Shown here: in pieces, positions 1-64,000 of the stretch
How positions within the stretch are numbered: position 1 is the first letter of the stretch
Layout of the letters: each line of letters begins with the position of its first letter
Source of the DNA: Palleniella intestinalis
Lineage (GTDB): Bacteria; Bacteroidota; Bacteroidia; Bacteroidales; Bacteroidaceae
Assembly: GCF_013166595.1 (NCBI RefSeq)
Contig: NZ_JABKKG010000011.1
Coordinates: forward strand, 62,001-126,000
Length of the DNA stretch: 64,000 nt
Direction: 5' to 3'
Position numbers and translations under genes: made by a program
Notes under the pieces: model-generated
What the model saw: the letters and a program-made list of their open reading frames with translations, nothing else
What the model was told of the DNA's origin: nothing
Database searches by the model: none

Positions 1-1433
1 TGGACATAGAGCTTTCCCAATGTCCTGCCATATGAAGCGAATGCATAAGCCATCGTCTCCTTTATCCTGCTGTCATCGTCATCCACAATGTCCTGTGGAA
101 GGACGGCATAAAAGGACTTGCGTCTCGCCTTGGAATATTCTCCGCCTGCCGACAGATTGCCCGAACATAACGGAAAAGAGAGCACGAGCTTCGTGGCAAC
201 AAGGCTGTTGCGGGTACGGCGGTTGGAGTTCACCTCCATTGCAGTCTCCGGCTTGCCGCTTTCCTCGTAGCGTTCGATATTGCTCACCCTCTCGTTCTTT
301 CCGTACCGGAAATAATCGGCATTGAAGTCGATATTCACCTTCCCGACTTTTCCTGCATAGTAGACATTGGTAAGTGTCGAGGTGGACTGTGCAGGGGAAT
401 GGTAATGTGCCATGGACTTTTCTGCCGGCATGCCGTCACGCGTGGCAATGGAAAGAATGTCTCCGGTACCGGAGTTCTTTGCATAGCGATCATAGCTTAT
501 ACTCGCACCGAAAGAGTGGTTTTCTGCCGGCATGTAGTTTGCCGCCAGGCGCACATAAGGGTTGATGTTTGTGTACTCCTGTGCGATCTCGTTTGTCTGT
601 TCCCAAACCTCATTGAGGAAAGTCTGCTGCCGCAGCTGCTTGTCATCCCGGGAATGGGTGTATGCTCCATAAAGTTGCGCGCTGACATCCAGCTTTCCGG
701 TGCGGTAGTTCATGCTCAGATTCTCGTATGCACTTGTCCGCTTATGCTCGTTGACGGCAAAACTCGTCTTGGTGTCAATACTGAATCCCTCGCCCACAGG
801 CTTCTTTGTGGTGATGCGTATCACGCTCGTCACATGCGCATCGTAGCGTGCACCGGGATTGGTTATAACCTCCACATTCTTTATTTCGTCAGGCTGAAGA
901 CGCTCCAGCTCCATACGGTCGCGCATCTTCCTACCGTTGATGTAAATTTCCGGCGTCCCTCTGCCAAACACCTCTATGGAGCCGTTGCGCGCAGAGACAT
1001 AAGGAATGAGGTTCAGCATATTTTCCATGGAGCCGGCTTTCTCAAGCACTGAGCCTGCAACGATGGTGGTCATGCCCTCACCACGAAGGATGGTTTTAGG
1101 CTGGTGCGCCTTCACCACAACCTCGCCAAGAAGTCTCTCATCCTCATGCAGCTCTATGCTCATGCGCTCCTCACCTCTATACACAACAAATGCTGTCCTG
1201 AATCCAACGGAGGAAACTCTAAGGATATTCCCATTACGGACATTGTCAATAATGAAGTTTCCTGCATTGTCACTCACCGCCCCGCCAAGAAATATGGAAT
1301 CACTTGAGGCCAGTACAGCTATATTGGCAAAACCTACAGGTCTCTTGCTACAGTCCGTCACTGTACCTATCAGACTCTGTGCCCAAGCGCCAAGTCCGGC
1401 AAGCATGAATAATATGGATGTTATCTTTCTCAT
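1..1433 (-). CDS. Outer-membrane beta-barrel / TonB-dependent receptor-like protein, 3' end missing
   Basis: The gene starts at ATG 1433 on the minus strand and runs off the left edge, so about 477 N-terminal codons are visible. The product has a signal peptide (MRKITSILFMLAGLGAWAQS), then a carboxypeptidase-regulatory-like domain at about residues 22-105, a plug-like region with the typical 'VFGRGTPEIYINGRKMRD' and 'EVITNPGARYDA' signatures, and the first barrel strands. This is the pattern of the outer-membrane beta-barrel family related to TonB-dependent receptors, without the SusC 'ELVVVGYG' box. It lies 41 bp downstream of the radical SAM gene on the same strand, so it is probably the third gene of the precursor-maturase operon. 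A role in moving the modified peptide or its ligand across the outer membrane is an inference from position only. Confidence 0.85.
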   Translation of the reverse strand, partial: MRKITSILFMLAGLGAWAQSLIGTVTDCSKRPVGFANIAVLASSDSIFLGGAVSDNAGNFIIDNVRNGNILRVSSVGFRTAFVVYRGEERMSIELHEDERLLGEVVVKAHQPKTILRGEGMTTIVAGSVLEKAGSMENMLNLIPYVSARNGSIEVFGRGTPEIYINGRKMRDRMELERLQPDEIKNVEVITNPGARYDAHVTSVIRITTKKPVGEGFSIDTKTSFAVNEHKRTSAYENLSMNYRTGKLDVSAQLYGAYTHSRDDKQLRQQTFLNEVWEQTNEIAQEYTNINPYVRLAANYMPAENHSFGASISYDRYAKNSGTGDILSIATRDGMPAEKSMAHYHSPAQSTSTLTNVYYAGKVGKVNIDFNADYFRYGKNERVSNIERYEESGKPETAMEVNSNRRTRNSLVATKLVLSFPLCSGNLSAGGEYSKARRKSFYAVLPQDIVDDDDSRIKETMAYAFASYGRTLGKLYV

Positions 1434-1474
1434 AAATACATATAAAAAAAATCTCTGTAATTGAGTTCAATGGC

Positions 1475-2797
1475 TCATCTATCATTATGTACCTTCATCT
1501 CACAATACGAAACTGCATCATAGAAAGTCTGTCCTTCAAATACAGGCCTTAGTCTGCAATTCTTCATAATACAATATGTATTCAGCTTGCAATCTTTACA
1601 ATCAGTCAAAACATCAAGAGTAGTTCCTCCCCTATAAATATCCCATTTTGATGACTTCCAAATATCACAGATGTCTTGAGATAAAAGATTTCCAATTTTA
1701 TATTCTTTATGCCCAACTCCAAATATACATGGATAAACATCAAAATTTTCATCCAATGCAAACAATGAATTCCCTGCCGAGCAGGCAATTCTATTTATAG
1801 AAGAAGTTAACCTCATTGTTGAATCATCAGCCAAAATTAATCGTTCACCATATTTCTTCTTTTCCAAGCACAACTGCTGAATAAACTTATTTTCATTATC
1901 ATCTAATATTAAATCTGTATTATAAGCAGCTCTACCTACAGGTCTCAGACGACTTACAAACAAAGAGTCCGCATTTAATTCTAATAAGACATAATCTATA
2001 AGCTTCTCTATTTCAAAAATATTCCTTTTATTTACAGTGCAAGTTATACTGAATGTCACGTGATTTCTCTTCAACTCCTCGAGAATACCTTTAAGAATTA
2101 AGAATGTTCCTTTCCCACGAATATAGTCATGTGTTAAATTACTAATTCCATCCAAAGATATACCCAACTGAATATTTGCTTTTTTTATCATCTTAATATG
2201 ATCAGTGTCCAGCAAAAGTGCATTCGTAAGAATCATTGTCTCATAGTGAACATTAGCCAATAGAGTCAAGAATTTCTTTATATTAGGATGTGAGAATGGC
2301 TCTCCTCCTGTAATTTTCAAAGTCTTTATGCCAGCAACTTCCAACTGTTCTACAACTCTTTCCAATTCAGCATCAGTAAAATCTTTAATAGAGAATTTTG
2401 GCGCAGAGCCTTCAAAGCAATGTTTGCACGACAAATTACAATGCCTCGTTAGAAAAAATTCCACTCTCTCTGGAGAAGACATAGTTCCTGTTGGCAGCTC
2501 CGTGTCTGATATTTTATAATTTACATTTATTCTTTTCTTGTATTCTGGCTCAGGAATCAAAAGATCCAAGAAATCCTTTTGCTCAAGAAATGCAAAGAAA
2601 TCTGTCAAATCGATGCCATGTTTTGCTCCTTCATCCCTGATAAACGAAAATGATATTGCCTGATTATAAAAATATTTTAGAATATAATACAATTTACAGG
2701 AAATATAATAAGTTTTCAAAGATTTCTTATTATAAAGAACATATACCCCTTCACTATCATTTCTAAGTGTATAGTTATAATTAAGAATATAATTCAT
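1475..2797 (-). CDS. Radical SAM/SPASM peptide maturase
   Basis: The 440-residue protein carries the radical SAM cluster motif CxxxCxxC as C120, C124 and C127 (TRHCNLSCKHCFEG). Its C-terminal SPASM region has CSAG...YPC followed by CKDCKLNTYCIMKNC (C-x2-C-x5-C-x3-C) and a last Cys near the end, which fits a seven-cysteine SPASM domain holding auxiliary iron-sulfur clusters. Residues 1-90 contain 'YTLRNDSEGVYVLYNKKS', a start typical of PqqD-like leader-recognition domains in RiPP maturases. The gene lies 71 bp downstream of the 66-residue precursor candidate on the same strand. Family knowledge predicts a thioether, C-C or other radical crosslink in the peptide; which bond and which residues cannot be told from sequence. 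The region is clearly more AT-rich than the housekeeping genes to the right. Confidence 0.9.
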   Translation of the reverse strand: MNYILNYNYTLRNDSEGVYVLYNKKSLKTYYISCKLYYILKYFYNQAISFSFIRDEGAKHGIDLTDFFAFLEQKDFLDLLIPEPEYKKRINVNYKISDTELPTGTMSSPERVEFFLTRHCNLSCKHCFEGSAPKFSIKDFTDAELERVVEQLEVAGIKTLKITGGEPFSHPNIKKFLTLLANVHYETMILTNALLLDTDHIKMIKKANIQLGISLDGISNLTHDYIRGKGTFLILKGILEELKRNHVTFSITCTVNKRNIFEIEKLIDYVLLELNADSLFVSRLRPVGRAAYNTDLILDDNENKFIQQLCLEKKKYGERLILADDSTMRLTSSINRIACSAGNSLFALDENFDVYPCIFGVGHKEYKIGNLLSQDICDIWKSSKWDIYRGGTTLDVLTDCKDCKLNTYCIMKNCRLRPVFEGQTFYDAVSYCEMKVHNDR

Positions 2798-2812
2798 ATT
2801 AAAAGTTTTAGA

Positions 2813-2840
2813 AACGTGTTGGAAAAAATTCCAACACGTT
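2813..2840 (-). terminator. Hairpin between precursor and maturase, probable leaky terminator
   Basis: A 12-bp perfect inverted repeat, AACGTGTTGGAA and TTCCAACACGTT, is separated by four A residues. It sits in the 71 bp between the precursor stop and the maturase start. Only a weak T-rich stretch follows on the minus strand. Partial termination here would give much more precursor than enzyme mRNA, a common arrangement in peptide operons; this is inferred. Confidence 0.6.
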
Positions 2841-2868
2841 GTGTGTTTTCATGTCCGCTATTTTCTTT

Positions 2869-3069
2869 CTAGCCTTCACTCTGTATTGGTTTGTCCACAG
2901 GTTTTTGGACTACAACTGTATCAGGAACTTGATTATCACTGCAACACTTTAATGCATAGCCATGCCCTGAGGCTGCCAATCCTTGTACAACAGATGTTAC
3001 ACCAGCTTCACCAGCTTTAACCAAATCTAGTTCTCTTTTATTGAGGCTATCAAAAATTGAATTATTCAT
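2869..3069 (-). CDS. Candidate RiPP precursor peptide
   Basis: A 66-residue peptide immediately upstream of a radical SAM/SPASM enzyme. The N-terminal half, MNNSIFDSLNKRELDLVKAG, resembles the 'L.K.EL..IKGG'-type leaders of Bacteroidota natural-product precursors. It is followed by a small-residue stretch (EAGVTSVVQGLAASGHGYAL), a CC pair at residues 42-43 and a hydrophilic tail rich in V, P, K and Q. No transporter or double-Gly peptidase gene is visible beside it. The ATG at 3069 lies just after a long A/T run, with no strong purine ribosome site, as is usual in Bacteroidota. The family is not one I can name; the RiPP assignment rests on size, leader-like start and gene order. Modification sites are unknown; C42, C43 and nearby residues are plausible. 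Confidence 0.7.
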   Translation of the reverse strand: MNNSIFDSLNKRELDLVKAGEAGVTSVVQGLAASGHGYALKCCSDNQVPDTVVVQKPVDKPIQSEG

Positions 3070-3119
3070 TATTTTTTTTTAATTATTGTCCTCTTACAGC
3101 TTCAGACTTTGCTCCTTTT

Positions 3120-3135
3120 TCCAGAAAGGTCTGGA
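3120..3135 (-). other. Small hairpin in precursor 5' leader
   Basis: TCCAGA and TCTGGA pair across an AAGG loop. It lies within the predicted untranslated leader of about 120 nt of the precursor mRNA. A role in stability or translation is possible but not shown. Confidence 0.35.
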
Positions 3136-3193
3136 CATTTTTACTGTTATGCTCAGCGTCGTACTTCTGATGGCCATCTTGGTTTCGACGATT

Positions 3194-3276
3194 CAAAGTT
3201 ATACAAACTCTGACTTTTTATTTTGACACAAAAGTGTATTTGTGTTATATACGATTCGTTTTATACACAAAAGTGT
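3194..3276 (-). promoter_or_regulatory. Precursor promoter with paired ACAC-N4-GTGT boxes
   Basis: On the minus strand TAACTTTG (3194-3201) matches the Bacteroidota -7 element TAnnTTTG. Two identical copies of ACACAAAAGTGT lie upstream at 3226-3237 and 3265-3276. The near box ends 25 bp from the -7 element, which would centre it near -41 to -42, the place where class II activators bind. The boxes are 39 bp apart. The same layout recurs upstream of the acyltransferase and ThiF genes. Confidence 0.75.
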
Positions 3277-3277
3277 G

Positions 3278-3904
3278 TTAACAGGCATTAACCAACCTAT
3301 TGTAATGATTGTAGAAAGGCATAATATCCTCTTTGCTTGAGCATATAGGCACTGTCTCCGAAGCAAGATAGTCCAAGGAATCTCCAAGTTGTCTTGTGTG
3401 TATTCCGAGTGCATTCATAACGCGTAAAAGTTTGCTATCCGTTTCCGCTATCATATAACTATTGTCATCACATACTATAGGATAAACAGCATAAACCATC
3501 AATTGCTTGAATAGTGTCAGCGTGGGCATTCCGGAGAATGAATCTATGGCAAAGCGTCCAACATGCCAATATTCATAAATGGATTCTGAATGTATAGATT
3601 GCAGAGGATTTATACCAAAGATTTTTTCTATTGGCAGTGGTTTATCTTTGTCCCATTTAAAGACACGAATCGAGCCTATCAGTTTGCCTTCTGCATTACG
3701 TACAACATATATATAAGAGTTTCCCGAATAAGACAGTTCCTCCTTGTACACTTTTGAGATTTCCTTTTCCAATTCTTCTGAATCTGCAACTCCTGCATGA
3801 TGTTTGTAGTTTTCACGAACCACAAACTCTGCTAGTTCATACAGGTTTTCCTTACCCAGCTGTAGGATTTCATACACTCCATTTGCATACACTTGTTTTT
3901 CCAT
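3278..3904 (-). CDS. LuxI/FeeM-like N-acyltransferase (GNAT fold)
   Basis: A 208-residue protein with two motifs that resemble autoinducer synthases and N-acyl amino acid synthases. IGSIRVFKW at 76-84 matches the 'iGslRl' strand, and WHVGRFAID at 113-121 is close to the 'WElSRFAVD' signature of LuxI-type enzymes. A later stretch, ETDSKLLRVMNALGIHTRQLGD at about 154-175, resembles the C-terminal part of the same fold. There is no signal peptide or membrane segment. Known members join a fatty acyl group, usually from acyl-ACP, to an amino acid or homoserine lactone; here the product is unknown. It is divergent from a LuxR-type regulator and ends just upstream of the precursor promoter. A plain GNAT acetyltransferase acting on the peptide is the alternative. 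Confidence 0.65.
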   Translation of the reverse strand: MEKQVYANGVYEILQLGKENLYELAEFVVRENYKHHAGVADSEELEKEISKVYKEELSYSGNSYIYVVRNAEGKLIGSIRVFKWDKDKPLPIEKIFGINPLQSIHSESIYEYWHVGRFAIDSFSGMPTLTLFKQLMVYAVYPIVCDDNSYMIAETDSKLLRVMNALGIHTRQLGDSLDYLASETVPICSSKEDIMPFYNHYNRLVNAC

Positions 3905-3973
3905 TGTTCCGTTTTTTTATATTAATGTTACTGTGGTTTCTGAACCATTTGTGTAAATTAGTCTCAGTGCATG

Positions 3974-4096
3974 CAAAGTTAGCAGAAGGATTGCACTTTG
4001 CCTTTACACAAAAGTGTATTTCCACAACAAGTGTATGATTTTTTACACTTTTGTGTGTTAAAATGTTGTCCAATTACAATTTTATTATTACTTTTG
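3974..4096. promoter_or_regulatory. Shared divergent promoter of acyltransferase and LuxR-type gene
   Basis: For the minus strand, TAACTTTG (3974-3981) is the -7 element of the acyltransferase. Boxes ACACAAAAGTGT (4006-4017) and ACACTTTTGTGT (4045-4056) lie 25 and 64 bp upstream of it, the same spacing as at the precursor promoter. For the plus strand, TACTTTTG (4089-4096) is a -7 element for the regulator, with the nearest box 33 bp upstream. One pair of boxes could therefore control both genes. Confidence 0.7.
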
Positions 4097-4121
4097 CAAC
4101 ATCAATCAAGGAAAAACATAC

Positions 4122-4874
4122 ATGGTAACAAGAGATTTCTTCATTATATCAAATGCAGTTCACGGCATCACAGACGCAGATTATAAGCTGGCAGACCTTC
4201 TTGTGAATGCGGCTAAGGCTTTTGCAAGAAGCACTCATCAAGGAGTATACATCATTGACTATTTCAAAATGAATTTCCTTTATGTATCGGAGAATCTTGC
4301 AAATTGGTGCGGTGTGCCGGCTGACAAAATCAGGGAATTCGGCTACCAAATTTATGTGGACCATGTACCGGAAGAGGAGCAAAAGATGCTCATTGAAATA
4401 AACAGAAGCGGGTTCAACCTCTTTGAGACCATTCCGGTGGAAGAACGTCTTGACTATACCATTTCTTATGATTTCCACTTCATCACAGGGCGAAAAAAAC
4501 AGTTGATAAACCACAACCTTACCCCTATGACACTGACAAAGGACGGAAGAATTTGGTTAGCACTATGCACTGTGGCTATGTCCTCACGCAGCACTCCGGG
4601 ACATATAGTAATGAGAAAATCAGATTCTGAAACATACTACGAGTACTCACTCGACAAACACAAATGGATTGTAAAAAATAATGTAACCTTAAGCGGCATA
4701 GAACGTGACGTTCTGATACTCTCCGCCCAAGGCTACACTATGAATGAAATTGCTGACAACCTATGCAAATCCATTGATACAATAAAAGCCTGCAAAAGAA
4801 CTTTGTTTGTGAAACTTGGAGTCAGGAACATCGCAGAAGCCCTTTCTTATGCCACAAACTACAAACTCATATAA
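4122..4874 (+). CDS. PAS-LuxR-type transcriptional regulator
   Basis: The 250-residue protein has a PAS-like sensory region at about 35-165 (YIIDYFKMNFLYVSENLANW, HVPEEEQK) and a C-terminal LuxR/GerE helix-turn-helix at about 187-250, with 'LSGIERDVLILSAQGYTMNEIA' and 'SIDTIKACKRTLFVKLGVRN'. There is no receiver domain with phosphorylatable Asp, so it is not a classical response regulator. It starts at ATG 4122 after a -7 element at 4089-4096. It is divergent from the acyltransferase and convergent with ThiF, with only 10 bp between the two stop codons. Binding to the ACAC-N4-GTGT boxes and sensing of an acylated product are inferences from neighbourhood. PAS-LuxR regulators are common in Bacteroidales and mostly uncharacterised. 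Confidence 0.85.
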   Translation: MVTRDFFIISNAVHGITDADYKLADLLVNAAKAFARSTHQGVYIIDYFKMNFLYVSENLANWCGVPADKIREFGYQIYVDHVPEEEQKMLIEINRSGFNLFETIPVEERLDYTISYDFHFITGRKKQLINHNLTPMTLTKDGRIWLALCTVAMSSRSTPGHIVMRKSDSETYYEYSLDKHKWIVKNNVTLSGIERDVLILSAQGYTMNEIADNLCKSIDTIKACKRTLFVKLGVRNIAEALSYATNYKLI

Positions 4875-4884
4875 GTATTTTCTA

Positions 4885-5643
4885 TCAACGTGCAGTCTCG
4901 CACATCAATGATGACAAATAGAATTTTGGGAAATATTTCACCTCCTTGCCTGCAACAATGTTATACATAGCATTGACACAATGACCGGCTGCAATCCACG
5001 AACCAACAGATAACTGTGGAGGTGGCAGCACCGCAGCTTCACGCTTGTATTCCTCTACAATGCCTGCCAGCCATTGGTTTGGAAGATTCCAGAAGGCCTC
5101 ATAATTCGATACATACTCGGCGACCTTCAGTTCAAAACCACGATAGTCTTTTGACAATTCCGTCAGTCTGTAGCCTTCAGGCTTGACTATTGTAAGGAAT
5201 CCTGCCCAACCGAAATTATAAGGATGAAGCACAGGAATATGTTCCCGCGAGCATATTTCGTCAAAAACAAAAGGAATATCGCTCTTGAAATCCAAGGCAT
5301 TGATGGCTATGTCATGTCCTTTGACAAGGCCTTCCACATTCTCATGGTCAATGAAAGAATTCACAAAAGCAATGCTGGCAGAAGGATTTATGCCCAACAG
5401 CCTTTTGGCAAGTGCTTCTGCCTTGTATGTGCCAATATCCCCCTCTGTATAGTTCTGACGGTTGAGGTTGCTCAACTCCACTTTGTCACCATCGACAATA
5501 GTGATATTCTCAAAGCCGAAACGCAAAGCGCATTCTGCTATGATACTGCCAATACCGGCACCCCCTAAAAGGATATGGGTATTTCTGACTTTTTCCTGCT
5601 CTTCCGCATTGACATAAATGCGATTCCTGCTGTATCTTTCCAT
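4885..5643 (-). CDS. ThiF/E1-like adenylating enzyme
   Basis: From ATG 5643 the product is 252 residues. It has the nucleotide-binding glycine loop LLGGAGIGS at 25-33, DGDKVELSNLNRQ at 51-63 and the Lys of GTYKAEAL (K74), the hallmarks of MoeB/ThiF/MccB adenylyltransferases. No CxxC zinc pairs, rhodanese domain or partner ubiquitin-like protein is seen. An upstream in-frame ATG at 5742 is rejected because the promoter and boxes lie between 5667 and 5748. Known relatives adenylate the C-terminus of a carrier protein or peptide; MccB does this in microcin C synthesis. The shared promoter layout suggests that it works with the precursor or the acyltransferase product. It is distinct from tcdA at 51256. 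Confidence 0.85.
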   Translation of the reverse strand: MERYSRNRIYVNAEEQEKVRNTHILLGGAGIGSIIAECALRFGFENITIVDGDKVELSNLNRQNYTEGDIGTYKAEALAKRLLGINPSASIAFVNSFIDHENVEGLVKGHDIAINALDFKSDIPFVFDEICSREHIPVLHPYNFGWAGFLTIVKPEGYRLTELSKDYRGFELKVAEYVSNYEAFWNLPNQWLAGIVEEYKREAAVLPPPQLSVGSWIAAGHCVNAMYNIVAGKEVKYFPKFYLSSLMCETAR

Positions 5644-5666
5644 AGGTTTTATGTTTTGTTCGAGTG

Positions 5667-5748
5667 CAAAGTTACAAATGGTTTTGAAACTTACATAGAA
5701 TAAAAGTGATTTTTTGATTGATGCTCTGCAAAGTATACACAAAAGTGT
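5667..5748 (-). promoter_or_regulatory. ThiF gene promoter with the same box pair
   Basis: TAACTTTG (complement of 5667-5674) is followed upstream by a degenerate box GAATAAAAGTGA (5698-5709, 8 of 12 matches) and an exact ACACAAAAGTGT (5737-5748). The spacing is 24 and 63 bp from the -7 element and 39 bp between boxes, nearly the same as at the other two promoters. Confidence 0.65.
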
Positions 5749-5877
5749 ACTTTAAAATGTTAACACGGCATATTGAAATCAAGAAAAGACATTTTCATCT
5801 CCACTATAATCATATTTTCCGATAGCCGCTATTCGAACAAACGCATACAGGAGCTTCCACAATCCGACGGCAAGCAG

Positions 5878-5885
5878 TAACTTTG
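5878..5885 (+). promoter_or_regulatory. Promoter -7 element upstream of small membrane protein
   Basis: TAACTTTG matches TAnnTTTG and lies 34 bp before ATG 5919. No clear -33 TTTG was found at the usual distance. Confidence 0.5.
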
Positions 5886-5918
5886 CACCCGAAATCATAA
5901 ACAAAACAACATTCAATC

Positions 5919-6098
5919 ATGACAGCTACAATCCAAAACCCTTACGCCGCATGGCTCATCATAGGATGCGCGGCACTGGTACTGCTCATCGTCTTCGGAA
6001 GCACAATATGCCACCGGCTTGCCATTTTCAACCACAAGCACCACATCGTGGAGTGGGACGACAGTTCTGTTTACACTTGGGAGGATGATGACGAATAA
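5919..6098 (+). CDS. Small single-span membrane protein
   Basis: A 59-residue reading frame with a hydrophobic segment at about 11-30 (AWLIIGCAALVLLIVFGSTI) and a His- and acid-rich tail ending in EDDDE. It starts 34 bp after a -7 element, and its 3' end overlaps the start of the exporter subunit gene by 14 bp, which suggests translational coupling. I do not recognise the family. The link to the exporter is positional. Confidence 0.65.
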   Translation: MTATIQNPYAAWLIIGCAALVLLIVFGSTICHRLAIFNHKHHIVEWDDSSVYTWEDDDE

Positions 6099-6867
6099 GG
6101 AAAAAGGCGCAGGAATGCTCGGGACATTCCTGTGCAGCTACGCCACCACACTGCTGGAATGCGGGGCGGCGACGGTGAGGATAGAGAAGAATGTCGGTCG
6201 CATGGCGGAGGCTTACGGCGGAGATGCCGAAGTGAGCATCTATCCGCGGCATGTGGAAGTGGTGCTGAAGGACGACGAGAGCGGAACGACGGAGGTATGC
6301 AGCAAGGCCATCAGCGGCAGCGTAATAAACTATTCCACCGTCAGCGCACTGAGCAAACTCAGCTGGAACTGCCTTGACCGCCACACACCGCTGCCTGTCG
6401 CCATGAGGCAGTACCGAAGAATCACCCATGCTACAAGGATTCCCTTGTGGGCGGTGACCTTGCTTGCCGCCCTCGCAAACGCATCGTTCTGCCGTCTTTT
6501 CGAAGGCGACCGGCAAGCGATGGGCATTGTCTTCCTTGCCACTGTCTGCGGCTTCCACCTGCGAAGTGTGCTCTGCAAGAGGCATGGCGTCGACATGCGC
6601 ATAGCGACAATTCTTGCCGCCTGCGTCTCCTCGGTGCTTTCCTGCTCATGCTATGTCTTCGGCATAGGCAGCACTCCCGACATAGCGTTAGGCACAAGTG
6701 TGCTCTATCTCATACCGGGCATTCCCTACCTGAACGCTGTCAGCGACCTCATCAACGGGCATCACATCTGTGCCATGAGCCGCTTCGTCCATGCCATAAC
6801 CATCACCGTGTGCCTGTCCATAGGGCTTTACCTCGGACTTGCATTGATGAGTTTCCAAGGATTCTGA
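6085..6867 (+). CDS. Threonine/serine exporter family protein, ThrE/YjjP-like subunit
   Basis: From ATG 6085 the product is 260 residues. The first ~115 residues are soluble (LLECGAATVRIEKNVGRMAEAYG, the typical DUF1212 opening) and are followed by about five membrane segments, with LIPGIPYLNAVSDLI matching the conserved 'PG.P..N...D' loop. The ThrE fold is split over two genes here, with the short partner at 7058-7531, as in the YjjP/YjjB pair that exports succinate in E. coli. The upstream in-frame start at 6019 lies inside the small membrane gene and is not used in this call. The exported solute cannot be told. Confidence 0.85.
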   Translation: MMTNKEKGAGMLGTFLCSYATTLLECGAATVRIEKNVGRMAEAYGGDAEVSIYPRHVEVVLKDDESGTTEVCSKAISGSVINYSTVSALSKLSWNCLDRHTPLPVAMRQYRRITHATRIPLWAVTLLAALANASFCRLFEGDRQAMGIVFLATVCGFHLRSVLCKRHGVDMRIATILAACVSSVLSCSCYVFGIGSTPDIALGTSVLYLIPGIPYLNAVSDLINGHHICAMSRFVHAITITVCLSIGLYLGLALMSFQGF

Positions 6868-6926
6868 CGAGCAACAACAGCAAAACATTATATACTGATA
6901 ATCAATATTTTACAAGTAACAAAACA

Positions 6927-7012
6927 AAAGATAACCTTTCGCACTGCAAAGTGTTACCTTTTGCCATACGAAAGGTTACCTTTTGCGTCATAAACCGTTA
7001 CCTTTCGCCAAG
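6927..7012. repeat. Dispersed repeat family A, copy 1
   Basis: A block of alternating GTTACCTTT and CGCA/TTGC units between the two exporter subunit genes, including 'ataacctttcgcactgcaaa' and 'gaaaggttaccttttgc'. Related blocks occur near 18210-18336, 40138-40240 and 52077-52166. This copy lacks the TTTTTTAGCA end seen in the others. Confidence 0.6.
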
Positions 7013-7057
7013 AGAAACATTTCCACACAATTCACCACACATCACGACTACCACAAC

Positions 7058-7531
7058 ATGCTACCAATAATCGAAGATTCATTCTTTGCCGCAATAGCCG
7101 CAATCGGCTTCGGAAGCATAAGCAACGTGCCTGTCAAGGCTTTCACAGGATGTGCCATCCTCGCCGCTGCGGGGCATGCGACAAGGACACTGCTGACAGG
7201 GCAGTTTGGCATCGACATCATCCCCGCCAGCTTCATCGGCAGTATCGTCATAGGTCTGCTGTCAATCCCCGTCTCGTCCCATTGGAAGGCACCGGCGGAA
7301 AGCATGTCCTTCCCTGCCCTCTTGCCCATGATTCCGGGAATGTATGCCTACCGCGCCATGCAGGCACTCATCGCCTGCGTGCAGCACACATCCGAGAGTG
7401 AGTTCATGCACCAGCTGTATCTGCTGAACTATAACGGGCTCGTCTGCTGCACAATAGTGCTGCTGATGTTCCTCGGTGTGACAGTGCCGATATTCTGTTT
7501 CAAACGGTATTCCTTCTCTGCCACACGCTGA
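7058..7531 (+). CDS. Threonine/serine exporter family protein, YjjB-like subunit
   Basis: A 157-residue membrane protein starting MLPIIEDSFF, with about four to five hydrophobic helices and the conserved LLPMIPGMYAYRAM loop found in YjjB/DUF3815 proteins. The in-frame upstream ATG at 6983 would lie within a repeat block and is less likely. It is the partner of the YjjP-like protein; the two genes are separated by 190 bp filled by a family A repeat, an unusual gap for an obligate pair. Confidence 0.85.
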   Translation: MLPIIEDSFFAAIAAIGFGSISNVPVKAFTGCAILAAAGHATRTLLTGQFGIDIIPASFIGSIVIGLLSIPVSSHWKAPAESMSFPALLPMIPGMYAYRAMQALIACVQHTSESEFMHQLYLLNYNGLVCCTIVLLMFLGVTVPIFCFKRYSFSATR

Positions 7532-7660
7532 AAAAACGCCACACTTTTGCTGTTTCCAGAAAAATACATTATCTTTGCATAAGATAATCTGCGCCTCGAC
7601 AATTCAGAATGAATTCTATTGCACTCGGCTTGCATTATCTTTGCATAACAAAAAAATTAT
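7532..7660 (+). promoter_or_regulatory. Intergenic stretch with two promoter-like TATCTTTGCATAA sequences
   Basis: The sequence TATCTTTGCATAA occurs twice, with TATCTTTG at about 7570-7577 and 7637-7644. Both match TAnnTTTG. A family B element fills the remaining space before lysR-type gene 7874, so the second site is more than 200 bp from any start codon. No gene is supported here. Confidence 0.4.
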
Positions 7661-7842
7661 TGGTGTCGCCAAACATATACAGCACATGTTCATTAAGCTG
7701 TTTCAGTTGTGACAATATCCTATCTTCACATACAGCAACAGGATGTCGCTGTAAAGTGTGGCGGAGCCACAATCCTCATGCGAAACATTTCATATAAAAA
7801 TTTGATTTCATAACAACTTGCGGAGTTTTACCGGACGACGCC
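7661..7842. repeat. MITE-like dispersed repeat family B, copy 1
   Basis: About 180 bp that align over their whole length with 52331-52513. Shared blocks include 'aaacatatacagcac', 'ctgtttcagttgtgacaa', 'atacagcaacaggat' and 'gttttaccggac'. The core holds the palindrome GTGTGGCGGAGCCACA. The right end GTTTTACCGGAC is intact; the left end (GGTGTCGCCAAAC) has diverged. It has no coding capacity and lies 31 bp upstream of the LysR gene. Confidence 0.65.
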
Positions 7843-7873
7843 AACAAACAAGACAATAATCGTTTGAAGATTC

Positions 7874-8776
7874 ATGGAACTTAGACATCTGAAATCATTC
7901 ATCGCACTGGCAAAATGCCTGAACTTCTCTGAGGCGGCGCGCAAGATGTGCGTGACGCAGAGCACTTTCTCACAGACAATAAAGCAGCTGGAGGACACTC
8001 TCGGCAGCACACTCTTCTTCCGCAACTCCCACGAAGTGACGCTGACAGAGGCAGGCATGGAACTGCTGCCGTTTGCGGAAAGGACGGTGCAGGCTGCCGA
8101 CGACTGCGCACAACGCATAGAGGACCTCCGGGGATTGCGGTGCGGCACACTGAACATCGGTGTGACCCACTCGTTCAACATGGTGATGCACGAGACGCTG
8201 AAAGAGTTCATGCATCGTTATCCGAACATACGCCTGAACATCATCTACAAGCCTATGACGGAGCTTATCGAACGCCTTTCCCTGCGTGAACTTGACTTCG
8301 TGCTGTCGTTCCGCCCACAGGGACATTATCCGAAGATAGAGTCGCACATACTCTTTGAGGATAGTCTGTCGGTCATTGTGCGCCGCGACCATCCGCTGAC
8401 AAGGAAGAGTCATGTCACCATTGCCGACCTCTCAGGCTTCCCTGTGGCACTGCCGGCGAAGGGACTGCAGGCTCGCAACATCCTTGACTCTATCATGCCG
8501 GATACGGCGGAGCTTAATGTCAGGGTGGAGATGGACGAGGTCACACCGCTGCTGCGCCTTGTGAGGAACACCGGAATATGCACAATCCTGTCGGCATCCG
8601 CTACGGAGGACAGCGATGAACTGCGTGCGATTCCTATCAATCATGAGGGCTGCCGCATGGAAGGCTGTGTGCAGACACTCAAGGAACGTTACAAGAAAGA
8701 GGGTGCAAAGGAGTTCATACGCATCCTTTGCGAGACATCGCTCGTGAAGAAGCGCATAGGGCAATGGCTCGGATGA
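7874..8776 (+). CDS. LysR-family transcriptional regulator
   Basis: A 300-residue protein with the standard N-terminal LysR helix-turn-helix at 1-62 (MELRHLKSFIALAKCLNFSEAARKMCVTQSTFSQTIKQLE) and a periplasmic-binding-protein-like effector domain from about residue 90. It is followed in the same direction by a sodium:solute symporter gene, which suggests that it may control uptake of that solute. The ligand is not evident. Length is typical of the family. Confidence 0.9.
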   Translation: MELRHLKSFIALAKCLNFSEAARKMCVTQSTFSQTIKQLEDTLGSTLFFRNSHEVTLTEAGMELLPFAERTVQAADDCAQRIEDLRGLRCGTLNIGVTHSFNMVMHETLKEFMHRYPNIRLNIIYKPMTELIERLSLRELDFVLSFRPQGHYPKIESHILFEDSLSVIVRRDHPLTRKSHVTIADLSGFPVALPAKGLQARNILDSIMPDTAELNVRVEMDEVTPLLRLVRNTGICTILSASATEDSDELRAIPINHEGCRMEGCVQTLKERYKKEGAKEFIRILCETSLVKKRIGQWLG

Positions 8777-8896
8777 ATGCTTTGTGGCGCATTCTTTGCC
8801 ACCGCCTGACAGGTGGCAGACCGCCAAAGGAAGTGGTGGAAAAAACTTTTGATTTGCTTGCATATATGGAGAAATATTGCGAAATTTGCAAGCGGA

Positions 8897-10306
8897 ATGA
8901 TATTTACTATAATTATAATCTATTTTGCATTGCTCTTCCTTTTCGGCAGACTTACTTCCGGAAAGGCGGGCAATGATGCTTTTTTCCGTGCGGAAAGGAA
9001 GTCACGGTGGTACATGGTGGCGTTCGGCATGGTCGGTGCAAGTGTGTCTGGAGTCACTTTTGTGTCTGTCCCCGGCATGGTGATGACACAGCAGATGACG
9101 TATCTGCAGATGTGCATGGGGTTTGTGGTCGGATATTTTGCCGTGGCGTACATCCTTCTGCCATTGTATTACCGCCTGAACCTCACTTCAATTTACACTT
9201 ATCTCGGCAAAAGGCTTGGAAAACGTAGCTACAAGACCGGTGCATGGTTCTTCCTTCTGTCGAAACTGTCAGGCTCGGCGATAAAGTTCTATGTCGTATG
9301 TATGCTGCTCCAGAGTTTTGTGCTTGACGCTTACGGCATACCGTTTTGGGCTACCGTGGCGGGACTTGTCGCAATGATATGGCTCTACACACAGCGTGGG
9401 GGCATAAAGACATTGGTGTGGACGGACACATTGCAGACGGCATGCATGCTCGTTTCGGCAGGGCTTATCATCGTTGCCGTCACTGACAAACTCGGCATGT
9501 CTTTCGCTGAACTGTTGCGGACGGTATGGGACGACAGCCATTCGCGCATCTTTGTCTTTGACGACTTTGGCTCAACACAGAACTTTTGGAAACAGTTTCT
9601 GTCGGGAATCTTCACTGTGATTGTGATGACAGGTCTTGACCAGGATGTCATGCAGAAGAATCTCACGTGCAGAACCTTGCATGATGCGCGCAAGGACATG
9701 TGCTCCTACGGCATGGCGTTTGTGCCTGTAAATGCCATGTTCCTGTTTCTTGGTGTGCTGTTGCTGATGCTGTGCCGGCAGGATGGTGTCCCTGTGCCGG
9801 ATAAAGGCGACGAGTTGTTGCCTATGTTTGCTGCAACGGGAGAGCTTGGGACATGGGCTGCGGTGCTTTTCTTTATAGGTATTGTCTCGACATCCTTCTC
9901 CACTGCCGACTCAACCCTTACTTCTTTGACAACAAGTTTCTGCGTGGATATATGCGAGAACACGCATAATGAGCAGCTGCGCAAGAGGGTTCACATCGGA
10001 GTTGCCGTGGTGTTTGCGCTTGCCGTGGTGCTTTTTGGCAGCATAGGCTCGTCAAGTGTCATCAATCTTGTCTATACTGTTGTCGGCTACACCTATGGTC
10101 CGCTGCTGGGACTGTTTGCCTTCGGACTGTTCACAAGGTGTGGTGTGAGGGACAGGTTTGTGCCTGTTGTGTGCGTCATGGCTCCCGTTTTATGCTTTGC
10201 CATAAACGAAATAGTCCGTAACCTCCTTGGATACCAATTCGGTTACGAACTACTTATGCTTAATGGTTTGCTCACCTTTGTGGGGTTAGCTATTTTAAGG
10301 TGTTAG
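8897..10306 (+). CDS. Sodium:solute symporter family protein
   Basis: From the ATG at 8897 the protein is 469 residues with about 13 predicted membrane segments. 'GASVSGVTFVSVPGMV' near the N-terminus and 'LTSIYTYLGKRLG' are typical of the SSS/SLC5 family. The ORF is open back to 8813, but the residues before 8897 are basic and unlike a family N-terminus, so MIFTIIIIYFALLFLFGRLT is preferred; the start remains uncertain. It follows the LysR gene by 120 bp on the same strand. The substrate is unknown. The downstream end is convergent with a DUF5686 gene, and a 14-bp palindrome TGACAGTACTGTCA (10339-10352) lies between them. Confidence 0.88.
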   Translation: MIFTIIIIYFALLFLFGRLTSGKAGNDAFFRAERKSRWYMVAFGMVGASVSGVTFVSVPGMVMTQQMTYLQMCMGFVVGYFAVAYILLPLYYRLNLTSIYTYLGKRLGKRSYKTGAWFFLLSKLSGSAIKFYVVCMLLQSFVLDAYGIPFWATVAGLVAMIWLYTQRGGIKTLVWTDTLQTACMLVSAGLIIVAVTDKLGMSFAELLRTVWDDSHSRIFVFDDFGSTQNFWKQFLSGIFTVIVMTGLDQDVMQKNLTCRTLHDARKDMCSYGMAFVPVNAMFLFLGVLLLMLCRQDGVPVPDKGDELLPMFAATGELGTWAAVLFFIGIVSTSFSTADSTLTSLTTSFCVDICENTHNEQLRKRVHIGVAVVFALAVVLFGSIGSSSVINLVYTVVGYTYGPLLGLFAFGLFTRCGVRDRFVPVVCVMAPVLCFAINEIVRNLLGYQFGYELLMLNGLLTFVGLAILRC

Positions 10307-10385
10307 TTTTTTTGTGGGGCTGGCAAAATTGTCAGTAATGACAGTACTGTCAATTATGTCAATATTGTCTGCCTCCCCTCCCCCT

Positions 10386-12947
10386 TTAGAACGTCATGTT
10401 GACCGCGAAGCGCACACCATTCTTTATGGCTGTGTCAAGGTCGTTGTATGACAGGCGGTGGATATAGTCAACTTCAAGGAACTTGAAGATGTTGTGTACA
10501 CCCACACACACTTCCGCATAGGGCTTGTTGCTCATGATGTTACATCCGACAGGGAACTGCAGCAAGACATCACTTCCTGCATTCTCCGGCAGGTAAGGGT
10601 TGTTCTTGTTGGTCAGTTTGCCGTACATTCCGCGGAAAGAGATGAACTCACGCCATTTCAGTTTCTTAAGCAACGGCACGCGGTTGAAGAGCTTTCCGTT
10701 AAGATCCCAAGAGACATGCCACATGGCATAGCGGTCATTGAGGAACTCCATGTTGTTCATCAGCTGGAATGTATATGTTCCCGGTTGTGAAAGCCAGCCA
10801 AGGTTGACGCGCGGCATGATGAGCAATGGGAACGGGACAACGTCCCACTGTGCTCCTCCTGCTACATAGATGTCGAGTTTTCCCCATGAATTGAGCCAGA
10901 AACGCTTGTAGATTGACGCCTCCGTGAAGTTCATCTTGTACTTTCCGCCAAGCACTCCGTCAACGGCAACGGTATGGTCAATGGCGAAAATTGGCGCATC
11001 GAGGTTGATTGGGTAACGGCGCTGCTTTGTGTTGATGAAGGTCTCTCCCGGGGCGAAACGGAAGCCTATGTGTGCCTCTGTAGTACGGATTTCCTTGTCA
11101 AATGGTGAGCCGTCAATCGCACGGAATTGCATTTCAGCCGCACCTTTGATGCCTTCGGCCTTCAATCCTATGGTCGTTGCGAAGCCTGCAAGTGTCTCGT
11201 ACTTGAATTCAAGCTGCTGGCGGTTGTAGAAATAGAGCTTGTCCACTTCGCGTGTCTTGAACGCCATGAACATGTTATCCTTGTTTGTCAGCAGGAATTT
11301 GTCCGACGGTGACATTATGTCATATTCCGAAAGGAAAGTGAACTGGCGTATCGGGAACTCCCAAGGTTCCCTGTGCTTCTTGTTCAGAGACCATGTGAAC
11401 TGCGTCGAATAGTACCATTTCGCACTCTCTGCACCGTAAGCCACGTAGCCGTTCCAGAATAGATGGTTGTTCAATGCAGCAGTGGTGCGGCCTGAAAGCC
11501 TGAATCGCCATCCGTCAACAATGTTCTTGTTGATGATTGTGTTGACAGGGCCGATGTCAAACTTTGACGGTATGGAGTCACTTAGGGTGCATTCCACATA
11601 GTTATTCATGAAGGCTTTGAGCACAAAGAGGACGGTCTTCATGCCAGGAATGTTTGCCACACTCTTGGCGAATCCGCCCACACTCTCCTCGGATTTTGTC
11701 AGCTTCACCGTGCGGAACTGGTTCCAGAAGTCCTTTCCTCGGTTACGTGCATCCTGGTCGACGACATGCGTTGCCGTGCCACGGAAGTCACGTTTCGGAA
11801 GTTCCGTGAAACTGTAGTTTGAGAGTTTTGTGGTTCTTATCACCACCGCATTGTTAAGCATGCGGTTGAGTTTCAGTTCGACAAGCATGTTGTCTGTGTC
11901 GAGCACCCACTGTCCGTCAGGGAGTTTGACATATTCCTGTTCAATCTTCATGTTGTCCACGAAGTTGACATCCGACTTCTTTGGTATGGTCAGCGACACT
12001 TTGCGTACATGGAGCGTGGAGTCGTTGAGCACCCATATATCGCCACGGAATCCGAAGTCCTGCTGGTTGTTAGGGACAAATGTCAGGCGGATGCACTGGT
12101 CTTTGTCAATAAGGCAGGTGTCTACAATGTAGTAACGGTAGAAACCTATTGCGTCCTTGCCTATCGGTGAGGTGAAAGGGAACTGCAGAAGGCGCACCTG
12201 GTCGTCATAGATGTCCACGTCGGTAAAGATGTCCTTCATTGATGCGTCAAGGATGTTTCCTGCCGTTTCCACAAGGTTAGCCACACCGGTAGAGCTTTCT
12301 CCAAGGACAGTGGTCTTCTCTGCACGCGGGCTTTTCCTGTACACTTTTCGGGAAACCGTCTCGGAAATCTGCACAGGGCATATCAGTTTGCCGTTCATAG
12401 GGCAAACCTCTATCTGGTCGACAAGCCAATCTTTATTGCCTTTCTCCTTTTGTTCCTGAATGTCTTCAGGAGAGACATTGTTCTTGGCAAGCGTAAGTTT
12501 CTGGTATTTGTAGAACTCATAATAGCTGTTGTTGTCAAGGTCGGTCTTCTTCTTTGCAGCGATGACCCGCTTCATGAGTTCCACGGCAGGATTGTTCTTG
12601 CGTGAATACTTGCCGCGTTTTGACTTGACAACGACCTCTTGGAGTTGCTTTGTGTCCGGTTTGAGCTTTACCACTATGTGGTTCTTGGTCTTCTCATTGA
12701 CGAGGATTTCCTTCGTCTTGTAGCCCATAGCGGTAAAATAAAGTTTCCATCCATTGTGCCTTGCAATGGAGAAACGTCCGTTATAGTCCGCCGCAGCCAT
12801 GACATGATGGGTGCGGTAGACAACGCCTGCCATCGGGATGCTGTCTCCTGTGGCAGCATCTATGACAACGCCTGTTATCTTTTGAGAAAATGCGCCTGCT
12901 GCCACCATTAGCAGCAGGACGCATGATATGAAAAGTCTTTTTACCAT
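10386..12947 (-). CDS. DUF5686 / carboxypeptidase-like regulatory domain outer-membrane protein
   Basis: From ATG 12947 the product is 853 residues. It starts with a signal peptide (MVKRLFISCVLLLMVAAGAFSQ) and a carboxypeptidase-regulatory-like domain at about 23-105 (KITGVVIDAATGDSIPMAGVVY). A long DUF5686 region follows, with the family phrase 'SYYEFYKYQKLTLAKNN' and a predicted C-terminal beta-barrel ending in a terminal Phe (VRFAVNMTF). The function of DUF5686 proteins is unknown. It lies 10 bp after the inositol-3-phosphate synthase gene in the same direction, so it may be the last gene of the inositol-lipid operon. The in-frame ATG at 12998 overlaps that gene and would spoil the signal peptide. 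Confidence 0.85.
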   Translation of the reverse strand: MVKRLFISCVLLLMVAAGAFSQKITGVVIDAATGDSIPMAGVVYRTHHVMAAADYNGRFSIARHNGWKLYFTAMGYKTKEILVNEKTKNHIVVKLKPDTKQLQEVVVKSKRGKYSRKNNPAVELMKRVIAAKKKTDLDNNSYYEFYKYQKLTLAKNNVSPEDIQEQKEKGNKDWLVDQIEVCPMNGKLICPVQISETVSRKVYRKSPRAEKTTVLGESSTGVANLVETAGNILDASMKDIFTDVDIYDDQVRLLQFPFTSPIGKDAIGFYRYYIVDTCLIDKDQCIRLTFVPNNQQDFGFRGDIWVLNDSTLHVRKVSLTIPKKSDVNFVDNMKIEQEYVKLPDGQWVLDTDNMLVELKLNRMLNNAVVIRTTKLSNYSFTELPKRDFRGTATHVVDQDARNRGKDFWNQFRTVKLTKSEESVGGFAKSVANIPGMKTVLFVLKAFMNNYVECTLSDSIPSKFDIGPVNTIINKNIVDGWRFRLSGRTTAALNNHLFWNGYVAYGAESAKWYYSTQFTWSLNKKHREPWEFPIRQFTFLSEYDIMSPSDKFLLTNKDNMFMAFKTREVDKLYFYNRQQLEFKYETLAGFATTIGLKAEGIKGAAEMQFRAIDGSPFDKEIRTTEAHIGFRFAPGETFINTKQRRYPINLDAPIFAIDHTVAVDGVLGGKYKMNFTEASIYKRFWLNSWGKLDIYVAGGAQWDVVPFPLLIMPRVNLGWLSQPGTYTFQLMNNMEFLNDRYAMWHVSWDLNGKLFNRVPLLKKLKWREFISFRGMYGKLTNKNNPYLPENAGSDVLLQFPVGCNIMSNKPYAEVCVGVHNIFKFLEVDYIHRLSYNDLDTAIKNGVRFAVNMTF

Positions 12948-12957
12948 CAAATGTTTT

Positions 12958-14265
12958 TTAGTCAAGTTCCTCGTCAGCCTCATAGCCGCCCATCTCACGG
13001 ATGGCGTTCTTGAGGATAGTGTACTGCTGGTAGAGGTGGTTTACAGGAACCTCTCCCTTGGTGTAGTCGTGCATAGGAGACTTCAGGAAGAATGAGAGGA
13101 AACGCTGGTTGCCAACCTTGCCTGCACGTGCTGCGAGGTCAGAGAGGAGTACGAGGTCAAGGCATACCGGAGCAGCGAGGATGGAGTCGCGGCACAGGAA
13201 GTTGATCTTGATCTGCATTGGGTAGCCCATCCATCCGAAGATGTCGATGTTGTCCCAAGCCTCCTTCTCGTCGTTGCGAGGTGGATAGTAGTTGATGCGC
13301 ACCTTATGGTAATAGTCTGTATAGAGGTCAGGCTGCTTCTCTGCCATGAGGATTGACTCGAGAGTTGAGAGCTTTGAAACCTCCTTTGTGCGGAAGTTTG
13401 CAGGCTCATCGAGCACAAGACCGTCGCGGTTGCCGAGGATGTTTGTTGAGAACCATCCGTTCAGGCCGAGGCAGCGTGTACCGATGATTGGAGCGAAACC
13501 GGACTTTACGAGAGTCTGTCCTGTCTTGAAGTCCTTGCCGCAGATAGGCATCTGAGTCTTCTCGGCCATCTCCCACATTGCAGGGATGTCAACTGTTGTG
13601 TTAGGAGCACCCATGATGAATGGTGCACCCTCAGCAAGAGCAGCGTAAGCGTAGCACATTGAAGGAGCGATGTTCTTTGTATCGTTTGCCTTCATGGCAG
13701 CCTCAAGGTGCTCAAGTGTGTCATGCACCGCCATGTTGATTGGCACATAAACCTCTGTAGAGGCAGCCCACAGCATCACGATGCGGTCACAATTGTTGAC
13801 AGCCTTGAACTCTTTGATGTCGTTACGAAGAGCTTCAACCATCTCCCAACGTGTCTTGCAGTCCTTCACATGTGTGCCATCAAGGCGCGCAGCGAAATCC
13901 TTGTCGAAGCAAGCCTTCATTGGGACAATCTTCTCCAACTCATCCTGGACAGGGAGAATGTCCTTTGCCTTGAGCACATCAGCATTGACTGCTGCCTCGA
14001 AAGCGTTTGCAGTATATACGTCCCAAGTACCGAATACAATATCGTTGAGGTCTGTGAGTGGCACGATTTCTCCGTATGACAGGTACTTCTTGTCATCACC
14101 CTTGCCCACACGGATTTTGTCATACTGCGTCATTGAACCAACAGGCTTTGCCAGACCCTTGCGAGCCATGAGCACACCTGTCATAAACGTTGTGGAGACT
14201 GCTCCGCAGCCAACAACCATAACGCCAAGTTTGCCGGTTGCCGGCTTTACATTTGATTTTGTCAT
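12958..14265 (-). CDS. ino1: Inositol-3-phosphate synthase
   Basis: The 435-residue enzyme converts glucose 6-phosphate to myo-inositol 3-phosphate with NAD as internal redox cofactor. The N-terminal Rossmann loop GVMVVGCGAVSTTFMTGVL, the GTRCLGLNGWFSTNILGNRDG region and the Lys-rich active-site stretch KEVSKLSTLES match bacterial inositol-phosphate synthases. It lies 84 bp downstream of the AUR1/PAP2-type gene on the same strand. With the genes from 14350 to 16736 it forms an inositol-lipid set of the kind described in gut Bacteroides. In that setting it supplies the head group for phosphoinositol lipids and phosphoinositol sphingolipids. Confidence 0.93.
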   Translation of the reverse strand: MTKSNVKPATGKLGVMVVGCGAVSTTFMTGVLMARKGLAKPVGSMTQYDKIRVGKGDDKKYLSYGEIVPLTDLNDIVFGTWDVYTANAFEAAVNADVLKAKDILPVQDELEKIVPMKACFDKDFAARLDGTHVKDCKTRWEMVEALRNDIKEFKAVNNCDRIVMLWAASTEVYVPINMAVHDTLEHLEAAMKANDTKNIAPSMCYAYAALAEGAPFIMGAPNTTVDIPAMWEMAEKTQMPICGKDFKTGQTLVKSGFAPIIGTRCLGLNGWFSTNILGNRDGLVLDEPANFRTKEVSKLSTLESILMAEKQPDLYTDYYHKVRINYYPPRNDEKEAWDNIDIFGWMGYPMQIKINFLCRDSILAAPVCLDLVLLSDLAARAGKVGNQRFLSFFLKSPMHDYTKGEVPVNHLYQQYTILKNAIREMGGYEADEELD

Positions 14266-14349
14266 AATTACTTTTGAAGTTAATATGTTAGTGTTATTAT
14301 AGGATTATATTCATGTCCGCATCCTGCTCCGGAAAGCATTTTTGCGGAA

Positions 14350-15111
14350 TCATTTTTCCCACATTCTCTTGATGAACCGCTCATAAATGGCTATTCCGGC
14401 TACAGATGCCAGCACGCCGAGTACCACATCTATTATATAATGGTGTCCGCTGTAAACTGCGGAGAACCATATTCCCACCGACACAACGGCAAGGATTGTC
14501 TGCCAGATGCGGTTATCAGGCTTCTTCATTGCGTAGTAGAACGCTATCGGATTGTAAGCGGAATGCAGTGACGGAATTGCCGCAAAGACATTCGCGTTCT
14601 TGTCATAGAAATCATGGAAGAACGGTATTCCCGTTATCGCATCACAGTTTGCGAAGCCTGCTGCCGAACCTTTCGTGTCCGTTATCACATTGAATCCATG
14701 GTCCATGACATACCACGGCGGTGCGGAAGGGTATATGTAGTATCCGATGAAGCCCACCACATTGACCATGAGGAATGCCCATGTGATGTTCCGCGCAAGG
14801 TCCTGCCTGCCCTGGAAATACAGTACTATCGCGTAGATGAACGGCAACGGCACCCAGCACAGATAGAACAGTCCCGACAGCACGTCAAAGACAGCCCAAT
14901 GGTGGATGCGGAAATATTCCGAAGGTATCACCCTCGTGCCATCCTCCAATGTCATTCCGAAGAGTGCTTTCTCCAGATTGTACACCCCTTCCGTGTCCAC
15001 TGTCCCGAACTTGTAGTTCGGGAAGAGCCCGAGAAGGAAATACACGGCAATGAAGATGATGACGGGCAACAGAATCAGCGACGTTTCTTTTACAGTCTTA
15101 TTCAGTTCCAT
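14350..15111 (-). CDS. PAP2/AUR1-type inositol phosphorylceramide synthase candidate
   Basis: A 253-residue membrane protein with six or so hydrophobic helices and the lipid phosphatase/transferase motifs IPSLHSAYNP and YSGHHYIIDVVLG, which contain the catalytic histidines and aspartate. These are closer to the AUR1-type inositolphosphotransferase motifs than to the KxxxxxxRP class, whose first motif is absent. In the context of an inositol-phosphate synthase and a CDP-alcohol phosphatidyltransferase, the likely reaction is transfer of phosphoinositol from phosphatidylinositol to ceramide. The precise acceptor is an inference. Confidence 0.8.
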   Translation of the reverse strand: MELNKTVKETSLILLPVIIFIAVYFLLGLFPNYKFGTVDTEGVYNLEKALFGMTLEDGTRVIPSEYFRIHHWAVFDVLSGLFYLCWVPLPFIYAIVLYFQGRQDLARNITWAFLMVNVVGFIGYYIYPSAPPWYVMDHGFNVITDTKGSAAGFANCDAITGIPFFHDFYDKNANVFAAIPSLHSAYNPIAFYYAMKKPDNRIWQTILAVVSVGIWFSAVYSGHHYIIDVVLGVLASVAGIAIYERFIKRMWEK

Positions 15112-15133
15112 TACATTTCTTTCTTTTCAAAAA

Positions 15134-15790
15134 TCACAGCTGGTTCTTGACATGCAGTATGCGGTAGAACGCCGTATAGTTGGCAAGAATGGCGATAACA
15201 GCCTGCGTAACCACAACGAACCACAGCGCGTCAAAGCCTACAAGCGAACCGCAGAAACCACAGAGAATCATGCCAAGGATAGTCACCACCACACGTTCAG
15301 GCCTCTGCATAAGTCCCACCTTGCACTCAAGATCAAGCCCTTCGGCACGCGCACGGACATAGCTGACCATGATGCTGCCTATCAGGGAGCAGAATGTCAC
15401 CACCGCAGCCCATGGATGCCCTGTCTGCATGAAGTAGAATGCCAGTCCGGAAAGCGTCAGCAGTTCACAGTAGCGGTCAAGGACAGAGTCGTAGAACGCA
15501 CCGAACACTGTGCACATGTCTGCAGTGCGTGCCATGTAACCGTCCACCATGTCCATTATCGAGGACACGATAATCACTACTCCGGCCCACCCAACCAATG
15601 AGTAGTCGCCTTTCTCCGCATAGAGTGCGGCATAGACAAGCATCGCCGCTCCGGCAGCATTGCCAAGCATGCCGAGCGTTGTCACAACGTTTGGCGTTAT
15701 ACCTATCTTCACTGCCGCCCTCACTCCGGGGTCTATGACTTTATATATAAGGTGCTGAATGCCGTCCCTTATGCTGTCGTAAAGTTTCAT
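15134..15790 (-). CDS. CDP-alcohol phosphatidyltransferase, probable phosphatidylinositol-phosphate synthase
   Basis: A 218-residue membrane enzyme with the complete CDP-alcohol motif D-x2-DG-x2-AR-x8-G-x3-D-x3-D, visible in MDMVDGYMARTADMCTVFGA followed by FYDSVLD. About six membrane helices follow. The family joins CDP-diacylglycerol to an alcohol phosphate or alcohol. Placed next to an inositol-3-phosphate synthase and a PgpA-type phosphatase, it most likely forms phosphatidylinositol phosphate. Its start overlaps the GtrA stop by one base, indicating coupled translation. The alternative is an ordinary phosphatidylglycerophosphate synthase, which the neighbours make less likely. Confidence 0.85.
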   Translation of the reverse strand: MKLYDSIRDGIQHLIYKVIDPGVRAAVKIGITPNVVTTLGMLGNAAGAAMLVYAALYAEKGDYSLVGWAGVVIIVSSIMDMVDGYMARTADMCTVFGAFYDSVLDRYCELLTLSGLAFYFMQTGHPWAAVVTFCSLIGSIMVSYVRARAEGLDLECKVGLMQRPERVVVTILGMILCGFCGSLVGFDALWFVVVTQAVIAILANYTAFYRILHVKNQL

Positions 15791-16215
15791 TATTTCTTAT
15801 AAACGTAATATTTCTGTGTCGTAAAATTCCATGCTACAGCCACCACCACGGCGACAATCGCTTTCACCGTCATCACAAGCCCGAGATTCTGGTCTGTCCA
15901 AAGTCCTGAGCATCGCACTAACTTGACGCCCCATTCCGTGCCTGCCGTGTTAAACATGACACTGCCAAGCCAAACTGCCACATATCGGCACAGCACGCCT
16001 CTCTTGGTCCTGCATGTACCCTTGAACGTCCAGCAGTAGTTTATGCTGCAGTTGACTGCACCGCCGGTGAATGCGCCTAATGCCGTGCTTGCCACGACAT
16101 GATGCGTCAGGCTGAACACTCCTGCCGTCGCCACAAAGTCGCAGAAAGTGGATAGCAATGACGAAACCTGAGCCTTGCTGAACTCTTTCACACCGTTCCT
16201 GCCCATCATCACCAT
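15790..16215 (-). CDS. GtrA-family membrane protein
   Basis: A 141-residue, four-helix GtrA-like protein with the typical 'FVATAGVFSLTHHVVASTALGAFTGGAVNCSINYCWTF' arrangement of helices around a conserved Asn-Tyr pair. Family members are thought to help move polyprenyl-linked sugars or related lipids across the membrane. The gene overlaps both neighbours, PgpA upstream and the CDP-alcohol enzyme downstream. Several close ATG codons at 16215, 16209 and 16206 are possible starts. A flippase role for inositol lipids is only inferred from position. Confidence 0.8.
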   Translation of the reverse strand: MVMMGRNGVKEFSKAQVSSLLSTFCDFVATAGVFSLTHHVVASTALGAFTGGAVNCSINYCWTFKGTCRTKRGVLCRYVAVWLGSVMFNTAGTEWGVKLVRCSGLWTDQNLGLVMTVKAIVAVVVAVAWNFTTQKYYVYKK

Positions 16216-16736
16216 ATTTCAACCACCATCCTGATGCCCCAAAGAGCCACCGCGCCATACACTCCGGCAAGTATATCATCAAGCATGACACCCCAGCCGC
16301 CGTGGAGGTTCTTATCCAACCAACGGCAGCCGAGTGGCTTCACTATGTCCATAATACGGAAAAGCAGGAACGCCCCAAGGACATACTGCCATTCCATTGT
16401 CGCAGGGACGGCAAGGAGAGTGACCCAAACACCTGCCATTTCGTCCACGACAACCCTCGAAGGGTCTGCGCCCCAATGTTTCTCGAGACGGTTTATCGGC
16501 GCAATGCTGACAAGCGTAGAGACAACAGCAAGCATTGCCGTGACATACAACACCTCTTGGTACGACGAGCATACCACAGGCATTCCAAGTCCGGCAAACG
16601 CCCCAGAATACAGGCACCATATCAGGGTTGCCACGGCAGCACCGGCTGTTCCCGGGCCCCATGGCCAGAATCCTGCACCAAATCCTGTGCCTATAACGAC
16701 ATCAATGATGTTCGGTCTGTTTTTCATATCTGGCAT
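16209..16736 (-). CDS. Phosphatidylglycerophosphatase A-like; probable phosphatidylinositol-phosphate phosphatase
   Basis: The 175-residue product from ATG 16736 has the PgpA features FGAGFWPWGPGTAGA near the N-terminus, DPSRVVVDEMAGVWV in the centre and LLFRIMDIVKPLGCRWLD towards the end. There are about four membrane helices. PgpA enzymes remove the terminal phosphate from phosphatidylglycerol phosphate; within this operon the natural substrate is likely phosphatidylinositol phosphate. It is the first gene of the cluster. The open frame extends to 16814, but the added residues are basic and soluble and do not resemble PgpA, so the internal start is preferred. Confidence 0.83.
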   Translation of the reverse strand: MPDMKNRPNIIDVVIGTGFGAGFWPWGPGTAGAAVATLIWCLYSGAFAGLGMPVVCSSYQEVLYVTAMLAVVSTLVSIAPINRLEKHWGADPSRVVVDEMAGVWVTLLAVPATMEWQYVLGAFLLFRIMDIVKPLGCRWLDKNLHGGWGVMLDDILAGVYGAVALWGIRMVVEIW

Positions 16737-16927
16737 AAAACCATTTTCTACAACCTCACGGCGGCGACTGCCTGTTGCAAGCAACCGTAGCCGCCATTCA
16801 TGTTTCAAGTGCAAAGATATAAAAAATATACTTATAAAAACAAAACTCGCACGAAAGATTGGGTTTCTTTAAGTTTTTTTGAGCATTGCCGCTCTAATAA
16901 CGCGAAAACAGCCCTAAAAACGTGAAA

Positions 16928-16970
16928 TGCACCTTGGAAGCGGAACACACGTCTCATCTTCCAAGGTGCA
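16928..16970 (-). terminator. Terminator-like hairpin downstream of DUF3298 gene
   Basis: TGCACCTTGGAAG and CTTCCAAGGTGCA form a 13-bp stem with a 17-nt loop. It lies 90 bp beyond the stop codon of the 17060 gene on the minus strand and is followed there by a T-containing stretch (TTTCACGTTTTTAG). Confidence 0.5.
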
Positions 16971-17059
16971 CTGTCAAAAGCTGTCCATCCGGCTGCCATG
17001 CGTGCGGAATGCGCACTACCTCACCGCATTGCTGCAGAAGGAGGATTAAGCGAAACCGG

Positions 17060-17863
17060 TCATGGCTTTATCACGCATTTCGGCATGCCTGCGGAATATG
17101 GCGCAATCTCATACTGCTGGTACAACACTGCCACACCGTCTTTCACGAGATATGGAGGATACGCCGGCAGAGGGAAATCATCATTGTAGTCAGCATCGTC
17201 TATGCCAATAAGCATTTCACGAAGTTTGCTGTCGGAATTCGGTTCTGTTATCTTAAAATACTCCTTCAGTCCTGCCTTTATCTTGCCGGCGAGCTCCTTT
17301 TTGTCCATATCCGGGAGAAGGTCCCACCCGCAACGGCTGCCGTCTTTCTTGGAGAATGTTATGGCATTGCTTACTGTCGAGCCATGAGCACCTCCCATAT
17401 ATTTGTAAGTCTGGCATGAAAGTGTGACAAAATTGCTGTCTTCATACTCCACATTTGTACGTATGTCTGTCGCATACTCCAAAGGGAACTTGTCGTCAGC
17501 ACCGCGGTGAGCTACGATTTCCGCAAGTTCAGCCTTGTCAACAGTGATTTGCTTGCGCCCCATCTTTTCCAAAAGCGCTTTCATGTTGACAGAAACATTG
17601 AACATGGAATCGCCATATTGCTCGCAAATCCATCGTACCATACTATCCTTCAAGGCTTTGCTGCCGGAGACAGGGAACACACACTTGTAATCCACACGTG
17701 TGATGCCGTTAGGGCTGACAGTGGCTGAATCATGCCATTCCACACTGTCAAACTTAAGATACACTTCTTCTTGCACGGCGGAAGCCTTGTCGTTTTTGCA
17801 GGAAATGCCTGCAAACATCATGAGAAGCATTAATGCAACGAAAAATAACCGATGTCTTTTCAT
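17060..17863 (-). CDS. DUF3298-type lipoprotein
   Basis: A 267-residue protein beginning MKRHRLFFVALMLLMMFAGISCKND, a lipoprotein signal with lipobox GISC. The rest has the RsiV/DUF3298 pattern, including 'YKYMGGAHGSTVSNAITFSKKDG' and a C-terminal 'AYPPYLVKDGVAVLYQQYEIAPYSAG'. Members in Bacteroidales are surface or periplasmic lipoproteins of unknown role; in Bacilli the same domain binds lysozyme. It is monocistronic here. The longer reading frame to 18028 would place the signal sequence internally. Confidence 0.85.
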   Translation of the reverse strand: MKRHRLFFVALMLLMMFAGISCKNDKASAVQEEVYLKFDSVEWHDSATVSPNGITRVDYKCVFPVSGSKALKDSMVRWICEQYGDSMFNVSVNMKALLEKMGRKQITVDKAELAEIVAHRGADDKFPLEYATDIRTNVEYEDSNFVTLSCQTYKYMGGAHGSTVSNAITFSKKDGSRCGWDLLPDMDKKELAGKIKAGLKEYFKITEPNSDSKLREMLIGIDDADYNDDFPLPAYPPYLVKDGVAVLYQQYEIAPYSAGMPKCVIKP

Positions 17864-18207
17864 AATAATAGCTTTGTCAAAAGTTAAACATGTGTTGATT
17901 AAAATACACGACGAGAAATGGTGCCACCCACACTCATCATCGCGAAAACATATCGCCATGTGGCTTGCGCATGCAAAAGTAAGACAAAATTCCAACACCT
18001 GCAAGACACCGCCACTGAAAACAAGCAATCTTAACCTTTTTTGCAGTTGGTTAGGAATAAATTTCCCGGCAACGGCAGCCGGGAAAACAAAAGGACATTC
18101 CTAAAGCGTGAAACACATTGCCGGCTGTCGCGAAAAAACGCATGGGTTTTCCAATGCTCTATTTATCATAATCAGAAGAAAACGGCTTCCCGTGACAAAA
18201 AAGATGC

Positions 18208-18338
18208 TGTCCACGGCGCAAAAGGTGGCTTGCCGGAGTGCCAAAGGTAGCCTTTTACATGACAAAACGCTATCTTTCACACTGCCATTCGTTACGAACA
18301 GCGCACCGAAAGGTAACGAATGGCAGTGTTTTTTAGCA
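18208..18338. repeat. Dispersed repeat family A, copy 2, with terminator-like hairpin
   Basis: The block contains AAGGTAGCCTTTTACATG and CGCTATCTTTCACACTGCC units. Its right half is a perfect 16-bp inverted repeat, CACTGCCATTCGTTAC (18280-18295) with GTAACGAATGGCAGTG (18313-18328), followed by TTTTTTAGCATG. On the plus strand this looks like an intrinsic terminator, but no plus-strand gene lies upstream. Confidence 0.6.
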
Positions 18339-18521
18339 TGTTTCCACCGCAAGTAAAACCTACCGCATTGATTATCAATACAATAACAAAGCACAGAATT
18401 CTTGCGTTTTTTCCACATCCACTGCTTTTTTCTTCATACAAGCGATTCTCAGAGGGGAAAAAAGGCGTGAGTTTTCTAATTTTCCCCATTGAGAGGCTCA
18501 CGCAAGAATCCGCACCAATAC

Positions 18522-18580
18522 GCAAGAATCCGCATGAGAAAAAACTCTTCCACACATATAAGCCTCATGCGGATTCTTGC
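18522..18580. repeat. Inverted repeat family C, copy 1
   Basis: GCAAGAATCCGCATGAG (18522-18538) pairs perfectly with CTCATGCGGATTCTTGC (18564-18580). A further direct GCAAGAATCCGCA lies at about 18502-18514. The same GAATCCGCAT core is used in the 34-bp inverted repeat at 52234-52328. Confidence 0.6.
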
Positions 18581-18767
18581 AGACAAATGCGGATAAATTT
18601 CAACTGCAAAACAATGGCTAAAAGCACCGAAAAGCATTACATCTTCACTTTTTTGATGTTTTTGGCATCATTTCCAACAAAATAGTTCCGATTTATCAGT
18701 ATTTTTTAGTAATTTTGCAAAACAACAAAGGTAAAAAGGTATTTCAACAAACAAAATATCACATTTT

Positions 18768-19856
18768 ATGGATTTGAAGATTGCAGTCCTGGCCGGTGAC
18801 GGTATCGGTCCGGAAATCATGGAACAAGGAGTGGCAGTGCTCTCTGCCGTTGCCGAGAAATTCGGTCACAACGTGTCTTACAAGGAAGCCCTTTGCGGTG
18901 CTCATGCCATCGACGAGGTGGGCGACCCGTTCCCTGAAGAGACTTACAAAACGTGTGAAGAGGCGGATGCTGTCCTCTTCGCGTCCGTCGGCGACCCTAA
19001 GTTTGATAATGACCCGACAGCCAAAGTGCGCCCGGAACAGGGGCTTCTCGCCATGAGAAAGAAGCTCGGCTTGTTTGCAAACATACGCCCTGTGACTACT
19101 TTCGACTGCCTTGTCCACAAATCTCCGCTGAAGGACAGCATCGTGAAAGGAGCGGACTTCATCTGCATCCGTGAGCTTACCGGCGGCATGTACTTCGGAA
19201 AGAAGCAGGAACCTGCCGTAAACGCTGACGGCATCGAGGACGCTCTTGACACAAACTACTACTCACGCCCTGAGGTGGAGCGCATCCTGAAAGTCGGCTA
19301 CCAGTACGCACGCCAGCGCCGCAAGCACCTCACCGTCGTCGACAAGGCCAATGTGCTTGCATCATCACGCCTGTGGAGAAAGATTGCGCAGGAGCTTGCA
19401 CCACAGTACCCTGACGTGGAGACGGACTTCATGTACGTGGACAATGCTGCCATGCGCATGATTCAGGACCCGAGATTCTTCGATGTCATGGTGACAGAGA
19501 ACACTTTCGGCGACATCCTTACCGACGAAGGCTCATGCATAACAGGCTCAATGGGACTTCTCCCGTCAGCCTCAACAGGCTCATCCACACCTGTCTTCGA
19601 GCCTATCCACGGCTCTTGGCCGCAGGGAAAGGGACTGAACATCGCAAATCCTCTTGCACAGATTCTGTCCGTTGCCATGCTCTTTGAGCATTTCGGACTG
19701 AAGGAGGAGGGCGCACTCGTGCGCAAGGCTGTCGATGCTTCCCTTGACCAAAATGTGCGCACACCGGAGATTCAGGTCGAAGGTGGTGCGGAATATGGCA
19801 CGAAAGAGGTCGGTGCATGGATTGTAAACTATATTAAGGAATACCAACAGAACTGA
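18768..19856 (+). CDS. leuB: 3-isopropylmalate dehydrogenase
   Basis: The 362-residue enzyme oxidises and decarboxylates 3-isopropylmalate in leucine synthesis using NAD. The start [21 protein letters not shown], the [10 protein letters not shown] loop, the [13 protein letters not shown] segment and the [17 protein letters not shown] metal-binding region match LeuB rather than isocitrate dehydrogenase. Length is typical. No other leu gene lies beside it, so the pathway is split in this genome. The gene is followed by hairpins and then metA. Confidence 0.95.
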
Positions 19857-19887
19857 TTTCCTTTCGGTTTTCAGACTATTCCGGCAT

Positions 19888-19969
19888 GGAAAAAGTGGCA
19901 GTCGGCTGCCCTTTCCGTGCAGAAAACAATGGCTTACGGCAAAAGAATGTGACTCTTGCCGTAAGCCAT
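19888..19969 (+). other. Two hairpins between leuB and metA
   Basis: A GGCAG-TCGG-CTGCC hairpin near 19893-19911 is followed by a 14-bp perfect stem, ATGGCTTACGGCAA (19929-19942) with TTGCCGTAAGCCAT (19956-19969). Neither is followed by a clean T-run on the plus strand. They could end leuB transcription or form a metA leader structure. Confidence 0.4.
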
Positions 19970-20058
19970 AGCACATAAAAACGCCGTTGGGAACAACTTC
20001 AAACGTGAGGAAAGCCCTCGCATTATACTCATTTCAAAAATAATTCTCTTTAGGAAAC

Positions 20059-20979
20059 ATGCCTTTAATTCTACCGGAGGAACTGCCTGCCATTGACGTA
20101 TTGAAGCAGGAAAACATATTCACAATGGGCTACAAGAGAGCGGACTCGCAGCAGATTCGCCCTCTGAAACTCGCTGTGCTCAACCTTATGCCCATAAAAA
20201 TCACGACGGAGACGGACTTCATACGCATACTCTCAAACTCTGCATTGCAGATTCAGGTGGACTTCATGAAGATAAAGTCGCACACTTCCAAGAACACTCC
20301 CATCGAGCACATGCTTGCCTTCTACCGCAATTTCGAGGACATGAGGAAGGAGAAGTATGACGGGCTTATCGTCACCGGAGCACCTTTGGAGTTCATGGAC
20401 TATGAGGATGTGACCTATTGGAAGGAGCTTCAGGAGGTGTTTGACTGGGCTCACCACAACGTTACGAGCACAATCTATGTCTGCTGGGCGGCTTTTGCCG
20501 GACTGTACCATTTCTATGGTGTGCCGAAACATAACACGGAGAAGAAGATATTCGGTGTGTTTGAGCATGAGATGCATGCTCCGGAACTGCCTATTTTCCG
20601 AGGGTTCGATGATGTTTTCTTCGCTCCCCACAGCCGCCATTGCGGTCTTCGGAGGGAGGACATTGAGAAAGTGCCGGGGCTGGACATTATCGCTGAGAGC
20701 GAGGAAGCGGGTGTGACGATTGTCCATGCAAGGAACGGAAGGGAGTTCTTCATCACCTGCCATTTCGAGTATTCTCCGCTGACACTTGACGGAGAGTATA
20801 AGCGCGACATCGCAAAAGGCATGGCGATGGACATCCCGAAGAACTATTACCCGGATAATGACCCGTCAAAGGCACCGATAGTGCGCTGGCGCGCCGCCGC
20901 AAACCTTCTTTACACGAACTGGATGAACTACTATGTATATCAGGAGACTCCGTTCAACATCAACGAAATAACAGAATAA
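20059..20979 (+). CDS. metA: Homoserine O-acyltransferase, predicted acetyl-CoA-specific
   Basis: The 306-residue protein is a MetA-type homoserine transferase of the glutamine amidotransferase-like fold. The catalytic Cys142 (YVCWAAFAG), His235 and Glu237 (TCHFEYSP) are all present. Residue 111, in VTGAPLEFMDYEDV, is Glu. In characterised family members Glu111 goes with acetyl-CoA and Gly111 with succinyl-CoA, so this enzyme is predicted to make O-acetylhomoserine despite the usual succinyltransferase annotation. It feeds methionine synthesis. A U32 peptidase gene follows 13 bp downstream. Confidence 0.93.
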   Translation: MPLILPEELPAIDVLKQENIFTMGYKRADSQQIRPLKLAVLNLMPIKITTETDFIRILSNSALQIQVDFMKIKSHTSKNTPIEHMLAFYRNFEDMRKEKYDGLIVTGAPLEFMDYEDVTYWKELQEVFDWAHHNVTSTIYVCWAAFAGLYHFYGVPKHNTEKKIFGVFEHEMHAPELPIFRGFDDVFFAPHSRHCGLRREDIEKVPGLDIIAESEEAGVTIVHARNGREFFITCHFEYSPLTLDGEYKRDIAKGMAMDIPKNYYPDNDPSKAPIVRWRAAANLLYTNWMNYYVYQETPFNINEITE

Positions 20980-20992
20980 CAAACGACAAGAA

Positions 20993-22840
20993 ATGCGTGA
21001 AATAGAACTTCTTGCACCTGCAAAGAACCTTGAATGCGGCATCGCGGCGATAGACCACGGTGCCGATGCGGTGTATATCGGGGCACGGAACTTCGGCGCA
21101 AGGCATGCGGCAGGGAACTCTGTTGATGACATTCGCACCTTGTGCCTTTATGCCCATAAGTTCGGAGTGAAAGTGTATGCCACCGTAAACACCATAGTCT
21201 ATGACCATGAGCTTGACAGTGCCGTCACTCTTGTGGCAGAGCTGGCGGAAGCCGGCGTGGATGCCGTGCTTGTGCAGGATATGGGACTGCTTGCCGAAGC
21301 AAGGCGGAGGGGGATAAGAATGGAGTGGCACGCATCGACACAGACCGACAACCGCACGGCTGAAAAGGTGGAATGGCTCAGGAAATTAGGGTTCTCACGT
21401 GTCGTTTTGGCAAGGGAACTGACGGCGAAGGAAATCGAAGGGATTCATCGGCAAGTGCCGGATGTTGAGCTGGAGGTGTTCGCCCATGGTGCGCTATGTG
21501 TCAGTTTTTCAGGTCAATGCTATGCTTCGCAATACTGTTTCAACCGCTCTGCCAACCGTGGCGAATGCGCACAGATGTGCCGCATGAGATACTCTGTCAT
21601 GGATGCTGACGGCAATGAGGTGGCTCCGCCTGCTTACTATCTTTCGTTGAAAGACCAGTGCCAGATTGATAATTTGGAGAAAATCATCGAAGCCGGTGCA
21701 TGCTCACTGAAGATAGAGGGCAGACTGAAGGACATTTCGTATGTGAAGAATGTAGTGGCGGCATACAGCCAACGGCTTGACAGTATCATAAAAAAGAGTA
21801 AGGGGACGCTCTGGCGCGCTTCATGGGGCAGGACGGAGTTGGCTTTCGCTCCTAACTTGGACAAGACATTCTGCCGAGGGTACACTGATTATTTCCTCAA
21901 CGGCAGGCACGCGGACATAGCATCGTTGCGCACACCGAAGGCTATCGGTGAGTATGTCGGCAAGGTCAAGGAAATAAGGAATGGCAGACAGCCGTCGTTC
22001 AATGTGGCAAGTCTGAGCTCTTTTGCCAATGGCGATGGGCTGTGCTACCTTGACAGCGAGGGCGTTATGAAGGGGTTCCGTGTCAACCGTGCCGAGGGCA
22101 ACAGGCTTTTCCCTCAGTCCATGCCGCATGACCTGAAGCCGGGCACACCGCTATACAGAAGTCAGGATCAGGCTTTTGACAAGCTTTTGGCAGGAAAAAC
22201 GGCAGAGCGGACTATCGCAACGGACATGAAGCTGTCACTTGACGGCAACACTCTGTGCCTTGACATAAAGGGCACGGACGCACCTGTACATGGCTTTGCG
22301 TCGGTGACTCTTGACGAACTGCAGCAGGCACAAAAGCCGCAGCTGGAGAACATCAACCGCCAACTGAAAAAACTTGGCAACACCATATACCGTTGCGAGA
22401 ATGTTTCCGTCGCACCGGAACTGGAGAACATTTTCATCCCTTCAAGCCTTCTTGCCGGTTTGAGGAGGGAGGCTGTCAAAAACATCGTCATCCCTGAACA
22501 CATAAAGAGGACATCCGAAAGGAATGAGGAAAGTCCTGCACCTTCCGATTCTTATCACAGAAGATTCGAATATCTGCATAATGTGGCAAACGAAAAAGCC
22601 CGGCAATTCTATGCCGGGCTGGGAACGGAGATACACGGTAAAGCCTTTGAACTTGGCAACGAAGGCGGAATACTCATGCAATGCCGCCATTGCATACGCT
22701 TCACATTGGGCTATTGCGTGAAGAACGGCGGGAAAACGCCCAAATGGAAAGAGCCTCTGTCGCTCCGTCTTGACGACGGCAGGAGCTTCACACTGGAGTT
22801 TGACTGCAAGAATTGCCAAATGAATGTGCTTGTGAAATAA
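20993..22840 (+). CDS. Peptidase U32 family protein, RlhA-like
   Basis: The 615-residue protein begins REIELLAPAKNLECGIAAIDHGADAVYIGA, the standard U32 start. The signature ELEVFAHGALCVSFSGQC at about 160-177 is followed by cysteines in NRGECAQMCRMRY, which suggests an iron-sulfur or metal centre. The C-terminal half is of the collagenase-like DUF3656 type and ends in a cysteine-bearing region (CRHC, CKNC). In E. coli, relatives RlhA and TrhP act in RNA hydroxylation, so an RNA-modification role is more likely than proteolysis. It follows metA by 13 bp. Confidence 0.9.
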   Translation: MREIELLAPAKNLECGIAAIDHGADAVYIGARNFGARHAAGNSVDDIRTLCLYAHKFGVKVYATVNTIVYDHELDSAVTLVAELAEAGVDAVLVQDMGLLAEARRRGIRMEWHASTQTDNRTAEKVEWLRKLGFSRVVLARELTAKEIEGIHRQVPDVELEVFAHGALCVSFSGQCYASQYCFNRSANRGECAQMCRMRYSVMDADGNEVAPPAYYLSLKDQCQIDNLEKIIEAGACSLKIEGRLKDISYVKNVVAAYSQRLDSIIKKSKGTLWRASWGRTELAFAPNLDKTFCRGYTDYFLNGRHADIASLRTPKAIGEYVGKVKEIRNGRQPSFNVASLSSFANGDGLCYLDSEGVMKGFRVNRAEGNRLFPQSMPHDLKPGTPLYRSQDQAFDKLLAGKTAERTIATDMKLSLDGNTLCLDIKGTDAPVHGFASVTLDELQQAQKPQLENINRQLKKLGNTIYRCENVSVAPELENIFIPSSLLAGLRREAVKNIVIPEHIKRTSERNEESPAPSDSYHRRFEYLHNVANEKARQFYAGLGTEIHGKAFELGNEGGILMQCRHCIRFTLGYCVKNGGKTPKWKEPLSLRLDDGRSFTLEFDCKNCQMNVLVK

Positions 22841-22872
22841 ACACCCGGAAAGCCTGTCCGGCAGCAACATCA

Positions 22873-23940
22873 ATGAGAAAAGCAACAGAAACCATATTGA
22901 CTCTTGTGCTTTGCGCACTGATTTCCATACTTTCCTCTTGTTACAACGACAAGAGCAAGGTGCATGATGCTTTTGCCTCTGACGCGACTGTCATTGAAAC
23001 AGACTCTGCCGCATGGGCGCGACGACAGGATTCTCTGACATTTACAAGCCAGCACCACTACACAAACAACTATAATTTCATTGTCAGCGAGGACTCTCTC
23101 GTGCTCTTCACGCAACAGCCGGAAGAGATTGTGTCACGTGAGGAGTCTGCTTTTACGGAATGGACAGTCGTACAACAGCCTTCCGACTCGATAATAGTCT
23201 ATCATGGTGAAAGGCTTGTCGTGGCAAACATCCGTATTCTTCCACAGGACACTGTTGACTCTGTATGGGTGCAGCTGGCACGCGACCAACAGACATTCGG
23301 GTGGATTCGCGAAACGAAACTGCTGCCGGCGGTTGTACCGGATGACCCTATTTCACAATTCATAAGCGTCTTTTCTGACACTCACCTTCTATGGATGCTT
23401 ATCATTGTCGGCACAATGGCTGTTGTCTACACACTCCGCGTGGTCAACAGAAAGCGAGCAAAGATCGTGCATTTCAATGACATCCCGTCGTTCTACCCTA
23501 CCGCCTTGGTGCTTATTGTTTCCTCGGCGGCGGCGATGTATGCATCCATCCAAATGTTTGAACCGGAGATGTGGCGGCACTTTTATTATCACCCCACCCT
23601 CAATCCTTTTGCCGTTCCGCCGCTCCTCGGCATGTTCCTTGCATTGGTATGGATGCTCCCGATAATCGGTGTCGCAACAGTCGATGATGTGCGCCGTCAT
23701 CTCCCGTTTGAGGAAGCGGTGCTCTATCTCTGCGGACTTGCAGCGGTCTGCATGGTTGACTACATCGTATTCACTCTTTCCACATTATATTATATAGGGT
23801 ATCCCATACTTGCTGCCTACTTTTTCTTTGCTATAAGGACATTCAACGGCCACAGGCGCCTCGTCTACTATTGTGGGAAGTGTGGCAAAGCCATACACCG
23901 TAAAGGCAAATGTCCTCACTGTGGAGCAATTAACATATAA
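22873..23940 (+). CDS. Zinc-ribbon membrane lipoprotein of unknown function
   Basis: From ATG 22873 the protein has 355 residues. It begins with a lipoprotein-like signal ending ILSSCYND, followed by an SH3-like extracellular region ('WVQLARDQQTFGWIRETKLL' is the typical end of a bacterial SH3 repeat). About five membrane helices follow, and a C-terminal zinc ribbon, CGKCGKAIHRKGKCPHCG. The gene starts 32 bp after the U32 gene. The longer frame from 22813 overlaps that gene and would hide the signal. I do not recognise a named family beyond these parts. Confidence 0.8.
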   Translation: MRKATETILTLVLCALISILSSCYNDKSKVHDAFASDATVIETDSAAWARRQDSLTFTSQHHYTNNYNFIVSEDSLVLFTQQPEEIVSREESAFTEWTVVQQPSDSIIVYHGERLVVANIRILPQDTVDSVWVQLARDQQTFGWIRETKLLPAVVPDDPISQFISVFSDTHLLWMLIIVGTMAVVYTLRVVNRKRAKIVHFNDIPSFYPTALVLIVSSAAAMYASIQMFEPEMWRHFYYHPTLNPFAVPPLLGMFLALVWMLPIIGVATVDDVRRHLPFEEAVLYLCGLAAVCMVDYIVFTLSTLYYIGYPILAAYFFFAIRTFNGHRRLVYYCGKCGKAIHRKGKCPHCGAINI

Positions 23941-23965
23941 ACCACCGCTATAAAAACAACCTACT

Positions 23966-25009
23966 ATGAAAAGACTATTGTTTACTCTTTCACTGCTCCT
24001 GACTATCACTGCCATTGCGAATGCTAAAGGAATAAAGTCCGTCACACTGCGTAACGGTGATATGGAGATGACTGTCATCGACTACGGAGCACGCATACAA
24101 TCGCTGAAATTCTGTGGAACGGACGTTGTACTCGGGTTTGACACACTCGCCAACTATAAGACTATCAAGCAGAATTTCGGTGCTGTGGTAGGACGATACA
24201 TAGGTCGTATTCTCGGAGGACACCTTGAAATCGACGGCAAAGAGTACAAATTGCAGACCGGCACAAACGGCGACTGTTCGCACGGAGGCACGCCAAGTTT
24301 CTCCCAAAGGCAGTGGAATATAGTAAAAAAGGACTGGAAATCCATAACATTGAGATACATTTCTCCTGACGGTGAAAACGGTTTTCCGGGCGAACTGACA
24401 CTGGATGTAACCTACACCCTGCTCCGAGACGCATTGAAGATTGACTATCAGGCGACAACAACAGCACCGACAGTGCTCAATCCGTCAAACCACAGCTTCT
24501 TTAACCTCACCGGTGACCTCGGGAAAGACATTCTTGACGAATCTTTATGGATAGATTCGGACAGCATAGCACTGTACAATGCAGACAAAAGGGTCACGGG
24601 ATGCATGGGAAGCGTCAGTGGAACACCGTTTGACTTCCGCACACCTACCGTCATAGGCAAACGTATAGACACAGAGGACATGCAGCTCAAAGTGACAGGA
24701 GGATACGACCATTGCTACCAACTGCGCAACAATGGCGACCTTTCAAAGCCTGTCGCAAAGCTCCATGACAAGAAAACAGGGATGTACATGGAGGTTTACA
24801 CGACAGAGCCTGCCATGCAAATCTACACAGCCAACGGTCATCGAGGGAACATCATAGGAAAAGAGGGCAAGCCTTATGTGCGTCGCAACGCAATCAGCTT
24901 TGAGACAATGCATTTCCCGGACTCACCAAACAAGCCGCAATGGCCGTCAACAATGCTGCGTCCCGGAGAGACTTTCCGTAGCACAACAATATACAAGTTC
25001 GGGAAATGA
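23966..25009 (+). CDS. galM: Aldose 1-epimerase (mutarotase)
   Basis: A 347-residue GalM-type enzyme that interconverts alpha and beta sugars. It has a signal peptide (MKRLLFTLSLLLTITAIANA), so it is exported, as is common for Bacteroidales mutarotases. The conserved histidines lie in CSHGGTPSF and NPSNHSFFNLTG, the Asp in GGYDHCYQL and the catalytic Glu in AISFETMHFPDSPN. It is 25 bp downstream of the zinc-ribbon gene and convergent with the YihY gene. Confidence 0.92.
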   Translation: MKRLLFTLSLLLTITAIANAKGIKSVTLRNGDMEMTVIDYGARIQSLKFCGTDVVLGFDTLANYKTIKQNFGAVVGRYIGRILGGHLEIDGKEYKLQTGTNGDCSHGGTPSFSQRQWNIVKKDWKSITLRYISPDGENGFPGELTLDVTYTLLRDALKIDYQATTTAPTVLNPSNHSFFNLTGDLGKDILDESLWIDSDSIALYNADKRVTGCMGSVSGTPFDFRTPTVIGKRIDTEDMQLKVTGGYDHCYQLRNNGDLSKPVAKLHDKKTGMYMEVYTTEPAMQIYTANGHRGNIIGKEGKPYVRRNAISFETMHFPDSPNKPQWPSTMLRPGETFRSTTIYKFGK

Positions 25010-25025
25010 CCTCTGCCCAAGGCTG

Positions 25026-26261
25026 CTAAAGTTCATACAGTTTCACATAATCCTGCGCATGCAGATAGTCACGATGTGCGGAAAGCACGTGTCGCCATTC
25101 ATGGGAAGAGAAATCAGGCATAGCTTCCAGAGTGTATGGATGCATGCTCTCAAGGCGCGAAATAAGCAGACCGACAGTAAGATTCTCCACTGATTCGGCA
25201 GGGAGAAATGCCACATCAGTGCCATCGTTGCCATCCCCAATCTGCTGAAGCACACGTGCCTGCTGCAAATCATAAGTGAGTTCGGCAAGCACACGCATAG
25301 GCACCTTGACCTCTTGCTTTATCTCCGGCAAGGTATACGGACGCCTGCCTTCCTTGAACCGGCGGCAGATGATTGCCATAACCATAATGGAAAGCATTGT
25401 GTGGTGCTTATGAGACAACTCACCACGGTCATTACGCGTGCGGAAATCCTCAAGATTCTGGTTTGTGTATGCCAACTCCGCACCGACAAGTATTATCGTC
25501 CATGTGAGCTGCAGCCACAGCATGAACAGCGGAAGGGCGGCAAAAGAGCCGTAAATGGCGTTATAGCTTGTCACCCACAACTGGGAGTGGACATAGAAAT
25601 ACTGCAACAGTTCCATAGCCAAAGCCGCAATGAACGCCGGCAGGATAGCACAACGCCAACGCACATGGGTGTTCGGCATAAAGATGTAGAGAATGGAAAT
25701 GATGCAGGAAAGCAGCAAAAGCGGCAGGAGGTCCATGCCGAATTTCATAAGGCTTCCTATGACAAACATCTTATCGACTATCTCGGAGAGAGAGCCTATC
25801 CACAGCGTCACGCCCGACATGACTATTATCATTATCGGCAGGATGAAGAACATCGCAAGATAGTCTGTGACCGTGCGCGCCAAAGAGCGCTGCGACTTCA
25901 CGCCCCAAATGTCGTTGAAAACAATCTCTATATTCATCGTCAGCATGATGAGAGTATAGAGCATGAACACCAGACCGATACCGAAAACGACACCGCTCTT
26001 CGTGTTCACAAGATAAGAATTGACAAAGCCGACTATCACTTCCGCCACTTGTGGCTGGCTGTCCAGTGTGGAGATGAACCACGACTCAATATACTTATTG
26101 TAGCCGAAACCTCTTGCAACGGCAAAAATCACAGCGACAACAGGCACCACGGCAAGCAATGTGGAGTATGTCAGCAGTGATGCGGAATTCATGACACGCT
26201 TGGTGGTAAAGTCTTCCCAAAGGGCTTTGGATATTCGCAGTATGCTTTCCTTGTTTATCAT
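25026..26261 (-). CDS. YihY/BrkB-family inner-membrane protein
   Basis: The 411-residue protein has six predicted membrane helices in residues 30-270, with family phrases 'LLTYSTLLAVVPVVAVIFAVARGFG' and 'YGSFAALPLFMLWLQLTWTIILVGAELAY'. A soluble C-terminal tail of about 130 residues contains a winged-helix-like region. The family is often mislabelled ribonuclease BN; its function is unknown. It is convergent with galM and lies upstream of the rnpB gene in the same direction of transcription. Confidence 0.9.
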   Translation of the reverse strand: MINKESILRISKALWEDFTTKRVMNSASLLTYSTLLAVVPVVAVIFAVARGFGYNKYIESWFISTLDSQPQVAEVIVGFVNSYLVNTKSGVVFGIGLVFMLYTLIMLTMNIEIVFNDIWGVKSQRSLARTVTDYLAMFFILPIMIIVMSGVTLWIGSLSEIVDKMFVIGSLMKFGMDLLPLLLLSCIISILYIFMPNTHVRWRCAILPAFIAALAMELLQYFYVHSQLWVTSYNAIYGSFAALPLFMLWLQLTWTIILVGAELAYTNQNLEDFRTRNDRGELSHKHHTMLSIMVMAIICRRFKEGRRPYTLPEIKQEVKVPMRVLAELTYDLQQARVLQQIGDGNDGTDVAFLPAESVENLTVGLLISRLESMHPYTLEAMPDFSSHEWRHVLSAHRDYLHAQDYVKLYEL

Positions 26262-26323
26262 AGGTGTAGTTTAAGGTATGGATATGTGCATGCAAGGCAC
26301 ATAAAGCACACAAAGAAAAAAAA

Positions 26324-26707
26324 GAACAGAGTTCCTGTAAGCCGGGTTCTGTACCTGCCGGCAGCAACCGAAGTCACGCCGGCAAGTGCTTGTCATTTAT
26401 CTATCATGCCGGTCACCCGACACGTCTTCCATTGCGGTATAGCGTTTTACCCTCTGCCTCGGACGAGCAACCCTCAGACGGCAGTTTACATAAACTTGCA
26501 GCTCCCAAGACGCACGGCCACGGTGTCACCATCGTGCCGGTGAGCTCTTACCTCACCTTCTCACCCTTACCGGCAAGCCGGCGGTTGTTTTCTTCTGCGT
26601 TACTCAGCCATCACTGACTGCTTGTACTTTCGCAAGTGGGACGCTCTGCGCTGCCCGGACTTTCCTCTCGCGGCTGTTGCCGCCAGCGACAAGCCGGAAC
26701 TCTGTTC
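26324..26707 (-). ncRNA. rnpB: RNase P RNA (class A type)
   Basis: On the minus strand the conserved elements occur in order: P1 5' strand GAACAGAGTTCC, GAGGAAAGTCCGGGC, the CR region with AGGGTGAGAAGGTGAGGTAAGAGC, and the 3' end AACCCGGCTTACAGG closing with P1 3' strand GGAACTCTGTTC. A T-run (TTTTTTTTC) follows directly, so the terminator is built into the 3' end. The length of about 384 nt is usual. It is the catalytic RNA that trims tRNA 5' leaders. Exact ends may differ by several bases. Confidence 0.95.
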
Positions 26708-26759
26708 TTGTCTGTATCTCTTCGGGAAACCTTCTGTGTCATGTTTCCCGTCGGACGGC

Positions 26760-27146
26760 TTACTTTTTAGCCTCTGTCATATCACCTTCGATGTACAGGC
26801 GCACAACTTCCGGCACACCATTGGTACGGACGGTGACTGTCTTCTTGAAATGGCCGGGAAATCTTCCGGCGCCATTGTACGCAACCTTCAGCTCGCCTTT
26901 CTCACCCGGCATGACCGGAGTTTTTGTGTAAGTCGGAGCCGTACAGCCGCAACTTGCCACCGCTTGGTTGACCACCAATGGCTTGTCACCGACATTCGTA
27001 AAGATAAAAACGCAGCTCTGCTTGCTGTCAGTCTCCGAGAACTGGCCGAAGTTGTGCACAGTCTTGTCAAACTTTATCTTTGCCTGCGCTGACGCTGTCG
27101 CAACGAACGCAAGCATCATCAGCATTGTAAAAAGAATCTTTTTCAT
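26760..27146 (-). CDS. DUF1573 periplasmic protein
   Basis: A 128-residue secreted protein: signal peptide MKKILFTMLMMLAFVATASAQ, then one DUF1573 domain with HNFGQFSETDSKQSCVFIFTN and the conserved cysteines in ASCGCTAPTYTKTPVMPGE. This immunoglobulin-like domain is abundant in Bacteroidota; its role is unknown. The gene lies 5 bp downstream of rpoD and 52 bp upstream of rnpB. A hairpin, GGGAAAC with GTTTCCC, sits just after it (about 26726-26750) and may separate it from the RNA gene. Confidence 0.88.
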   Translation of the reverse strand: MKKILFTMLMMLAFVATASAQAKIKFDKTVHNFGQFSETDSKQSCVFIFTNVGDKPLVVNQAVASCGCTAPTYTKTPVMPGEKGELKVAYNGAGRFPGHFKKTVTVRTNGVPEVVRLYIEGDMTEAKK

Positions 27147-27151
27147 AACTT

Positions 27152-28024
27152 TTATCCTAAATATTTCATCAATATCTTTGCATTACCACTCTCACGGAGC
27201 TTGGCAATAGACTTCTCACGAATCTGGCGGACACGCTCACGAGTGAGACCAAGCTGGTCACCGATCTCCTCAAGTCCCTTCTCATGGCAGCCGATACCAT
27301 AGCACTCGCGGATGATAGTTATCTCGCGGTCCTTCAAAACCTTTGAAAGCACATTGTTAAGCTCCATTGCCATGGACTCATGGTCGACATTGCGGTCGGT
27401 ACGAGAATCATCGCCTGACGCCATGACATCAAGCATACAGTTGTCCTCACCGTCCTGGAAAGGAGCGTCGATGCTGACATGATGACCGTCAGCCATAAGG
27501 CTCTGACCAATCTTCTCCTCATCGATGTTCGTTGCAGCTGCAAGCTCGGAGACAGACGGATGACGCTGGTTCTCCTGCTCGAACTTGTTGATTTCGTGGT
27601 TTATCTTGTTCAGCGAACCCACCTGATTCAATGGCAGACGGACGATACGGCTCTGCTCTGCGATAGCCTGCAGGATAGACTGGCGAATCCACCACACTGC
27701 ATAAGAGATGAACTTGAATCCACGTGTCTCGTCAAACTTCTGCGCTGCCTTTATCAGACCTATGTTGCCTTCATCGATAAGGTCTGTAAGAGTAAGTCCC
27801 TGATGCTGGTACTGTTTTGCAACAGAAACCACGAAGCGGAGGTTCGCTGTCACCAGCTTCTCCTTTGCGCGCTCACCTGCCGGACCGCCCTTCCTGATTT
27901 TCTGTGCCAGTTCAATTTCCTCGTCGATAGAGATAAGTGGGGCTCTGCCAATTTCCACAAGATACTTGTCAAGTGCCTCACTGGAACGATTGGTAATACT
28001 TTTCTGAATCTTTAATTGTCTCAT
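27152..28024 (-). CDS. rpoD: Primary RNA polymerase sigma factor, short Bacteroidota form
   Basis: The 290-residue protein has sigma regions 1.2 (DKYLVEIGRAPLIS), 2 (LRFVVSVAKQYQHQGLTLTDLIDEGNIGLIKAAQKFDETRGFKFISYAVWWIRQSI), 3 and 4 (LTRERVRQIREKSIAKLRES). It lacks the acidic region 1.1 and the long non-conserved insert of proteobacterial sigma-70, as expected for the primary sigma of Bacteroidota, which recognises TTTG/TAnnTTTG promoters. Such promoters are seen throughout this window. Downstream DUF1573 is probably co-transcribed. Confidence 0.95.
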   Translation of the reverse strand: MRQLKIQKSITNRSSEALDKYLVEIGRAPLISIDEEIELAQKIRKGGPAGERAKEKLVTANLRFVVSVAKQYQHQGLTLTDLIDEGNIGLIKAAQKFDETRGFKFISYAVWWIRQSILQAIAEQSRIVRLPLNQVGSLNKINHEINKFEQENQRHPSVSELAAATNIDEEKIGQSLMADGHHVSIDAPFQDGEDNCMLDVMASGDDSRTDRNVDHESMAMELNNVLSKVLKDREITIIRECYGIGCHEKGLEEIGDQLGLTRERVRQIREKSIAKLRESGNAKILMKYLG

Positions 28025-28082
28025 CCTGTAATTTTTACATTATTAAACACGCGTATGCGGACATATTCGCACTAAAACCTTG

Positions 28083-28090
28083 CAAAATTA
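28083..28090 (-). promoter_or_regulatory. -7 promoter element of rpoD
   Basis: TAATTTTG on the minus strand, about 60 bp before the rpoD start, matches TAnnTTTG. Confidence 0.5.
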
Positions 28091-28422
28091 TACAAAATAA
28101 CTCACATTTCCACCTTTTATTGCTCCATATTTAGAATTATTAACTAAACAACAGCTATTTCTTATCTATCATCACCCACTCTTCTGAGTACGGCAGGATA
28201 AAGTCTCATTGGCATTTCTTCCCCACCGTCACATGTTTTTTAGTACCTTCACCCCAAGCCTGAATGGCTCACGCAAGCAACCATCGACTCATTCTGCCAT
28301 ATAAGGCATACAACAAACATCATGCCATAAATAGCAACGACGGTAACGATGCTGCTCGTACCTACGCAAACAAAGCACCTCCAAGCGTCGGCTTTTTTTT
28401 GTAAACCAGAACCCAATGTTTC

Positions 28423-28505
28423 AATCTGCGCGAATCTGCGAAATCAGCGTGAAAAAGTCTCATACGAATAAAAGGGCACGCAGATACCGCAGATTCACGC
28501 AGATT
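28423..28505. repeat. Inverted repeat family C, copy 2, in a gene-free stretch
   Basis: Two 29-nt arms (28423-28451 and 28477-28505) pair with about four mismatches; the repeated word is AATCTGCG/CGCAGATT. It lies in the 0.8 kb gap between rpoD and the AAA ATPase gene (28025-28862). Nothing else in that gap could be supported apart from the rpoD promoter. Confidence 0.6.
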
Positions 28506-28862
28506 ATATAGAGTGCATATAGCCTGCACTCGAAATGCCTGATGCCCCAAACGACAAAGCCAGGGACTTGGAAAGCAAGCTAAAAAAAACGCCATGTGCT
28601 TCAGGCCGGATTTTGGTGCATATTCCTTTATGGATTAGCATTTCATTATTGGAACGACAAAGAAGCAAGCGCACTCACCATATCAAGCGACACTCGCCTT
28701 ATTCTAAATGCGAGAAACTTGGCGTGTCCACGCTGAGCAGGCGCCAACAATAACATTTTATATTAATATTTCGTAATTTTATTACAATATCCACAATCAT
28801 AACCTTGCAATATGGAATTTTATTCATATCTTTGCAATATCAATAAGACAATAGCAGAGATT

Positions 28863-30161
28863 ATGATAGCAGAGTTCTATATAGAGAATTTCTTCTCCAT
28901 CAAGTCGGCTCAGAAAATCAGTTTTGAGCCTTCAACGGACACTTTTATGTTTAATGAATATTCGTATGAAGTAAAAGATGGTGTAAGATTGCTGAAAGTG
29001 GGAATCATTTATGGCGCTAATGCCTCTGGAAAAACAAACATATTGGATGCTGTTGAGTTTTTCAGGATGCTTGTGCTACGGATGCCCAAAGACCGAAACG
29101 AGACAACGAGGGTTGTCCCTTTCATGCTGGACGACACATCAAGAAATGAAAAGACGAAAATGTCTATGGTGTTCTATATCGATCAGTCAAAGTATATTCT
29201 TAGTTTTGAATTGGACGCAAAATGCATTTATTCCGAAACCCTGATTGTCTATGACTCCAAGCGTCCCACCAAACTGTACAACCGCAGTTATGACGCTGCG
29301 ACAGACTCCTCAATCATAGAATTTGGAGCAAACCTGAAAATGACAAAGAGGAGTCAGGATGTGATTTCAGGCAACACCATCAACAACTGCAGCGTGCTTG
29401 CCGCCTTTGGAAAAAGCAATGTGGAGCGGACAAGACTGAATGATGTGTACGACTATTTTGCCAAGCAAATAAAGGATGTGTTAGCTCCCGGCATGTTGCT
29501 GTCCGGATATGTAAAGGCTCAATTGGACAAAGACGAAACAGGAGATTTGAAGAAATTTGTCTTAGACTTTCTGAAAGCCTCCGATTTCAACATAGAAGAT
29601 GTTGCCTTACAAAAGGAGGAAGAACTGATTACCCCGGAGTTGGAACAACTGATTCAGAGTGCCCCTATTGGCGAAGAGGCAAAAGCCGAAATGCTTAAAA
29701 AAGGCATAATCACAAACACCGAATTGGCATTCAAGCACAAGGCTGGCGATAATCTATATGAGTTGTCAGAAGAATACGAATCCAACGGCACTATTCGGTT
29801 TATGGGATTAGCTGTGATTCTGAATTTCCTGTTAAAGTCCAACCGTTTTGTACCTATTGATGAGGTAGAGACAAGTATACATTATGAGCTGCTGGCTTAT
29901 TTCCTGAAAGTGTTCCTGGCAAACAGTGAAGGAACATCCCAAATGTTGCTGACAACCCACGACATAAATCTTCTTAATGAGGATTTTGTCCGTCGTGACA
30001 CGATATGGTTCACTGACAAGGACGAGCTTGGCGAAACCCAAGTAGTACGACTTTCCAACTTGGGACTGCATAAGAACCTATCTCCATACAACGCTTACAA
30101 GCAAGGCAAGTTAGTGAAGCTGCCGTTCCTTGGTAGTCAGTATATCAACTTAAACGACTAA
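28863..30161 (+). CDS. AAA15-type ATPase (RloA/OLD-like), probable defence protein
   Basis: From ATG 28863 the product is 432 residues. The N-terminus IAEFYIENFFSIKSAQKISF and Walker A GANASGKTNILDA mark an SMC/ABC-like ATPase of the AAA15 (COG1106) group. The C-terminal part has FVPIDEVETSIHYELL (Walker B) and LLTTHDINLLN. Such ATPases occur in abortive-infection and RloA/RloB-type systems, normally with a nuclease partner. No partner is seen here; the next gene is a rhuM remnant. The start at 28812 adds residues unlike the family. Confidence 0.8.
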   Translation: MIAEFYIENFFSIKSAQKISFEPSTDTFMFNEYSYEVKDGVRLLKVGIIYGANASGKTNILDAVEFFRMLVLRMPKDRNETTRVVPFMLDDTSRNEKTKMSMVFYIDQSKYILSFELDAKCIYSETLIVYDSKRPTKLYNRSYDAATDSSIIEFGANLKMTKRSQDVISGNTINNCSVLAAFGKSNVERTRLNDVYDYFAKQIKDVLAPGMLLSGYVKAQLDKDETGDLKKFVLDFLKASDFNIEDVALQKEEELITPELEQLIQSAPIGEEAKAEMLKKGIITNTELAFKHKAGDNLYELSEEYESNGTIRFMGLAVILNFLLKSNRFVPIDEVETSIHYELLAYFLKVFLANSEGTSQMLLTTHDINLLNEDFVRRDTIWFTDKDELGETQVVRLSNLGLHKNLSPYNAYKQGKLVKLPFLGSQYINLND

Positions 30162-30204
30162 TGATATGGGGCGGACGGTAACAAACAAAGCACTTAATGT
30201 GCAT

Positions 30205-30597
30205 ATGGAAAATAACCAAGGACTTTCAAATAGCATCGTCATTTATCAGACCAATGATGGCGAAACATGCATAGACGTCAAATTTCAAGATGAGACTGTA
30301 TGGCCTTCACAGGCCCAGATGGCAGAACTGTTTCAAAAAGATAGGACTGTAATAGGACGTCATATATCCAACATATTCAAGGAGGGCGAACTTGAAGAAT
30401 CCTTGGTATGTGCAAAATTTGCACACGCCAAGGAATACAATGTTGTCCACATCTTGGCTGATATTCTGTTATGTGGTACAATATATTTCCTTCAACTGAT
30501 TTTGTATCTGTCACAAATCCTCATCTGCAAAACGTACAGCCACACGAGTTATAGTTATCGTCATGATATAATATTATTTTGTATCCTTCGCTCATAA
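30205..30597 (+). pseudogene. Truncated RhuM-family (virulence RhuM-like) gene
   Basis: About 70 N-terminal residues match the RhuM opening (IVIYQTNDGETCIDVKFQDETVWPSQAQMAELFQKDRTVIGRHISNIFKEGELEESLVCAKF). Instead of the conserved 'YNLDVIISVGYR' region, the frame then passes into unrelated hydrophobic sequence and stops at 130 residues, against more than 300 for intact relatives. The gene was probably cut by a deletion or by insertion of the neighbouring Kiwa block, whose last gene ends one base away on the opposite strand. Confidence 0.7.
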
Positions 30598-31461
30598 TTA
30601 GTGATTATCTTTTTTCTTTGAATTTGAACGATAAAGACTGTCGGTAATTACACCCCTAAATATATCCTCATTAAGAAACTCTAAAACACGGTTCAAATCC
30701 GCAACATTATTTGTTGGTAAAACCAATTCTTTATTTTCATTTATTTGTGCATTAACTCCGCATTTGGTTAATAGGCTTGTTTTCGTTCGAGATGCTTTTC
30801 TCATAAAAGTTGAAATATTATCCGTATTCGATAACAACTTTATAAGCCGACGCGTCTTTATGTTTGCAATATGCTTTATACTTTCAGTATTTACACTAAT
30901 TCCATCTATTTCTCCAAAAGATTCAATTTCAGCATTTGTTGCTTCGGTAACAAAATTTATTAGTGAAAATATTTGATTTGCGACTGTATAACTTTGGAAA
31001 TACAGTTTTCCCTCTTCGTATAACGCATGAATCTTATCTTCAACAATAAAAGCAGAATTATTCATTTTTGCAAATACATTTCCATATTCAAACTGCAAGA
31101 CCATTTTGCGTTGTAATATATTTTTCTTATTAAAGATCTGAAAATAGAACTTTCCGTTATCGTAATAAAAGATACTTTTAGGCATATCTACATTTATATT
31201 GTATTCGGACATATCAGCCTGATTATATGGTATACGAGCAAAATCTTCAGGTAAGTCATAATGCACGTACGTTATATTTTCCCCATTCCGACTAACGATA
31301 TTTCCATCGAAAATATCTTCTTCTATACCTTCCGGTTTGAATACAGTCCCACCATTTACAAATAGGTTTTTAATCTCCGTTACTATCTCTTCTTTTAGAG
31401 AGATATGTTTTACTGTATTATCAGACATCAATGCATAAAATTGGCTCATATTATTTTTCAT
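30598..31461 (-). CDS. kwaB: Kiwa defence protein KwaB (DUF4868)
   Basis: The 287-residue protein shows the DUF4868 pattern, with a central 'SAFIVEDKIHALYEEGKLYFQS' strand pair and a C-terminal 'RRLIKLLSNTDNISTFMRKASRTK' region. It has no membrane segment. It overlaps by 11 bp the gene for a four-helix membrane protein, the known KwaA-KwaB order. In characterised Kiwa, KwaA sits in the membrane and KwaB is the DNA-associated partner that blocks phage replication. The call rests on family pattern plus gene order. The low GC content of 30600-33500 against the rest of the chromosome suggests recent transfer. Confidence 0.8.
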   Translation of the reverse strand: MKNNMSQFYALMSDNTVKHISLKEEIVTEIKNLFVNGGTVFKPEGIEEDIFDGNIVSRNGENITYVHYDLPEDFARIPYNQADMSEYNINVDMPKSIFYYDNGKFYFQIFNKKNILQRKMVLQFEYGNVFAKMNNSAFIVEDKIHALYEEGKLYFQSYTVANQIFSLINFVTEATNAEIESFGEIDGISVNTESIKHIANIKTRRLIKLLSNTDNISTFMRKASRTKTSLLTKCGVNAQINENKELVLPTNNVADLNRVLEFLNEDIFRGVITDSLYRSNSKKKDNH

Positions 31462-32062
31462 TAATGATTAAACCCATATAATCTGTCACTTCAACAAACT
31501 TTTTAATCTCATTCTTATTTCGGATACATTTCCCAGAAATTAGAATATAGGTGTTTTCTTCTGTATGTACTTCATAATAGCGATATCCCCATATTGAACA
31601 AAGTAAATTATAGTTGTTGTTATTATAACTTGCAATCGCAATAAAGCAGCATTGAAGTATTATGCAAACAAATAATACCATAAAATCAAGTTTGTCGGCA
31701 AATATTGTCAACCAAGGGATTATAGATGAAATTACCTGCTCCGCATTGTTCAGGGATAAATTTGAATAAGATTTCACTTGAATAGTTTTTCCTTCCTTGT
31801 ATTTGCTAGATTTTTTACAAAGAAAAATTTTGATACCGATAAGACATATTAACGTAAATCCAAAACTGATATTAATGCCCCACCATTCAAAACTAGTAGG
31901 GAATATCATATTTTCTAGCTTTTTATCCAAATTTCCTAGCACCTCATCCCAAAAATGAAAATAATTTGTGCTGTCCTTAATGACACCTATTAATCCTAGC
32001 GACAAGAATGTTGGTGCTGTTACCGTGGCGGTGAACAAAAATTTAGAAATAAAACTTACCAT
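31451..32062 (-). CDS. kwaA: Kiwa defence protein KwaA, membrane component
   Basis: A 203-residue protein with four predicted membrane helices (near 5-30, 60-82, 113-132 and 125-150, the last two being close together) and a C-terminal soluble tail, RYYEVHTEENTYILISGKCI. Size, topology and tail fit KwaA. It starts 8 bp after the AAA ATPase gene and overlaps kwaB, so the three are one operon. Known KwaA senses events at the membrane during phage infection. Confidence 0.75.
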   Translation of the reverse strand: MVSFISKFLFTATVTAPTFLSLGLIGVIKDSTNYFHFWDEVLGNLDKKLENMIFPTSFEWWGINISFGFTLICLIGIKIFLCKKSSKYKEGKTIQVKSYSNLSLNNAEQVISSIIPWLTIFADKLDFMVLFVCIILQCCFIAIASYNNNNYNLLCSIWGYRYYEVHTEENTYILISGKCIRNKNEIKKFVEVTDYMGLIINEK

Positions 32063-32069
32063 CAGAACA

Positions 32070-33446
32070 TTATTTTAAAGATGAAAATAATTTGTTTACC
32101 TCCTCTTCTGCCTCAAATATGGGAGTTGCGCCGTACTCGCCATTGAGGTAGCTGTTTTGAAGCGTTTTATCAAAACGCACATTATATAAATTATCCATTC
32201 TTCCAAATGAACTGATACCGTTATTGTCTTTTTTCATAAACCATATTTCATCTCTCCTGAATATCTTTTGATCCATTAATGAACTTTCGTGAGTGGTGAA
32301 AATCAGTTGGCTAGAGACATCTTTTGAATACTTATAAAACAATAAAATTATTTGCTTAATAAGTGATGGATGCAAGCTACGTTCCATTTCATCAACAACA
32401 AAGACTTTCCCCCCTTGAATCAAGTCCAATATAAGTGGAATATAATCAAATAAACGTTTTGTACCATCACTCTCATCGCCAAGCGAAAAAAGTTCAATAC
32501 CAGCTTCATCCATCTTTTTATGTACTGTCATCAGTTTCTTAGCTTTAATTTCACCATCAATCAAGTTTATTAAATACAAATTATCGTCAAATCTTAATGC
32601 ACCAAATGCTTCATCTGTATTGGATTTTGACAAATCTGCTTTTATTGCACGTTGTAATTTTTGCGGAATACCTAGTTTATCAAATTGCACTTCTATTAAT
32701 TTCACACCATCAACGCCAGTATTGAAATATCTTAAAAGTGCCCCAAAACCACGTTTTAATTCATTATCATCAGCAGCTTTAAGTAATACACCTTGCTTAT
32801 ATGGGGTATCAGGGAATATAATCTTAAGAGAATTTACGAACCAGTCTATAACAGAATCCAAATCTTTAATATTTGATACGTTCTCATGAATATTACGGCT
32901 CATGACCTCATGAAGAAACAACTGTCTTGGCGGTGTCGCTTTTGCAAGAAAGGACAAGAATTGTGACTCTTCTTCTTTTGGATTGAGCTTAAGAAGATAC
33001 GAAATGTCGAAATCGGATTTTCCTGTATTTCGTTGAAAAATAACACATTCATTATTTTTGTTTATTTGTTTAAGCCATTCTAAACTTATTTGTTCTGCAT
33101 TGTAGCTAAAACCATATTCATATTTTTTGTTTCCACAAAGTATATGATAAATAATGGTTGTATCTTTTTTATTATTTTCCGAACTCAAACGAAAGGGGTA
33201 GAATTCAATCAAATCATCTGTACGAGTACCCCTTAAAATAAGTTTTTTACCTAACTCTATCGCCTTGACAAAATTACTCTTTCCGCCAGCATTTGCCCCA
33301 AACACTGCTGCAGATTTCAACACCCACTGCCCTTTAGTTGGTTCCGTTCTATGGTCTTTTTTCAAAGAACCTTTATTTGGCCGAAGGAGTAAAATTTCTT
33401 TGTCTTTAAAAGATAGAAAATTTTCTATTGTGAACTGTTGTAGCAT
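32070..33446 (-). CDS. AAA15-type ATPase upstream of Kiwa genes
   Basis: The 458-residue ATPase begins MLQQFTIENFLSFKDKEILL, has Walker A GANAGGKSNFVKAIE, Walker B VFVVDEMERSLHPSLIKQ and FTTHESSLMD. It is the same broad family as the protein at 28863 but clearly a different member. It ends 8 bp before kwaA. It is not part of the published two-gene Kiwa system, so it is either an additional component or a separate abortive-infection gene that shares the promoter. Confidence 0.85.
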   Translation of the reverse strand: MLQQFTIENFLSFKDKEILLLRPNKGSLKKDHRTEPTKGQWVLKSAAVFGANAGGKSNFVKAIELGKKLILRGTRTDDLIEFYPFRLSSENNKKDTTIIYHILCGNKKYEYGFSYNAEQISLEWLKQINKNNECVIFQRNTGKSDFDISYLLKLNPKEEESQFLSFLAKATPPRQLFLHEVMSRNIHENVSNIKDLDSVIDWFVNSLKIIFPDTPYKQGVLLKAADDNELKRGFGALLRYFNTGVDGVKLIEVQFDKLGIPQKLQRAIKADLSKSNTDEAFGALRFDDNLYLINLIDGEIKAKKLMTVHKKMDEAGIELFSLGDESDGTKRLFDYIPLILDLIQGGKVFVVDEMERSLHPSLIKQIILLFYKYSKDVSSQLIFTTHESSLMDQKIFRRDEIWFMKKDNNGISSFGRMDNLYNVRFDKTLQNSYLNGEYGATPIFEAEEEVNKLFSSLK

Positions 33447-33543
33447 AAGTATTGACTATGTAAATTATTAAACAGTGCAAAGATAGTGATATTTTCTCAT
33501 TTGCGCAACCATTTTTAGGCATTTGTACAAAAATATCATACAC

Positions 33544-33566
33544 AAAATGTGATTTTTTCACATTTT
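33544..33566. promoter_or_regulatory. Inverted repeat between divergent defence genes
   Basis: AAAATGTGA and TCACATTTT flank a 5-T loop between the AAA ATPase gene (minus) and the small gene at 33660 (plus). A plus-strand -7 element TATCTTTG is at 33593-33600. It could be an operator or a terminator-like hairpin. Confidence 0.35.
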
Positions 33567-33659
33567 AGCCATTAAATCTCAGAAAAAGTTTGTATCTTTG
33601 CATCGTCAATTCGAAATTAAGACCCTGGCTAATGGACCAGAGAGTTGACAATCTTTATT

Positions 33660-33869
33660 ATGAGTAATATTTACTATGTGAACAAAATTGCCCAACCTAC
33701 GGGTGAACATGAAGTCCATGCATCAAGTTGTAAGTATTTGCCATCAGCAGAAAATAGGATTTTGTTGGGTTTCTTTGCAAATGGCAGAGAGGCGGTAAGA
33801 GAGGCAAAGAAGCTCTATAGCAATGTTGACGGATGTTTCTTCTGTTGTCCAGAATCACATACAAGGTAA
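33660..33869 (+). CDS. Small Cys-containing protein of unknown function
   Basis: A 69-residue protein, MSNIYYVNKIAQPTGEHEVH..., containing HASSCKYLPSAENRILLGFF and GCFFCCPESHTR. The pattern resembles small bacterial proteins with a Cys-rich, Ada-like metal-binding fold, but I cannot name the family. A promoter -7 element lies 60 bp upstream, and a hairpin (CTGG/CCAG) is in the leader. It is followed by a 43-residue gene and a strong terminator, so the two probably form a small transcription unit inside the defence island. Confidence 0.65.
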   Translation: MSNIYYVNKIAQPTGEHEVHASSCKYLPSAENRILLGFFANGREAVREAKKLYSNVDGCFFCCPESHTR

Positions 33870-33961
33870 GCACCGGATGAGACGAATGGTATACAACGCC
33901 TAAGTGTACCGTAGCGGAAACGGTAAGTCACCGCATAGTACTAATCTCCAAACTCAAAAAT

Positions 33962-34093
33962 ATGGCAAGAACTGTAGAAAAAGGCAGAAGTGCTATAACT
34001 GGGCAATTTGTATCTATCGAATATACCCAAAAGCACCCAAGCACAACTGTAGTAGAAAAGGTCAAAGTTGGCCCAATAAAACACAGGAAGTAA
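33962..34093 (+). CDS. 43-residue basic protein of a widespread small family
   Basis: The frame MARTVEKGRSAITGQFVSIE continues to the end KVGPIKHRK. 'RSAITGQFV..EYTQKHPSTTV' matches a common family of tiny basic proteins with the consensus 'RSAkTGrfV....A.rhPgTTV', often given misleading names in databases. It is basic and has no membrane segment. A strong intrinsic terminator lies 17 bp downstream, which supports it as a real gene. Confidence 0.7.
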   Translation: MARTVEKGRSAITGQFVSIEYTQKHPSTTVVEKVKVGPIKHRK

Positions 34094-34110
34094 TTTGTTA
34101 TTTAGGATGT

Positions 34111-34147
34111 GCCTAGACGATTCACATCGTCTAGGCTTTATTTTTTC
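34111..34147 (+). terminator. Intrinsic terminator
   Basis: GCCTAGACGAT and ATCGTCTAGGC pair across a TCAC loop (34111-34136), followed by TTTATTTTTT. It ends the small two-gene unit. Confidence 0.85.
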
Positions 34148-34179
34148 TATCCAACATTCTGTCAATTGTCAATATTTCT

Positions 34180-37100
34180 TCAAATCAGGATTTCCTTTAT
34201 GTGCTGTTGTTGTTTATCATTTATACAGAAGAGCGTGTACAGTTGGGCATTCATATCACCACTATAATCAATTATGCCATTGGCATCGGAGTAATCCAAC
34301 AAGTCAGGAACTTTCTTTGCCAATGATGTTAGGGATTCGTCTGTGAGAAGAAATGCAAAGCGGATAACCTCACTTGTGGCATATTTTAAGAAGTTCTTGG
34401 CTTCTTGCTCTGTTGCGAATGTTTTTAGTGCCACACGAGAACGGCCAAATGCACTGTGATTATCCACAATGGCAATTTGATTGCTACGTTTTTGTCCACC
34501 AGCGTTGGCACTTGATACAATTACTTTCCATCTGTTCAAATGTTCAAGTCCGGTTGTAATAACGTCCTTATTCGCTACATACCAACGCGCTCTTCCACTC
34601 TTGCCAGCTTTGTCATTGGTGAAAAGTTTGATTTCTGATTCAGGATTAAAACTATCACCATCGTTATATTCTCTTACAAGTGTAGGATTTCGTTCTACAA
34701 AGTTGCTTTCTATCGAAAACAAACTACGTGGTAAGATAGACTCATGTAAGCATGAATATTTTTCAATAGCACATTTCAATGAATTGGATATTTCATTATC
34801 AACGGGATTAAGGGAAAATAATTCTTCATTGGGATTTTCTGCATAAACAGAAATTTCCTTGCCGCCTTTAGAGTATATGTATTTGAAGCCATTATTTTTC
34901 TTTTGCATGTCTTTCATCACAATAGAGAGACCATCAGCTATACCAACATCCTTAAATACATCTGTTGAGTTCGGGAAGAACTTCAACAAACATAAGTGAG
35001 AATCATTCATCTGAGATAACCCAAACTGCTCAAATCCTTTTCCAGAACGGTGAATCCATCGTGCTCCAGGATAAATCAAGGAAGTATATCTGCTCAGTTT
35101 ATCACTTATCATTTGAAAATATTGGAATATACTAATACTAACTTTCTGTCCATTAGCTGATTCTTTTTGAGAGATAATTTCCTGATACGGCGGGTTTCCT
35201 ACTATCGCATTAATTTTCACGTTCTTTCCTACTAAGTCATGAACTTTCTTGATGAAAAGTTCGGGTTGGTTCTTGATTTTGTTGATTAAGTCATCCGGTG
35301 CCCACATGTTCACCTTGCCGTGGCGGAAGCCAAGGAGGGTGCGGCGAGTAATGGCTTTTGCCATCGGTGTCTTGCAGATGACGAAGATACTTTCGCTTAC
35401 CACTCTGTCCCAAATGCGAAGATGCTCTTCAAGGGTTTGGGGAGAGAACATCTCTTCCTTGCATGCACGGCGGTAAAGGTTATAGGCGAGGTACAGCGGA
35501 TAAAGTCCGGACTTTGAGTTTATTTCAAGCAGGTGACTACCGGGAGCGAACACATCGTCAGTCACTTTGTGATGCTCCACATAGCGTGGCTCATTGAGTG
35601 TTTCCGTGAAATCCTCGTTATAAAAAGTATAGCCACCAAGCGTGTCACTCATGTGCATATTGACCACACGCCATGGAGTGAGCACAGTCTCTTTGTCGGG
35701 ATTGCGGAATGTATTGAAAATATCCGTGATACGTTCGATACGCTCCTCTATTGTCAGTCGGTCGGCAGCGCGAGCCATGGCACGTATGCGCTTGCCCGCA
35801 GCAGCAAAGATGTCAGGGTCGTAGTATTTCTTAAACCTGTTGAACGTTGCTTTATCCACACCGCGAGGCATGAACTCTTCCCACGATTGAGGGTCAACGA
35901 GAGAAGTGAAGTTGTCAATGGTCAGCTGCTCATCCTCATTCTCCACCTTTGCACCATAGATGAGCAATGGCATACGGATGGATATGCCACGGAGAATGGA
36001 GACAGCATCCTGCTTCAGTTTCTGTTTCTCTTTCAGTTTCTCCAAGCGGGCTTTCTCTTCCTCGGTGAGGTCTTTCTTTTTCTTCTTCTCTATTCTTTCC
36101 TTCTCCTCGTACTCCTCTGCGGTAAGCCCCTGTTCGTTGACATTGATGCCGTTGGTCTTGCCAATGGCTTTTGTCTTGCCAATAATGCCGTCAAGTTCCT
36201 TGAACTCCTTGACAGCCACCTCATCAAGTTTCAGCAGTTCGTCAGTATAAAGATAGCCATCCTCAAAACCGTTGCGCACAACACGCTCAACATAAGCCTT
36301 CTTCAACTGTTCCATCATCCGACCGGCATCATAAGGTTTCATTGCGCTTCCTTCCATTCCTATCACGGGACAGAAGTTCAGGAAATCACCAAGAGCCTGA
36401 CGCTGAGCGTCGGTTGTCTTTCCCGCTTTACGAGACACACGCGGCACGGTAGCCAGCACCTGCAATGTGCGGTCGGGCGCAAAGTCAAATACATAGCAGT
36501 CCTCCTTCACAAGGCCGTTGACAGAGTAAGGTGTCTGCACACGGAATATTGTCTGCATGTATGCCGAGGCTGCTGTGTTGAACGAGCCGGAGAGCATAAG
36601 CACACCCATCCATTGCGGCACGGACACGCCTGTCGTAAGGCGTCCGCATGACAAGGTGATTGTGCCATATTGGGCTGATTCGATTGCCTTATTGACCTTG
36701 CGCAGAGCCTCCTCATGAGCTTCTTCCTCGTCACCCTCGCCCGCAACATTGACAATGTCAAAATGCCCGAACACAGGATGTTCTCTCAGCATTGCCGACA
36801 ATGCCTTTGCCGCCTTTACGCCCGGCACCATCCAAAGTGTGTGACGGAAGATGCTGCGATAACGCCGGTTGGCAAATGGATACATGCTTTCAGCGTCTTC
36901 TTTGGTAAGAAGGTTAAGGAAGCGCAGCACATCAGCACGATGCAGGAACTCACCGCCATTGTTTGTGCGGAAGAACTCACGGAAATTAAACGCCACCTCA
37001 CTATCGTCAAAATCCTCAGAGCCTATCAGCCTGCCAAGGTCGTAAGTGTAGATGTTCATCCGTGGCAATGCAGCGTATGGGTTAGGGTCGCCGAAATGGT

Positions 37101-38172
37101 TTCTGTCCCACTCCTGCTTGGCACGCTGCTCCATGGTGTAGTCCCATGTGAACATTTCCTCCTCACTGACATCGTCCATAAGATTGAACGGTGTGCCGGA
37201 GAGCTGCAGCACCTTTGTCGTTTCCTTTGTAAGTTCGCTGATTACAGCCTTTCCGAGTGCTGTCTGAGTTCCCTCATGAGCCTCATCGATGATGATATAG
37301 TCCCACGGTGTGGAAAATATCTCATCATTCTTGTTAAACTTTCCGCCTACAGTTTCCGAGCCACGCAAATCCTGCATTGATGCGAAATAGACATAGCTGA
37401 TGCCTTCTTTTGTGTGGCGGTGTTCAAGGTTCTTATGTGACGAGCCATAATTCTTAGAGCCATAGGCATAATTCGGGCTGTCATAGAAAATCTTGTCGAA
37501 ATCCTTAAACCATCCGTCATCAACCACAGGGCGGTGGGTCAGAATCAGAGTGCGACTGAATTGCAGAACCTTAGCCACTTGCAAAGCGGACAATGTCTTA
37601 CCGAAACGCATCTTTGCGTTCCACAACATACGGCGCGACTTTGCCTGCGACTTCTTGAACAGCTTCACTGTTTTGCTTATAGCCTCAGCCTGTTCAGGGC
37701 GGAACTCTATCGGAGAACGCCCTACGGTGACATCACCAGGATTGAGCGACTCACGCCCTTCCTTTACGGCGGCAACGGCTTTCTTTACCGTTTCAAGGTC
37801 GGTGACGAACCATTCCCTGCCGCCTTTGTCAATGTTCTTGAACTCCTTGCGCCGGACACCGCTGCGCTTCAGCACCTCATGCACCTCCTTGTCATTGAAT
37901 CCGATGATGCGTGAGCCTTTGCGGTAAGCAGCACTTTCTGTGTACAACAAGTCGTAGGCTATTACCGCAGTGGTGGTATATTGGTTAATGCGGTTGCGGG
38001 CTGCCTTGTTAAGCACCTTGCTGTTTGGCGCAATGGCGGTGATGTCCATCTCGTCTGGGTCAACATCCATGGTGGCTTCGCCAATCTTCAAGCAATCTCT
38101 ATGCACAGCGTCATTTATGCGGAACACATAAATCAGTTTAGGTTTCAGTTCTTCAAAATACTTGGTTTTCAT
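34180..38172 (-). CDS. Nuclease-helicase-methylase fusion of a restriction or phage-defence system
   Basis: From ATG 38172 the protein has 1,330 residues (numbers below count from the in-frame ATG at 38178). Residues 15-130 (YVFRINDAVHRDCLKIGEAT ... REWF) resemble the GIY-YIG/T5orf172 nuclease fold. A superfamily 2 helicase follows, with Walker A NAKMRFGKTLSALQ near 188-195, DEAH at 299-301 (IIIDEAHEGT) and a second RecA domain up to about 600. A charged coiled coil near 700-730 is rich in E and K. The adenine-methylase motif GNPPYQE lies near residue 996, and the remainder may read the target. The gene starts a few bases after the methylase-subunit gene and so acts with it. Confidence 0.8.
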   Translation of the reverse strand: MKTKYFEELKPKLIYVFRINDAVHRDCLKIGEATMDVDPDEMDITAIAPNSKVLNKAARNRINQYTTTAVIAYDLLYTESAAYRKGSRIIGFNDKEVHEVLKRSGVRRKEFKNIDKGGREWFVTDLETVKKAVAAVKEGRESLNPGDVTVGRSPIEFRPEQAEAISKTVKLFKKSQAKSRRMLWNAKMRFGKTLSALQVAKVLQFSRTLILTHRPVVDDGWFKDFDKIFYDSPNYAYGSKNYGSSHKNLEHRHTKEGISYVYFASMQDLRGSETVGGKFNKNDEIFSTPWDYIIIDEAHEGTQTALGKAVISELTKETTKVLQLSGTPFNLMDDVSEEEMFTWDYTMEQRAKQEWDRNHFGDPNPYAALPRMNIYTYDLGRLIGSEDFDDSEVAFNFREFFRTNNGGEFLHRADVLRFLNLLTKEDAESMYPFANRRYRSIFRHTLWMVPGVKAAKALSAMLREHPVFGHFDIVNVAGEGDEEEAHEEALRKVNKAIESAQYGTITLSCGRLTTGVSVPQWMGVLMLSGSFNTAASAYMQTIFRVQTPYSVNGLVKEDCYVFDFAPDRTLQVLATVPRVSRKAGKTTDAQRQALGDFLNFCPVIGMEGSAMKPYDAGRMMEQLKKAYVERVVRNGFEDGYLYTDELLKLDEVAVKEFKELDGIIGKTKAIGKTNGINVNEQGLTAEEYEEKERIEKKKKKDLTEEEKARLEKLKEKQKLKQDAVSILRGISIRMPLLIYGAKVENEDEQLTIDNFTSLVDPQSWEEFMPRGVDKATFNRFKKYYDPDIFAAAGKRIRAMARAADRLTIEERIERITDIFNTFRNPDKETVLTPWRVVNMHMSDTLGGYTFYNEDFTETLNEPRYVEHHKVTDDVFAPGSHLLEINSKSGLYPLYLAYNLYRRACKEEMFSPQTLEEHLRIWDRVVSESIFVICKTPMAKAITRRTLLGFRHGKVNMWAPDDLINKIKNQPELFIKKVHDLVGKNVKINAIVGNPPYQEIISQKESANGQKVSISIFQYFQMISDKLSRYTSLIYPGARWIHRSGKGFEQFGLSQMNDSHLCLLKFFPNSTDVFKDVGIADGLSIVMKDMQKKNNGFKYIYSKGGKEISVYAENPNEELFSLNPVDNEISNSLKCAIEKYSCLHESILPRSLFSIESNFVERNPTLVREYNDGDSFNPESEIKLFTNDKAGKSGRARWYVANKDVITTGLEHLNRWKVIVSSANAGGQKRSNQIAIVDNHSAFGRSRVALKTFATEQEAKNFLKYATSEVIRFAFLLTDESLTSLAKKVPDLLDYSDANGIIDYSGDMNAQLYTLFCINDKQQQHIKEILI

Positions 38173-38178
38173 AGGCAA

Positions 38179-39180
38179 CTACTTTATCAGGTCAACAAAT
38201 CTTATTTTCTGCTTCTCTTTCTTCGCCCGCCAGTCCCTGATGAGGCAGTATGTGCCGTTATGCCGGCGGAGGTTTCCGTCCTTACATCCAAGGCAAGGTG
38301 TCCTTGTCTCCCCACCGAAGAGGTCGGTTGTCACTTGTTCGTGGCAGGAGTCGGGCACGACACCTTTCAGCCCGTCCATCTGCCATAGATTCCATGAAAC
38401 GATGTAGGCGATGTAGGCTGTTGATTTTGTCATTGGGAGTTTGCCGAATTTCGCTGCGTAGTATTCGATGAAACTAACAAGAAGGTTTTCACGGGCAAGC
38501 AGCAGATTGTCGCCCTGCCACTCGTAGCCGTAGATGTTTTGGAACGCCTCTTGGGCGAAAGAAAGCCACTCACCGGATGTCTCGGTGTTCTCTGAGACAA
38601 GGCGCAGCTTGCGGTCAAGCAAGCCTATTCTTTTATTAATAGGTATAGGTTCGCCGGTGGTGGCATCGTAACGGCTCACAAGATACGGCGCTTCACCGCA
38701 GGTTATCTCCATACGGGTGTCGCGCACATAAGCTTTCCATGTCTTGCCTTCGGGAAAAACAGAGACAGGGGAATCTGTCGGAATCCATGTGCGGACTCCG
38801 GCTTCTGTAGTCATTTCCGTATTGAAAACATTCTTTCTGCCAAACCAAGCCTCATCGATGAGGTTGTTCTGCGCATTGCACACCCAAGACGGCGTGAACA
38901 CTTCCGCCATCTCCTTTGCGCGTTGCGCCTGCGAACTTCTCGGCTTAAGTACTCTCGGCACGATGATTCGATTGTTCTTCCCCGTGATTCGTTCGGGAAG
39001 AATCTCGTCACCGTACATATAGCCCTTACCCAGATACTCATAATCACGCGTAGCCCACGTGATATTCCTTCCCGTGGTATGGTCGCGCAACAGGATGGCA
39101 AGCACCTCGCCATCCACAGCATTAAGAATGTCCTCTGACAAATCAACGGAATGACAGTCCTGCAAAAGGTTGTCTTCCAT
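38179..39180 (-). CDS. Restriction-system methylase subunit (M-like) paired with the fusion protein
   Basis: A 333-residue protein with AEVFTPSWVCNAQNNLID (about 92-109) and EITCGEAPYLVSRYD (158-171). These look like motif X and the SAM-binding motif I of Eco57I-type adenine methylases, but no catalytic NPPY is present; that motif is in the large partner. The C-terminus has Cys pairs (CLGCKDG, CHEQ) that may bind zinc. It is transcribed first, directly followed by the fusion gene. I infer that the two proteins together form one methylase, with the large chain also carrying nuclease and helicase. Confidence 0.75.
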   Translation of the reverse strand: MEDNLLQDCHSVDLSEDILNAVDGEVLAILLRDHTTGRNITWATRDYEYLGKGYMYGDEILPERITGKNNRIIVPRVLKPRSSQAQRAKEMAEVFTPSWVCNAQNNLIDEAWFGRKNVFNTEMTTEAGVRTWIPTDSPVSVFPEGKTWKAYVRDTRMEITCGEAPYLVSRYDATTGEPIPINKRIGLLDRKLRLVSENTETSGEWLSFAQEAFQNIYGYEWQGDNLLLARENLLVSFIEYYAAKFGKLPMTKSTAYIAYIVSWNLWQMDGLKGVVPDSCHEQVTTDLFGGETRTPCLGCKDGNLRRHNGTYCLIRDWRAKKEKQKIRFVDLIK

Positions 39181-39272
39181 AGACTTTCAGCAAACGTTTA
39201 AAACTGTAACGTATGCCAAAAGTCCTTCTACAAAAAAACGGCTTCTGTTTACGGAACGCAATACGTGGACAG

Positions 39273-39432
39273 TAACTTTGCCCAAATTGCGGCCCTAGGA
39301 AGCCGAGAAGGAATGACAAGTCACGTCCACGTAATCGTGAACGTATAATTACCTGCTCATCATTCCTTTATTGAAATTTCCTAGGTTTCAATTTGTTTTG
39401 AACAAATAGCTATACGCTAATTTTTTACCAAT
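39273..39432 (+). ncRNA. Candidate structured small RNA
   Basis: A plus-strand -7 element TAACTTTG (39273-39280) is followed from about 39287 by a long imperfect hairpin: CCTAGGAA (39294-39301) pairs with TTCCTAGG (39378-39385), and inside it AAGGAATGA (39308-39316) with TCATTCCTT (39360-39368). A second hairpin ATTTGTT/AACAAAT follows and then a T6 run (39421-39426). No reading frame fits. This looks like a free-standing RNA with its own promoter and terminator. A 6S-like RNA is one possibility, but I cannot show it. Confidence 0.4.
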
Positions 39433-39804
39433 AAGATGAAGTACTCCTCCTTTGGTTGGGCGACTGTTAAGGCTGTCCTTCCGCAGTTCCTGCCAAGTCG
39501 GAGACTTATGCCCTCGGGACATCAATGCCCGTCAAACACACTGCAAAAGTAACACTTTTCCGTGAATCCACAAAATAAAAGCCGCGAAAAGTGGCGGTCG
39601 TATGTGGAAAATATAGCTTTGAGGCTGATTCTGTTCGTCATCCTGATTGCAACGTCCAATAAATATTGATGTAGTAAAACAACAACAAGCAATAATGCTC
39701 CTGTACATTAGTATTTTTATGAGGTTGTCCTTCAAAATGGCTTGTCTTGTGAAACACATCAGTGGTAAAATGCCATACGATAGCCCATACACAAGTCAAG
39801 CGCA
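39433..39804. other. Gene-free stretch beside the candidate RNA
   Basis: No gene is supported. TACTTTTG on the minus strand (39544-39551) matches a -7 element, and the sequence below it has several short hairpins, such as GGGCA-TTGA-TGTCC and AAGT-CTCCG-ACTT. Confidence 0.35.
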
Positions 39805-40046
39805 GAAGGTGTGGCAGAGCCACAGCCTTTACGGTAACCACCGGCTTCAGCCGTGTGGCGGTCAATAGTCCATACATAAATGTGTGGCAGCGCCACACTC
39901 CTTTATGCCTGATATATAGCACATCTGATATGGGAAGGTTGCATAAAGGAGTGTGGTTCCACCACACACAGCTTAAAGAGCATCATCACAATCCACACGG
40001 CTGAAGCCGGTGGTTACCGTAAAGGCTGTGGCTCTGCCACACCTTC
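39805..40046. repeat. 54-bp perfect inverted repeat with nested inner repeat
   Basis: The arms 39805-39858 and 39993-40046 are exact reverse complements over 54 bp. Inside them 39882-39908 and 39941-39967 form a second, slightly imperfect inverted repeat around GTGTGGC and CACTCCTTTATGC. The whole unit could form a very long hairpin or cruciform. GTGTGGCRGRGCCACA-like words also occur in family B elements, and GCCGGACA (near 40097) resembles their end, so it may be a relative. Confidence 0.75.
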
Positions 40047-40137
40047 TACCGTTTCTTTGCATCAATGCTTCATATCATGAGGTAGTGTTTAATTTTGCCG
40101 GACACAAACAACACAAAAACACAAGCAAAAAGATACC

Positions 40138-40240
40138 ATAACAAAAGGTAACACTTCGCACTGCAAAAGGTTACCTTTGACATGGTCAAGTGTTACCTTT
40201 CACCACATGAAAGGTAACACTTCGCAACCCCTTCTTTTAG
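40138..40240. repeat. Dispersed repeat family A, copy 3
   Basis: The units AAAGGTAACACTTCGC (near 40144 and 40210) and AAGTGTTACCTTT (40188-40200) form inverted pairs, with AAAGGTTACCTTTG between. The right end CTTCTTTTAGCAGCC resembles the TTTTTTAGCA end of copies 2 and 4. It lies 160 bp upstream of the polymerase subunit gene. Confidence 0.65.
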
Positions 40241-40315
40241 CAGCCTCTGCGCAACACTTGGGTTAACAAAACATAATTATTTGTCATGCGTACACCGATA
40301 CTCATTAATAATATG

Positions 40316-40323
40316 TAACTTTG
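40316..40323 (+). promoter_or_regulatory. -7 promoter element of the holB-ricT-gldH unit
   Basis: TAACTTTG matches TAnnTTTG about 78 bp before the ATG at 40401. Confidence 0.5.
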
Positions 40324-40400
40324 TAACCGAAATGTACCTGTCTGCATACGCGTATATATAAATATGTAGGGCGTTTTATGGACATTTGAGGATAATCACC

Positions 40401-41489
40401 ATGCAGTGGAACGAAGTCATAGGGCAGCAAGAAGTGAAAGACCGGCTCATGGGGCTGGTCCATGGCGGGCGTATGCCTCACGCTCTGATGCTCTGCGGTG
40501 ATACCGGCTACGGTACATTGGCACTCGCCACTGCACTTGCTACGGAACTTCTGCACAAGACAACAGACTACCATCCAGACCTGCATTTCTCATTCCCGAC
40601 AGTGAAGACTCCGTCGATGGGTGGCGAGCACAAGCCTGTCAGCGACGATTTCATCAGGGATTGGCATGAGCTCATAAAGCGCGAGGGGCCTTACATAACT
40701 CTCGACCAATGGATGGAGGCCATGAAAGCCACCACACAGCAGGCCATAATCACTGCTGCGGAAAGCGATGAGCTGGCAAAGAAACTGTCGCTGAAATCCA
40801 GTCAGGGCGGCTACAAGGTCGCCATAATCTGGCTGGCGGAACGAATGAACGACGAGAGTGCCAACAAGATTCTGAAGACTTTGGAAGAGCCTTCCGAACA
40901 GACGGTGTTCATTCTCTGTGTCGAACGTCCTGAGCGCCTGCTTGAGACTATACGTAGCCGTGTGCAGAGGATTGACGTGCCAAAGATTGACAGCGCGTCA
41001 CTCGAGAAGGCTCTCATGGAAAAGCGCGGACTGGAAGCGGGCGTAGCGCACAAACTCTCACGCGCAGCGGACGGCAATTGGCTGGCAGCCATAGAGCAAC
41101 TGTCACCGGACTCTGAGCAGATGCTTTTCCTCGACTTGTTCAAGATGCTCATGAGGCAAGTCTATGCGAAGGATGTCCGTGGCATGAAGAAATGGTCGGA
41201 GACTGTTGCCGGATTCGGCAGGGAGAAGCAGAAAAGGCTGCTGACGTATTTCCTGCGAATGGTCAGGGAGGCGTTCGTCTCCAATTTCAGGAACCCGGAA
41301 CTGTCCTACATGACAGCCGAAGAGGAGATGTTCGTCAGCAAATTCGGGCGTTTCATCAACGAAGCGAACGTCATTGACATCAACAGCCTGCTGGAACTTG
41401 CCATCCGCGACATCTCGCAAAACACAAACCAGAAGATTGTCTTTTTCGACACAGCGTTGAGACTGACGGTCTTGTTACTAAGAAAATAA
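40401..41489 (+). CDS. holB: DNA polymerase III delta' subunit
   Basis: From ATG 40401 the protein has 362 residues. It opens MQWNEVIGQQEVKDRLMGLVHGGRMPHALML, like clamp-loader subunits. The P-loop is degenerate (GDTGYGTLAL without Lys), as expected for the non-ATPase delta' subunit, while the sensor region NILKTLEEPSEQTVFIL and the arginine-finger motif IRSRVQ are present. It forms part of the clamp loader at replication forks. RicT and GldH follow at 6 bp and with overlap. ATG 40386 is an alternative start. Confidence 0.88.
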   Translation: MQWNEVIGQQEVKDRLMGLVHGGRMPHALMLCGDTGYGTLALATALATELLHKTTDYHPDLHFSFPTVKTPSMGGEHKPVSDDFIRDWHELIKREGPYITLDQWMEAMKATTQQAIITAAESDELAKKLSLKSSQGGYKVAIIWLAERMNDESANKILKTLEEPSEQTVFILCVERPERLLETIRSRVQRIDVPKIDSASLEKALMEKRGLEAGVAHKLSRAADGNWLAAIEQLSPDSEQMLFLDLFKMLMRQVYAKDVRGMKKWSETVAGFGREKQKRLLTYFLRMVREAFVSNFRNPELSYMTAEEEMFVSKFGRFINEANVIDINSLLELAIRDISQNTNQKIVFFDTALRLTVLLLRK

Positions 41490-41495
41490 GACAGA

Positions 41496-42665
41496 ATGAA
41501 TTTTGACAACTTGAAATATATCTCAGGACAATGCGACCGCGGACTCTCGGCAAAAGGCGTCGGACGGCAGGACCATCAGCTGAACACCTACGACTGGCTG
41601 GCGGACGTGCCGGGAAACGCGGAGAGCACGGACCTTGTGGAAGTGCAGTTCAAGAACACAAGGAAAGGCTACTACCACAATGTCAACGGACTTGACCTGC
41701 ATAAGGGCGACCTTGTGGCTGTTGAGTCGAATCCGGGACATGACATAGGCGTGGTGACTCTCACCGGACAGCTTGTCAATCTGCAGGTGAAGAAAGCCAA
41801 CCTGAAGTCCATGGACGACATCAAGCGCATCTACCGCATTGCCCGTGACCAGGACATCGCCACATGGAACGATGCCAAGGCGCGCGAGCATGGCACCATG
41901 ATTCAGAGCCGCCAGATAGCGAAAGACCTCGGGCTGAAGATGAAAATCGGCGATGTCGAATATCAAGGCGACGGCAACAAGGCCATCTTCTACTACATTG
42001 CCGACGAGCGTGTGGACTTCCGACAGCTCATAAAAGTCCTCGCCGACGTGTTCCATGTGCGCATCGAAATGAAGCAAATCGGCGCACGTCAGGAAGCTGG
42101 ACGCATCGGTGGCACAGGCCCTTGCGGCAGAGAGCTGTGCTGCGCGACATGGATGAAGTCGTTCTCAAGCGTCTCCACCAACGCAGCACGCTTCCAGGAC
42201 ATCTCCCTGAACCCTCAGAAACTGGCGGGAATGTGCGCAAAGCTCAAATGCTGCCTCAACTATGAGGTGGACACATACATGGAAGCAGGCAGGAAAATGC
42301 CGCCGCGCGATGCCGTGCTGCAGACGCAGGACAATGACTACTATCATTTCAAGCAGGACATCCTCGCAGGCATTGTCACCTACTCCACCGACAAGCGTCT
42401 CGCAGCCAACCTGCAGACAATCACTGTTGAACGCGCAAAGGCTGTCATGGACATGAACAGACGCGGCGAAAAGCCTATAGACCTTGACGACAGTAAGGAC
42501 ACTACGACAGAGAGAAGGCGCTCTGTCCACACCGACCTCGTTGAGAGTGAGGACATAACACGCTTTGACAAGTCAAAGAAGAAAAAGAAAAAGAAAACCG
42601 CCCGCCCAAAGAGAAAAGACAATGGAGGCGAGAAGAATGAACACCAAGACAACAAAAAGGAATAG
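41496..42665 (+). CDS. ricT: RicT/YaaT-family (PSP1 domain) protein
   Basis: The 389-residue protein has a PSP1-type core with the cysteine pattern GTGPCGRELCCATWM ... GMCAKLKCCLNYE, which in Bacillus RicT/YaaT helps hold iron-sulfur clusters in the RicAFT complex. The last 40 residues are a Lys-rich tail (KKKKKKTARPKRK). In Bacteroidota the gene regularly sits beside gldH and the delta' gene; the partner proteins RicA and RicF are not in the window. It lies 6 bp after holB. Confidence 0.9.
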   Translation: MNFDNLKYISGQCDRGLSAKGVGRQDHQLNTYDWLADVPGNAESTDLVEVQFKNTRKGYYHNVNGLDLHKGDLVAVESNPGHDIGVVTLTGQLVNLQVKKANLKSMDDIKRIYRIARDQDIATWNDAKAREHGTMIQSRQIAKDLGLKMKIGDVEYQGDGNKAIFYYIADERVDFRQLIKVLADVFHVRIEMKQIGARQEAGRIGGTGPCGRELCCATWMKSFSSVSTNAARFQDISLNPQKLAGMCAKLKCCLNYEVDTYMEAGRKMPPRDAVLQTQDNDYYHFKQDILAGIVTYSTDKRLAANLQTITVERAKAVMDMNRRGEKPIDLDDSKDTTTERRRSVHTDLVESEDITRFDKSKKKKKKKTARPKRKDNGGEKNEHQDNKKE

Positions 42666-43125
42666 CCGACTGTCAGCCCTTATTGCCGTGATTGTCATCC
42701 TCATGACTCTCTCGGCATGCGGAGACAACCGCGTGTACGACCACTATGAGCATGCCACTGTGGGCGGTTGGGAGAAGAATGACGCGCTGGCGTTCGACAT
42801 TCCGGCATTGGCGGAAAGCGGAAGGTACACCTTATCGCTCGGCATAAGGACAAACGATGCCTATCCGTTCCAGAACCTCAGTCTTGTCGTGGAGCAGACA
42901 TCCTTTCCTTCAAAAAAGACGGCAGTGGATGTGGTGAACTGCGACATCGCTAACCACAACGGCAGAATGCTGGGCAATGGCATTACACTCTACCAGTATT
43001 CCATACCGATAAGGAAGAAATTCCACATGCGCGGCGACAGTCTGCATATCACTGTGCGCCACAACATGAAGCGTGAAATCCTTCCGGGCATTGTGGACAT
43101 AGGAATAAAAATGGACAAGGAATAG
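42637..43125 (+). CDS. gldH: Gliding motility lipoprotein GldH
   Basis: The 162-residue lipoprotein starts MNTKTTKRNSRLSALIAVIVIL and has the lipobox LSAC. The body matches GldH, with RVYDHYEHATVGGWEKNDALAFD, RTNDAYPFQNLSLVVEQ and the end VDIGIKMDKE. GldH is needed for gliding in Flavobacterium and belongs to the T9SS-linked set; in non-gliding Bacteroidales it is retained. The start at 42637 has GGAGG eight bases upstream and overlaps the ricT 3' end by 29 bp. Confidence 0.9.
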   Translation: MNTKTTKRNSRLSALIAVIVILMTLSACGDNRVYDHYEHATVGGWEKNDALAFDIPALAESGRYTLSLGIRTNDAYPFQNLSLVVEQTSFPSKKTAVDVVNCDIANHNGRMLGNGITLYQYSIPIRKKFHMRGDSLHITVRHNMKREILPGIVDIGIKMDKE

Positions 43126-43229
43126 CATGCTGCAATGCGTCGAACGCGGACAATGAAACAAGCATACACATTAATCTTATACACGATATAATAATTTTCA
43201 GAATAAAAAACATAACGTTATAACAAAAA

Positions 43230-43829
43230 ATGGCAGAGACAAAGAAAATCAAGACCGCGCTGGTATCCGTATTCCACAAGGATGGACTTGACCAGTTGCT
43301 CGCAAAACTTAACGCAGAGGGAGTGAAGTTCCTCTCTACAGGTGGCACACAGACTTTCATCGAATCACTCGGATATGAGTGCCAGAAAGTGGAGGATGTC
43401 ACAACCTATCCTTCAATCCTTGGCGGCCGTGTGAAGACACTGCACCCGAAAATTTTCGGAGGCATCCTCGGACGCCGTGACAATGAGGGCGACCTGAAGC
43501 AGATGGAGCAGTATGAGATTCCTGAGATCGACCTCGTAATCGTCGACCTCTATCCTTTCGAGCAGACTGTGGCAAGCGGAGCATCACAGGCAGACATCAT
43601 CGAGAAAATCGACATCGGCGGCATATCACTCATCCGTGCTGGAGCGAAGAACTTCAAGGATGTTGTCATCATACCTTCAAAGGCTGAATATCAGGTGCTT
43701 CTTGACATCATCAACGAGCAGGGAGCGGAGACAACCATTGAGCAGCGCCGTATGTTTGCCACACGCGCTTTCGGTGTTTCTTCACACTACGACACAGCTA
43801 TCAACGGTTGGTTTGAAGCAACAAAATAA
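43230..43829 (+). CDS. purH: Stand-alone IMP cyclohydrolase domain of PurH
   Basis: The 199-residue protein is only the MGS-like N-terminal half of PurH: KTALVSVFHKDGLDQL, FLSTGGTQTFIESLG, GGRVKTLHPKIFGGIL and IEKIDIGGISLIRAGAKN are all present. The AICAR formyltransferase half, about 300 residues in standard PurH, is absent and the frame ends cleanly, so this is a single-domain enzyme catalysing the last ring closure to IMP. The transformylase must be encoded elsewhere. It precedes mreB by 67 bp. Confidence 0.9.
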   Translation: MAETKKIKTALVSVFHKDGLDQLLAKLNAEGVKFLSTGGTQTFIESLGYECQKVEDVTTYPSILGGRVKTLHPKIFGGILGRRDNEGDLKQMEQYEIPEIDLVIVDLYPFEQTVASGASQADIIEKIDIGGISLIRAGAKNFKDVVIIPSKAEYQVLLDIINEQGAETTIEQRRMFATRAFGVSSHYDTAINGWFEATK

Positions 43830-43896
43830 ACAAACAAAATACAGCAGGCAAATAAAAGTTTTGCCATGCTGTATGTAAAAAATTATCAGAAACACA

Positions 43897-44919
43897 ATGG
43901 GATTTTTCTCTTTTGTACAAGAAATAGCAATGGACCTTGGCACAGCCAACACCATCATAATCAGCGATGACAAGATTGTTGTTGATGAGCCTTCTGTCGT
44001 TGCGCTTGACCGCCATACAGACAAGATGATAGCTGTCGGCAAACAAGCCAAGATGATGTACGAAAAGACTCACGACAACATCAAGACTATCCGCCCGCTT
44101 CGTGACGGTGTCATTGCCGACTTCTCTGCCTGCGAGCAGATGATGCGTGGTCTTATCAAGATGGTTCATTCAGGAAGCAAGCTGTTCTCGCCTTCACTGC
44201 GCATGGTTATCGGCGTGCCGTCGGGAAGCACGGAAGTAGAGCTGCGTGCCGTACGCGACTCTGCCGAACATGCTGACGGCCGTGATGTCTACCTCATATT
44301 CGAGCCAATGGCGGCAGCAATCGGTATCGGCATAGATGTCGAGGCACCACAGGGAAACATGATTGTCGACATCGGCGGTGGCTCCACGGAGATTGCCGTA
44401 ATCTCGCTTGGCGGCATCGTTTCCAACAGTTCCATACGAACAGCCGGCGACGAACTGACATCCGACATTCAGGAGCACATGGCGCGCAAGCATAATGTCA
44501 AGGTTTCCGAGCGTATGGCTGAACGCATCAAGATACATGTCGGCTCTGCCCTCACCGAACTTGGCGACGAGGCTCCGGAGGACTATACTATCCACGGACC
44601 GGACCGCATAACAGCGCTGCCACTTGAAGTCAAGGTAAGCTACAAGGAGATTGCGGAATGTATCGACAAGACCATCGCAAAAATCGAGAATGCAGTCCTC
44701 ACCGCTCTGGAGAACACACCACCGGAACTGTATGCGGACATCGTGACCAACGGCATCTGGCTTACCGGTGGCGGTGCCATGCTCCTTGGTCTCAGCAAGC
44801 GTCTGGAAGACAAGTTCAAGATTCCGTTCCATATCGCTGACGACCCATTGCACTCTGTCGCAAAGGGCGCCGGCATAGCATTGAAGAATGTTGACCGCTT
44901 CTCATTCCTTATGCGATAG
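43897..44919 (+). CDS. mreB: Rod shape-determining protein MreB
   Basis: The 340-residue actin homologue forms filaments that steer side-wall synthesis. Phosphate loop 1 (MDLGTANTII), phosphate loop 2 (MIVDIGGGSTEIAVISLGG) and the adenosine motif TGGGAMLLGLSKRLE are intact. It is the first gene of an elongasome run: mreB, mreC, mreD, mrdA and rodA. Confidence 0.97.
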   Translation: MGFFSFVQEIAMDLGTANTIIISDDKIVVDEPSVVALDRHTDKMIAVGKQAKMMYEKTHDNIKTIRPLRDGVIADFSACEQMMRGLIKMVHSGSKLFSPSLRMVIGVPSGSTEVELRAVRDSAEHADGRDVYLIFEPMAAAIGIGIDVEAPQGNMIVDIGGGSTEIAVISLGGIVSNSSIRTAGDELTSDIQEHMARKHNVKVSERMAERIKIHVGSALTELGDEAPEDYTIHGPDRITALPLEVKVSYKEIAECIDKTIAKIENAVLTALENTPPELYADIVTNGIWLTGGGAMLLGLSKRLEDKFKIPFHIADDPLHSVAKGAGIALKNVDRFSFLMR

Positions 44920-45057
44920 TCATACATAACGAGACAGTCATACAGACAACTCATGCCAAACAGGCAAAGACAATACGTGCAGATGCCATGGGGAACAGCC
45001 ACAATCATTAATGGCGCGCCCAATGGCATTTGCACATTGCCTAAAAGTTTTTAATAT

Positions 45058-45921
45058 ATGCACAACTTATCAGAGTTCCTGCAGAAATATCACCATTGGT
45101 TCATATTTCTGCTGCTGGAAGTGGTGTCAATGGTTCTGCTGTTCCAATTCAATGGTTATCAAGGCAGTGTATGGTTCACCTCAGCGAATGCCGTATCCGG
45201 AAAAGTGTACGAAGCAAACGCTGCGGTGAACCAATTCTTCTCATTGGCAAAAGTCAACGAGCAGCTGACACAACGCAATGTATTCCTTGAACAACGAATA
45301 CAGCAACTGTCAGAACAACTGGAAAAAGCGACAGGTGACACCACAATCGCATCAAAGCCCATAATGACAGCCATTGCCGGCAACCGGATTATTCCGGCAC
45401 GGGTCATCAGCAATTCCATCGACAAGCAGGACAATTTCATAACACTCGACAAAGGTGCTGCCGACGGCATAAAGCCTGACATGGGCGTTGTCGGTGGCAC
45501 GGGAATCGTCGGCATTGTCTATCAGACCTCAAGGAACTACAGCATTGTCATCCCTGTCTTGTCCAGCCACTCACGCATAAGCTGCACGATTCAGGGACGA
45601 GGCTATTTCGGCTATCTGCATTGGGACGGCAAGTCGCCACGCCACGCATACGTTGACGATATACCACGCCATGCACATTTCAGGCTCTATGACAAGATTG
45701 TCACTTCAGGCTACAGCTCAGTATTCCCACCGGGAATCCTTATAGGAAAAATCATACATGTCTACAACTCACCTGACGGTCTGTCATACCGTTGCATGGT
45801 TGAGCTGTCAACAGATTTCGGCAATCTGCGCAATGTCTGTGTCGTAGACGACAAAATCATGCGGGAAAGACTGGAGGTGCAGCGTGCTGCCGAGGATTCA
45901 ATAAAGAACAAAAAAGAATAG
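45058..45921 (+). CDS. mreC: Rod shape-determining protein MreC
   Basis: The 287-residue protein has a single N-terminal membrane anchor (about 15-32), a coiled coil at about 60-90 (AAVNQFFSLAKVNEQLTQRN) and the beta domain with DKGAADGIKPDMGVVGGTGIVG and a C-terminal 'SSVFPPGILIGKI'. It links MreB to periplasmic peptidoglycan synthases. It precedes mreD by 2 bp. Confidence 0.95.
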   Translation: MHNLSEFLQKYHHWFIFLLLEVVSMVLLFQFNGYQGSVWFTSANAVSGKVYEANAAVNQFFSLAKVNEQLTQRNVFLEQRIQQLSEQLEKATGDTTIASKPIMTAIAGNRIIPARVISNSIDKQDNFITLDKGAADGIKPDMGVVGGTGIVGIVYQTSRNYSIVIPVLSSHSRISCTIQGRGYFGYLHWDGKSPRHAYVDDIPRHAHFRLYDKIVTSGYSSVFPPGILIGKIIHVYNSPDGLSYRCMVELSTDFGNLRNVCVVDDKIMRERLEVQRAAEDSIKNKKE

Positions 45922-45923
45922 CG

Positions 45924-46424
45924 ATGAGTATTGATTTTTTCAAAAGACTGGCACTACTGTCACTGCTGGTGCTCCTGCAAGCGTTGGTGCTTAACCATAT
46001 ACATGTATTCAGCTGCGCCACACCGCTATTATACATCCTGATTGTACTGCAGTTCAGCACAGCACAGCCACGGTGGAGCATACTCCTTTGGAGCTTCACC
46101 ACAGGACTGTTGATGGATATTTTCTCAAACACTCCCGGTGTTGCTGCGGCTTCAATGACCTTCATAGGATTCATACAGCCAAGTGTGCTCCGCATGTTCC
46201 TGTCAAAAGAAAAGATTGAAGAAGAGTGTTCCCCTTCATTGAAAGAACTCGGCTGGCTGAAATTTGTCTCCTACACCTTTATCCTGACATTCATCTACAG
46301 CCTTCTGTTCTGCACTCTGGAAGCCTTCTCTTTCTTCAACATCACCATTTGGGCAGAGGCTATCGGAGGAAGCACGGCCATAACACTGCTCATGCTTATC
46401 GCCGTAGAGAAGGTAAGGGAATAG
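45924..46424 (+). CDS. mreD: Rod shape-determining protein MreD
   Basis: The 166-residue protein has about five membrane helices and the Bacteroidota MreD pattern, with 'PLLYILIVLQF' and 'WSILLWSFTTGLLMDIFSNTPG'. It sits between mreC and mrdA and completes the MreBCD complex. Confidence 0.92.
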   Translation: MSIDFFKRLALLSLLVLLQALVLNHIHVFSCATPLLYILIVLQFSTAQPRWSILLWSFTTGLLMDIFSNTPGVAAASMTFIGFIQPSVLRMFLSKEKIEEECSPSLKELGWLKFVSYTFILTFIYSLLFCTLEAFSFFNITIWAEAIGGSTAITLLMLIAVEKVRE

Positions 46425-46466
46425 AAAAAGAACCATACATAGTAGAGATTACACTATATACCAAGA

Positions 46467-48317
46467 ATGGCAGACCACAGTCTTGACAACAGGAAATATG
46501 TTATTGGTGGCATAGCGACAGCTATTGTCACCATATATATCATACGCTTGTTCTTCCTGCAAATCATGAGCGATGACTACCGCAAAAGTGCGGACTCAAA
46601 CGCCTTCTTCAAGAAAATAGAATACCCGTCACGCGGCGTAATCACCGACCGTAACGGCAAACTGCTTGTCTACAACGAACCGTCATACGACCTCATGGTT
46701 GTCATGAACGAACAGAAAGGGCACATCGACACACTGGAGTTCTGCAATGTACTGGGCATAACGCCGGAATTCTACAAACGCAGAATGGCGGAGATAAAGG
46801 ACCGCAACAAGAATCCCGGATATTCACGGTTCACACAGCAATTGTTCATGTCCCAAATCTCGGAGCAGGAATTTGCCATCTTCCAAGAAAAGATGTTCCG
46901 CTTCCCTGGCTTCTATGTACAGAAACGTTCTGTAAGGCAATACCACTATCCTTATGCAGCCCATGTCCTTGGGGATGTGGCAGAAGTGTCACCGGCAGAC
47001 ATTGAGGGTGATGAGTACTATCAGGCAGGCGACTATATCGGCAAACTCGGCATTGAGCGTTATTACGAAAAGCAACTCCGCGGAGAGAAGGGAGTCCAGA
47101 TCCTCCTGCGTGATGCCCACGGAAGGATAAAAGGCAAATACAACAATGGTGAATACGACCGACGGCCGATACCGGGCAAAGACCTGACACTGAGTCTTGA
47201 CATCAATCTGCAGGCACTCGGCGAAAGGCTCCTGGAAGGAAAAATCGGAAGCATCGTAGCCATAGAGCCTTCGACAGGAGAAGTCCTCTGCATGGTGTCT
47301 TCTCCGACTTACGACCCAAGGCAGATGGTTGGACGCAACCGTGGCAAGAACCACCTTGCACTGTCAAGGAACGTATGGAAGCCATTGCTCAACCGCTCCA
47401 TAATGGGACAATACCCTCCTGGCTCGACATTCAAGACATCACAGGCACTTACCTTCCTGACGGAGGGCATCATAACTCCTGGCACAAGTTTCCCATGCTA
47501 CCATGGCTTCTCTTTCAGAGGTCTTCATGTCGGCTGTCACGGCCATGGCAGTCCTCTGCCTCTCGTGCCGGCAATCTCCACTTCATGCAACGCATTCTTC
47601 TGCTGGGGACTGTACTACATGATAGGAAACAAGAAGAAATACAAGTCTGTACAGAACGCCATGAACACTTGGCGCGACTACATGGTCTCCATGGGCTTCG
47701 GCTACAAGCTCGGCATAGACCTTCCGGGCGAGAAAAGAGGCCTTATCCCAAACGCAGACTATTATGACAACGCCTACAAAGGCTCGTGGAACGGACTCAC
47801 CATTATCTCTATCTCTATCGGACAGGGCGAGGTGAACCTAACACCGCTCCAAATAGCAAACCTTGGGGCTACGATAGCCAACCGAGGATACTACATCACG
47901 CCGCACGTCGTTAAGCGTGTCAAAGGAGAACCTCTTGACACTGCCTACACCACGCGCCACTATACGAAAGCATCCCGTGCCGCCTACGACTATGTCGTTG
48001 CAGGAATGCGCTCGGCTGTCGAGAGGGGCACGTGCCGCGCAGCAAACAGAGCAGACTACCTTGTATGCGGCAAGACCGGTACTGCCCAGAACCACGGACA
48101 CGACCACTCTATCTTCATGGGCTTCGCCCCCATGGACAATCCGAAAATAGCCATCAGCGTCTATGTCGAGAACGGTGGCTTCGGCGCCGACTACGGCGTG
48201 CCTATCGGCTCACTCATGATAGAGCAATACATGAACGGCAAACTTTCCGAAGCAAGCGAAGCACGCGCAAGAGACTTCCAAAGCAGAAGAATTGCCTACG
48301 GTTCGGGCAACAGATAG
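46467..48317 (+). CDS. mrdA: Penicillin-binding protein 2 (elongasome transpeptidase)
   Basis: The 616-residue class B enzyme has one N-terminal membrane helix, the PBP dimerisation domain starting at FKKIEYPSRGVITDRNGKLL, and the transpeptidase motifs: PPGSTFKT with the active-site Ser near residue 319, the SCN triad (STSCNAFFC) near 373 and KTGTAQNHG near 536. It crosslinks side-wall peptidoglycan and pairs with RodA, encoded 60 bp downstream. Confidence 0.96.
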   Translation: MADHSLDNRKYVIGGIATAIVTIYIIRLFFLQIMSDDYRKSADSNAFFKKIEYPSRGVITDRNGKLLVYNEPSYDLMVVMNEQKGHIDTLEFCNVLGITPEFYKRRMAEIKDRNKNPGYSRFTQQLFMSQISEQEFAIFQEKMFRFPGFYVQKRSVRQYHYPYAAHVLGDVAEVSPADIEGDEYYQAGDYIGKLGIERYYEKQLRGEKGVQILLRDAHGRIKGKYNNGEYDRRPIPGKDLTLSLDINLQALGERLLEGKIGSIVAIEPSTGEVLCMVSSPTYDPRQMVGRNRGKNHLALSRNVWKPLLNRSIMGQYPPGSTFKTSQALTFLTEGIITPGTSFPCYHGFSFRGLHVGCHGHGSPLPLVPAISTSCNAFFCWGLYYMIGNKKKYKSVQNAMNTWRDYMVSMGFGYKLGIDLPGEKRGLIPNADYYDNAYKGSWNGLTIISISIGQGEVNLTPLQIANLGATIANRGYYITPHVVKRVKGEPLDTAYTTRHYTKASRAAYDYVVAGMRSAVERGTCRAANRADYLVCGKTGTAQNHGHDHSIFMGFAPMDNPKIAISVYVENGGFGADYGVPIGSLMIEQYMNGKLSEASEARARDFQSRRIAYGSGNR

Positions 48318-48377
48318 CAACACCACCACAAAACCAAAGAAACAGTAAGACAACAGACATATCAGCAAACTCTCAAC

Positions 48378-49841
48378 ATGAAAGAAGGAAACGGAAAAGG
48401 CATAATCGCATCACTCGACTGGTGGACAATAGGCATCTACCTCGCACTGCTGGCATTCGGATGGCTCAGCGTCTGCGGAGCAAGCTACTCCTTTGACGAT
48501 GCCGACATCTTCGACATCAGCTCACGCTCAGGAATGCAGATAGTATGGATTGCAACATCTATCTGCCTCGGCTTCGTAATCCTGATGATGGACGACCGCG
48601 GCTTTGACACCTTCGCCTTCATCGTCTACGGCGCGATGTTACTGCTGCTCTTCGCTACAATCTTTAACCCTCGCAACATAAAAGGCTCACACTCGTGGCT
48701 TGTGCTCGGGCCTCTTCGACTGCAACCTGCCGAATTCGCGAAATTTGCCACAGCACTTGCGATCTCGAAACTCATGTCAACATATGGCTTTAACATAAAG
48801 CGCAGCAAGGACTTCTTCCTCGCATGCGCCATAATAGTCACCCCGATGCTGCTCATCATCGGACAGCGCGAGACAGGCTCCGCCCTTGTCTATTCGGCAT
48901 TCTTCCTTATGCTCTACCGCGAAGGCATGCCGGGCTCGATACTGTTTACTGGTGTTGCGATGGTCATGTACTTCGTAATCGGCATAAGGTACGAAGAGAC
49001 AGAACTCCTCGGTATGCCGACATCGGCAGGCAAATATTTTGTCCTGCTGCTTGTACACGTGTTCACCATCATAATGGTACACGTCTATTGCAAGAACAAG
49101 GCACTTGTAGCCAACCTCTCAATAGTCGTCGGCACAGTGACAATAATAGCCACACTTTTCTCGAAATTCGTCATACCGTTTGACATCGTGTGGGTACAAC
49201 TGGCACTGACCGCCTATGTCTTCGGAGCACTGCTCTACGAAGGACTGAAAAGCAGGATAAAGAGCTACTTCCTCATACTGCTGTTCGCTCTCGGTTCGGT
49301 GACATTCTTCTATTCGTCGAGCTTTGTTCTCAACAAAGTCATGGAGCCTCACCAACGTGTGCGCATCAATGTCCTGCTCGGACTCGAGGAAGACCTCGCA
49401 GGCGCAGGATATAACGTCCACCAGGCGGAAATCGCCATAGGCTCAGGAGGATTGCAAGGCAAAGGATTCCTCAACGGTACACAGACAAAACTGAAATACG
49501 TCCCTGAACAGGACACGGACTTCATCTTCTGCACCGTCGGCGAAGAGGAAGGCTTTCTCGGGTCGGCAGGAGTGCTGGTGCTGTTCCTATGCCTCATACT
49601 CCGCCTTATCCACGTTGCTGAGCGGCAACCGTTCAAGTTCGGGCGCATCTATGGCTATTGCGTCATGAGCGTCTTCCTTTTCCACCTGTTCATCAACGTG
49701 GGAATGGTCTTGGGACTGACACCTGTCATCGGCATTCCGCTGCCATTCTTCTCCTACGGAGGCTCTTCCCTTTGGGGATTCACAATACTCCTGTTCATCT
49801 TCCTGAGGATAGATGCCGGAAGAAACTTGATAAGGATATAA
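48378..49841 (+). CDS. rodA: RodA, SEDS-family peptidoglycan glycosyltransferase
   Basis: The 487-residue membrane protein has about ten helices and SEDS signatures: SHSWLVLGPLRLQPAEFAKF, GYNVHQAEIAIGSGGLQGKGF, EQDTDFIFCTVGEEEGFLGS and the terminal PLPFFSYGGSSLWGF. It polymerises lipid II strands with PBP2. It is longer than E. coli RodA (370) because of an extended central membrane region, usual in this phylum. Confidence 0.95.
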   Translation: MKEGNGKGIIASLDWWTIGIYLALLAFGWLSVCGASYSFDDADIFDISSRSGMQIVWIATSICLGFVILMMDDRGFDTFAFIVYGAMLLLLFATIFNPRNIKGSHSWLVLGPLRLQPAEFAKFATALAISKLMSTYGFNIKRSKDFFLACAIIVTPMLLIIGQRETGSALVYSAFFLMLYREGMPGSILFTGVAMVMYFVIGIRYEETELLGMPTSAGKYFVLLLVHVFTIIMVHVYCKNKALVANLSIVVGTVTIIATLFSKFVIPFDIVWVQLALTAYVFGALLYEGLKSRIKSYFLILLFALGSVTFFYSSSFVLNKVMEPHQRVRINVLLGLEEDLAGAGYNVHQAEIAIGSGGLQGKGFLNGTQTKLKYVPEQDTDFIFCTVGEEEGFLGSAGVLVLFLCLILRLIHVAERQPFKFGRIYGYCVMSVFLFHLFINVGMVLGLTPVIGIPLPFFSYGGSSLWGFTILLFIFLRIDAGRNLIRI

Positions 49842-49893
49842 GGCAAACATACAGATATAAACCACAAAGCACCAACAAAAAAACATTATAATC

Positions 49894-51180
49894 ATGAACA
49901 TAACTCCCGTACTGCTGCTTACAGGCTACCTCGGAAGCGGCAAGACAACCCTGCTCAACAGGATTCTCTCAAACAAGAAAGGCATAAAGTTTGCAGTAAT
50001 CGTCAACGACATAGGAGAAGTGAACATCGATGCCGACCTCATACAGAAAGGCGGTGTCGTGGGACAACAGGACGACTCACTCGTGCCACTGCAGAACGGA
50101 TGCATCTGCTGCACACTGAAAATGGACCTTGTCGAACAGCTCCGCGACCTCATGAAGTCAAAGAAATTCGACTACATCGTCATCGAAGCCTCAGGCATCT
50201 GCGAACCGCAGCCTATCGCACAGACAATATGCTCAATCCCGATGATGGGCGAGGAATACACCACCGACGGCGAAGCGCGCCTTGACAGCATAGTAAGTGT
50301 GGTTGACGCACTGCGCCTGCGCGACGAGTTCGGAGGAGGACTTGACCTAACAAAGCAGAACATCGCCGAAGAGGACATCGAGAACCTCGTCATACAGCAG
50401 ATTGAGTTCTGCAACATCATCCTGCTTAACAAGGCAAGTGAGGTGACACCTCAGGAGCTTGGACGCATAAGCGAAATACTCCACACACTGCAGCCAAAGG
50501 CGCAAATCATCAACTGCGACTACTGCGATGTTGACCTTGACATGCTGCTCAACACAAACTCCTTTGACTTCAACACACTCGCCGCATCCCCGACATGGGT
50601 GCAGGAGGTTGAAAAGCATCTCGACGAAATGGAGGAGCACGAAGAAGAACACGAGCATCATCATCATAATGAGGAGCATCATCACCACCATCACCACGAT
50701 GAAGAGCACGAATGCCACCACCATGACCACGACCATGAGCACCATCATCACCACGGTGAAGGATGCACATGCGGCCACTGCCACCACAATGAAGAGACCG
50801 GCGAGGCTGAAGAATACGGCATCGGCACATTCGTCTACTATGCACGCGAACCTTTCTCTATCACGGAATTCGACCAGTTCGTGGCACGCAAATGGCCAAA
50901 ATCCGTCATCCGCGCAAAGGGCATCTGCTATTTCAATGACGAGCAGGACACATGCTATGTGTTTGAGCAGGCAGGAAAACAGGTATCGCTGCGCAACGCC
51001 GGACAGTGGTATGCCACAATGCCGGCAGACGAGCTGCGCACTTTCCTCGCCGACAACCCGGGAGTGAAGCGCGACTGGGACGACAGGTATGGCGACCGCA
51101 TGCAGAAACTTGTGTTCATCGGACAACACATGAACCGCAAGGAGATAACAGACATGCTTGATGCGTGTCTTGTAAAATAA
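49894..51180 (+). CDS. CobW/COG0523 GTPase with long histidine-rich metal-binding loop
   Basis: The 428-residue protein has P-loop GYLGSGKTTLLNRIL, the metal-binding motif GCICCTL near residues 69-75, and a CobW C-terminal domain. Between them, at about 245-305, is a stretch dense in His, Glu and Asp with a CxCGHC motif. COG0523 proteins are metal chaperone GTPases, many for zinc, and the His-rich loop suggests storage or delivery of zinc, nickel or cobalt. No zinc-uptake gene or Zur box is recognised beside it. The rodA gene ends 52 bp upstream, and a terminator follows. Confidence 0.9.
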   Translation: MNITPVLLLTGYLGSGKTTLLNRILSNKKGIKFAVIVNDIGEVNIDADLIQKGGVVGQQDDSLVPLQNGCICCTLKMDLVEQLRDLMKSKKFDYIVIEASGICEPQPIAQTICSIPMMGEEYTTDGEARLDSIVSVVDALRLRDEFGGGLDLTKQNIAEEDIENLVIQQIEFCNIILLNKASEVTPQELGRISEILHTLQPKAQIINCDYCDVDLDMLLNTNSFDFNTLAASPTWVQEVEKHLDEMEEHEEEHEHHHHNEEHHHHHHHDEEHECHHHDHDHEHHHHHGEGCTCGHCHHNEETGEAEEYGIGTFVYYAREPFSITEFDQFVARKWPKSVIRAKGICYFNDEQDTCYVFEQAGKQVSLRNAGQWYATMPADELRTFLADNPGVKRDWDDRYGDRMQKLVFIGQHMNRKEITDMLDACLVK

Positions 51181-51193
51181 CCTCATAAACAAT

Positions 51194-51228
51194 ATGCCTG
51201 CCCTACTCCAAGGACAGGCATTTGTTTG
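51194..51228 (+). terminator. Intrinsic terminator after the CobW gene
   Basis: ATGCCTG (51194-51200) pairs with CAGGCAT (51215-51221), with flanking CC/GG pairing in the loop side, followed by TTGTTTG. Confidence 0.6.
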
Positions 51229-51255
51229 TCAAAACACCACGAAAAAAACAGCGAA

Positions 51256-52074
51256 ATGGAATATTCCGAAAAAGAGATTTTCCACAGAGCGGAGCGTCTG
51301 CTTGGCTCTACGGCAATGGGACGCATACAAAGCGCGAAGGTAATAATCTTCGGTGTGGGCGGCGTTGGCTCATGGTGTGCCGAAAGCCTTGTGCGCTCGG
51401 GCATAAAGCACATGACCATTGTCGACCCTGACTGTGTCGCCACCACAAACATTAACCGACAGCTCATGGCAACCACAAAGACCGTTGGCAAAGCGAAGGT
51501 GGAGGTGCTCAAAGAAAGGCTTCTCGAAATAAGCCCCAATGCCGAGATTCTGCCATTGCAGACCGTGTACAGCAAAGAGACAATGCATGACTTCCACCTT
51601 GAGGATTACGACTACATCATCGACTGCATTGACTCCCTGAAGGACAAGATTCAGCTTATCCTCCACGCCACAAGCATCGAACGCACCGCCTCCACCATGC
51701 CCGACAGCACGGATGCGCCTGCCGGATGCAGCGACAAAAAGGATGACAACAATCCTGTCTTCTTCTCTTCCATGGGTGCTGCCTTGCGCATCGACCCGCT
51801 GAAAGTCAGGGTCACAGAATTCTGGAAAGTGAGGAACGACACACTCGGTGCCCTCCTCCGCAAGCGCATGCGCCAAAAGAAGATGCTGCCAAAACGCAAA
51901 TTCCAATGCGTCTACAGCGAGGAACTGCCGATGGAGAACCTCGGCTTTACGGACGAGACCTGCGACTATAAGGCGGTCATAAACGGCTCTCTCCACCACA
52001 TCACCGGAATCTTCGGCTTCACCCTCGCCGGACTTGTCATAACAGACATAAAATCAAAGATTTACGAAAGATAA
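51256..52074 (+). CDS. tcdA: tRNA threonylcarbamoyladenosine dehydratase TcdA
   Basis: From ATG 51256 the enzyme is 272 residues. It has the E1-like loop IFGVGGVGSWCAE, the DPDCVATTNINRQ motif and a C-terminal AGLVITDIKSKIYER close to E. coli TcdA/CsdL. It cyclises t6A to ct6A at tRNA position 37. A non-conserved insert of about 25 residues with many Asp and Lys (near 145-170, CSDKKDDNNP) separates the core strands. The frame from 51226 runs through the terminator and is not used. The ThiF protein at 4885 is a separate subfamily. Confidence 0.93.
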   Translation: MEYSEKEIFHRAERLLGSTAMGRIQSAKVIIFGVGGVGSWCAESLVRSGIKHMTIVDPDCVATTNINRQLMATTKTVGKAKVEVLKERLLEISPNAEILPLQTVYSKETMHDFHLEDYDYIIDCIDSLKDKIQLILHATSIERTASTMPDSTDAPAGCSDKKDDNNPVFFSSMGAALRIDPLKVRVTEFWKVRNDTLGALLRKRMRQKKMLPKRKFQCVYSEELPMENLGFTDETCDYKAVINGSLHHITGIFGFTLAGLVITDIKSKIYER

Positions 52075-52076
52075 CC

Positions 52077-52166
52077 TTTGACTGTCCAAACCGTAACCCT
52101 TTACCATGTGAAATGTAACCTTTCGCACGGTAAAGGGTTACCTTACGAAAACCGTTTTTTTAGCAT
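52077..52166. repeat. Dispersed repeat family A, copy 4
   Basis: It begins at the tcdA stop codon. GTAACCCTTTACC (52093-52105) and GGTAAAGGGTTAC (52129-52141) are a perfect 13-bp inverted repeat, with AAATGTAACCTTTCGC between them. The end is CCGTTTTTTTAGCATCC, as in copy 2. It may act as a terminator for tcdA. Confidence 0.65.
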
Positions 52167-52233
52167 CCGGAATGAGGAGTGCGGCGCAAGAAAACCTGCA
52201 CAACATTCGCAATCCTCATTCCGGGCTATTAGC

Positions 52234-52328
52234 AAGAAAATCTTCTGAATCCGCATAAATCCACATGAGAACCTCTTAGCACAGAGACAAAGAGCATGTG
52301 GATTTATGCGGATTCAGAAGATTTTCTT
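52234..52328. repeat. Inverted repeat family C, copy 3, 34-bp perfect arms
   Basis: Arms 52234-52267 and 52295-52328 are exact reverse complements around a 27-nt loop. The core word is TGAATCCGCATAAATCC. It abuts the family B element that starts at 52331. Confidence 0.75.
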
Positions 52329-52330
52329 AT

Positions 52331-52513
52331 ATTGCTGTCCGGTAAACATATACAACACATTATCATTCATCTGTTTCAGTTGTGACAAGCCCCTATCCTC
52401 GCATACAGCAACAGGATTTCGCTGTAAAGTGTGGCTCCGCCACATTTTATGAGAAACATTTCCTATGAAAATGTGATTTCACAACAACTTGTGGAGTTTT
52501 ACCGGACAGTAAT
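52331..52513. repeat. MITE-like dispersed repeat family B, copy 2
   Basis: This copy has clear terminal inverted repeats, ATTGCTGTCCGGTAAA (52331-52346) and TTTACCGGACAGTAAT (52498-52513), with one mismatch over 16 bp. The interior aligns with 7661-7842 and contains the palindrome GTGTGGCTCCGCCACA. No transposase or reading frame is present. The rest of the 574-bp gap before the SusD gene holds nothing else I can support. Confidence 0.7.
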
Positions 52514-52648
52514 AATTTTCTTATTCGGTAACATACCGATTGACATGAGTCCGACGAAATCTCGCTATACATCAGACTACAAATCAAGCAAGATTCGCCG
52601 AACTCACATTATTTTAATAAGCTAGTCCACAAAACGACAACAACAATT

Positions 52649-54781
52649 TTAATAGCCGGGGTTCTGCCAAGCCTTCTTCTCTGCATCAGAGAGGTTTGTG
52701 CCATCCTCATGCTGCAGATTGTCAATGAATGACTGTGGGATAGGACGATAGTAGTGCTTTGCTTCGTCAAAGAAGATGATGTCAGGGTTCAACGCCTTGC
52801 AACGCGTGTGGATAGTCTTTGTGCGTGCCATGTGCTCCCAGCGCACCATTTCGCCTACAAGCTCACGAGTGTGCTCGTTGAGAATGAAGTTGAGCGCACG
52901 CTCAAACTTGCTTGTTGCACCAATCTTTGCAAGTATAGCCTCATCCTCTGCAGGGAGGTTGTCCCAAGTCCAGTTGGTCATCTCTGCCTCTGTTGCCGCA
53001 TCAGACACCTCAAGTCCCGGATTGGACAGATAGTAAGTGTTCATGCCAAGGTTCCAGCCGTCGTTGGCCTCCACATACTCAGCTTTTTTTGCAACAAAAG
53101 AAGTGTTCTTTGCAGCCTCATAGCATCCGTCGACATAGTAGCTGCGGTTTTCACCTGCATGCCATGCGCCACGCTTACGGAGAGCGTCAATGTCATTTTT
53201 CGCACCGGTGTAGTCACCGAGACGCACTTTTATCTCAGCGCGGACGAGGTAAGTCTCACCAAGACGGGCGAGGATAAGGTCACGAGACCCGTTGTCACCT
53301 GCAAAAGCGTTAAGCGTGCCGCAAGCATGCTTGCTTATGCCCGGGAACATGTTAGGGTTGCCTTCTGTGTAGACAGCGTTGTTGATGGAACCGAATCTGT
53401 CACCGACATACTCACCTTTCTGGTACTGAATCCATGCATTAAGGATAGGCTGGTTCTTCTTTCCTGAGAAAGTAGCGCCACCTTCGCGTGTCTGCTTGCG
53501 TCCGGCTTCAGGGAGACGGCCTTCCTCGTCAACGAAGTTGGCGTCTTGCTGATAAGCAGCAGCACCGAATCGGAACTTGTCGAAAGCATGCTCATCCTTT
53601 TTGTTGAAGATAAAGACAATAGATGGGTCGCCAACGTGCACAGGGCCTGTATGGGCATTACCTGCATATTCGACAGCTGTCCCATAGACCGTAGCGAAAG
53701 ACTTCCAGAGGCGCGCGTCGTTCACATTGTCAAACACAGAGATAGTATACTCTGTCGGACGGAAACGCTGGAAATCCTTGCCACCGGTGATGCAGCCACG
53801 CATTGAGCCAAGAGTGGATTTTGCGAAGTTAGAGAACTGAGGGTTAAAGAAAGCTCCGGGGTTGCGTGACGCAGTACGCCCTGAGAAGTTGTTATCATGT
53901 GCAGCAACCATAAGAATCTCGCCACTCCTTTCAAGCTCACAGTTCACGCCTGTCCAGTTGCCATAAAGGTCTGTCACATTGCTTTCAAGTTGGCGTGCGC
54001 CAATAGCATAGTCGGCAGCCTCGAGAGCCTCTTTCAGATAAGCCTCCTTGACAGCACCGTTCCAGTAATCATTACGCTCGGAAGCAGCGAAAAGGAGAGC
54101 CTTCGCGAGGAAATGGGCAGCAGTAGCCTTCGTCCAGCTTACAGGCTGACCCACGAGCTTGTTATTCTCACCGTCAAACAAGCTGTAAGCCTGACGCAAG
54201 TCTGCGATGACCTGCTCCCAGCACTGCTGCTCTGTGGTAAGGTCGAAAGAGCGCACGATGCCATCAGTTGGCACGGTCTGAAGCACACAGTGTCCAAACT
54301 GAGATGTCAGTATGTAATAGTTATATCCACGTAGGAAATAAGCCTGTGCAAGAGCGGAATTGCGCACCTCCTCATTGGAGATTTTATCCGCAGAAGCGAT
54401 AATCTTGTTTGCAGAAGCGATGCCGTAGTAGACCTCATCCCAAATATGGGCATTAGTACCTGTGTTACCGTTTGTTGTGGTGAAAGAAGGAGACATACGG
54501 ACATCGTATGTAAGCCATACTTCGTTAGACGCATCCGTGCCGATTCCGAATTCGTCAGTGCCACCCATGAACTGGTAATAGCCCTGTGACTCGTATCCAC
54601 CAATCCAACGGATATGTCCGTAGAGTGATTTAGTGAGGGCTAAAATACCATTCTCTGTCTCAAAGTACGAAGTATCATAAGAAGAGCTCAATTTCTCGTC
54701 AAGGAAATCATCTGAGCAGGAAGTGAGACCCGTTGCTGTTGCAGCAATAAGTCCGGCGGCGATATATTTTTTGAATTTCAT
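52649..54781 (-). CDS. SusD/RagB-family outer-membrane lipoprotein
   Basis: The 710-residue protein has a lipoprotein signal (MKFKKYIAAGLIAATATGLTSCSDDFLDEK, lipobox TSC) and the SusD helical repeats, with 'YYFLRGYNYYILTSQFG'-type TPR segments and the C-terminal RALNFILNEHTRELVGEMVRWEHMART stretch typical of the family. It captures glycans at the surface as the lid of the SusC channel. It lies 34 bp downstream of the SusC gene. Given the PL11 lyase upstream, the ligand is probably rhamnogalacturonan I fragments; this is inferred. Confidence 0.93.
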   Translation of the reverse strand: MKFKKYIAAGLIAATATGLTSCSDDFLDEKLSSSYDTSYFETENGILALTKSLYGHIRWIGGYESQGYYQFMGGTDEFGIGTDASNEVWLTYDVRMSPSFTTTNGNTGTNAHIWDEVYYGIASANKIIASADKISNEEVRNSALAQAYFLRGYNYYILTSQFGHCVLQTVPTDGIVRSFDLTTEQQCWEQVIADLRQAYSLFDGENNKLVGQPVSWTKATAAHFLAKALLFAASERNDYWNGAVKEAYLKEALEAADYAIGARQLESNVTDLYGNWTGVNCELERSGEILMVAAHDNNFSGRTASRNPGAFFNPQFSNFAKSTLGSMRGCITGGKDFQRFRPTEYTISVFDNVNDARLWKSFATVYGTAVEYAGNAHTGPVHVGDPSIVFIFNKKDEHAFDKFRFGAAAYQQDANFVDEEGRLPEAGRKQTREGGATFSGKKNQPILNAWIQYQKGEYVGDRFGSINNAVYTEGNPNMFPGISKHACGTLNAFAGDNGSRDLILARLGETYLVRAEIKVRLGDYTGAKNDIDALRKRGAWHAGENRSYYVDGCYEAAKNTSFVAKKAEYVEANDGWNLGMNTYYLSNPGLEVSDAATEAEMTNWTWDNLPAEDEAILAKIGATSKFERALNFILNEHTRELVGEMVRWEHMARTKTIHTRCKALNPDIIFFDEAKHYYRPIPQSFIDNLQHEDGTNLSDAEKKAWQNPGY

Positions 54782-54815
54782 TGTTAGTCTGTTATTAATG
54801 AATTAGTGTATCATA

Positions 54816-57800
54816 TTAGAAACCAAGTTCAAGGCCTACAACCCAGCTGCGGTTGAAGTAAGACTTGCCTGTATCGAGGTCAAGTCCGGCAACTGCCTGA
54901 TGAAGGTCGAATGGGTTGATGACTTGAGCATAAATCTTTGCATGCTTGATTTGTACATTCTTGAGCAGCTTGCTTGGGACAGTATAGCCGACAGAGATGT
55001 TACGCATACGGATGAAGCTTGCCTTCTCATAACCTTCCTGCTTGGCAAACTGGTCAAGGTCACCTGTTTGTACAGAACTCAGATTCGGCTTGTGGTAACG
55101 TGCGCCAGTATTCTCCGGAGTCCAATAGTCAAGCGCTGCTTCACCAAGGTTTCCGAAGCCGAAGAGATATTGAGGAGCATGTACCCAATAGTTGAATCTG
55201 CCGTAAAGCTGGAAGCTGAGTTCAACACCCTTGTAATTGAATGTGTTTGTCCAACCGGCAGTGAATGTAGGGCGCTTGTTACCAATGATCACACGGTCAT
55301 GATCCGCATCCATCTTATAGTCACCATTCTGGTCAACAGGCTTAACGTTACCCGGAGTGAACTTATATCCATTAGCATTCCACTTTGCCATTTCAGCCTG
55401 GTCTTCCGGAGTGTCCTGCCACAGACCGTCTGTCTTGAATTCATAGAAAACGTTGAGTTGCTCACCGATGAATCTTGCATTTGCAATATCATCTTCCTTG
55501 CCATTAGCCAGTTCGTCAATCCTATCCTTTTGCCATGCCATGTTGAATGAGGTCTCCCAACGGAAATCCTTGTTTACGACAGGAATGGCATTGACGCTAA
55601 GCTCCACACCGTGGTTGGATGTCTTGCCGATATTGCCGATAGTTGAAGCATAACCGGTAACGGTAGGGACAGACATGGCAAGAAGAAGGTCATTTGTCTT
55701 TGAGAAATAGACATCCAAGCTACCGAAAATGCGATTGCCAAGGAAGCCGTAGTCAAGACCAAAGTTCCATTGGGTGGTCTTCTCCCAACCCACCTGTGTA
55801 TTCGCCATCACGAGAGGATCCTTGACGTAAGCAGGGTCATTCATCATGTAAGCCTTGTCATAGCCGTCAGTTGTAGGAATGTAGATTGACTGGATTGCAC
55901 CGAGAGTTGCATAAGGGTCGATGGAGGAGTTTCCTGTCACACCAACACCGGCACGGAGCTTCAAGTTGTCAATCCAGCGGATGTCTTTCATGAAAGCCTC
56001 CTCCTGAATACGCCAACCGAGGGACATTGATGGGAAGAACGCCCACTTGCGACCCTTTGAAAGCTGTGAGGCTCCATCCCAACGTCCGGAAGCGGTCAGA
56101 AGGTATCTGTCATTGAAAGCATAGTTCAAGCGAACCATGTATGACTCAAGCTGGCGCTCGTTGATACCTGTCTTCATGCTTGCTCCGTTATCCTTGTCTG
56201 TGATATCCAATGACCCCATGGCGTTCCAAAGCCATGCATCATTCTCAATACGGCTCAATTCCATGTTTCCGGTCTCGTACTTCCATTCTGAGGCAGACTG
56301 TAACAATGTCAAACCTACATTGTGCTTCTTAGCGAATGTACGGTTGTATGTGATCATATTGTCAAGAGTGTATGAGAATCCGCTATTGCTCTCCCAGCGA
56401 GACTGGTTCTCACCATTGCTCATCCACTTGTAAGCTGACGCAGTGTCAATATAGTCACCCTTACGGTAGTGACGGTAGTCAGGACCGAAAGCTATCTTGT
56501 ACTCCAAGCCCTTCAGAGGAGCCCATATCTCACCAAGATGGATTTGTGCGGACATTGAGCCAAGGATACGGTATGTCTCACGGTTTGAGATATTATGCTC
56601 CCACTCGTTTATCGGGTTGTAGGCTTGGTTGTCACCACCTGGGTATTTCACGCGGTTACCGTCCTTATCGTATGGCAAAGCCCAGCGGTAAGACTTCTTG
56701 TAGAGTTCATAAACAGCACCGGCAGCGTTTGTTGCTGAAGGAGAGAAAGCTGATGACATGCCGTAATCCTGTGTCTCACGTGAAGCATTGAAGGACATGT
56801 TGATTGTCATCCACTTTGTCGGAGTGAGATTCATGCCAAGACGTGCAGTGAAGCGTTTGTATTCCTGACCATGCTGAGTGCCCTTGTTGCTGAGATAGCC
56901 GAACGAGCCGAAAGTGCTCATCTTGTCTGTACCACCGGAAGCGTTGAGTGTATGCTCCTGAATGACACCTGTACGGAGTGCCTGCCCTGTCCAGTCATAG
57001 TCAATCACATCATTAGGATTCCATGAGCCGGACTGCCAGCCGTTCATGACATTCTCTATTGCTGTTTCATCAAGTTTACTGCTGTTTTGGAATATTGCGA
57101 AATCACTATCCTTTGTAGGGTTGCGAGGGTCAGCATATTTTATAGGGTCATTGTTGTATGCAGCCCAACGACGATACTGGATATAGTCAGCAGCACTTAC
57201 AGAAGGGCTGCGGTCAACCAGGTTCTGCCATGTCACAGAACCTGAATAGTTCAGTGAGAGCTGCCCCGCCTTGCCCTGCTTTGTTGTGACGATGACAACA
57301 CCATTGGCACCACGAGAACCATAGATGGCTGTTGCAGAGGCATCTTTAAGAATATCTATCGCCTCTATATCGCGCGGGTTCAGTGTCTCAATTCCTGAAC
57401 CGGACATCAATGGCACACCGTCAACAACATAGAGAGGAGAATTGGAGGCTGTCAGTGAACGTTCACCACGAATGCGGATGTCACCGACAGTACCTGGGCG
57501 TTCGTTTGATGTGATGTCCACACCTGCTGCCTTTCCCTGCAGTGCCTCGAAGGCATTGCTTACAGGACGTGCCTGAAGTTCTTTCTCACCTACGCGAGTC
57601 AATGCACCTGTGACATCGCTCTTCTTCTGCACACCGTAGCCGACTACCACAAGTTCGTCAAGTGCTGCAGCATCCTCCTGAAGCACAATCCTCAGGTTGG
57701 ACTGTCCCTTCACGGCTACGGTTGCTGTCTTATAGCCGACATAGGAGACCTGTATCACAGCATTCGAAGGAACATTATTTATCATGAAATTACCGTCAAG

Positions 57801-58028
57801 GTCGGCTATAGAGCCGTTGCTTGAGCCTTTGATCTTCACTGTGGCACCGATGACAGGGTCGCCATTTTGGTCGACAACCACACCGGTCACTTTGCCTTGC
57901 TGCTGGGCTGCAAGGCTGACATTGCCTGCAGCATTGGCACTTACCTGGCAAACAGGAAGCATCATTGCTGAACATGCCATGGCAAAGGGCATCAATGCCC
58001 CTTTAAGGAATCGATTCTTCTGATCCAT
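54816..58028 (-). CDS. SusC/RagA-type TonB-dependent glycan transporter
   Basis: The 1,070-residue protein has a signal region, a carboxypeptidase-like domain at about 45-120 (GKVTGVVVDQNGDPVIGATVKIKG), the TonB box-like LDELVVVGYGVQKK, a plug ending in DILKDASATAIYGSRGANGVVIVTTK, and a 22-strand barrel ending in Phe (WVVGLELGF). It imports oligosaccharides into the periplasm with its SusD partner. Its promoter contains a ten-G tract, so expression could switch. No HTCS or SusR-type regulator is beside it. Confidence 0.95.
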   Translation of the reverse strand: MDQKNRFLKGALMPFAMACSAMMLPVCQVSANAAGNVSLAAQQQGKVTGVVVDQNGDPVIGATVKIKGSSNGSIADLDGNFMINNVPSNAVIQVSYVGYKTATVAVKGQSNLRIVLQEDAAALDELVVVGYGVQKKSDVTGALTRVGEKELQARPVSNAFEALQGKAAGVDITSNERPGTVGDIRIRGERSLTASNSPLYVVDGVPLMSGSGIETLNPRDIEAIDILKDASATAIYGSRGANGVVIVTTKQGKAGQLSLNYSGSVTWQNLVDRSPSVSAADYIQYRRWAAYNNDPIKYADPRNPTKDSDFAIFQNSSKLDETAIENVMNGWQSGSWNPNDVIDYDWTGQALRTGVIQEHTLNASGGTDKMSTFGSFGYLSNKGTQHGQEYKRFTARLGMNLTPTKWMTINMSFNASRETQDYGMSSAFSPSATNAAGAVYELYKKSYRWALPYDKDGNRVKYPGGDNQAYNPINEWEHNISNRETYRILGSMSAQIHLGEIWAPLKGLEYKIAFGPDYRHYRKGDYIDTASAYKWMSNGENQSRWESNSGFSYTLDNMITYNRTFAKKHNVGLTLLQSASEWKYETGNMELSRIENDAWLWNAMGSLDITDKDNGASMKTGINERQLESYMVRLNYAFNDRYLLTASGRWDGASQLSKGRKWAFFPSMSLGWRIQEEAFMKDIRWIDNLKLRAGVGVTGNSSIDPYATLGAIQSIYIPTTDGYDKAYMMNDPAYVKDPLVMANTQVGWEKTTQWNFGLDYGFLGNRIFGSLDVYFSKTNDLLLAMSVPTVTGYASTIGNIGKTSNHGVELSVNAIPVVNKDFRWETSFNMAWQKDRIDELANGKEDDIANARFIGEQLNVFYEFKTDGLWQDTPEDQAEMAKWNANGYKFTPGNVKPVDQNGDYKMDADHDRVIIGNKRPTFTAGWTNTFNYKGVELSFQLYGRFNYWVHAPQYLFGFGNLGEAALDYWTPENTGARYHKPNLSSVQTGDLDQFAKQEGYEKASFIRMRNISVGYTVPSKLLKNVQIKHAKIYAQVINPFDLHQAVAGLDLDTGKSYFNRSWVVGLELGF

Positions 58029-58091
58029 AGATTGTTGTTTTATTAGGTTATAGTTATTAGGGATTTATCACCATTTTAGAGTAATAATGTG

Positions 58092-58127
58092 CAAATTTAC
58101 AAAAAAAACTCGTTTTACCCCCCCCCC
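58092..58127 (-). promoter_or_regulatory. susC promoter with ten-G tract
   Basis: TAAATTTG on the minus strand (58092-58099) is a -7 element about 64 bp before the susC start. A run of ten G on the same strand (58118-58127) begins 18 bp upstream of it, at the place of the -33 element. Slippage of such a run would change promoter strength. The remaining sequence to 58312 shows nothing further. Confidence 0.55.
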
Positions 58128-58312
58128 ATTTAGTTAATATTACTTAATACACTGTATTTATATTATAACACTGAAAAAATGGCGGCTGGTAAAAAAATGC
58201 AGCATTCTTTAATTTACAAGCAACAGCCAACACAGGTTCTCCATAAACACAAGCCGTACAAATCACTAATATACAAGGACTCTATCACTTGCTGTGGTAA
58301 CTGACAGCAACA

Positions 58313-58364
58313 AAAAAAATCCTAAATCCACGATGAAGTGCCAAACTTCTGTCTTGGATTTAGG
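58313..58364 (-). terminator. Intrinsic terminator of the PL11 gene
   Basis: CCTAAATCCA (58321-58330) pairs with TGGATTTAGG (58355-58364), with an inner GAAGT/ACTTC stem. On the minus strand it is followed by a run of eight T. It lies 26 bp after the PL11 stop codon. Confidence 0.85.
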
Positions 58365-58389
58365 ATATCAACATTATTTGAATCTGAGA

Positions 58390-60558
58390 CTATCTCACAA
58401 TAAATTTGCGTGTATTAGTGCACTTGCCGTCATTGGCAGTAATGACATACATGCCGGAAGACAGCGTGTCGAGCATGTCCTCCACTGTGCCATAGCCCTT
58501 TTTCAGCATCGTACCGGCAGGGTTGCAGACTGTGATCTCGCATTCTCCGCTGATTACAGGCGAACCAATAGCCGTCTGGACATACTGCTTCTCGTAGTCA
58601 GGCAAGTAGTATCCGAGATGAGGAGGCTGGTTGTAAGCTCCATTCTGCCATGCGACAGCCATGCGGTAGGTATGGTCCTGCATGAGGCAAGGCACACGGT
58701 GGTCACTCTCTTCTGTGGTGGAATGGATGTAGAGGTCGGAAGAGGTGGTCTTGTCCCAAAGTATCACTTCTTCTCGCCAGTCACCGAAGAGGTCAGCCAA
58801 AAGATTTGGTGTGCTTTTGCTGCCGTTGCATGAAGAACCGCTCAGCGACTTCACAGTAGAGACGGCACCGTTGCTGTACTTCGTGATTGTGCTGCCGTCA
58901 AGCAGTTCGTCCTGCAAGTCACCGTCCCAATATATTCTGAAGTTCATGGAAGGTTGTGCGCTGATGCTTGTCAGTTTGTTGGTTACTGCACTGCGTGGAT
59001 TACGTGAGGAAGCACACCACATTTCCCAACCGTCATTGTTAGCGTCAATGTCTGCAGCGATGCCACGCCCTGTATCTCCTTCAGCTGTGCCACTGAAGAT
59101 TATCTCACCTGTGGCAGCATCGTGGAGATCCCATCCGTAAGGCGATGCCTCATGCACCTGATAGACCTGCAAGCCATCGCGTGAAGGAATCATCTTGCCA
59201 ACATGTATGGCATCGCCATGACCATAGCCTGTGGCATAAAGCAGTTTTCCGTCATCGTCTATTGCACATGAGCCCCATACTATCTCGTCCTTGCCATCAC
59301 CGTCAACGTCCGCCACCGACATGTTGTGGTTGCCATTTCCGTATGCCGTGCGGCTGCCGGAGCCACGTGTTGCCGCGCCCGGCTTGTACGTGTTTGTTGT
59401 ACCGGCGGCATCCATGACAGTGTAGGATGTCGTCGATTTTGAAGAGTGAAGCCAGCGTGTCTTCAGTTCTTTACCGTCAAAATCCACGGCCCAAAGGAAG
59501 GCGTAGGTATAGTAGCCACGGCACATCACTGCACTTGGCAATGCGTCAGGGCCACCAAGTGCGGCAACAGCTGCAAGATAGCGTTCGCCGCGGTTGCCAT
59601 AGCTGCCCTTATCGTTCTTTCCGCTGCGGTCGTCCCAGTTGAATGTGCCTGCAGCCTCTCCACCGACAGTAGTGTTGCGGTTGGGGTTGTAGTATATGGT
59701 ATGCACAGCCTTTCCTGTCTCACCATTGAACACTGTCAGCCACTCCTGACCACCGTCAACACGTCCTGCAGAAGTCACCCAATCCTTTGTGTTGTTCACC
59801 GACTTGATAGATGCTTCTGTAGCGGCTTCGCTGACATAGGCGCCTGCACCGTCAATGCTTCCCGGAGCGGTCTTGCAAATCATCTCCGCCTTGCCGTCAC
59901 CGTCGAAGTCATAGACGAGGAACTGTGTATAGTGAGCACCGGAACGGATGTTCTTGCCAAGGTCGATGCGCCAAAGCTTTGTGCCATCCAGCTTGTAGCA
60001 GTCAAGGATAGTGTTGCCTGTCACACCGTTCTGTGAGTTGTCACGCGCATTGCTCGGATACCATTTCACGATAAGTTCATATTCTCCGTCGCCGTCCACA
60101 TCGCCCACAGAGCAGTCGTTCGGCTCATACGTGTAAGCCTGTCCGTCAGGGTAACTTTCCGTGTTTCCGCCAACAGTGGTAGTGTATGGCTTAGTCTTGC
60201 CTCCTGCAGGACGGTCTATGTGCAGTTTCTTTGACGAAGCTATCTGCATTGGCGAGAACTCTTCAACCACCTCACCATTCACGACTGCCTTGATGACAAA
60301 CTTGTCCGTGACTTTGTATGACAGGTTCTTATAGTTGGTCTTTGAGACATTGGCAACCTTTGTCCCATTGCGATAAATGTCAAAGGTCATGTCTTTGCTA
60401 TCCGTCACAAAACTGCGCCATGACAGATAGGCACCGCCACGGGCTGCACCTTGCATCTTGACAGCGCCGCGATTAAGTTTCTCTGCATACTGCCGGGCAG
60501 CTGCAGGCATGCTCAACAGCAATGCTGCTGCAAGGCATGTAAGAATTTGTTTTTTCAT
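58390..60558 (-). CDS. Rhamnogalacturonan lyase, family PL11, with C-terminal secretion-type tail
   Basis: The 722-residue enzyme has a signal peptide (MKKQILTCLAAALLLSMPAAA) and an N-terminal beta domain followed by an eight-bladed propeller with repeated calcium-binding DxDGDG loops (VGDVDGDGEYELIVKW, YDFDGDGKAEMICKTAPGSIDG, VADVDGDGKDEIVWGS, DLFGDWREEVILWD). These are PL11 hallmarks, as in Bacillus YesW and YesX. The last ~75 residues (NPAGTMLKKGYG ... LSSGMYVITANDGK...RKFIVR) look like a type A T9SS sorting tail. It cleaves the rhamnogalacturonan I backbone at the surface or outside. It is upstream of and separately transcribed from susCD. Confidence 0.93.
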   Translation of the reverse strand: MKKQILTCLAAALLLSMPAAARQYAEKLNRGAVKMQGAARGGAYLSWRSFVTDSKDMTFDIYRNGTKVANVSKTNYKNLSYKVTDKFVIKAVVNGEVVEEFSPMQIASSKKLHIDRPAGGKTKPYTTTVGGNTESYPDGQAYTYEPNDCSVGDVDGDGEYELIVKWYPSNARDNSQNGVTGNTILDCYKLDGTKLWRIDLGKNIRSGAHYTQFLVYDFDGDGKAEMICKTAPGSIDGAGAYVSEAATEASIKSVNNTKDWVTSAGRVDGGQEWLTVFNGETGKAVHTIYYNPNRNTTVGGEAAGTFNWDDRSGKNDKGSYGNRGERYLAAVAALGGPDALPSAVMCRGYYTYAFLWAVDFDGKELKTRWLHSSKSTTSYTVMDAAGTTNTYKPGAATRGSGSRTAYGNGNHNMSVADVDGDGKDEIVWGSCAIDDDGKLLYATGYGHGDAIHVGKMIPSRDGLQVYQVHEASPYGWDLHDAATGEIIFSGTAEGDTGRGIAADIDANNDGWEMWCASSRNPRSAVTNKLTSISAQPSMNFRIYWDGDLQDELLDGSTITKYSNGAVSTVKSLSGSSCNGSKSTPNLLADLFGDWREEVILWDKTTSSDLYIHSTTEESDHRVPCLMQDHTYRMAVAWQNGAYNQPPHLGYYLPDYEKQYVQTAIGSPVISGECEITVCNPAGTMLKKGYGTVEDMLDTLSSGMYVITANDGKCTNTRKFIVR

Positions 60559-60601
60559 AAAAATGTTTTTCAGTTAGTTTCTGACTTTGTTTTTCTGTAT
60601 G

Positions 60602-60609
60602 CAAAATTA
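60602..60609 (-). promoter_or_regulatory. -7 promoter element of the PL11 gene
   Basis: TAATTTTG on the minus strand, about 45 bp before the start codon, matches TAnnTTTG. Confidence 0.5.
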
Positions 60610-60704
60610 ACAAAAACAAACATCAGAAGACTGTAAATCCGTGCGCATAATATGTGATTTCGTATAAAAACCGTCATATATGCCGGAAAAGCTGCTATAC
60701 ACAT

Positions 60705-60753
60705 CAAAAAAAGGCAGTCAATAGTTCACTGCGCTCAGTTGACTATTGACTGC
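60705..60753 (-). terminator. Intrinsic terminator after the sigma/anti-sigma operon
   Basis: GCAGTCAATAGT (60714-60725) pairs with ACTATTGACTGC (60742-60753). On the minus strand a run of seven T follows. A run of A on the other side makes it potentially bidirectional. Confidence 0.8.
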
Positions 60754-60765
60754 AAAAAAATCCAC

Positions 60766-62034
60766 TTATCGTTTTATATCAAAACGCACACCGACCTTCA
60801 GGTCAAAGTTCAAAGGATGCTCCTTATAGGAATTTTCCACGCTGCTGTGGTTATCAAAAGAATAGCTCACCGCCGGCTCTGCAAACAGATTCAAAGCTTC
60901 GGTGATGCGGTACTCCAGACCTCCACCGGCTATGACAGAGAACTGCAGGCGCTTCTCGCTGACTTTCTCAGAAGTTGAAGATGCCTTTTCCGAACCAATA
61001 AAGAGGTCGGTGTCCGAAGAGCCGTAGACACACTTCTCCACCATACCGCCGCCACTCACGTAGACACCAAACTTGCGTGTCTTCAAAAGATTATAATGCA
61101 GCTTCAAAGGAACACCTATGTAGTGCAATGTTTGTTCTGTATCAAAATAATTCTTATCCGTACCTGACACCGTGGACGATGAGAGAAGACTGTATGTTAT
61201 GCCCGTCTCGACACTCATTCTTTCACTGATAGGAATACCACAGCCCAGTCCGAAACGTAACGGCAGCTTATGGTGCGTCTCTGTCTCAACACTCTCACCA
61301 CGATTCATTGTCAAAATGTCATACACCTTATTCACACCAATCGGCACATCCGCTGCTCCGCCATAAGGGCTTAATGTCTTGACAATGGGCGAATAGCCTG
61401 TCTCTGAACTCTTGCCATTGGTCATAAGGTTGCCTGCGTATGCCGTCAGACTCCAGTCACCACCGGATTTCAGATGTTTAACAGCAGGTACAGCCTTTTT
61501 CTTTCCGGTAACCAATAGCTGCGTCCGCGAGCCTGGAGAAATAACCGAAGACGCTGTATCTGTATACTCAATGACCGCTTGCTTTTCTTTTTCCTCTCCA
61601 CCTTCAGATAATTCATCTGATGCCGCCACAGCAACAGATGCGTCCGCCAAAACCTTTGTATGGCGTTCCAAAGCATTGCCCATGCGCTTGATGCCACGTT
61701 CCAATGGACGCAGGGCTTCATGGACGGCATCGCCAGGATTCTTGCCCCCAACCTCTGCCACAAAATTATGCCTATCCTTAATGATTCCACTGCCTGCCAT
61801 GCGGACATCATCTTGCAGGGAATGTTCTGAGAATAGTAACGGCACGATAACAGCAAGGCATAACGCAACAGCAGCAACCCCACCATAACGAAGCCACAAA
61901 GGAAGAATACGTCTCTGACGGCGATTCCCGGATGACAGACTTTGTTCTATATCGTCCCACAGACCTTCCGGAGCACGAAGCTCAAAATCATGCTCTTTAT
62001 GCCGTAAATCCTCTATCCAATTATTATCTTCCAT
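60766..62034 (-). CDS. Hybrid anti-sigma-like / outer-membrane beta-barrel protein
   Basis: The 422-residue protein starts with a soluble acidic segment (DNNWIEDLRHKEHDFELRAPEGLWDDIEQSL), then a basic stretch and one hydrophobic helix at about 50-68 (YGGVAAVALCLAVIVPLLF). A long linker and a C-terminal region of about 200 residues follow, with amphipathic strands typical of PorT-like barrels (LPLRFGLGCGIPISERMSVETGITYSLL ... LKVGVRFDIKR). It follows the ECF sigma gene by 4 bp, the usual place of an anti-sigma factor. A protein with both an inner-membrane anti-sigma end and an outer-membrane-like barrel is unusual in topology. Related fusions are frequent in Bacteroidales and uncharacterised. 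Confidence 0.75.
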   Translation of the reverse strand: MEDNNWIEDLRHKEHDFELRAPEGLWDDIEQSLSSGNRRQRRILPLWLRYGGVAAVALCLAVIVPLLFSEHSLQDDVRMAGSGIIKDRHNFVAEVGGKNPGDAVHEALRPLERGIKRMGNALERHTKVLADASVAVAASDELSEGGEEKEKQAVIEYTDTASSVISPGSRTQLLVTGKKKAVPAVKHLKSGGDWSLTAYAGNLMTNGKSSETGYSPIVKTLSPYGGAADVPIGVNKVYDILTMNRGESVETETHHKLPLRFGLGCGIPISERMSVETGITYSLLSSSTVSGTDKNYFDTEQTLHYIGVPLKLHYNLLKTRKFGVYVSGGGMVEKCVYGSSDTDLFIGSEKASSTSEKVSEKRLQFSVIAGGGLEYRITEALNLFAEPAVSYSFDNHSSVENSYKEHPLNFDLKVGVRFDIKR

Positions 62035-62038
62035 ACCA

Positions 62039-62590
62039 TTACTTTAAGTGTTGACTGACTTTTTCGGCAAGCAGAGCCTTTGCCCGATGAAACTGCGATG
62101 CAGAGGTACCTTCCTTGATGCCTAACATGGCTGCAATCTCTTTATGGCTCTTTTTCTCAAATACAACAAGATTGAAGACGGTGCGGTAACCGACCGGAAG
62201 GCTCTGTATCATCTCTTGTATGACCTGAAACGGAATTCCATCTGTCTCCAAGTCCACATCAGGAGAGTCGGGAATATCCTCTACAGTATCGATAAAACTG
62301 AATATATTCCGCCTACGTATGAATTTCAGAGACTCATTGACGACAATCCTTGTCATCCATGACTTCAATGAGCCGTTCTCCATAATCCTGAAATTCCCTA
62401 TACCGGAGAATATCTTCACAAAAGAATCCTGCAACACATCGCGGACATCCTCACTGTCAACGACATAACGGGAGCAGACAGCGGTAAGATAGCCGGCATA
62501 CATCTCATATACAGTCCGCATGGCACCATGGTCACCGGACTGCATACGACGTATCAGTTCAATCTCGTTGTCGCTCCCGTTCAACTTCAT
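62039..62590 (-). CDS. ECF-type RNA polymerase sigma factor
   Basis: The 183-residue protein has sigma region 2 (AMRTVYEMYAGYLTAVCSRYVVDSEDVRDVLQDSFVKIF) and region 4 (SLPVGYRTVFNLVVFEKKSHKEIAAMLGIKEGTSASQFHRAKALL). It lacks regions 1 and 3, as ECF factors do. It is co-transcribed with the hybrid protein downstream, which probably controls it. The trigger and regulon are unknown; the neighbouring lipoproteins upstream may be part of it. Confidence 0.93.
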   Translation of the reverse strand: MKLNGSDNEIELIRRMQSGDHGAMRTVYEMYAGYLTAVCSRYVVDSEDVRDVLQDSFVKIFSGIGNFRIMENGSLKSWMTRIVVNESLKFIRRRNIFSFIDTVEDIPDSPDVDLETDGIPFQVIQEMIQSLPVGYRTVFNLVVFEKKSHKEIAAMLGIKEGTSASQFHRAKALLAEKVSQHLK

Positions 62591-62638
62591 TTTCCTATAA
62601 TTTATTACTTCACATATTGCCCATCAAAAGCTACATGC

Positions 62639-63157
62639 TTAATCAATGCTGATTTCACCATCATAATAGGCTGTCAGCACAGAAGGCGTATAGGTCAGAA
62701 CCACCTTAACATCACCAAGATATTGGCGGCTGACAACAGCCAACAAGACTGGCCGTGTTGTAAAGCTCTGCTTTTCTCCAACCTCCACATTACAGTGGAA
62801 TTCAAACTTCTGCACACCATTATGCTTCATTGCCACAGGAGTGATTGCTGTTGAAAACTCTGTTTCGGGCAAGGTCACTGCCACCACATACTCTTTTGAG
62901 AAATCTATAGCTGTAGCTTGACCACTTTTCCCCATGACCGCAGCTGTCCCAAAATATTGCTTAAACTCAGCTTCACTTAAGATCATGTCTGGTACACGAA
63001 CCGCTGTGTTCTTAACAAAATATTTTTCAGCCAACCTATATGGTATATCATTTGAAATGGCATTTCCGGAGGTTGCCTTTGATGAGACTGTACAGCCAAC
63101 AATGCTGGACAAAAAGCATACTGATAGTGTCAGAATGAAAATCTTTATTCGCATCAC
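62639..63157 (-). CDS. Lipoprotein of unknown function
   Basis: The 172-residue protein has a lipoprotein signal (MMRIKIFILTLSVCFLSSIVGCTV, lipobox VGC). The mature part contains ILSEAEFKQYFGTAAVMGKSG and a late strand pair SFTTRPVLLAVVSRQYLGDVKVV that weakly recalls PrcB-type domains. I do not recognise the family with confidence. It lies 48 bp upstream of the ECF sigma gene on the same strand, so it may be co-transcribed with it. Confidence 0.75.
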   Translation of the reverse strand: MMRIKIFILTLSVCFLSSIVGCTVSSKATSGNAISNDIPYRLAEKYFVKNTAVRVPDMILSEAEFKQYFGTAAVMGKSGQATAIDFSKEYVVAVTLPETEFSTAITPVAMKHNGVQKFEFHCNVEVGEKQSFTTRPVLLAVVSRQYLGDVKVVLTYTPSVLTAYYDGEISID

Positions 63158-63252
63158 TTATAATGTACATTGTTCTGATGACTTATGCCAACTGAATATT
63201 TCTGTTGGCAGTGCAACATCATAACCGGATTTTTCAAAAAGCAGATTGGTTC

Positions 63253-63993
63253 TTACTTTATGATTGCGCCACGGCTTATCACAGCAGCCTCTACCTTATC
63301 ACCTGACTCTGACGATGTTCCTGACAACTTAAAATCGACTTTCTTTACCTCACCGTTGAAGGATTTCCAACGTAAAGTCAGTTTCTGATTCTCAGGAATC
63401 TCCTGAGGAATCTCTGACAGACGGAAAGCTATCAGTGCATCACCCCAAGCGCCGTTAACATCGCCATTAGCATCATGACGGAGCTCTACCTCAAACGGAT
63501 TCTCCTCATTCACACCACCGACAAGATTCAAATAATGCTTCTTGTTGCTACCGCCCCACAATGTGCGGACACGCAGTGTAAGATATCCATCTTCGGCAAT
63601 GGTCACCCAATCATTGACAATCTCAACAGGGTCTTTGCCATAATCATCTATAGACTCACCATCGGGAATCACGACCATATCCTTGGTACGTATACTGTCA
63701 ATCCAATTGACACGGACGGTCTTCGTATAGCCCTCTGTCACCTTGTCCAAAACCTCGAAGTTCATCAATGCACGCACTTCCTTGCCATCATACAATGTAG
63801 AGGTCAGGTTCTCTGGGTACAATGTTGTCTTCTCGTCAAGCTGGAAATAGGTCTTTCCTTCAGTATTGACTTTCACAGTCACCAGACCATTAGGAAAGTT
63901 CACTGCTACATAATCATCGTTGCTGTCACATGACTGCAGACCGAGCACTACTGTAAGTAATGCAATAAGAATTGTTTTTGGATACTTCATCAT
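63253..63993 (-). CDS. NigD-like lipoprotein
   Basis: The 246-residue protein has a lipoprotein signal (MMKYPKTILIALLTVVLGLQSCDSNDD) and the NigD pattern, including 'KTYFQLDEKTTLYPENLTS', 'GKEVRALMNFEVLDK', 'VRVNWIDSIRTKDMV' and the C-terminal 'LTLRWKSFNGEVKKVDFKLSG'. NigD proteins are named from bacteriocin-linked loci but are widespread in Bacteroidales and of unknown role. The start codon lies 7 bp from the window edge, so upstream context is not visible. It precedes the 63157 lipoprotein by 95 bp. Confidence 0.85.
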   Translation of the reverse strand: MMKYPKTILIALLTVVLGLQSCDSNDDYVAVNFPNGLVTVKVNTEGKTYFQLDEKTTLYPENLTSTLYDGKEVRALMNFEVLDKVTEGYTKTVRVNWIDSIRTKDMVVIPDGESIDDYGKDPVEIVNDWVTIAEDGYLTLRVRTLWGGSNKKHYLNLVGGVNEENPFEVELRHDANGDVNGAWGDALIAFRLSEIPQEIPENQKLTLRWKSFNGEVKKVDFKLSGTSSESGDKVEAAVISRGAIIK

Positions 63994-64000
63994 ATTATCT

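Follow-up and report, generated by a model that had tools for sequence, protein, structure and literature searches.

The window, as we call the whole 64,000-nucleotide stretch of DNA analysed here, carries at 2869..3069 on the minus strand an open reading frame for 66 amino acids with an ATG start. It is likely to encode the precursor of a secreted, enzyme-modified peptide (RiPP) of a Prevotella-like bacterium; the modification, the cleavage of the leader and the export are all inferred. With the predicted cut at the slash, the precursor is MNNSIFDSLNKRELDLVKAG / EAGVTSVVQGLAASGHGYALKCCSDNQVPDTVVVQKPVDKPIQSEG. Its leader (residues 1–20; 3010..3069, minus strand) ends in ELDLVKAG and is of the double-glycine type in an AG variant, while residues 21–66 (46 residues; 2872..3009, minus strand) form the core and tail. 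Two adjacent cysteines, Cys42-Cys43, whose codons lie at 2941..2946 (minus strand), are recognised as a conserved pair by their position in four intact precursors, and in the window they are followed by 23 hydrophilic residues. Double-glycine leaders share a well-known pattern, which this leader fits with E-8, L-7, V-4, A-2 and G-1; that it ends in AG, not GG, is a point against the assignment. The slot of the gene, between a pair of operator boxes and a maturase gene, is the same in relatives.

Among 200 genomes of the genus, 38 gave a match to the precursor at E<=1, but only the genome itself and that of Prevotella ihumii (G163) did so below 1e-3, and in the remaining 36 every E value was above 0.03. 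The P. ihumii orthologue is 60% identical over residues 1–40 (E=1e-10), its gene order is the same as in the window, and LVKAGEA is invariant between the two. Over the 38 shared codons we obtained dN=0.26 and dS=1.33 (NG86; dN/dS ~0.19), with 21 of the 35 base differences at third positions. Because of this orthologue and this ratio, we consider the frame a protein-coding gene under selection rather than a chance frame, with purifying selection acting on the leader, as far as the 38 codons shared with G163 tell. No NCBIfam family, TIGR04149 included, matched the window's precursor at E<=1.

The operon runs in the order GNAT acyltransferase, precursor, radical SAM enzyme, outer-membrane protein and C39 exporter. 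Directly behind the precursor lies the gene of a radical SAM/SPASM peptide maturase (440 aa; 1475..2797, minus strand; Pfam Radical_SAM and SPASM). It is followed by an outer-membrane beta-barrel protein with a CarboxypepD_reg domain (3..1433, minus strand; OMP_b-brl_3 and CarbopepD_reg_2), which extends past the edge of the window and counts 772 aa in the genome; a barrel gene also follows the maturase in L098, L100, L160 and L161. Just outside the window, a 732-aa ABC exporter carries an N-terminal Peptidase_C39 domain (E 1.8e-32), a domain known to cut double-glycine leaders. The gap between precursor and maturase holds a 12-bp hairpin (2813..2840, minus strand; -17.3 kcal/mol, z -3.88 against shuffles). 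It is probably an attenuator or the end of an mRNA, although this role is inferred; such hairpins would often hold maturase mRNA below precursor mRNA. The original prediction, made without any database search, had described an ORF with adjacent cysteines and a hydrophilic tail, a leader-like stretch of 20 residues and a maturase nearby. All of these held: the coordinates were exact, the cysteines are residues 42 and 43 and the tail has 23 residues, the leader has the double-glycine pattern and a C39-peptidase exporter in its operon, and both maturase domains score above the Pfam cut-offs.

A profile of the maturase built with four relatives placed SkfB, SuiB and CteB first among solved structures, and the top Foldseek rows for its structural model (pLDDT only 67.7) were SuiB, SkfB and CteB. 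The match to SuiB begins at profile position 27, before the radical SAM core, where the model is weak (pLDDT ~55-70). The N-terminal region may be a precursor-recognition domain, a weak claim given the low confidence of the model. Among the 25 best-scoring of 82 NCBIfam families, none reached its cut-off; the top one, mycofactocin maturase, gave 101.2 bits where 265 are required. Relatives are rare: one of 200 genus genomes at 1e-40 (its own), three of 399 family genomes at 1e-45 (its own included) and, with the profile, one of 393 order genomes at 1e-60 (again its own). A single-sequence search of genome contigs found no relative of the maturase, the one in L100 having come from the cassette search described below; viral contigs yielded one distant match with 24% identity.

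Only four intact loci of this maturase subfamily were found (the window, L100, L160 and L161), and the other three maturases are 28-29% identical to that of the window. Each of these three is directly preceded by a small ORF with a leader and a core: FAVSVTTYGLNVQGVSNCCNTTTPTQPTKEE in L100, VSVMSEETQVAGLQGWNNCCNVAKDEKDK in L161 and NGNIEEEAPSESVFGLIVCCG in L160. Their leaders end in GG or GA, that of the window in AG, and apart from the CC pair the three precursors differ from that of the window. CC begins at core positions 22, 18, 19 and 19 of the four intact precursors, with 23, 12, 9 and 1 residues behind it. Since CC keeps a similar distance from the leader and the tail varies, we take the CC segment to be the probable modified core and the tail to be dispensable; this is inferred from sequence conservation, and so is the modification itself. 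In the more distant radical SAM locus L085, the corresponding motif is FKCC, with CC at core position 17. The conserved pair is compatible with a sactipeptide or ranthipeptide, in which a cysteine forms a thioether with another residue, but it is no proof of either. A thioether and a carbon–carbon link cannot be told apart from sequence, and the crosslink is not predictable. We also considered a cyclophane formed through an aromatic-x-x core (YAL, YGL, WNN and FGL before CC), but with four sequences this is a hint only and was discounted.

In P. ihumii (G163, the same locus as L098), a single deletion has left roughly the first 37 precursor codons fused to the part of the maturase gene that encodes its SPASM end (L098:10757-11052), removing CC and the catalytic part of the maturase. 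The acyltransferase, LuxR, ThiF, outer-membrane and exporter genes are kept, and the deletion means only that the locus is decayed there. As to the original prediction, its identification of a RiPP precursor is supported by the linkage of precursor and maturase in 4/4 intact loci, which also means that the refutation it had named, homologues unlinked from the maturase, did not occur. Its emphasis on a distinctive Val/Pro/Lys tail held only in part, as the tail is present but not conserved and CC is the conserved element. It was silent on the exporter, on the operator boxes and on the cassette of genes upstream.

That cassette comprises three genes. The one next to the precursor encodes a GNAT acyltransferase of 208 aa resembling FeeM and AHL synthases (3278..3904, minus strand; model pLDDT 92.7), an assignment based on its fold. 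The nearest solved fold is FeeM (Z 16.6, rmsd 2.8, 173 aligned residues), followed by the AHL synthases LasI (Z 14.9), TofI (14.8) and RpaI (14.3), while generic GNAT acetyltransferases reach 14.1 at best. FeeM therefore stands out, and the AHL synthases lead other GNATs only slightly. The Pfam FeeM family (PF21926) matched at 18.7 bits, below its cut-off of 27. With generic GNATs so close to the AHL synthases and FeeM below the Pfam cut-off, the substrate may be something else. A sequence profile run against solved sequences returned neither FeeM nor an AHL synthase at E<=1, so the link to both rests on fold only.

Divergent from the acyltransferase lies a gene for a LuxR-type regulator (4122..4874, plus strand) with a standard helix-turn-helix (GerE) domain and what we take to be a PAS-like sensor domain. 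Its profile matches 3clo_A, a solved transcriptional regulator, over positions 92–246 (E 3.4e-15), covering part of the sensor half and the HTH, and does so better than it matches any AHL-binding LuxR protein. Neither an Autoind_synth nor an AHL-binding domain was found in the cassette by Pfam at E<=1. The third gene encodes a ThiF-like adenylating enzyme (4885..5643, minus strand; Pfam ThiF 1.3e-34); its homologues start at the ATG at 5643, whereas the listed ORF opens with a TTG at 5742. Sixteen aligned sequences all share glycines of the nucleotide-binding loop, the motif DGD..E.SNLNRQ, one lysine and, within NALDF, the aspartate. Given this invariant adenylation core, the enzyme should adenylate a carboxylate, an activity which is inferred. 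Adjoining the cassette at window 6019-7531 (plus strand) are the genes of a two-part ThrE-like threonine/serine exporter and a LysR-type regulator; exact copies of the operator described below are absent from that stretch.

The promoters of the cassette are marked by the palindrome TACACTTTTGTGTA, with the core ACACTTTTGTGT. At the precursor promoter, which is separate from that of the acyltransferase, box 1 (with the core ACACTTTTGTGT) lies at 3265..3276 and box 2 at 3226..3237 (both minus strand), 39 bp apart. Exactly 24 nt downstream of box 2 is TAACTTTG (3194..3201, minus strand), a candidate Bacteroidetes -7 element. The intergenic region between the regulator and the acyltransferase has two further boxes (4006..4017, minus strand, and 4045..4056, plus strand), again 39 bp apart, and one box lies upstream of the ThiF-like gene (5737..5748, minus strand). 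All five exact copies of the core in the window belong to this locus. Allowing up to one mismatch, the window gives seven matches, where 0.43 would be expected from shuffled sequence. Exact copies number six in the entire 3.5-Mb genome, five of them here and the sixth within the coding sequence of a 945-aa ORF, which we take to be leucyl-tRNA synthetase.

A search of genome contigs with an alignment of the GNAT acyltransferase yielded 104 confirmed relatives, and the best 80 by acyltransferase similarity are the loci referred to here. By record title all of them are from Bacteroidota, except L107 (an Eubacteriales MAG). Because some are near-duplicates (such as L082/L083/L084, L076/L077 and L089/L090), our counts are of loci and not of independent events. 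Alignment A12 omits L106, L118, L119 and L127 because of translation errors. The regulator stands divergently next to the acyltransferase in 68 of the 76 loci with more than 1.2 kb of upstream sequence; in L093 and L098, which are exceptions, it lies further away. Among the 70 loci with more than 2.4 kb upstream, 61 have a ThiF-like gene and 58 have both ThiF and LuxR. The three proteins are 38-74% identical to those of the window. Thus the anatomy of the locus and the conservation of the cassette are shown. Within the genus, the acyltransferase was detected in 18 of 398 genomes at E<=1e-5, in some only as fragments. L106 has an extra operator (L106:17189), and L114, L076 and L101 have second acyltransferase copies, whole or partial; it is possible that these four represent tandem or duplicated cassettes.

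In the 80 loci, 205 of 212 ACACNNNNGTGT sites fell into the predicted promoter stretches (on either side of the acyltransferase or ahead of the ThiF-like gene), which together span 49,237 bp. The other seven are scattered over 1,329,935 bp, and four of these precede a displaced regulator gene. Under a Markov control, the complete set of 80 loci yielded 7-12 sites. Neighbouring sites are spaced by 39 bp (45 pairs), 38 bp (15), 28 bp (10) or 43 bp (1), so that 39 or 38 bp accounts for 60 of the 71 pairs. For the stretch after the acyltransferase we compared a hand-picked 33 of the 80 loci and the window, and 33 of these 34 stretches have a box. TAnnTTTG, which we take to be the Bacteroidetes -7 promoter element, lies exactly 24 nt from the proximal box in 25 of the 33 boxed stretches, window included; in the others it is found at 23 nt (one) or 25 nt (one), or is absent (six). 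This distance puts the proximal box near -42, where LuxR-type activators are known to sit. The operator geometry is thus shown; binding of the boxes by the LuxR-type regulator is inferred.

Variants of the box were also found. In L100 (9901-10684) and L105 (1392-2106), TACCC-N4-GGGTA replaces the usual palindrome at all four places and the 39-bp spacing is kept. The two half-sites have changed in concert, which is what one would expect if a dimer bound there, although there are no binding data. Thirteen loci possess a LuxR gene, but the region around their acyltransferase contains no ACACNNNNGTGT. In two of these, both positions are taken by the TACCC variant; a single CACCC-type palindrome occurs in each of L143 and L144; and in the remaining nine (eight Flavobacteria and one Tannerella) no recognisable box was seen near the acyltransferase, so the operator is not universal even where the regulator is present. 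We looked by eye for differences in the regulator's recognition helix that would go with the type of box (ACAC or ACCC), but could not establish such a link. The stretch after the acyltransferase is open in one frame in several relatives and might be read as a peptide (MCNISDNKFRITQK...), but we rejected this candidate as conserved promoter DNA.

Between this promoter and the precursor, the 5′ UTR contains an element of the form CAGACC..CTG..AAAGGAG..GAAGCT (3083..3134, minus strand), derived from an alignment of 13 sequences and common to relatives. Its 3′ part corresponds to Rfam DUF805b in L100 (39.8 bits) and L161 (38.7 bits); the copy in the window was not recognised as DUF805b by Rfam, and seven other loci gave no DUF805b match at the gathering score. 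The element precedes precursors and other payload genes alike (L100:10750-10801, L100:16998 and L161:9026-9059). Folding of five single UTR sequences was no better than that of shuffles (z -0.85 to 0.16). The stems GCC/GGC, GTC/GAC and ACC/GGT seem to covary, an impression gained by eye only and not counted. An upstream ORF spanning CAGACC..AAAGGAG was considered and dismissed, since inspection by eye indicated that the frame is not maintained from one locus to the next, and Rfam assigns the 3′ part of the element to DUF805b in two relatives.

What lies behind the cassette differs widely between loci. We found clusters of the class I lanthipeptide type that carry several GG precursors (L111, L123, L132 and L135, the dehydratase domain being checked in L132), radical SAM clusters (L070, L085, L091, L095, L097, L106, L107, L129, L144 and L146), and a B12-type radical SAM cluster related to TIGR03975 but below its cut-off (L071). 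Other loci carry NRPS and NRPS/PKS genes (L118, L120 and L131) or secreted proteases, astacin-like in L075 (9890-11008) and C10-like in L109 (10981-12387). The cassette is thus independent of its payload across Bacteroidota. The reverse also occurs: L161 (also cited as G741) has the unit of precursor, maturase, barrel and exporter without the cassette. The acyltransferase profile found nothing at E<=1e-5 in either of the two family genomes with close maturases (G741 and G751), although it recovered the copy in the window's own genome as a control, so this peptide family does not always come with the cassette.

Taken as a whole, we think it likely that the locus produces a modified and exported RiPP switched by a quorum-sensing-like cassette, although there are no data on modification, cleavage, binding or a signal. 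In this reading, the maturase would bind the 20-residue leader and modify the core before and around Cys42-Cys43, by a thioether or a carbon–carbon crosslink, and the C39-peptidase ABC exporter would cut after Ala19-Gly20 and export the product; both steps are inferred. The LuxR-type regulator would switch the precursor operon, the acyltransferase/LuxR pair and the ThiF-like gene together via TACACTTTTGTGTA. The acyltransferase, probably with the ThiF-like enzyme, would most likely make a small acylated ligand which the regulator senses, so we propose that the peptide is made when the signal accumulates. The synthesis of such a signal, its export and the activation of the promoters are inferred, as is the role of the peptide, which would most likely be antagonistic.

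Several other explanations deserve consideration. The acyltransferase and the ThiF-like enzyme could be tailoring enzymes that decorate the peptide, giving a lipidated RiPP, instead of signal enzymes. Both adjoin the precursor and share its operator, and GNAT-type acylation of RiPPs is known. Against this, the same three genes precede NRPS and secreted protease genes, beside which an enzyme decorating one peptide is not expected; the unit of precursor, maturase, outer-membrane protein and exporter occurs without the cassette in G741, and neither G741 nor G751 has an acyltransferase of this kind at E<=1e-5; and the precursor has a promoter of its own, apart from that of the acyltransferase. We therefore regard tailoring as unlikely and prefer signalling. 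Less plausible still is a peptide pheromone, in which case the cassette would sense the exported peptide as its signal. All units carry the same operators, which would permit positive feedback, but the regulator is conserved across loci whose payload peptides are unrelated or missing; it also looks cytoplasmic, and we saw no receptor kinase in the locus.

Equally improbable, in our judgement, is an unmodified bacteriocin-like peptide whose CC pair forms disulphides, with the radical SAM enzyme acting elsewhere. The cysteines could indeed form disulphides, and peptides with GG leaders can be exported unmodified. However, precursor and maturase are neighbours in all four intact loci, and in P. 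ihumii one deletion damaged both together. Harder to dismiss is the possibility that the cassette senses an internal metabolite or the state of lipids and not cell density. PAS-type sensor domains often read cytoplasmic cues, and we identified no gene that would export a small signal. On the other side, LuxI/LuxR pairs usually consist of a synthase gene next to a LuxR-type gene under common operators, and the cassette has this arrangement, with a gene of the FeeM/AHL-synthase fold in the place of the synthase.

Returning to the signalling cassette, a bolder version is also conceivable, about which we are evenly divided: the cassette would be a quorum-sensing system of Bacteroidota, so far undescribed, that works through an acyl signal and switches on clusters for secreted weapons and enzymes. 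Here the acyltransferase would make an N-acyl amino acid, as FeeM does, and the ThiF-like enzyme would adenylate the carboxylate of that product and so close or derivatise it into the final signal. The regulator with its bound signal would then activate promoters bearing TACACTTTTGTGTA, in the present locus that of the CC-core radical SAM peptide.

As in LuxI/LuxR systems, a gene resembling an acyl synthase diverges from a LuxR-HTH gene, and a palindromic box at a fixed promoter distance is common to synthase and target genes. Unlike them, the cassette has no AHL-binding domain that Pfam could find, and it includes an additional conserved enzyme of the ThiF family. It thus works like LuxI/LuxR in layout and fails the tests of domain membership, and the signal remains inferred. 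With respect to FeeM and LuxI-type AHL synthases, the window's acyltransferase differs in its partners, a PAS-like regulator of the LuxR type and an enzyme resembling ThiF. To our knowledge, LuxI/LuxR-type pairs have hardly been described in Bacteroidota. Our search of the literature returned no description of the cassette, but as it covered only open-licence PMC papers, this is weak evidence of absence; with that reservation, the cassette seems undescribed.

The peptide itself has better-known relatives. Bacteroidales clusters with radical SAM enzymes, GG leaders and PCAT exporters have been surveyed with BAGEL4 (PMC10352776), and like the window they combine a radical SAM enzyme, a GG-type leader, a C39-peptidase exporter and an outer-membrane protein in one cluster. 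The main text of that survey has no occurrence of LuxR, ThiF or acyltransferase, whereas the window has all three. Likewise, the TIGR04149 (GG_sam_targ_CFB) precursors are from Bacteroidota and have a GG-type leader and a radical SAM enzyme; the window's precursor does not match that family, whereas a Chryseobacterium payload precursor does. SkfB, SuiB and CteB, the closest solved maturases by both profile and fold, have low identity to the window's maturase, and the cores of their precursors are unlike its core. We conclude that the precursor represents a new RiPP subfamily of the already surveyed Bacteroidales type with radical SAM enzymes and GG leaders.

It is worth stressing what follows from these results. 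The new peptide subfamily offers a conserved motif that can be tested, the CC pair with its similar spacing from the leader, and its compact operon lends itself to product discovery. The greater gain lies in the cassette: a pair of palindromes 39 bp apart, with 24 nt to TAnnTTTG, provides a DNA rule for finding co-regulated clusters for secreted products, and it applies across Bacteroidota, in Bacteroidales and Flavobacteria alike. Finally, the cassette makes LuxI/LuxR-like signalling in Bacteroidota directly testable.

Some payloads have features of their own. The gene that directly follows the acyltransferase in several Flavobacteria looks like a NusG paralogue (L110, at 11202-11705, L112, L118, L120, L121 and L131); the NusG domain was checked in L110, and in some of these loci NRPS genes follow. 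The paralogue could possibly be a processive antiterminator for a long payload operon. The payload at L073:10755-12692 is a protein with a weak match to an F5/8 type C domain. In a Tenacibaculum locus (L113:12478-13085), three short precursors stand in tandem; each precursor ends in CCCSDP followed by one residue, and the leaders lack GG.

Follow-up and report, generated by a model that had tools for sequence, protein, structure and literature searches.

The gene acylT (positions 3278 to 3904, minus strand; 208 amino acids) lies in a 64,000-nucleotide stretch of the Palleniella intestinalis genome, hereafter the window, and encodes a FeeM/LuxI-like N-acyltransferase that we propose to be a signal synthase. 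We read acylT as the synthase gene of a LuxI/LuxR-like autoinduction cassette, whose signal would be an N-acyl amino acid, probably cyclized by the ThiF-like protein encoded nearby. The balance of evidence tips toward this reading by a limited margin only; the circuit is inferred from DNA, and neither product nor ligand has been tested.

AcylT is encoded by a single-copy gene in its own 3.51-Mb genome. An initial annotation, made from the sequence alone, had likened the stretches IGSIRVFKW (residues 76 to 84) and WHVGRFAID (residues 113 to 121) to autoinducer and N-acyl amino acid synthases, and this claim held, supported both by the profile matches of relatives and by the fold. In an alignment of 44 AcylT sequences, with relatives 38 to 69% identical, I79, R80, W84, W113, H114, G116, R117, F118, and A119 are invariant. 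The window protein itself matches the Pfam FeeM profile with an E value of 0.0015 and 18.7 bits, below the curated cut-off of 27, and the NCBIfam profile exosort_acyl with an E value of 1.8e-4, again below the curated cut-off. The FeeM profile is matched by every one of the 12 sequences in a first alignment (best E value, 2.4e-6) and by 8 of 10 relatives in a second set, and its cut-off of 27 bits is exceeded by two relatives, at loci L100 (32.3 bits) and L123 (31.2 bits). We consider the case for the family firm because of these FeeM matches among relatives and the invariant residues, and the likeness of AcylT to autoinducer and N-acyl amino acid synthases exceeds chance. The 24-bit cut-off of the LuxI profile PF00765 was not reached by the AcylT relatives scanned, the best of which scored 15.8 bits, and a PF00765 search of the P. 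intestinalis genome returned no match at an E value of 0.01 or lower, control genomes being equally silent. The profile search proposed with the initial annotation thus gave a FeeM match, below cut-off for the window protein and above it for two relatives, and no LuxI match at cut-off. PDB sequence-profile matches for AcylT were designed or unrelated proteins, without FeeM or LuxI among them, and were discarded as chance.

The AlphaFold2 model of AcylT (pLDDT, 93.4; pTM, 0.90) shows the FeeM fold. Foldseek placed LasI first (1.6e-8), followed by FeeM and TofI, and VIA-align ranked FeeM highest (2g0b_C; Z 16.4, rmsd 2.9, 173 residues aligned), then LasI (14.9), TofI (14.5 and 14.3), and RpaI (14.2), such that the acyl-homoserine lactone (AHL) synthase type of the GNAT fold is also represented within the top five by Z score. 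The best ordinary GNATs follow from Z 14.1 down in VIA-align, and the margin over them is small for the AHL synthases and more than 2 units for FeeM. Placement of the model among ordinary small-molecule GNATs would have refuted the initial annotation; the comparison was run and did not do so, as FeeM and then AHL synthases rank ahead. In low-identity alignments with LasI, R70 and R104 are retained in AcylT as R80 and R117, the second motif reads WHVGRFAID in AcylT versus WELSRFAIN in LasI, and E101, the LuxI-family glutamate, is replaced by the invariant histidine H114. No acidic residues of AcylT align with the S-adenosylmethionine (SAM)-binding aspartates D44 and D47 of LasI. Because of the change of E101 to histidine and the unaligned SAM-binding aspartates, we infer that a FeeM-like reaction with a free amino acid as acceptor is more likely than a SAM-dependent one, and the earlier suggestion of a product other than a classical AHL is reasonable on the same grounds; the acylated product itself has not been shown. 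AcylT thus resembles FeeM (PDB 2g0b, PF21926) in being closest to it in structure and in the profile matches across its family, and differs in that the window protein scores below the curated FeeM cut-off. Its resemblance to the LuxI-type synthases (LasI, TofI, BjaI, and RpaI) lies in the next-best fold matches and in the counterparts of R70 and R104; it differs from them at E101 and the SAM aspartates and falls below the PF00765 cut-off.

The acylT gene belongs to a conserved cassette, composed of acylT, a divergent luxR, and a thiF gene convergent with luxR, and nearly all loci have this layout. Under strict orientation and spacing rules, we counted 59 complete cassettes in the same order and orientation, the window and 58 further loci, of which 34 are nonredundant at 80% AcylT identity; the flanks past thiF are unrelated between lineages. 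AcylT matches were found in 4 of 393 genomes of the order, 12 of 301 of the family, and 14 of 200 of the genus, and an alignment-based scan of named genomes yielded 117 loci, 80 of which were retained; single-protein scans of genome contigs, viral contigs, and plasmids returned no AcylT relative. In the Bacteroidales, the loci occur in Bacteroides (including Bacteroides fragilis Q1F2), Prevotella, Segatella, Parabacteroides distasonis, Tannerella, and Muribaculaceae, and in the Flavobacteriales, in Tenacibaculum, Aquimarina, Zobellia, Flavobacterium, Lacinutrix, and Chryseobacterium, the hosts being gut, oral, and marine Bacteroidota. The framing of acylT as a peculiarity of a Bacteroidales genome was therefore too narrow, and the initial annotation had missed the ThiF partner, the common operators, the cargo of natural-product genes, and the occurrence outside the order. 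The window AcylT is 69% identical to Bacteroides proteins versus about 55% to most Prevotella ones, and because of this closer relationship to Bacteroides we take the cassette to be patchy and probably mobile. Eight loci at which a partner is missing or displaced were pursued at the genome level, and in seven of these eight genomes a cassette-type ThiF of at least 49% identity is encoded; the lone exception is a Tannerella metagenome assembly. At three loci (L052, L054, and L055), acylT is frameshifted or a remnant and the genes for LuxR-PAS and ThiF remain intact, a pattern that receptor-only listeners would be expected to show.

The luxR gene (positions 4122 to 4874, plus strand; 250 amino acids) encodes the proposed signal receptor and activator, with an N-terminal PAS domain and a LuxR-type helix-turn-helix (HTH). 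That the partner is a LuxR-type protein with a PAS domain had been claimed at the outset and held, in the GerE HTH match (E value, 3e-8), in the AlphaFold2 model (pLDDT, 91.8), which shows the PAS domain followed by the LuxR-type HTH, and in the solved folds that match it. The closest of these is 3clo, a LuxR-type protein of Bacteroides thetaiotaomicron (E value, 1.3e-15; Z 16.1), whose entry states no function, and chains of VqmA occupy Foldseek ranks 3 to 10. VqmA, in VqmA-DPO quorum sensing, is, like the cassette regulator, a PAS plus LuxR-type HTH protein, and serves as the receptor of a small-molecule signal. Its ligand DPO is a pyrazine, the synthesis of which is not known to involve an AcylT/ThiF pair. 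The PAS domain is thus no argument against quorum sensing, because VqmA, itself a PAS-HTH protein, is a quorum receptor. LuxI-type systems resemble the cassette in the pairing of the synthase gene with a LuxR-type regulator and in a lux-box-like operator near -42; their regulators carry an AHL-binding domain, whereas that of the cassette carries a PAS domain instead. To our knowledge, FeeM is not known to adjoin LuxR-PAS and ThiF genes under a common operator.

The third gene, thiF (positions 4885 to 5643, minus strand; 252 amino acids), encodes a ThiF/E1-like adenylyltransferase, the proposed carboxylate-activating cyclase, and starts at the ATG at position 5643 rather than at the TTG at 5742 given in the list of open reading frames. 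The protein matches the Pfam ThiF profile with an E value of 1.3e-34, and 20 ThiF sequences are invariant at G30, G32, and S33 of the nucleotide loop, at D51-G52-D53, in the SNLNRQ motif, and at K74 and D118, the last being, by inference, the counterpart of TrzS D217. The nearest solved structures are 9egb, 9egc, and 9egd, followed by TcdA, an enzyme that cyclizes the carboxylate of an N-carbamoyl amino acid. Entries 9egb to 9egd, each with at least seven chains, represent a direct homolog of ThiF from another species (E value, 1e-96 over the full length); their names give no function, and no linked paper was found in the literature searched. These deposits show that the ThiF component has been studied by another group, and work on the system may be under way elsewhere. 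Genes of a split ThrE-type threonine/serine exporter adjoin thiF (positions 6019 to 6867 and 6983 to 7531, plus strand), with a LysR regulator next, and no neighbor group on the far side of thiF recurs across lineages.

The pairing of AcylT and ThiF has a chemical precedent in oxazolone pathways, in which an N-acyltransferase makes an N-acyl amino acid, a ThiF-like enzyme cyclizes it with ATP, and a flavin oxidase desaturates the product (PMC12856293, PMC12479983). N-acyl oxazolones are made by an N-acyltransferase and a ThiF-like cyclase in other phyla (PMC12856293), and the OxzAB, TyzACB, and TrzAS systems share with the cassette the combination of an N-acyltransferase and a ThiF-like ATP-dependent cyclase (PMC12856293, PMC12479983). 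The adenylation residues of the ThiF cyclases of these pathways are all kept in the cassette ThiF. The pathways include a flavin oxidase, and the cassette differs from them in adding to the pair a LuxR-PAS regulator and common operators. No flavin-dependent oxidase (nitroreductase) was seen among the annotated conserved neighbor groups, in the absence of a dedicated profile search, and for this reason the expected product would be an azlactone that is saturated, or else a lactone where the side chain of the amino acid bears a hydroxyl. The authors of the oxazolone work pointed out that oxazolones resemble acyl-homoserine lactones and left their role open (PMC12856293), and a signaling role is merely suggested in the literature.

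A common operator and promoter architecture joins the three transcription units. The palindrome TACACTTTTGTGTA precedes acylT/luxR, thiF, and the cargo operon at about 45 to 150 times the background, and in its generalized form it reaches 9.4, 2.9, and 3.5 occurrences per kb, respectively, versus 0.064 elsewhere, over the 58 loci. The pattern was drawn up once these regions had been inspected; the spacing, phasing, and promoter distance reported below are not part of it. The window contains five exact copies of ACACAAAAGTGT, to which no strand is assigned, every one at a cassette promoter. A proximal site (positions 4006 to 4017; predicted, without binding data) and a distal site (4045 to 4056), 39 bp apart, lie in the acylT/luxR intergenic region; a predicted proximal site (3226 to 3237) and a distal site (3265 to 3276), the latter directly after the acylT stop codon and again 39 bp away, precede the RiPP cargo; and a single site lies upstream of thiF (5737 to 5748), about 95 bp before its ATG. 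One-mismatch matches to ACACAAAAGTGT number seven in the window versus 0.42 expected. Six exact copies are found genome-wide (3.5 Mb), and the sixth was rejected as a regulon member, being located inside a leucyl-tRNA synthetase gene.

Across loci, the two operators of the acylT pair are spaced by 38 to 39 bp, except in Chryseobacterium, where the spacing is 28 bp and thus shorter by roughly one helical turn. Operators of different promoters are more similar within a locus (0.835) than between loci (0.742), a value not attained in any of 2,000 permutations, and those of locus L089, for instance, read TACCC..GGGTA throughout. The motif TAnnTTTG, the Bacteroidota-type -7 element, starts exactly 30 bp from the operator center at 17 acylT, 14 thiF, and 14 cargo promoters of the nonredundant set, versus no case in the upstream control. 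In the window, it is represented by TAACTTTG in the promoters of acylT (positions 3974 to 3981, minus strand) and of the cargo operon (3194 to 3201, minus strand), starting 30 bp from the operator center in both. This distance places the operator near -42, which is the position of the lux box. The architecture is not universal, as the thiF promoter of the window has the operator and lacks TAnnTTTG at +30, and several flavobacterial cassettes (L109, L111, L114, L117, L119, and L124) have no operator match in the acylT/luxR region.

Downstream of acylT, on the same strand, lie natural-product operons that differ between loci. In the window, the cargo encodes a RiPP precursor-like peptide of 66 amino acids (positions 2869 to 3069, minus strand), a radical SAM/SPASM peptide maturase (1475 to 2797, minus strand; 440 amino acids; Radical_SAM E value, 2.4e-21; SPASM E value, 1.7e-6), and an outer-membrane beta-barrel protein (3 to 1433, minus strand), which has 772 amino acids in all and runs past the window edge; a C39-peptidase ABC exporter (732 amino acids) is encoded next, outside the window. 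A homolog of the 66-residue peptide (60% over 40 amino acids) adjoins another cassette, that of Prevotella ihumii (L037). Elsewhere, the cargo consists of LanB, LanC, and luciferase-like genes (L127), an NRPS after a NusG-like gene (L124), a PKS (L117), DAHP synthase and chorismate mutase (L109), or O-antigen ligase or glycosyltransferase genes (L062 and L077). We infer from this gene context that the cassette acts like a control head that can be exchanged between cargoes.

Several cargo regions merit separate mention. In Segatella baroniae (L099, around 10001 to 20471), Prevotella jejuni (L105), and L065 (6660 to 10627), N-terminally truncated, split, or duplicated acylT genes directly precede separate cargo operons, and recombination within acylT might capture or swap cargo there. 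The P. ihumii loci L087 and L037 carry a decayed form of the window-type RiPP cargo (8126 to 8466 of L037), with a 58-residue peptide and a 41-residue radical SAM remnant, and an unidentified open reading frame of 538 amino acids, perhaps an insertion element, between acylT and luxR. In flavobacteria (L124, 10720 to 11241; L112, L116, and L120), a NusG-like gene (173 amino acids) stands between acylT and giant NRPS genes, raising the possibility of processive antitermination of the NRPS cargo. Finally, the radical-SAM RiPP cargo of L071 (14806 to 17780) includes a related pair of proteins of 418 and 501 amino acids, the larger being a DUF6734 protein, which are possible new RiPP components.

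Our working model is that AcylT would acylate an amino acid at its amine and that ThiF would adenylate the free carboxylate of the resulting N-acyl amino acid and cyclize it to an azlactone/oxazolone or a lactone. The cyclized product, or the N-acyl amino acid itself, would leave and re-enter cells and bind the PAS domain of the LuxR-type protein, which in its ligand-bound form would bind the palindromes centered near -42 and activate three promoters: that of acylT, in a positive feedback, that of thiF, and that of the adjoining natural-product operon, here the radical-SAM RiPP. The arrangement matches an autoinducer loop, in that synthase, modifying enzyme, and output have one operator and the adjoining LuxR-type gene encodes the only conserved DNA-binding protein. 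The fold, the conservation of the cassette, the common operator and promoter geometry, and the nature of the cargo are results of computation; the binding of LuxR to the operators and the ensuing activation, the identity of the ligand with the product, the cyclization of the AcylT product by ThiF, and the movement of the signal between cells are all inferences. Against the circuit stand the AcylT scores below the FeeM and LuxI cut-offs, the histidine in place of the LuxI glutamate, the lack of an oxidase among the annotated conserved neighbors, and the other inputs (redox, light, or metabolites) that PAS domains also sense.

Among the alternatives, the one that we regard as a real possibility is that AcylT and ThiF make an effector lipid, such as an antimicrobial, a surfactant, or a stress lipid, rather than a signal, and that the PAS sensor detects something else and co-regulates weapons. 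No signaling role has been proven for the known oxazolones and N-acyl tyrosines, and some are antimicrobial; moreover, redox and metabolites are frequent inputs of PAS domains. Speaking against it, very different cargo accompanies the same three genes, the promoters of synthase and cargo are alike in operator architecture, as they would be in an autoinducer loop, and the fold of the regulator is closest, among characterized proteins, to a quorum receptor. It is improbable that AcylT and ThiF serve in tailoring or self-protection, acylating and activating the product of the cargo. The two genes always adjoin biosynthetic cargo and are co-regulated with it, but radical-SAM RiPPs, lanthipeptides, NRPS, PKS, and glycan-type genes offer no common substrate, and ThiF can be encoded elsewhere in the genome; cargo-specific tailoring was rejected since the cargo is too diverse.

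We give little credence to AcylT being an ordinary GNAT that acts on small molecules and has no relation to autoinducer synthases. All these proteins share the GNAT fold, and the best ordinary member (Z 14.1) scores only slightly below the AHL synthases (14.2 to 14.9), but FeeM stands 2 Z units higher, the FeeM profile matches nearly all relatives scanned, two of them above cut-off, the WHxGRFA motif is conserved as in FeeM and LuxI, and the gene context is autoinducer-like; an ordinary GNAT identity was rejected on fold ranking and context. Equally remote is the possibility that AcylT makes a true AHL from SAM and that ThiF serves another step. There are reports of AHLs from Tenacibaculum maritimum and from the human gut (PMC9738069), but the SAM-holding aspartates of LuxI are unaligned in AcylT, E101 is a histidine, and the PF00765 cut-off is not reached.

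Returning to the autoinduction reading, we infer that the cassette is a variant of LuxI/LuxR-like quorum sensing in which the chemistry is of the oxazolone type and the receptor resembles VqmA. It is apparently undescribed: the literature searched, on ThiF/LuxR/acyltransferase signaling in Bacteroidota, on 9EGB, and on azlactone signaling, yielded no account of it, preprints and most subscription papers being out of scope. A bolder reading, against which we still lean slightly, is that the cassette represents a third type of quorum sensing by acyl signals that is native to Bacteroidota, in which ThiF cyclizes the N-acyl amino acid made by a FeeM/LuxI-like enzyme to an azlactone-type autoinducer, a PAS-LuxR protein is the receptor, and the whole is a control head that natural-product clusters can exchange.

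Measurements have revealed AHLs in the human gut, and Bacteroides carries luxR-type genes, yet no synthase gene was found (PMC9738069); T. maritimum reportedly produces AHLs. Acyl-signal quorum sensing in Bacteroidota thus lacks a recognized synthase, and the cassette offers candidate genes and promoters for it. What bacterial N-acyl oxazolones do physiologically is likewise open (PMC12856293), and these concrete genes and promoters bear on both gaps, the missing synthase and the role of the oxazolones. Together, the palindrome and the -7 element provide a handle to find, and possibly to activate, silent gene clusters for RiPPs, lanthipeptides, NRPS, and PKS in Bacteroidota from gut, oral, and marine sources.
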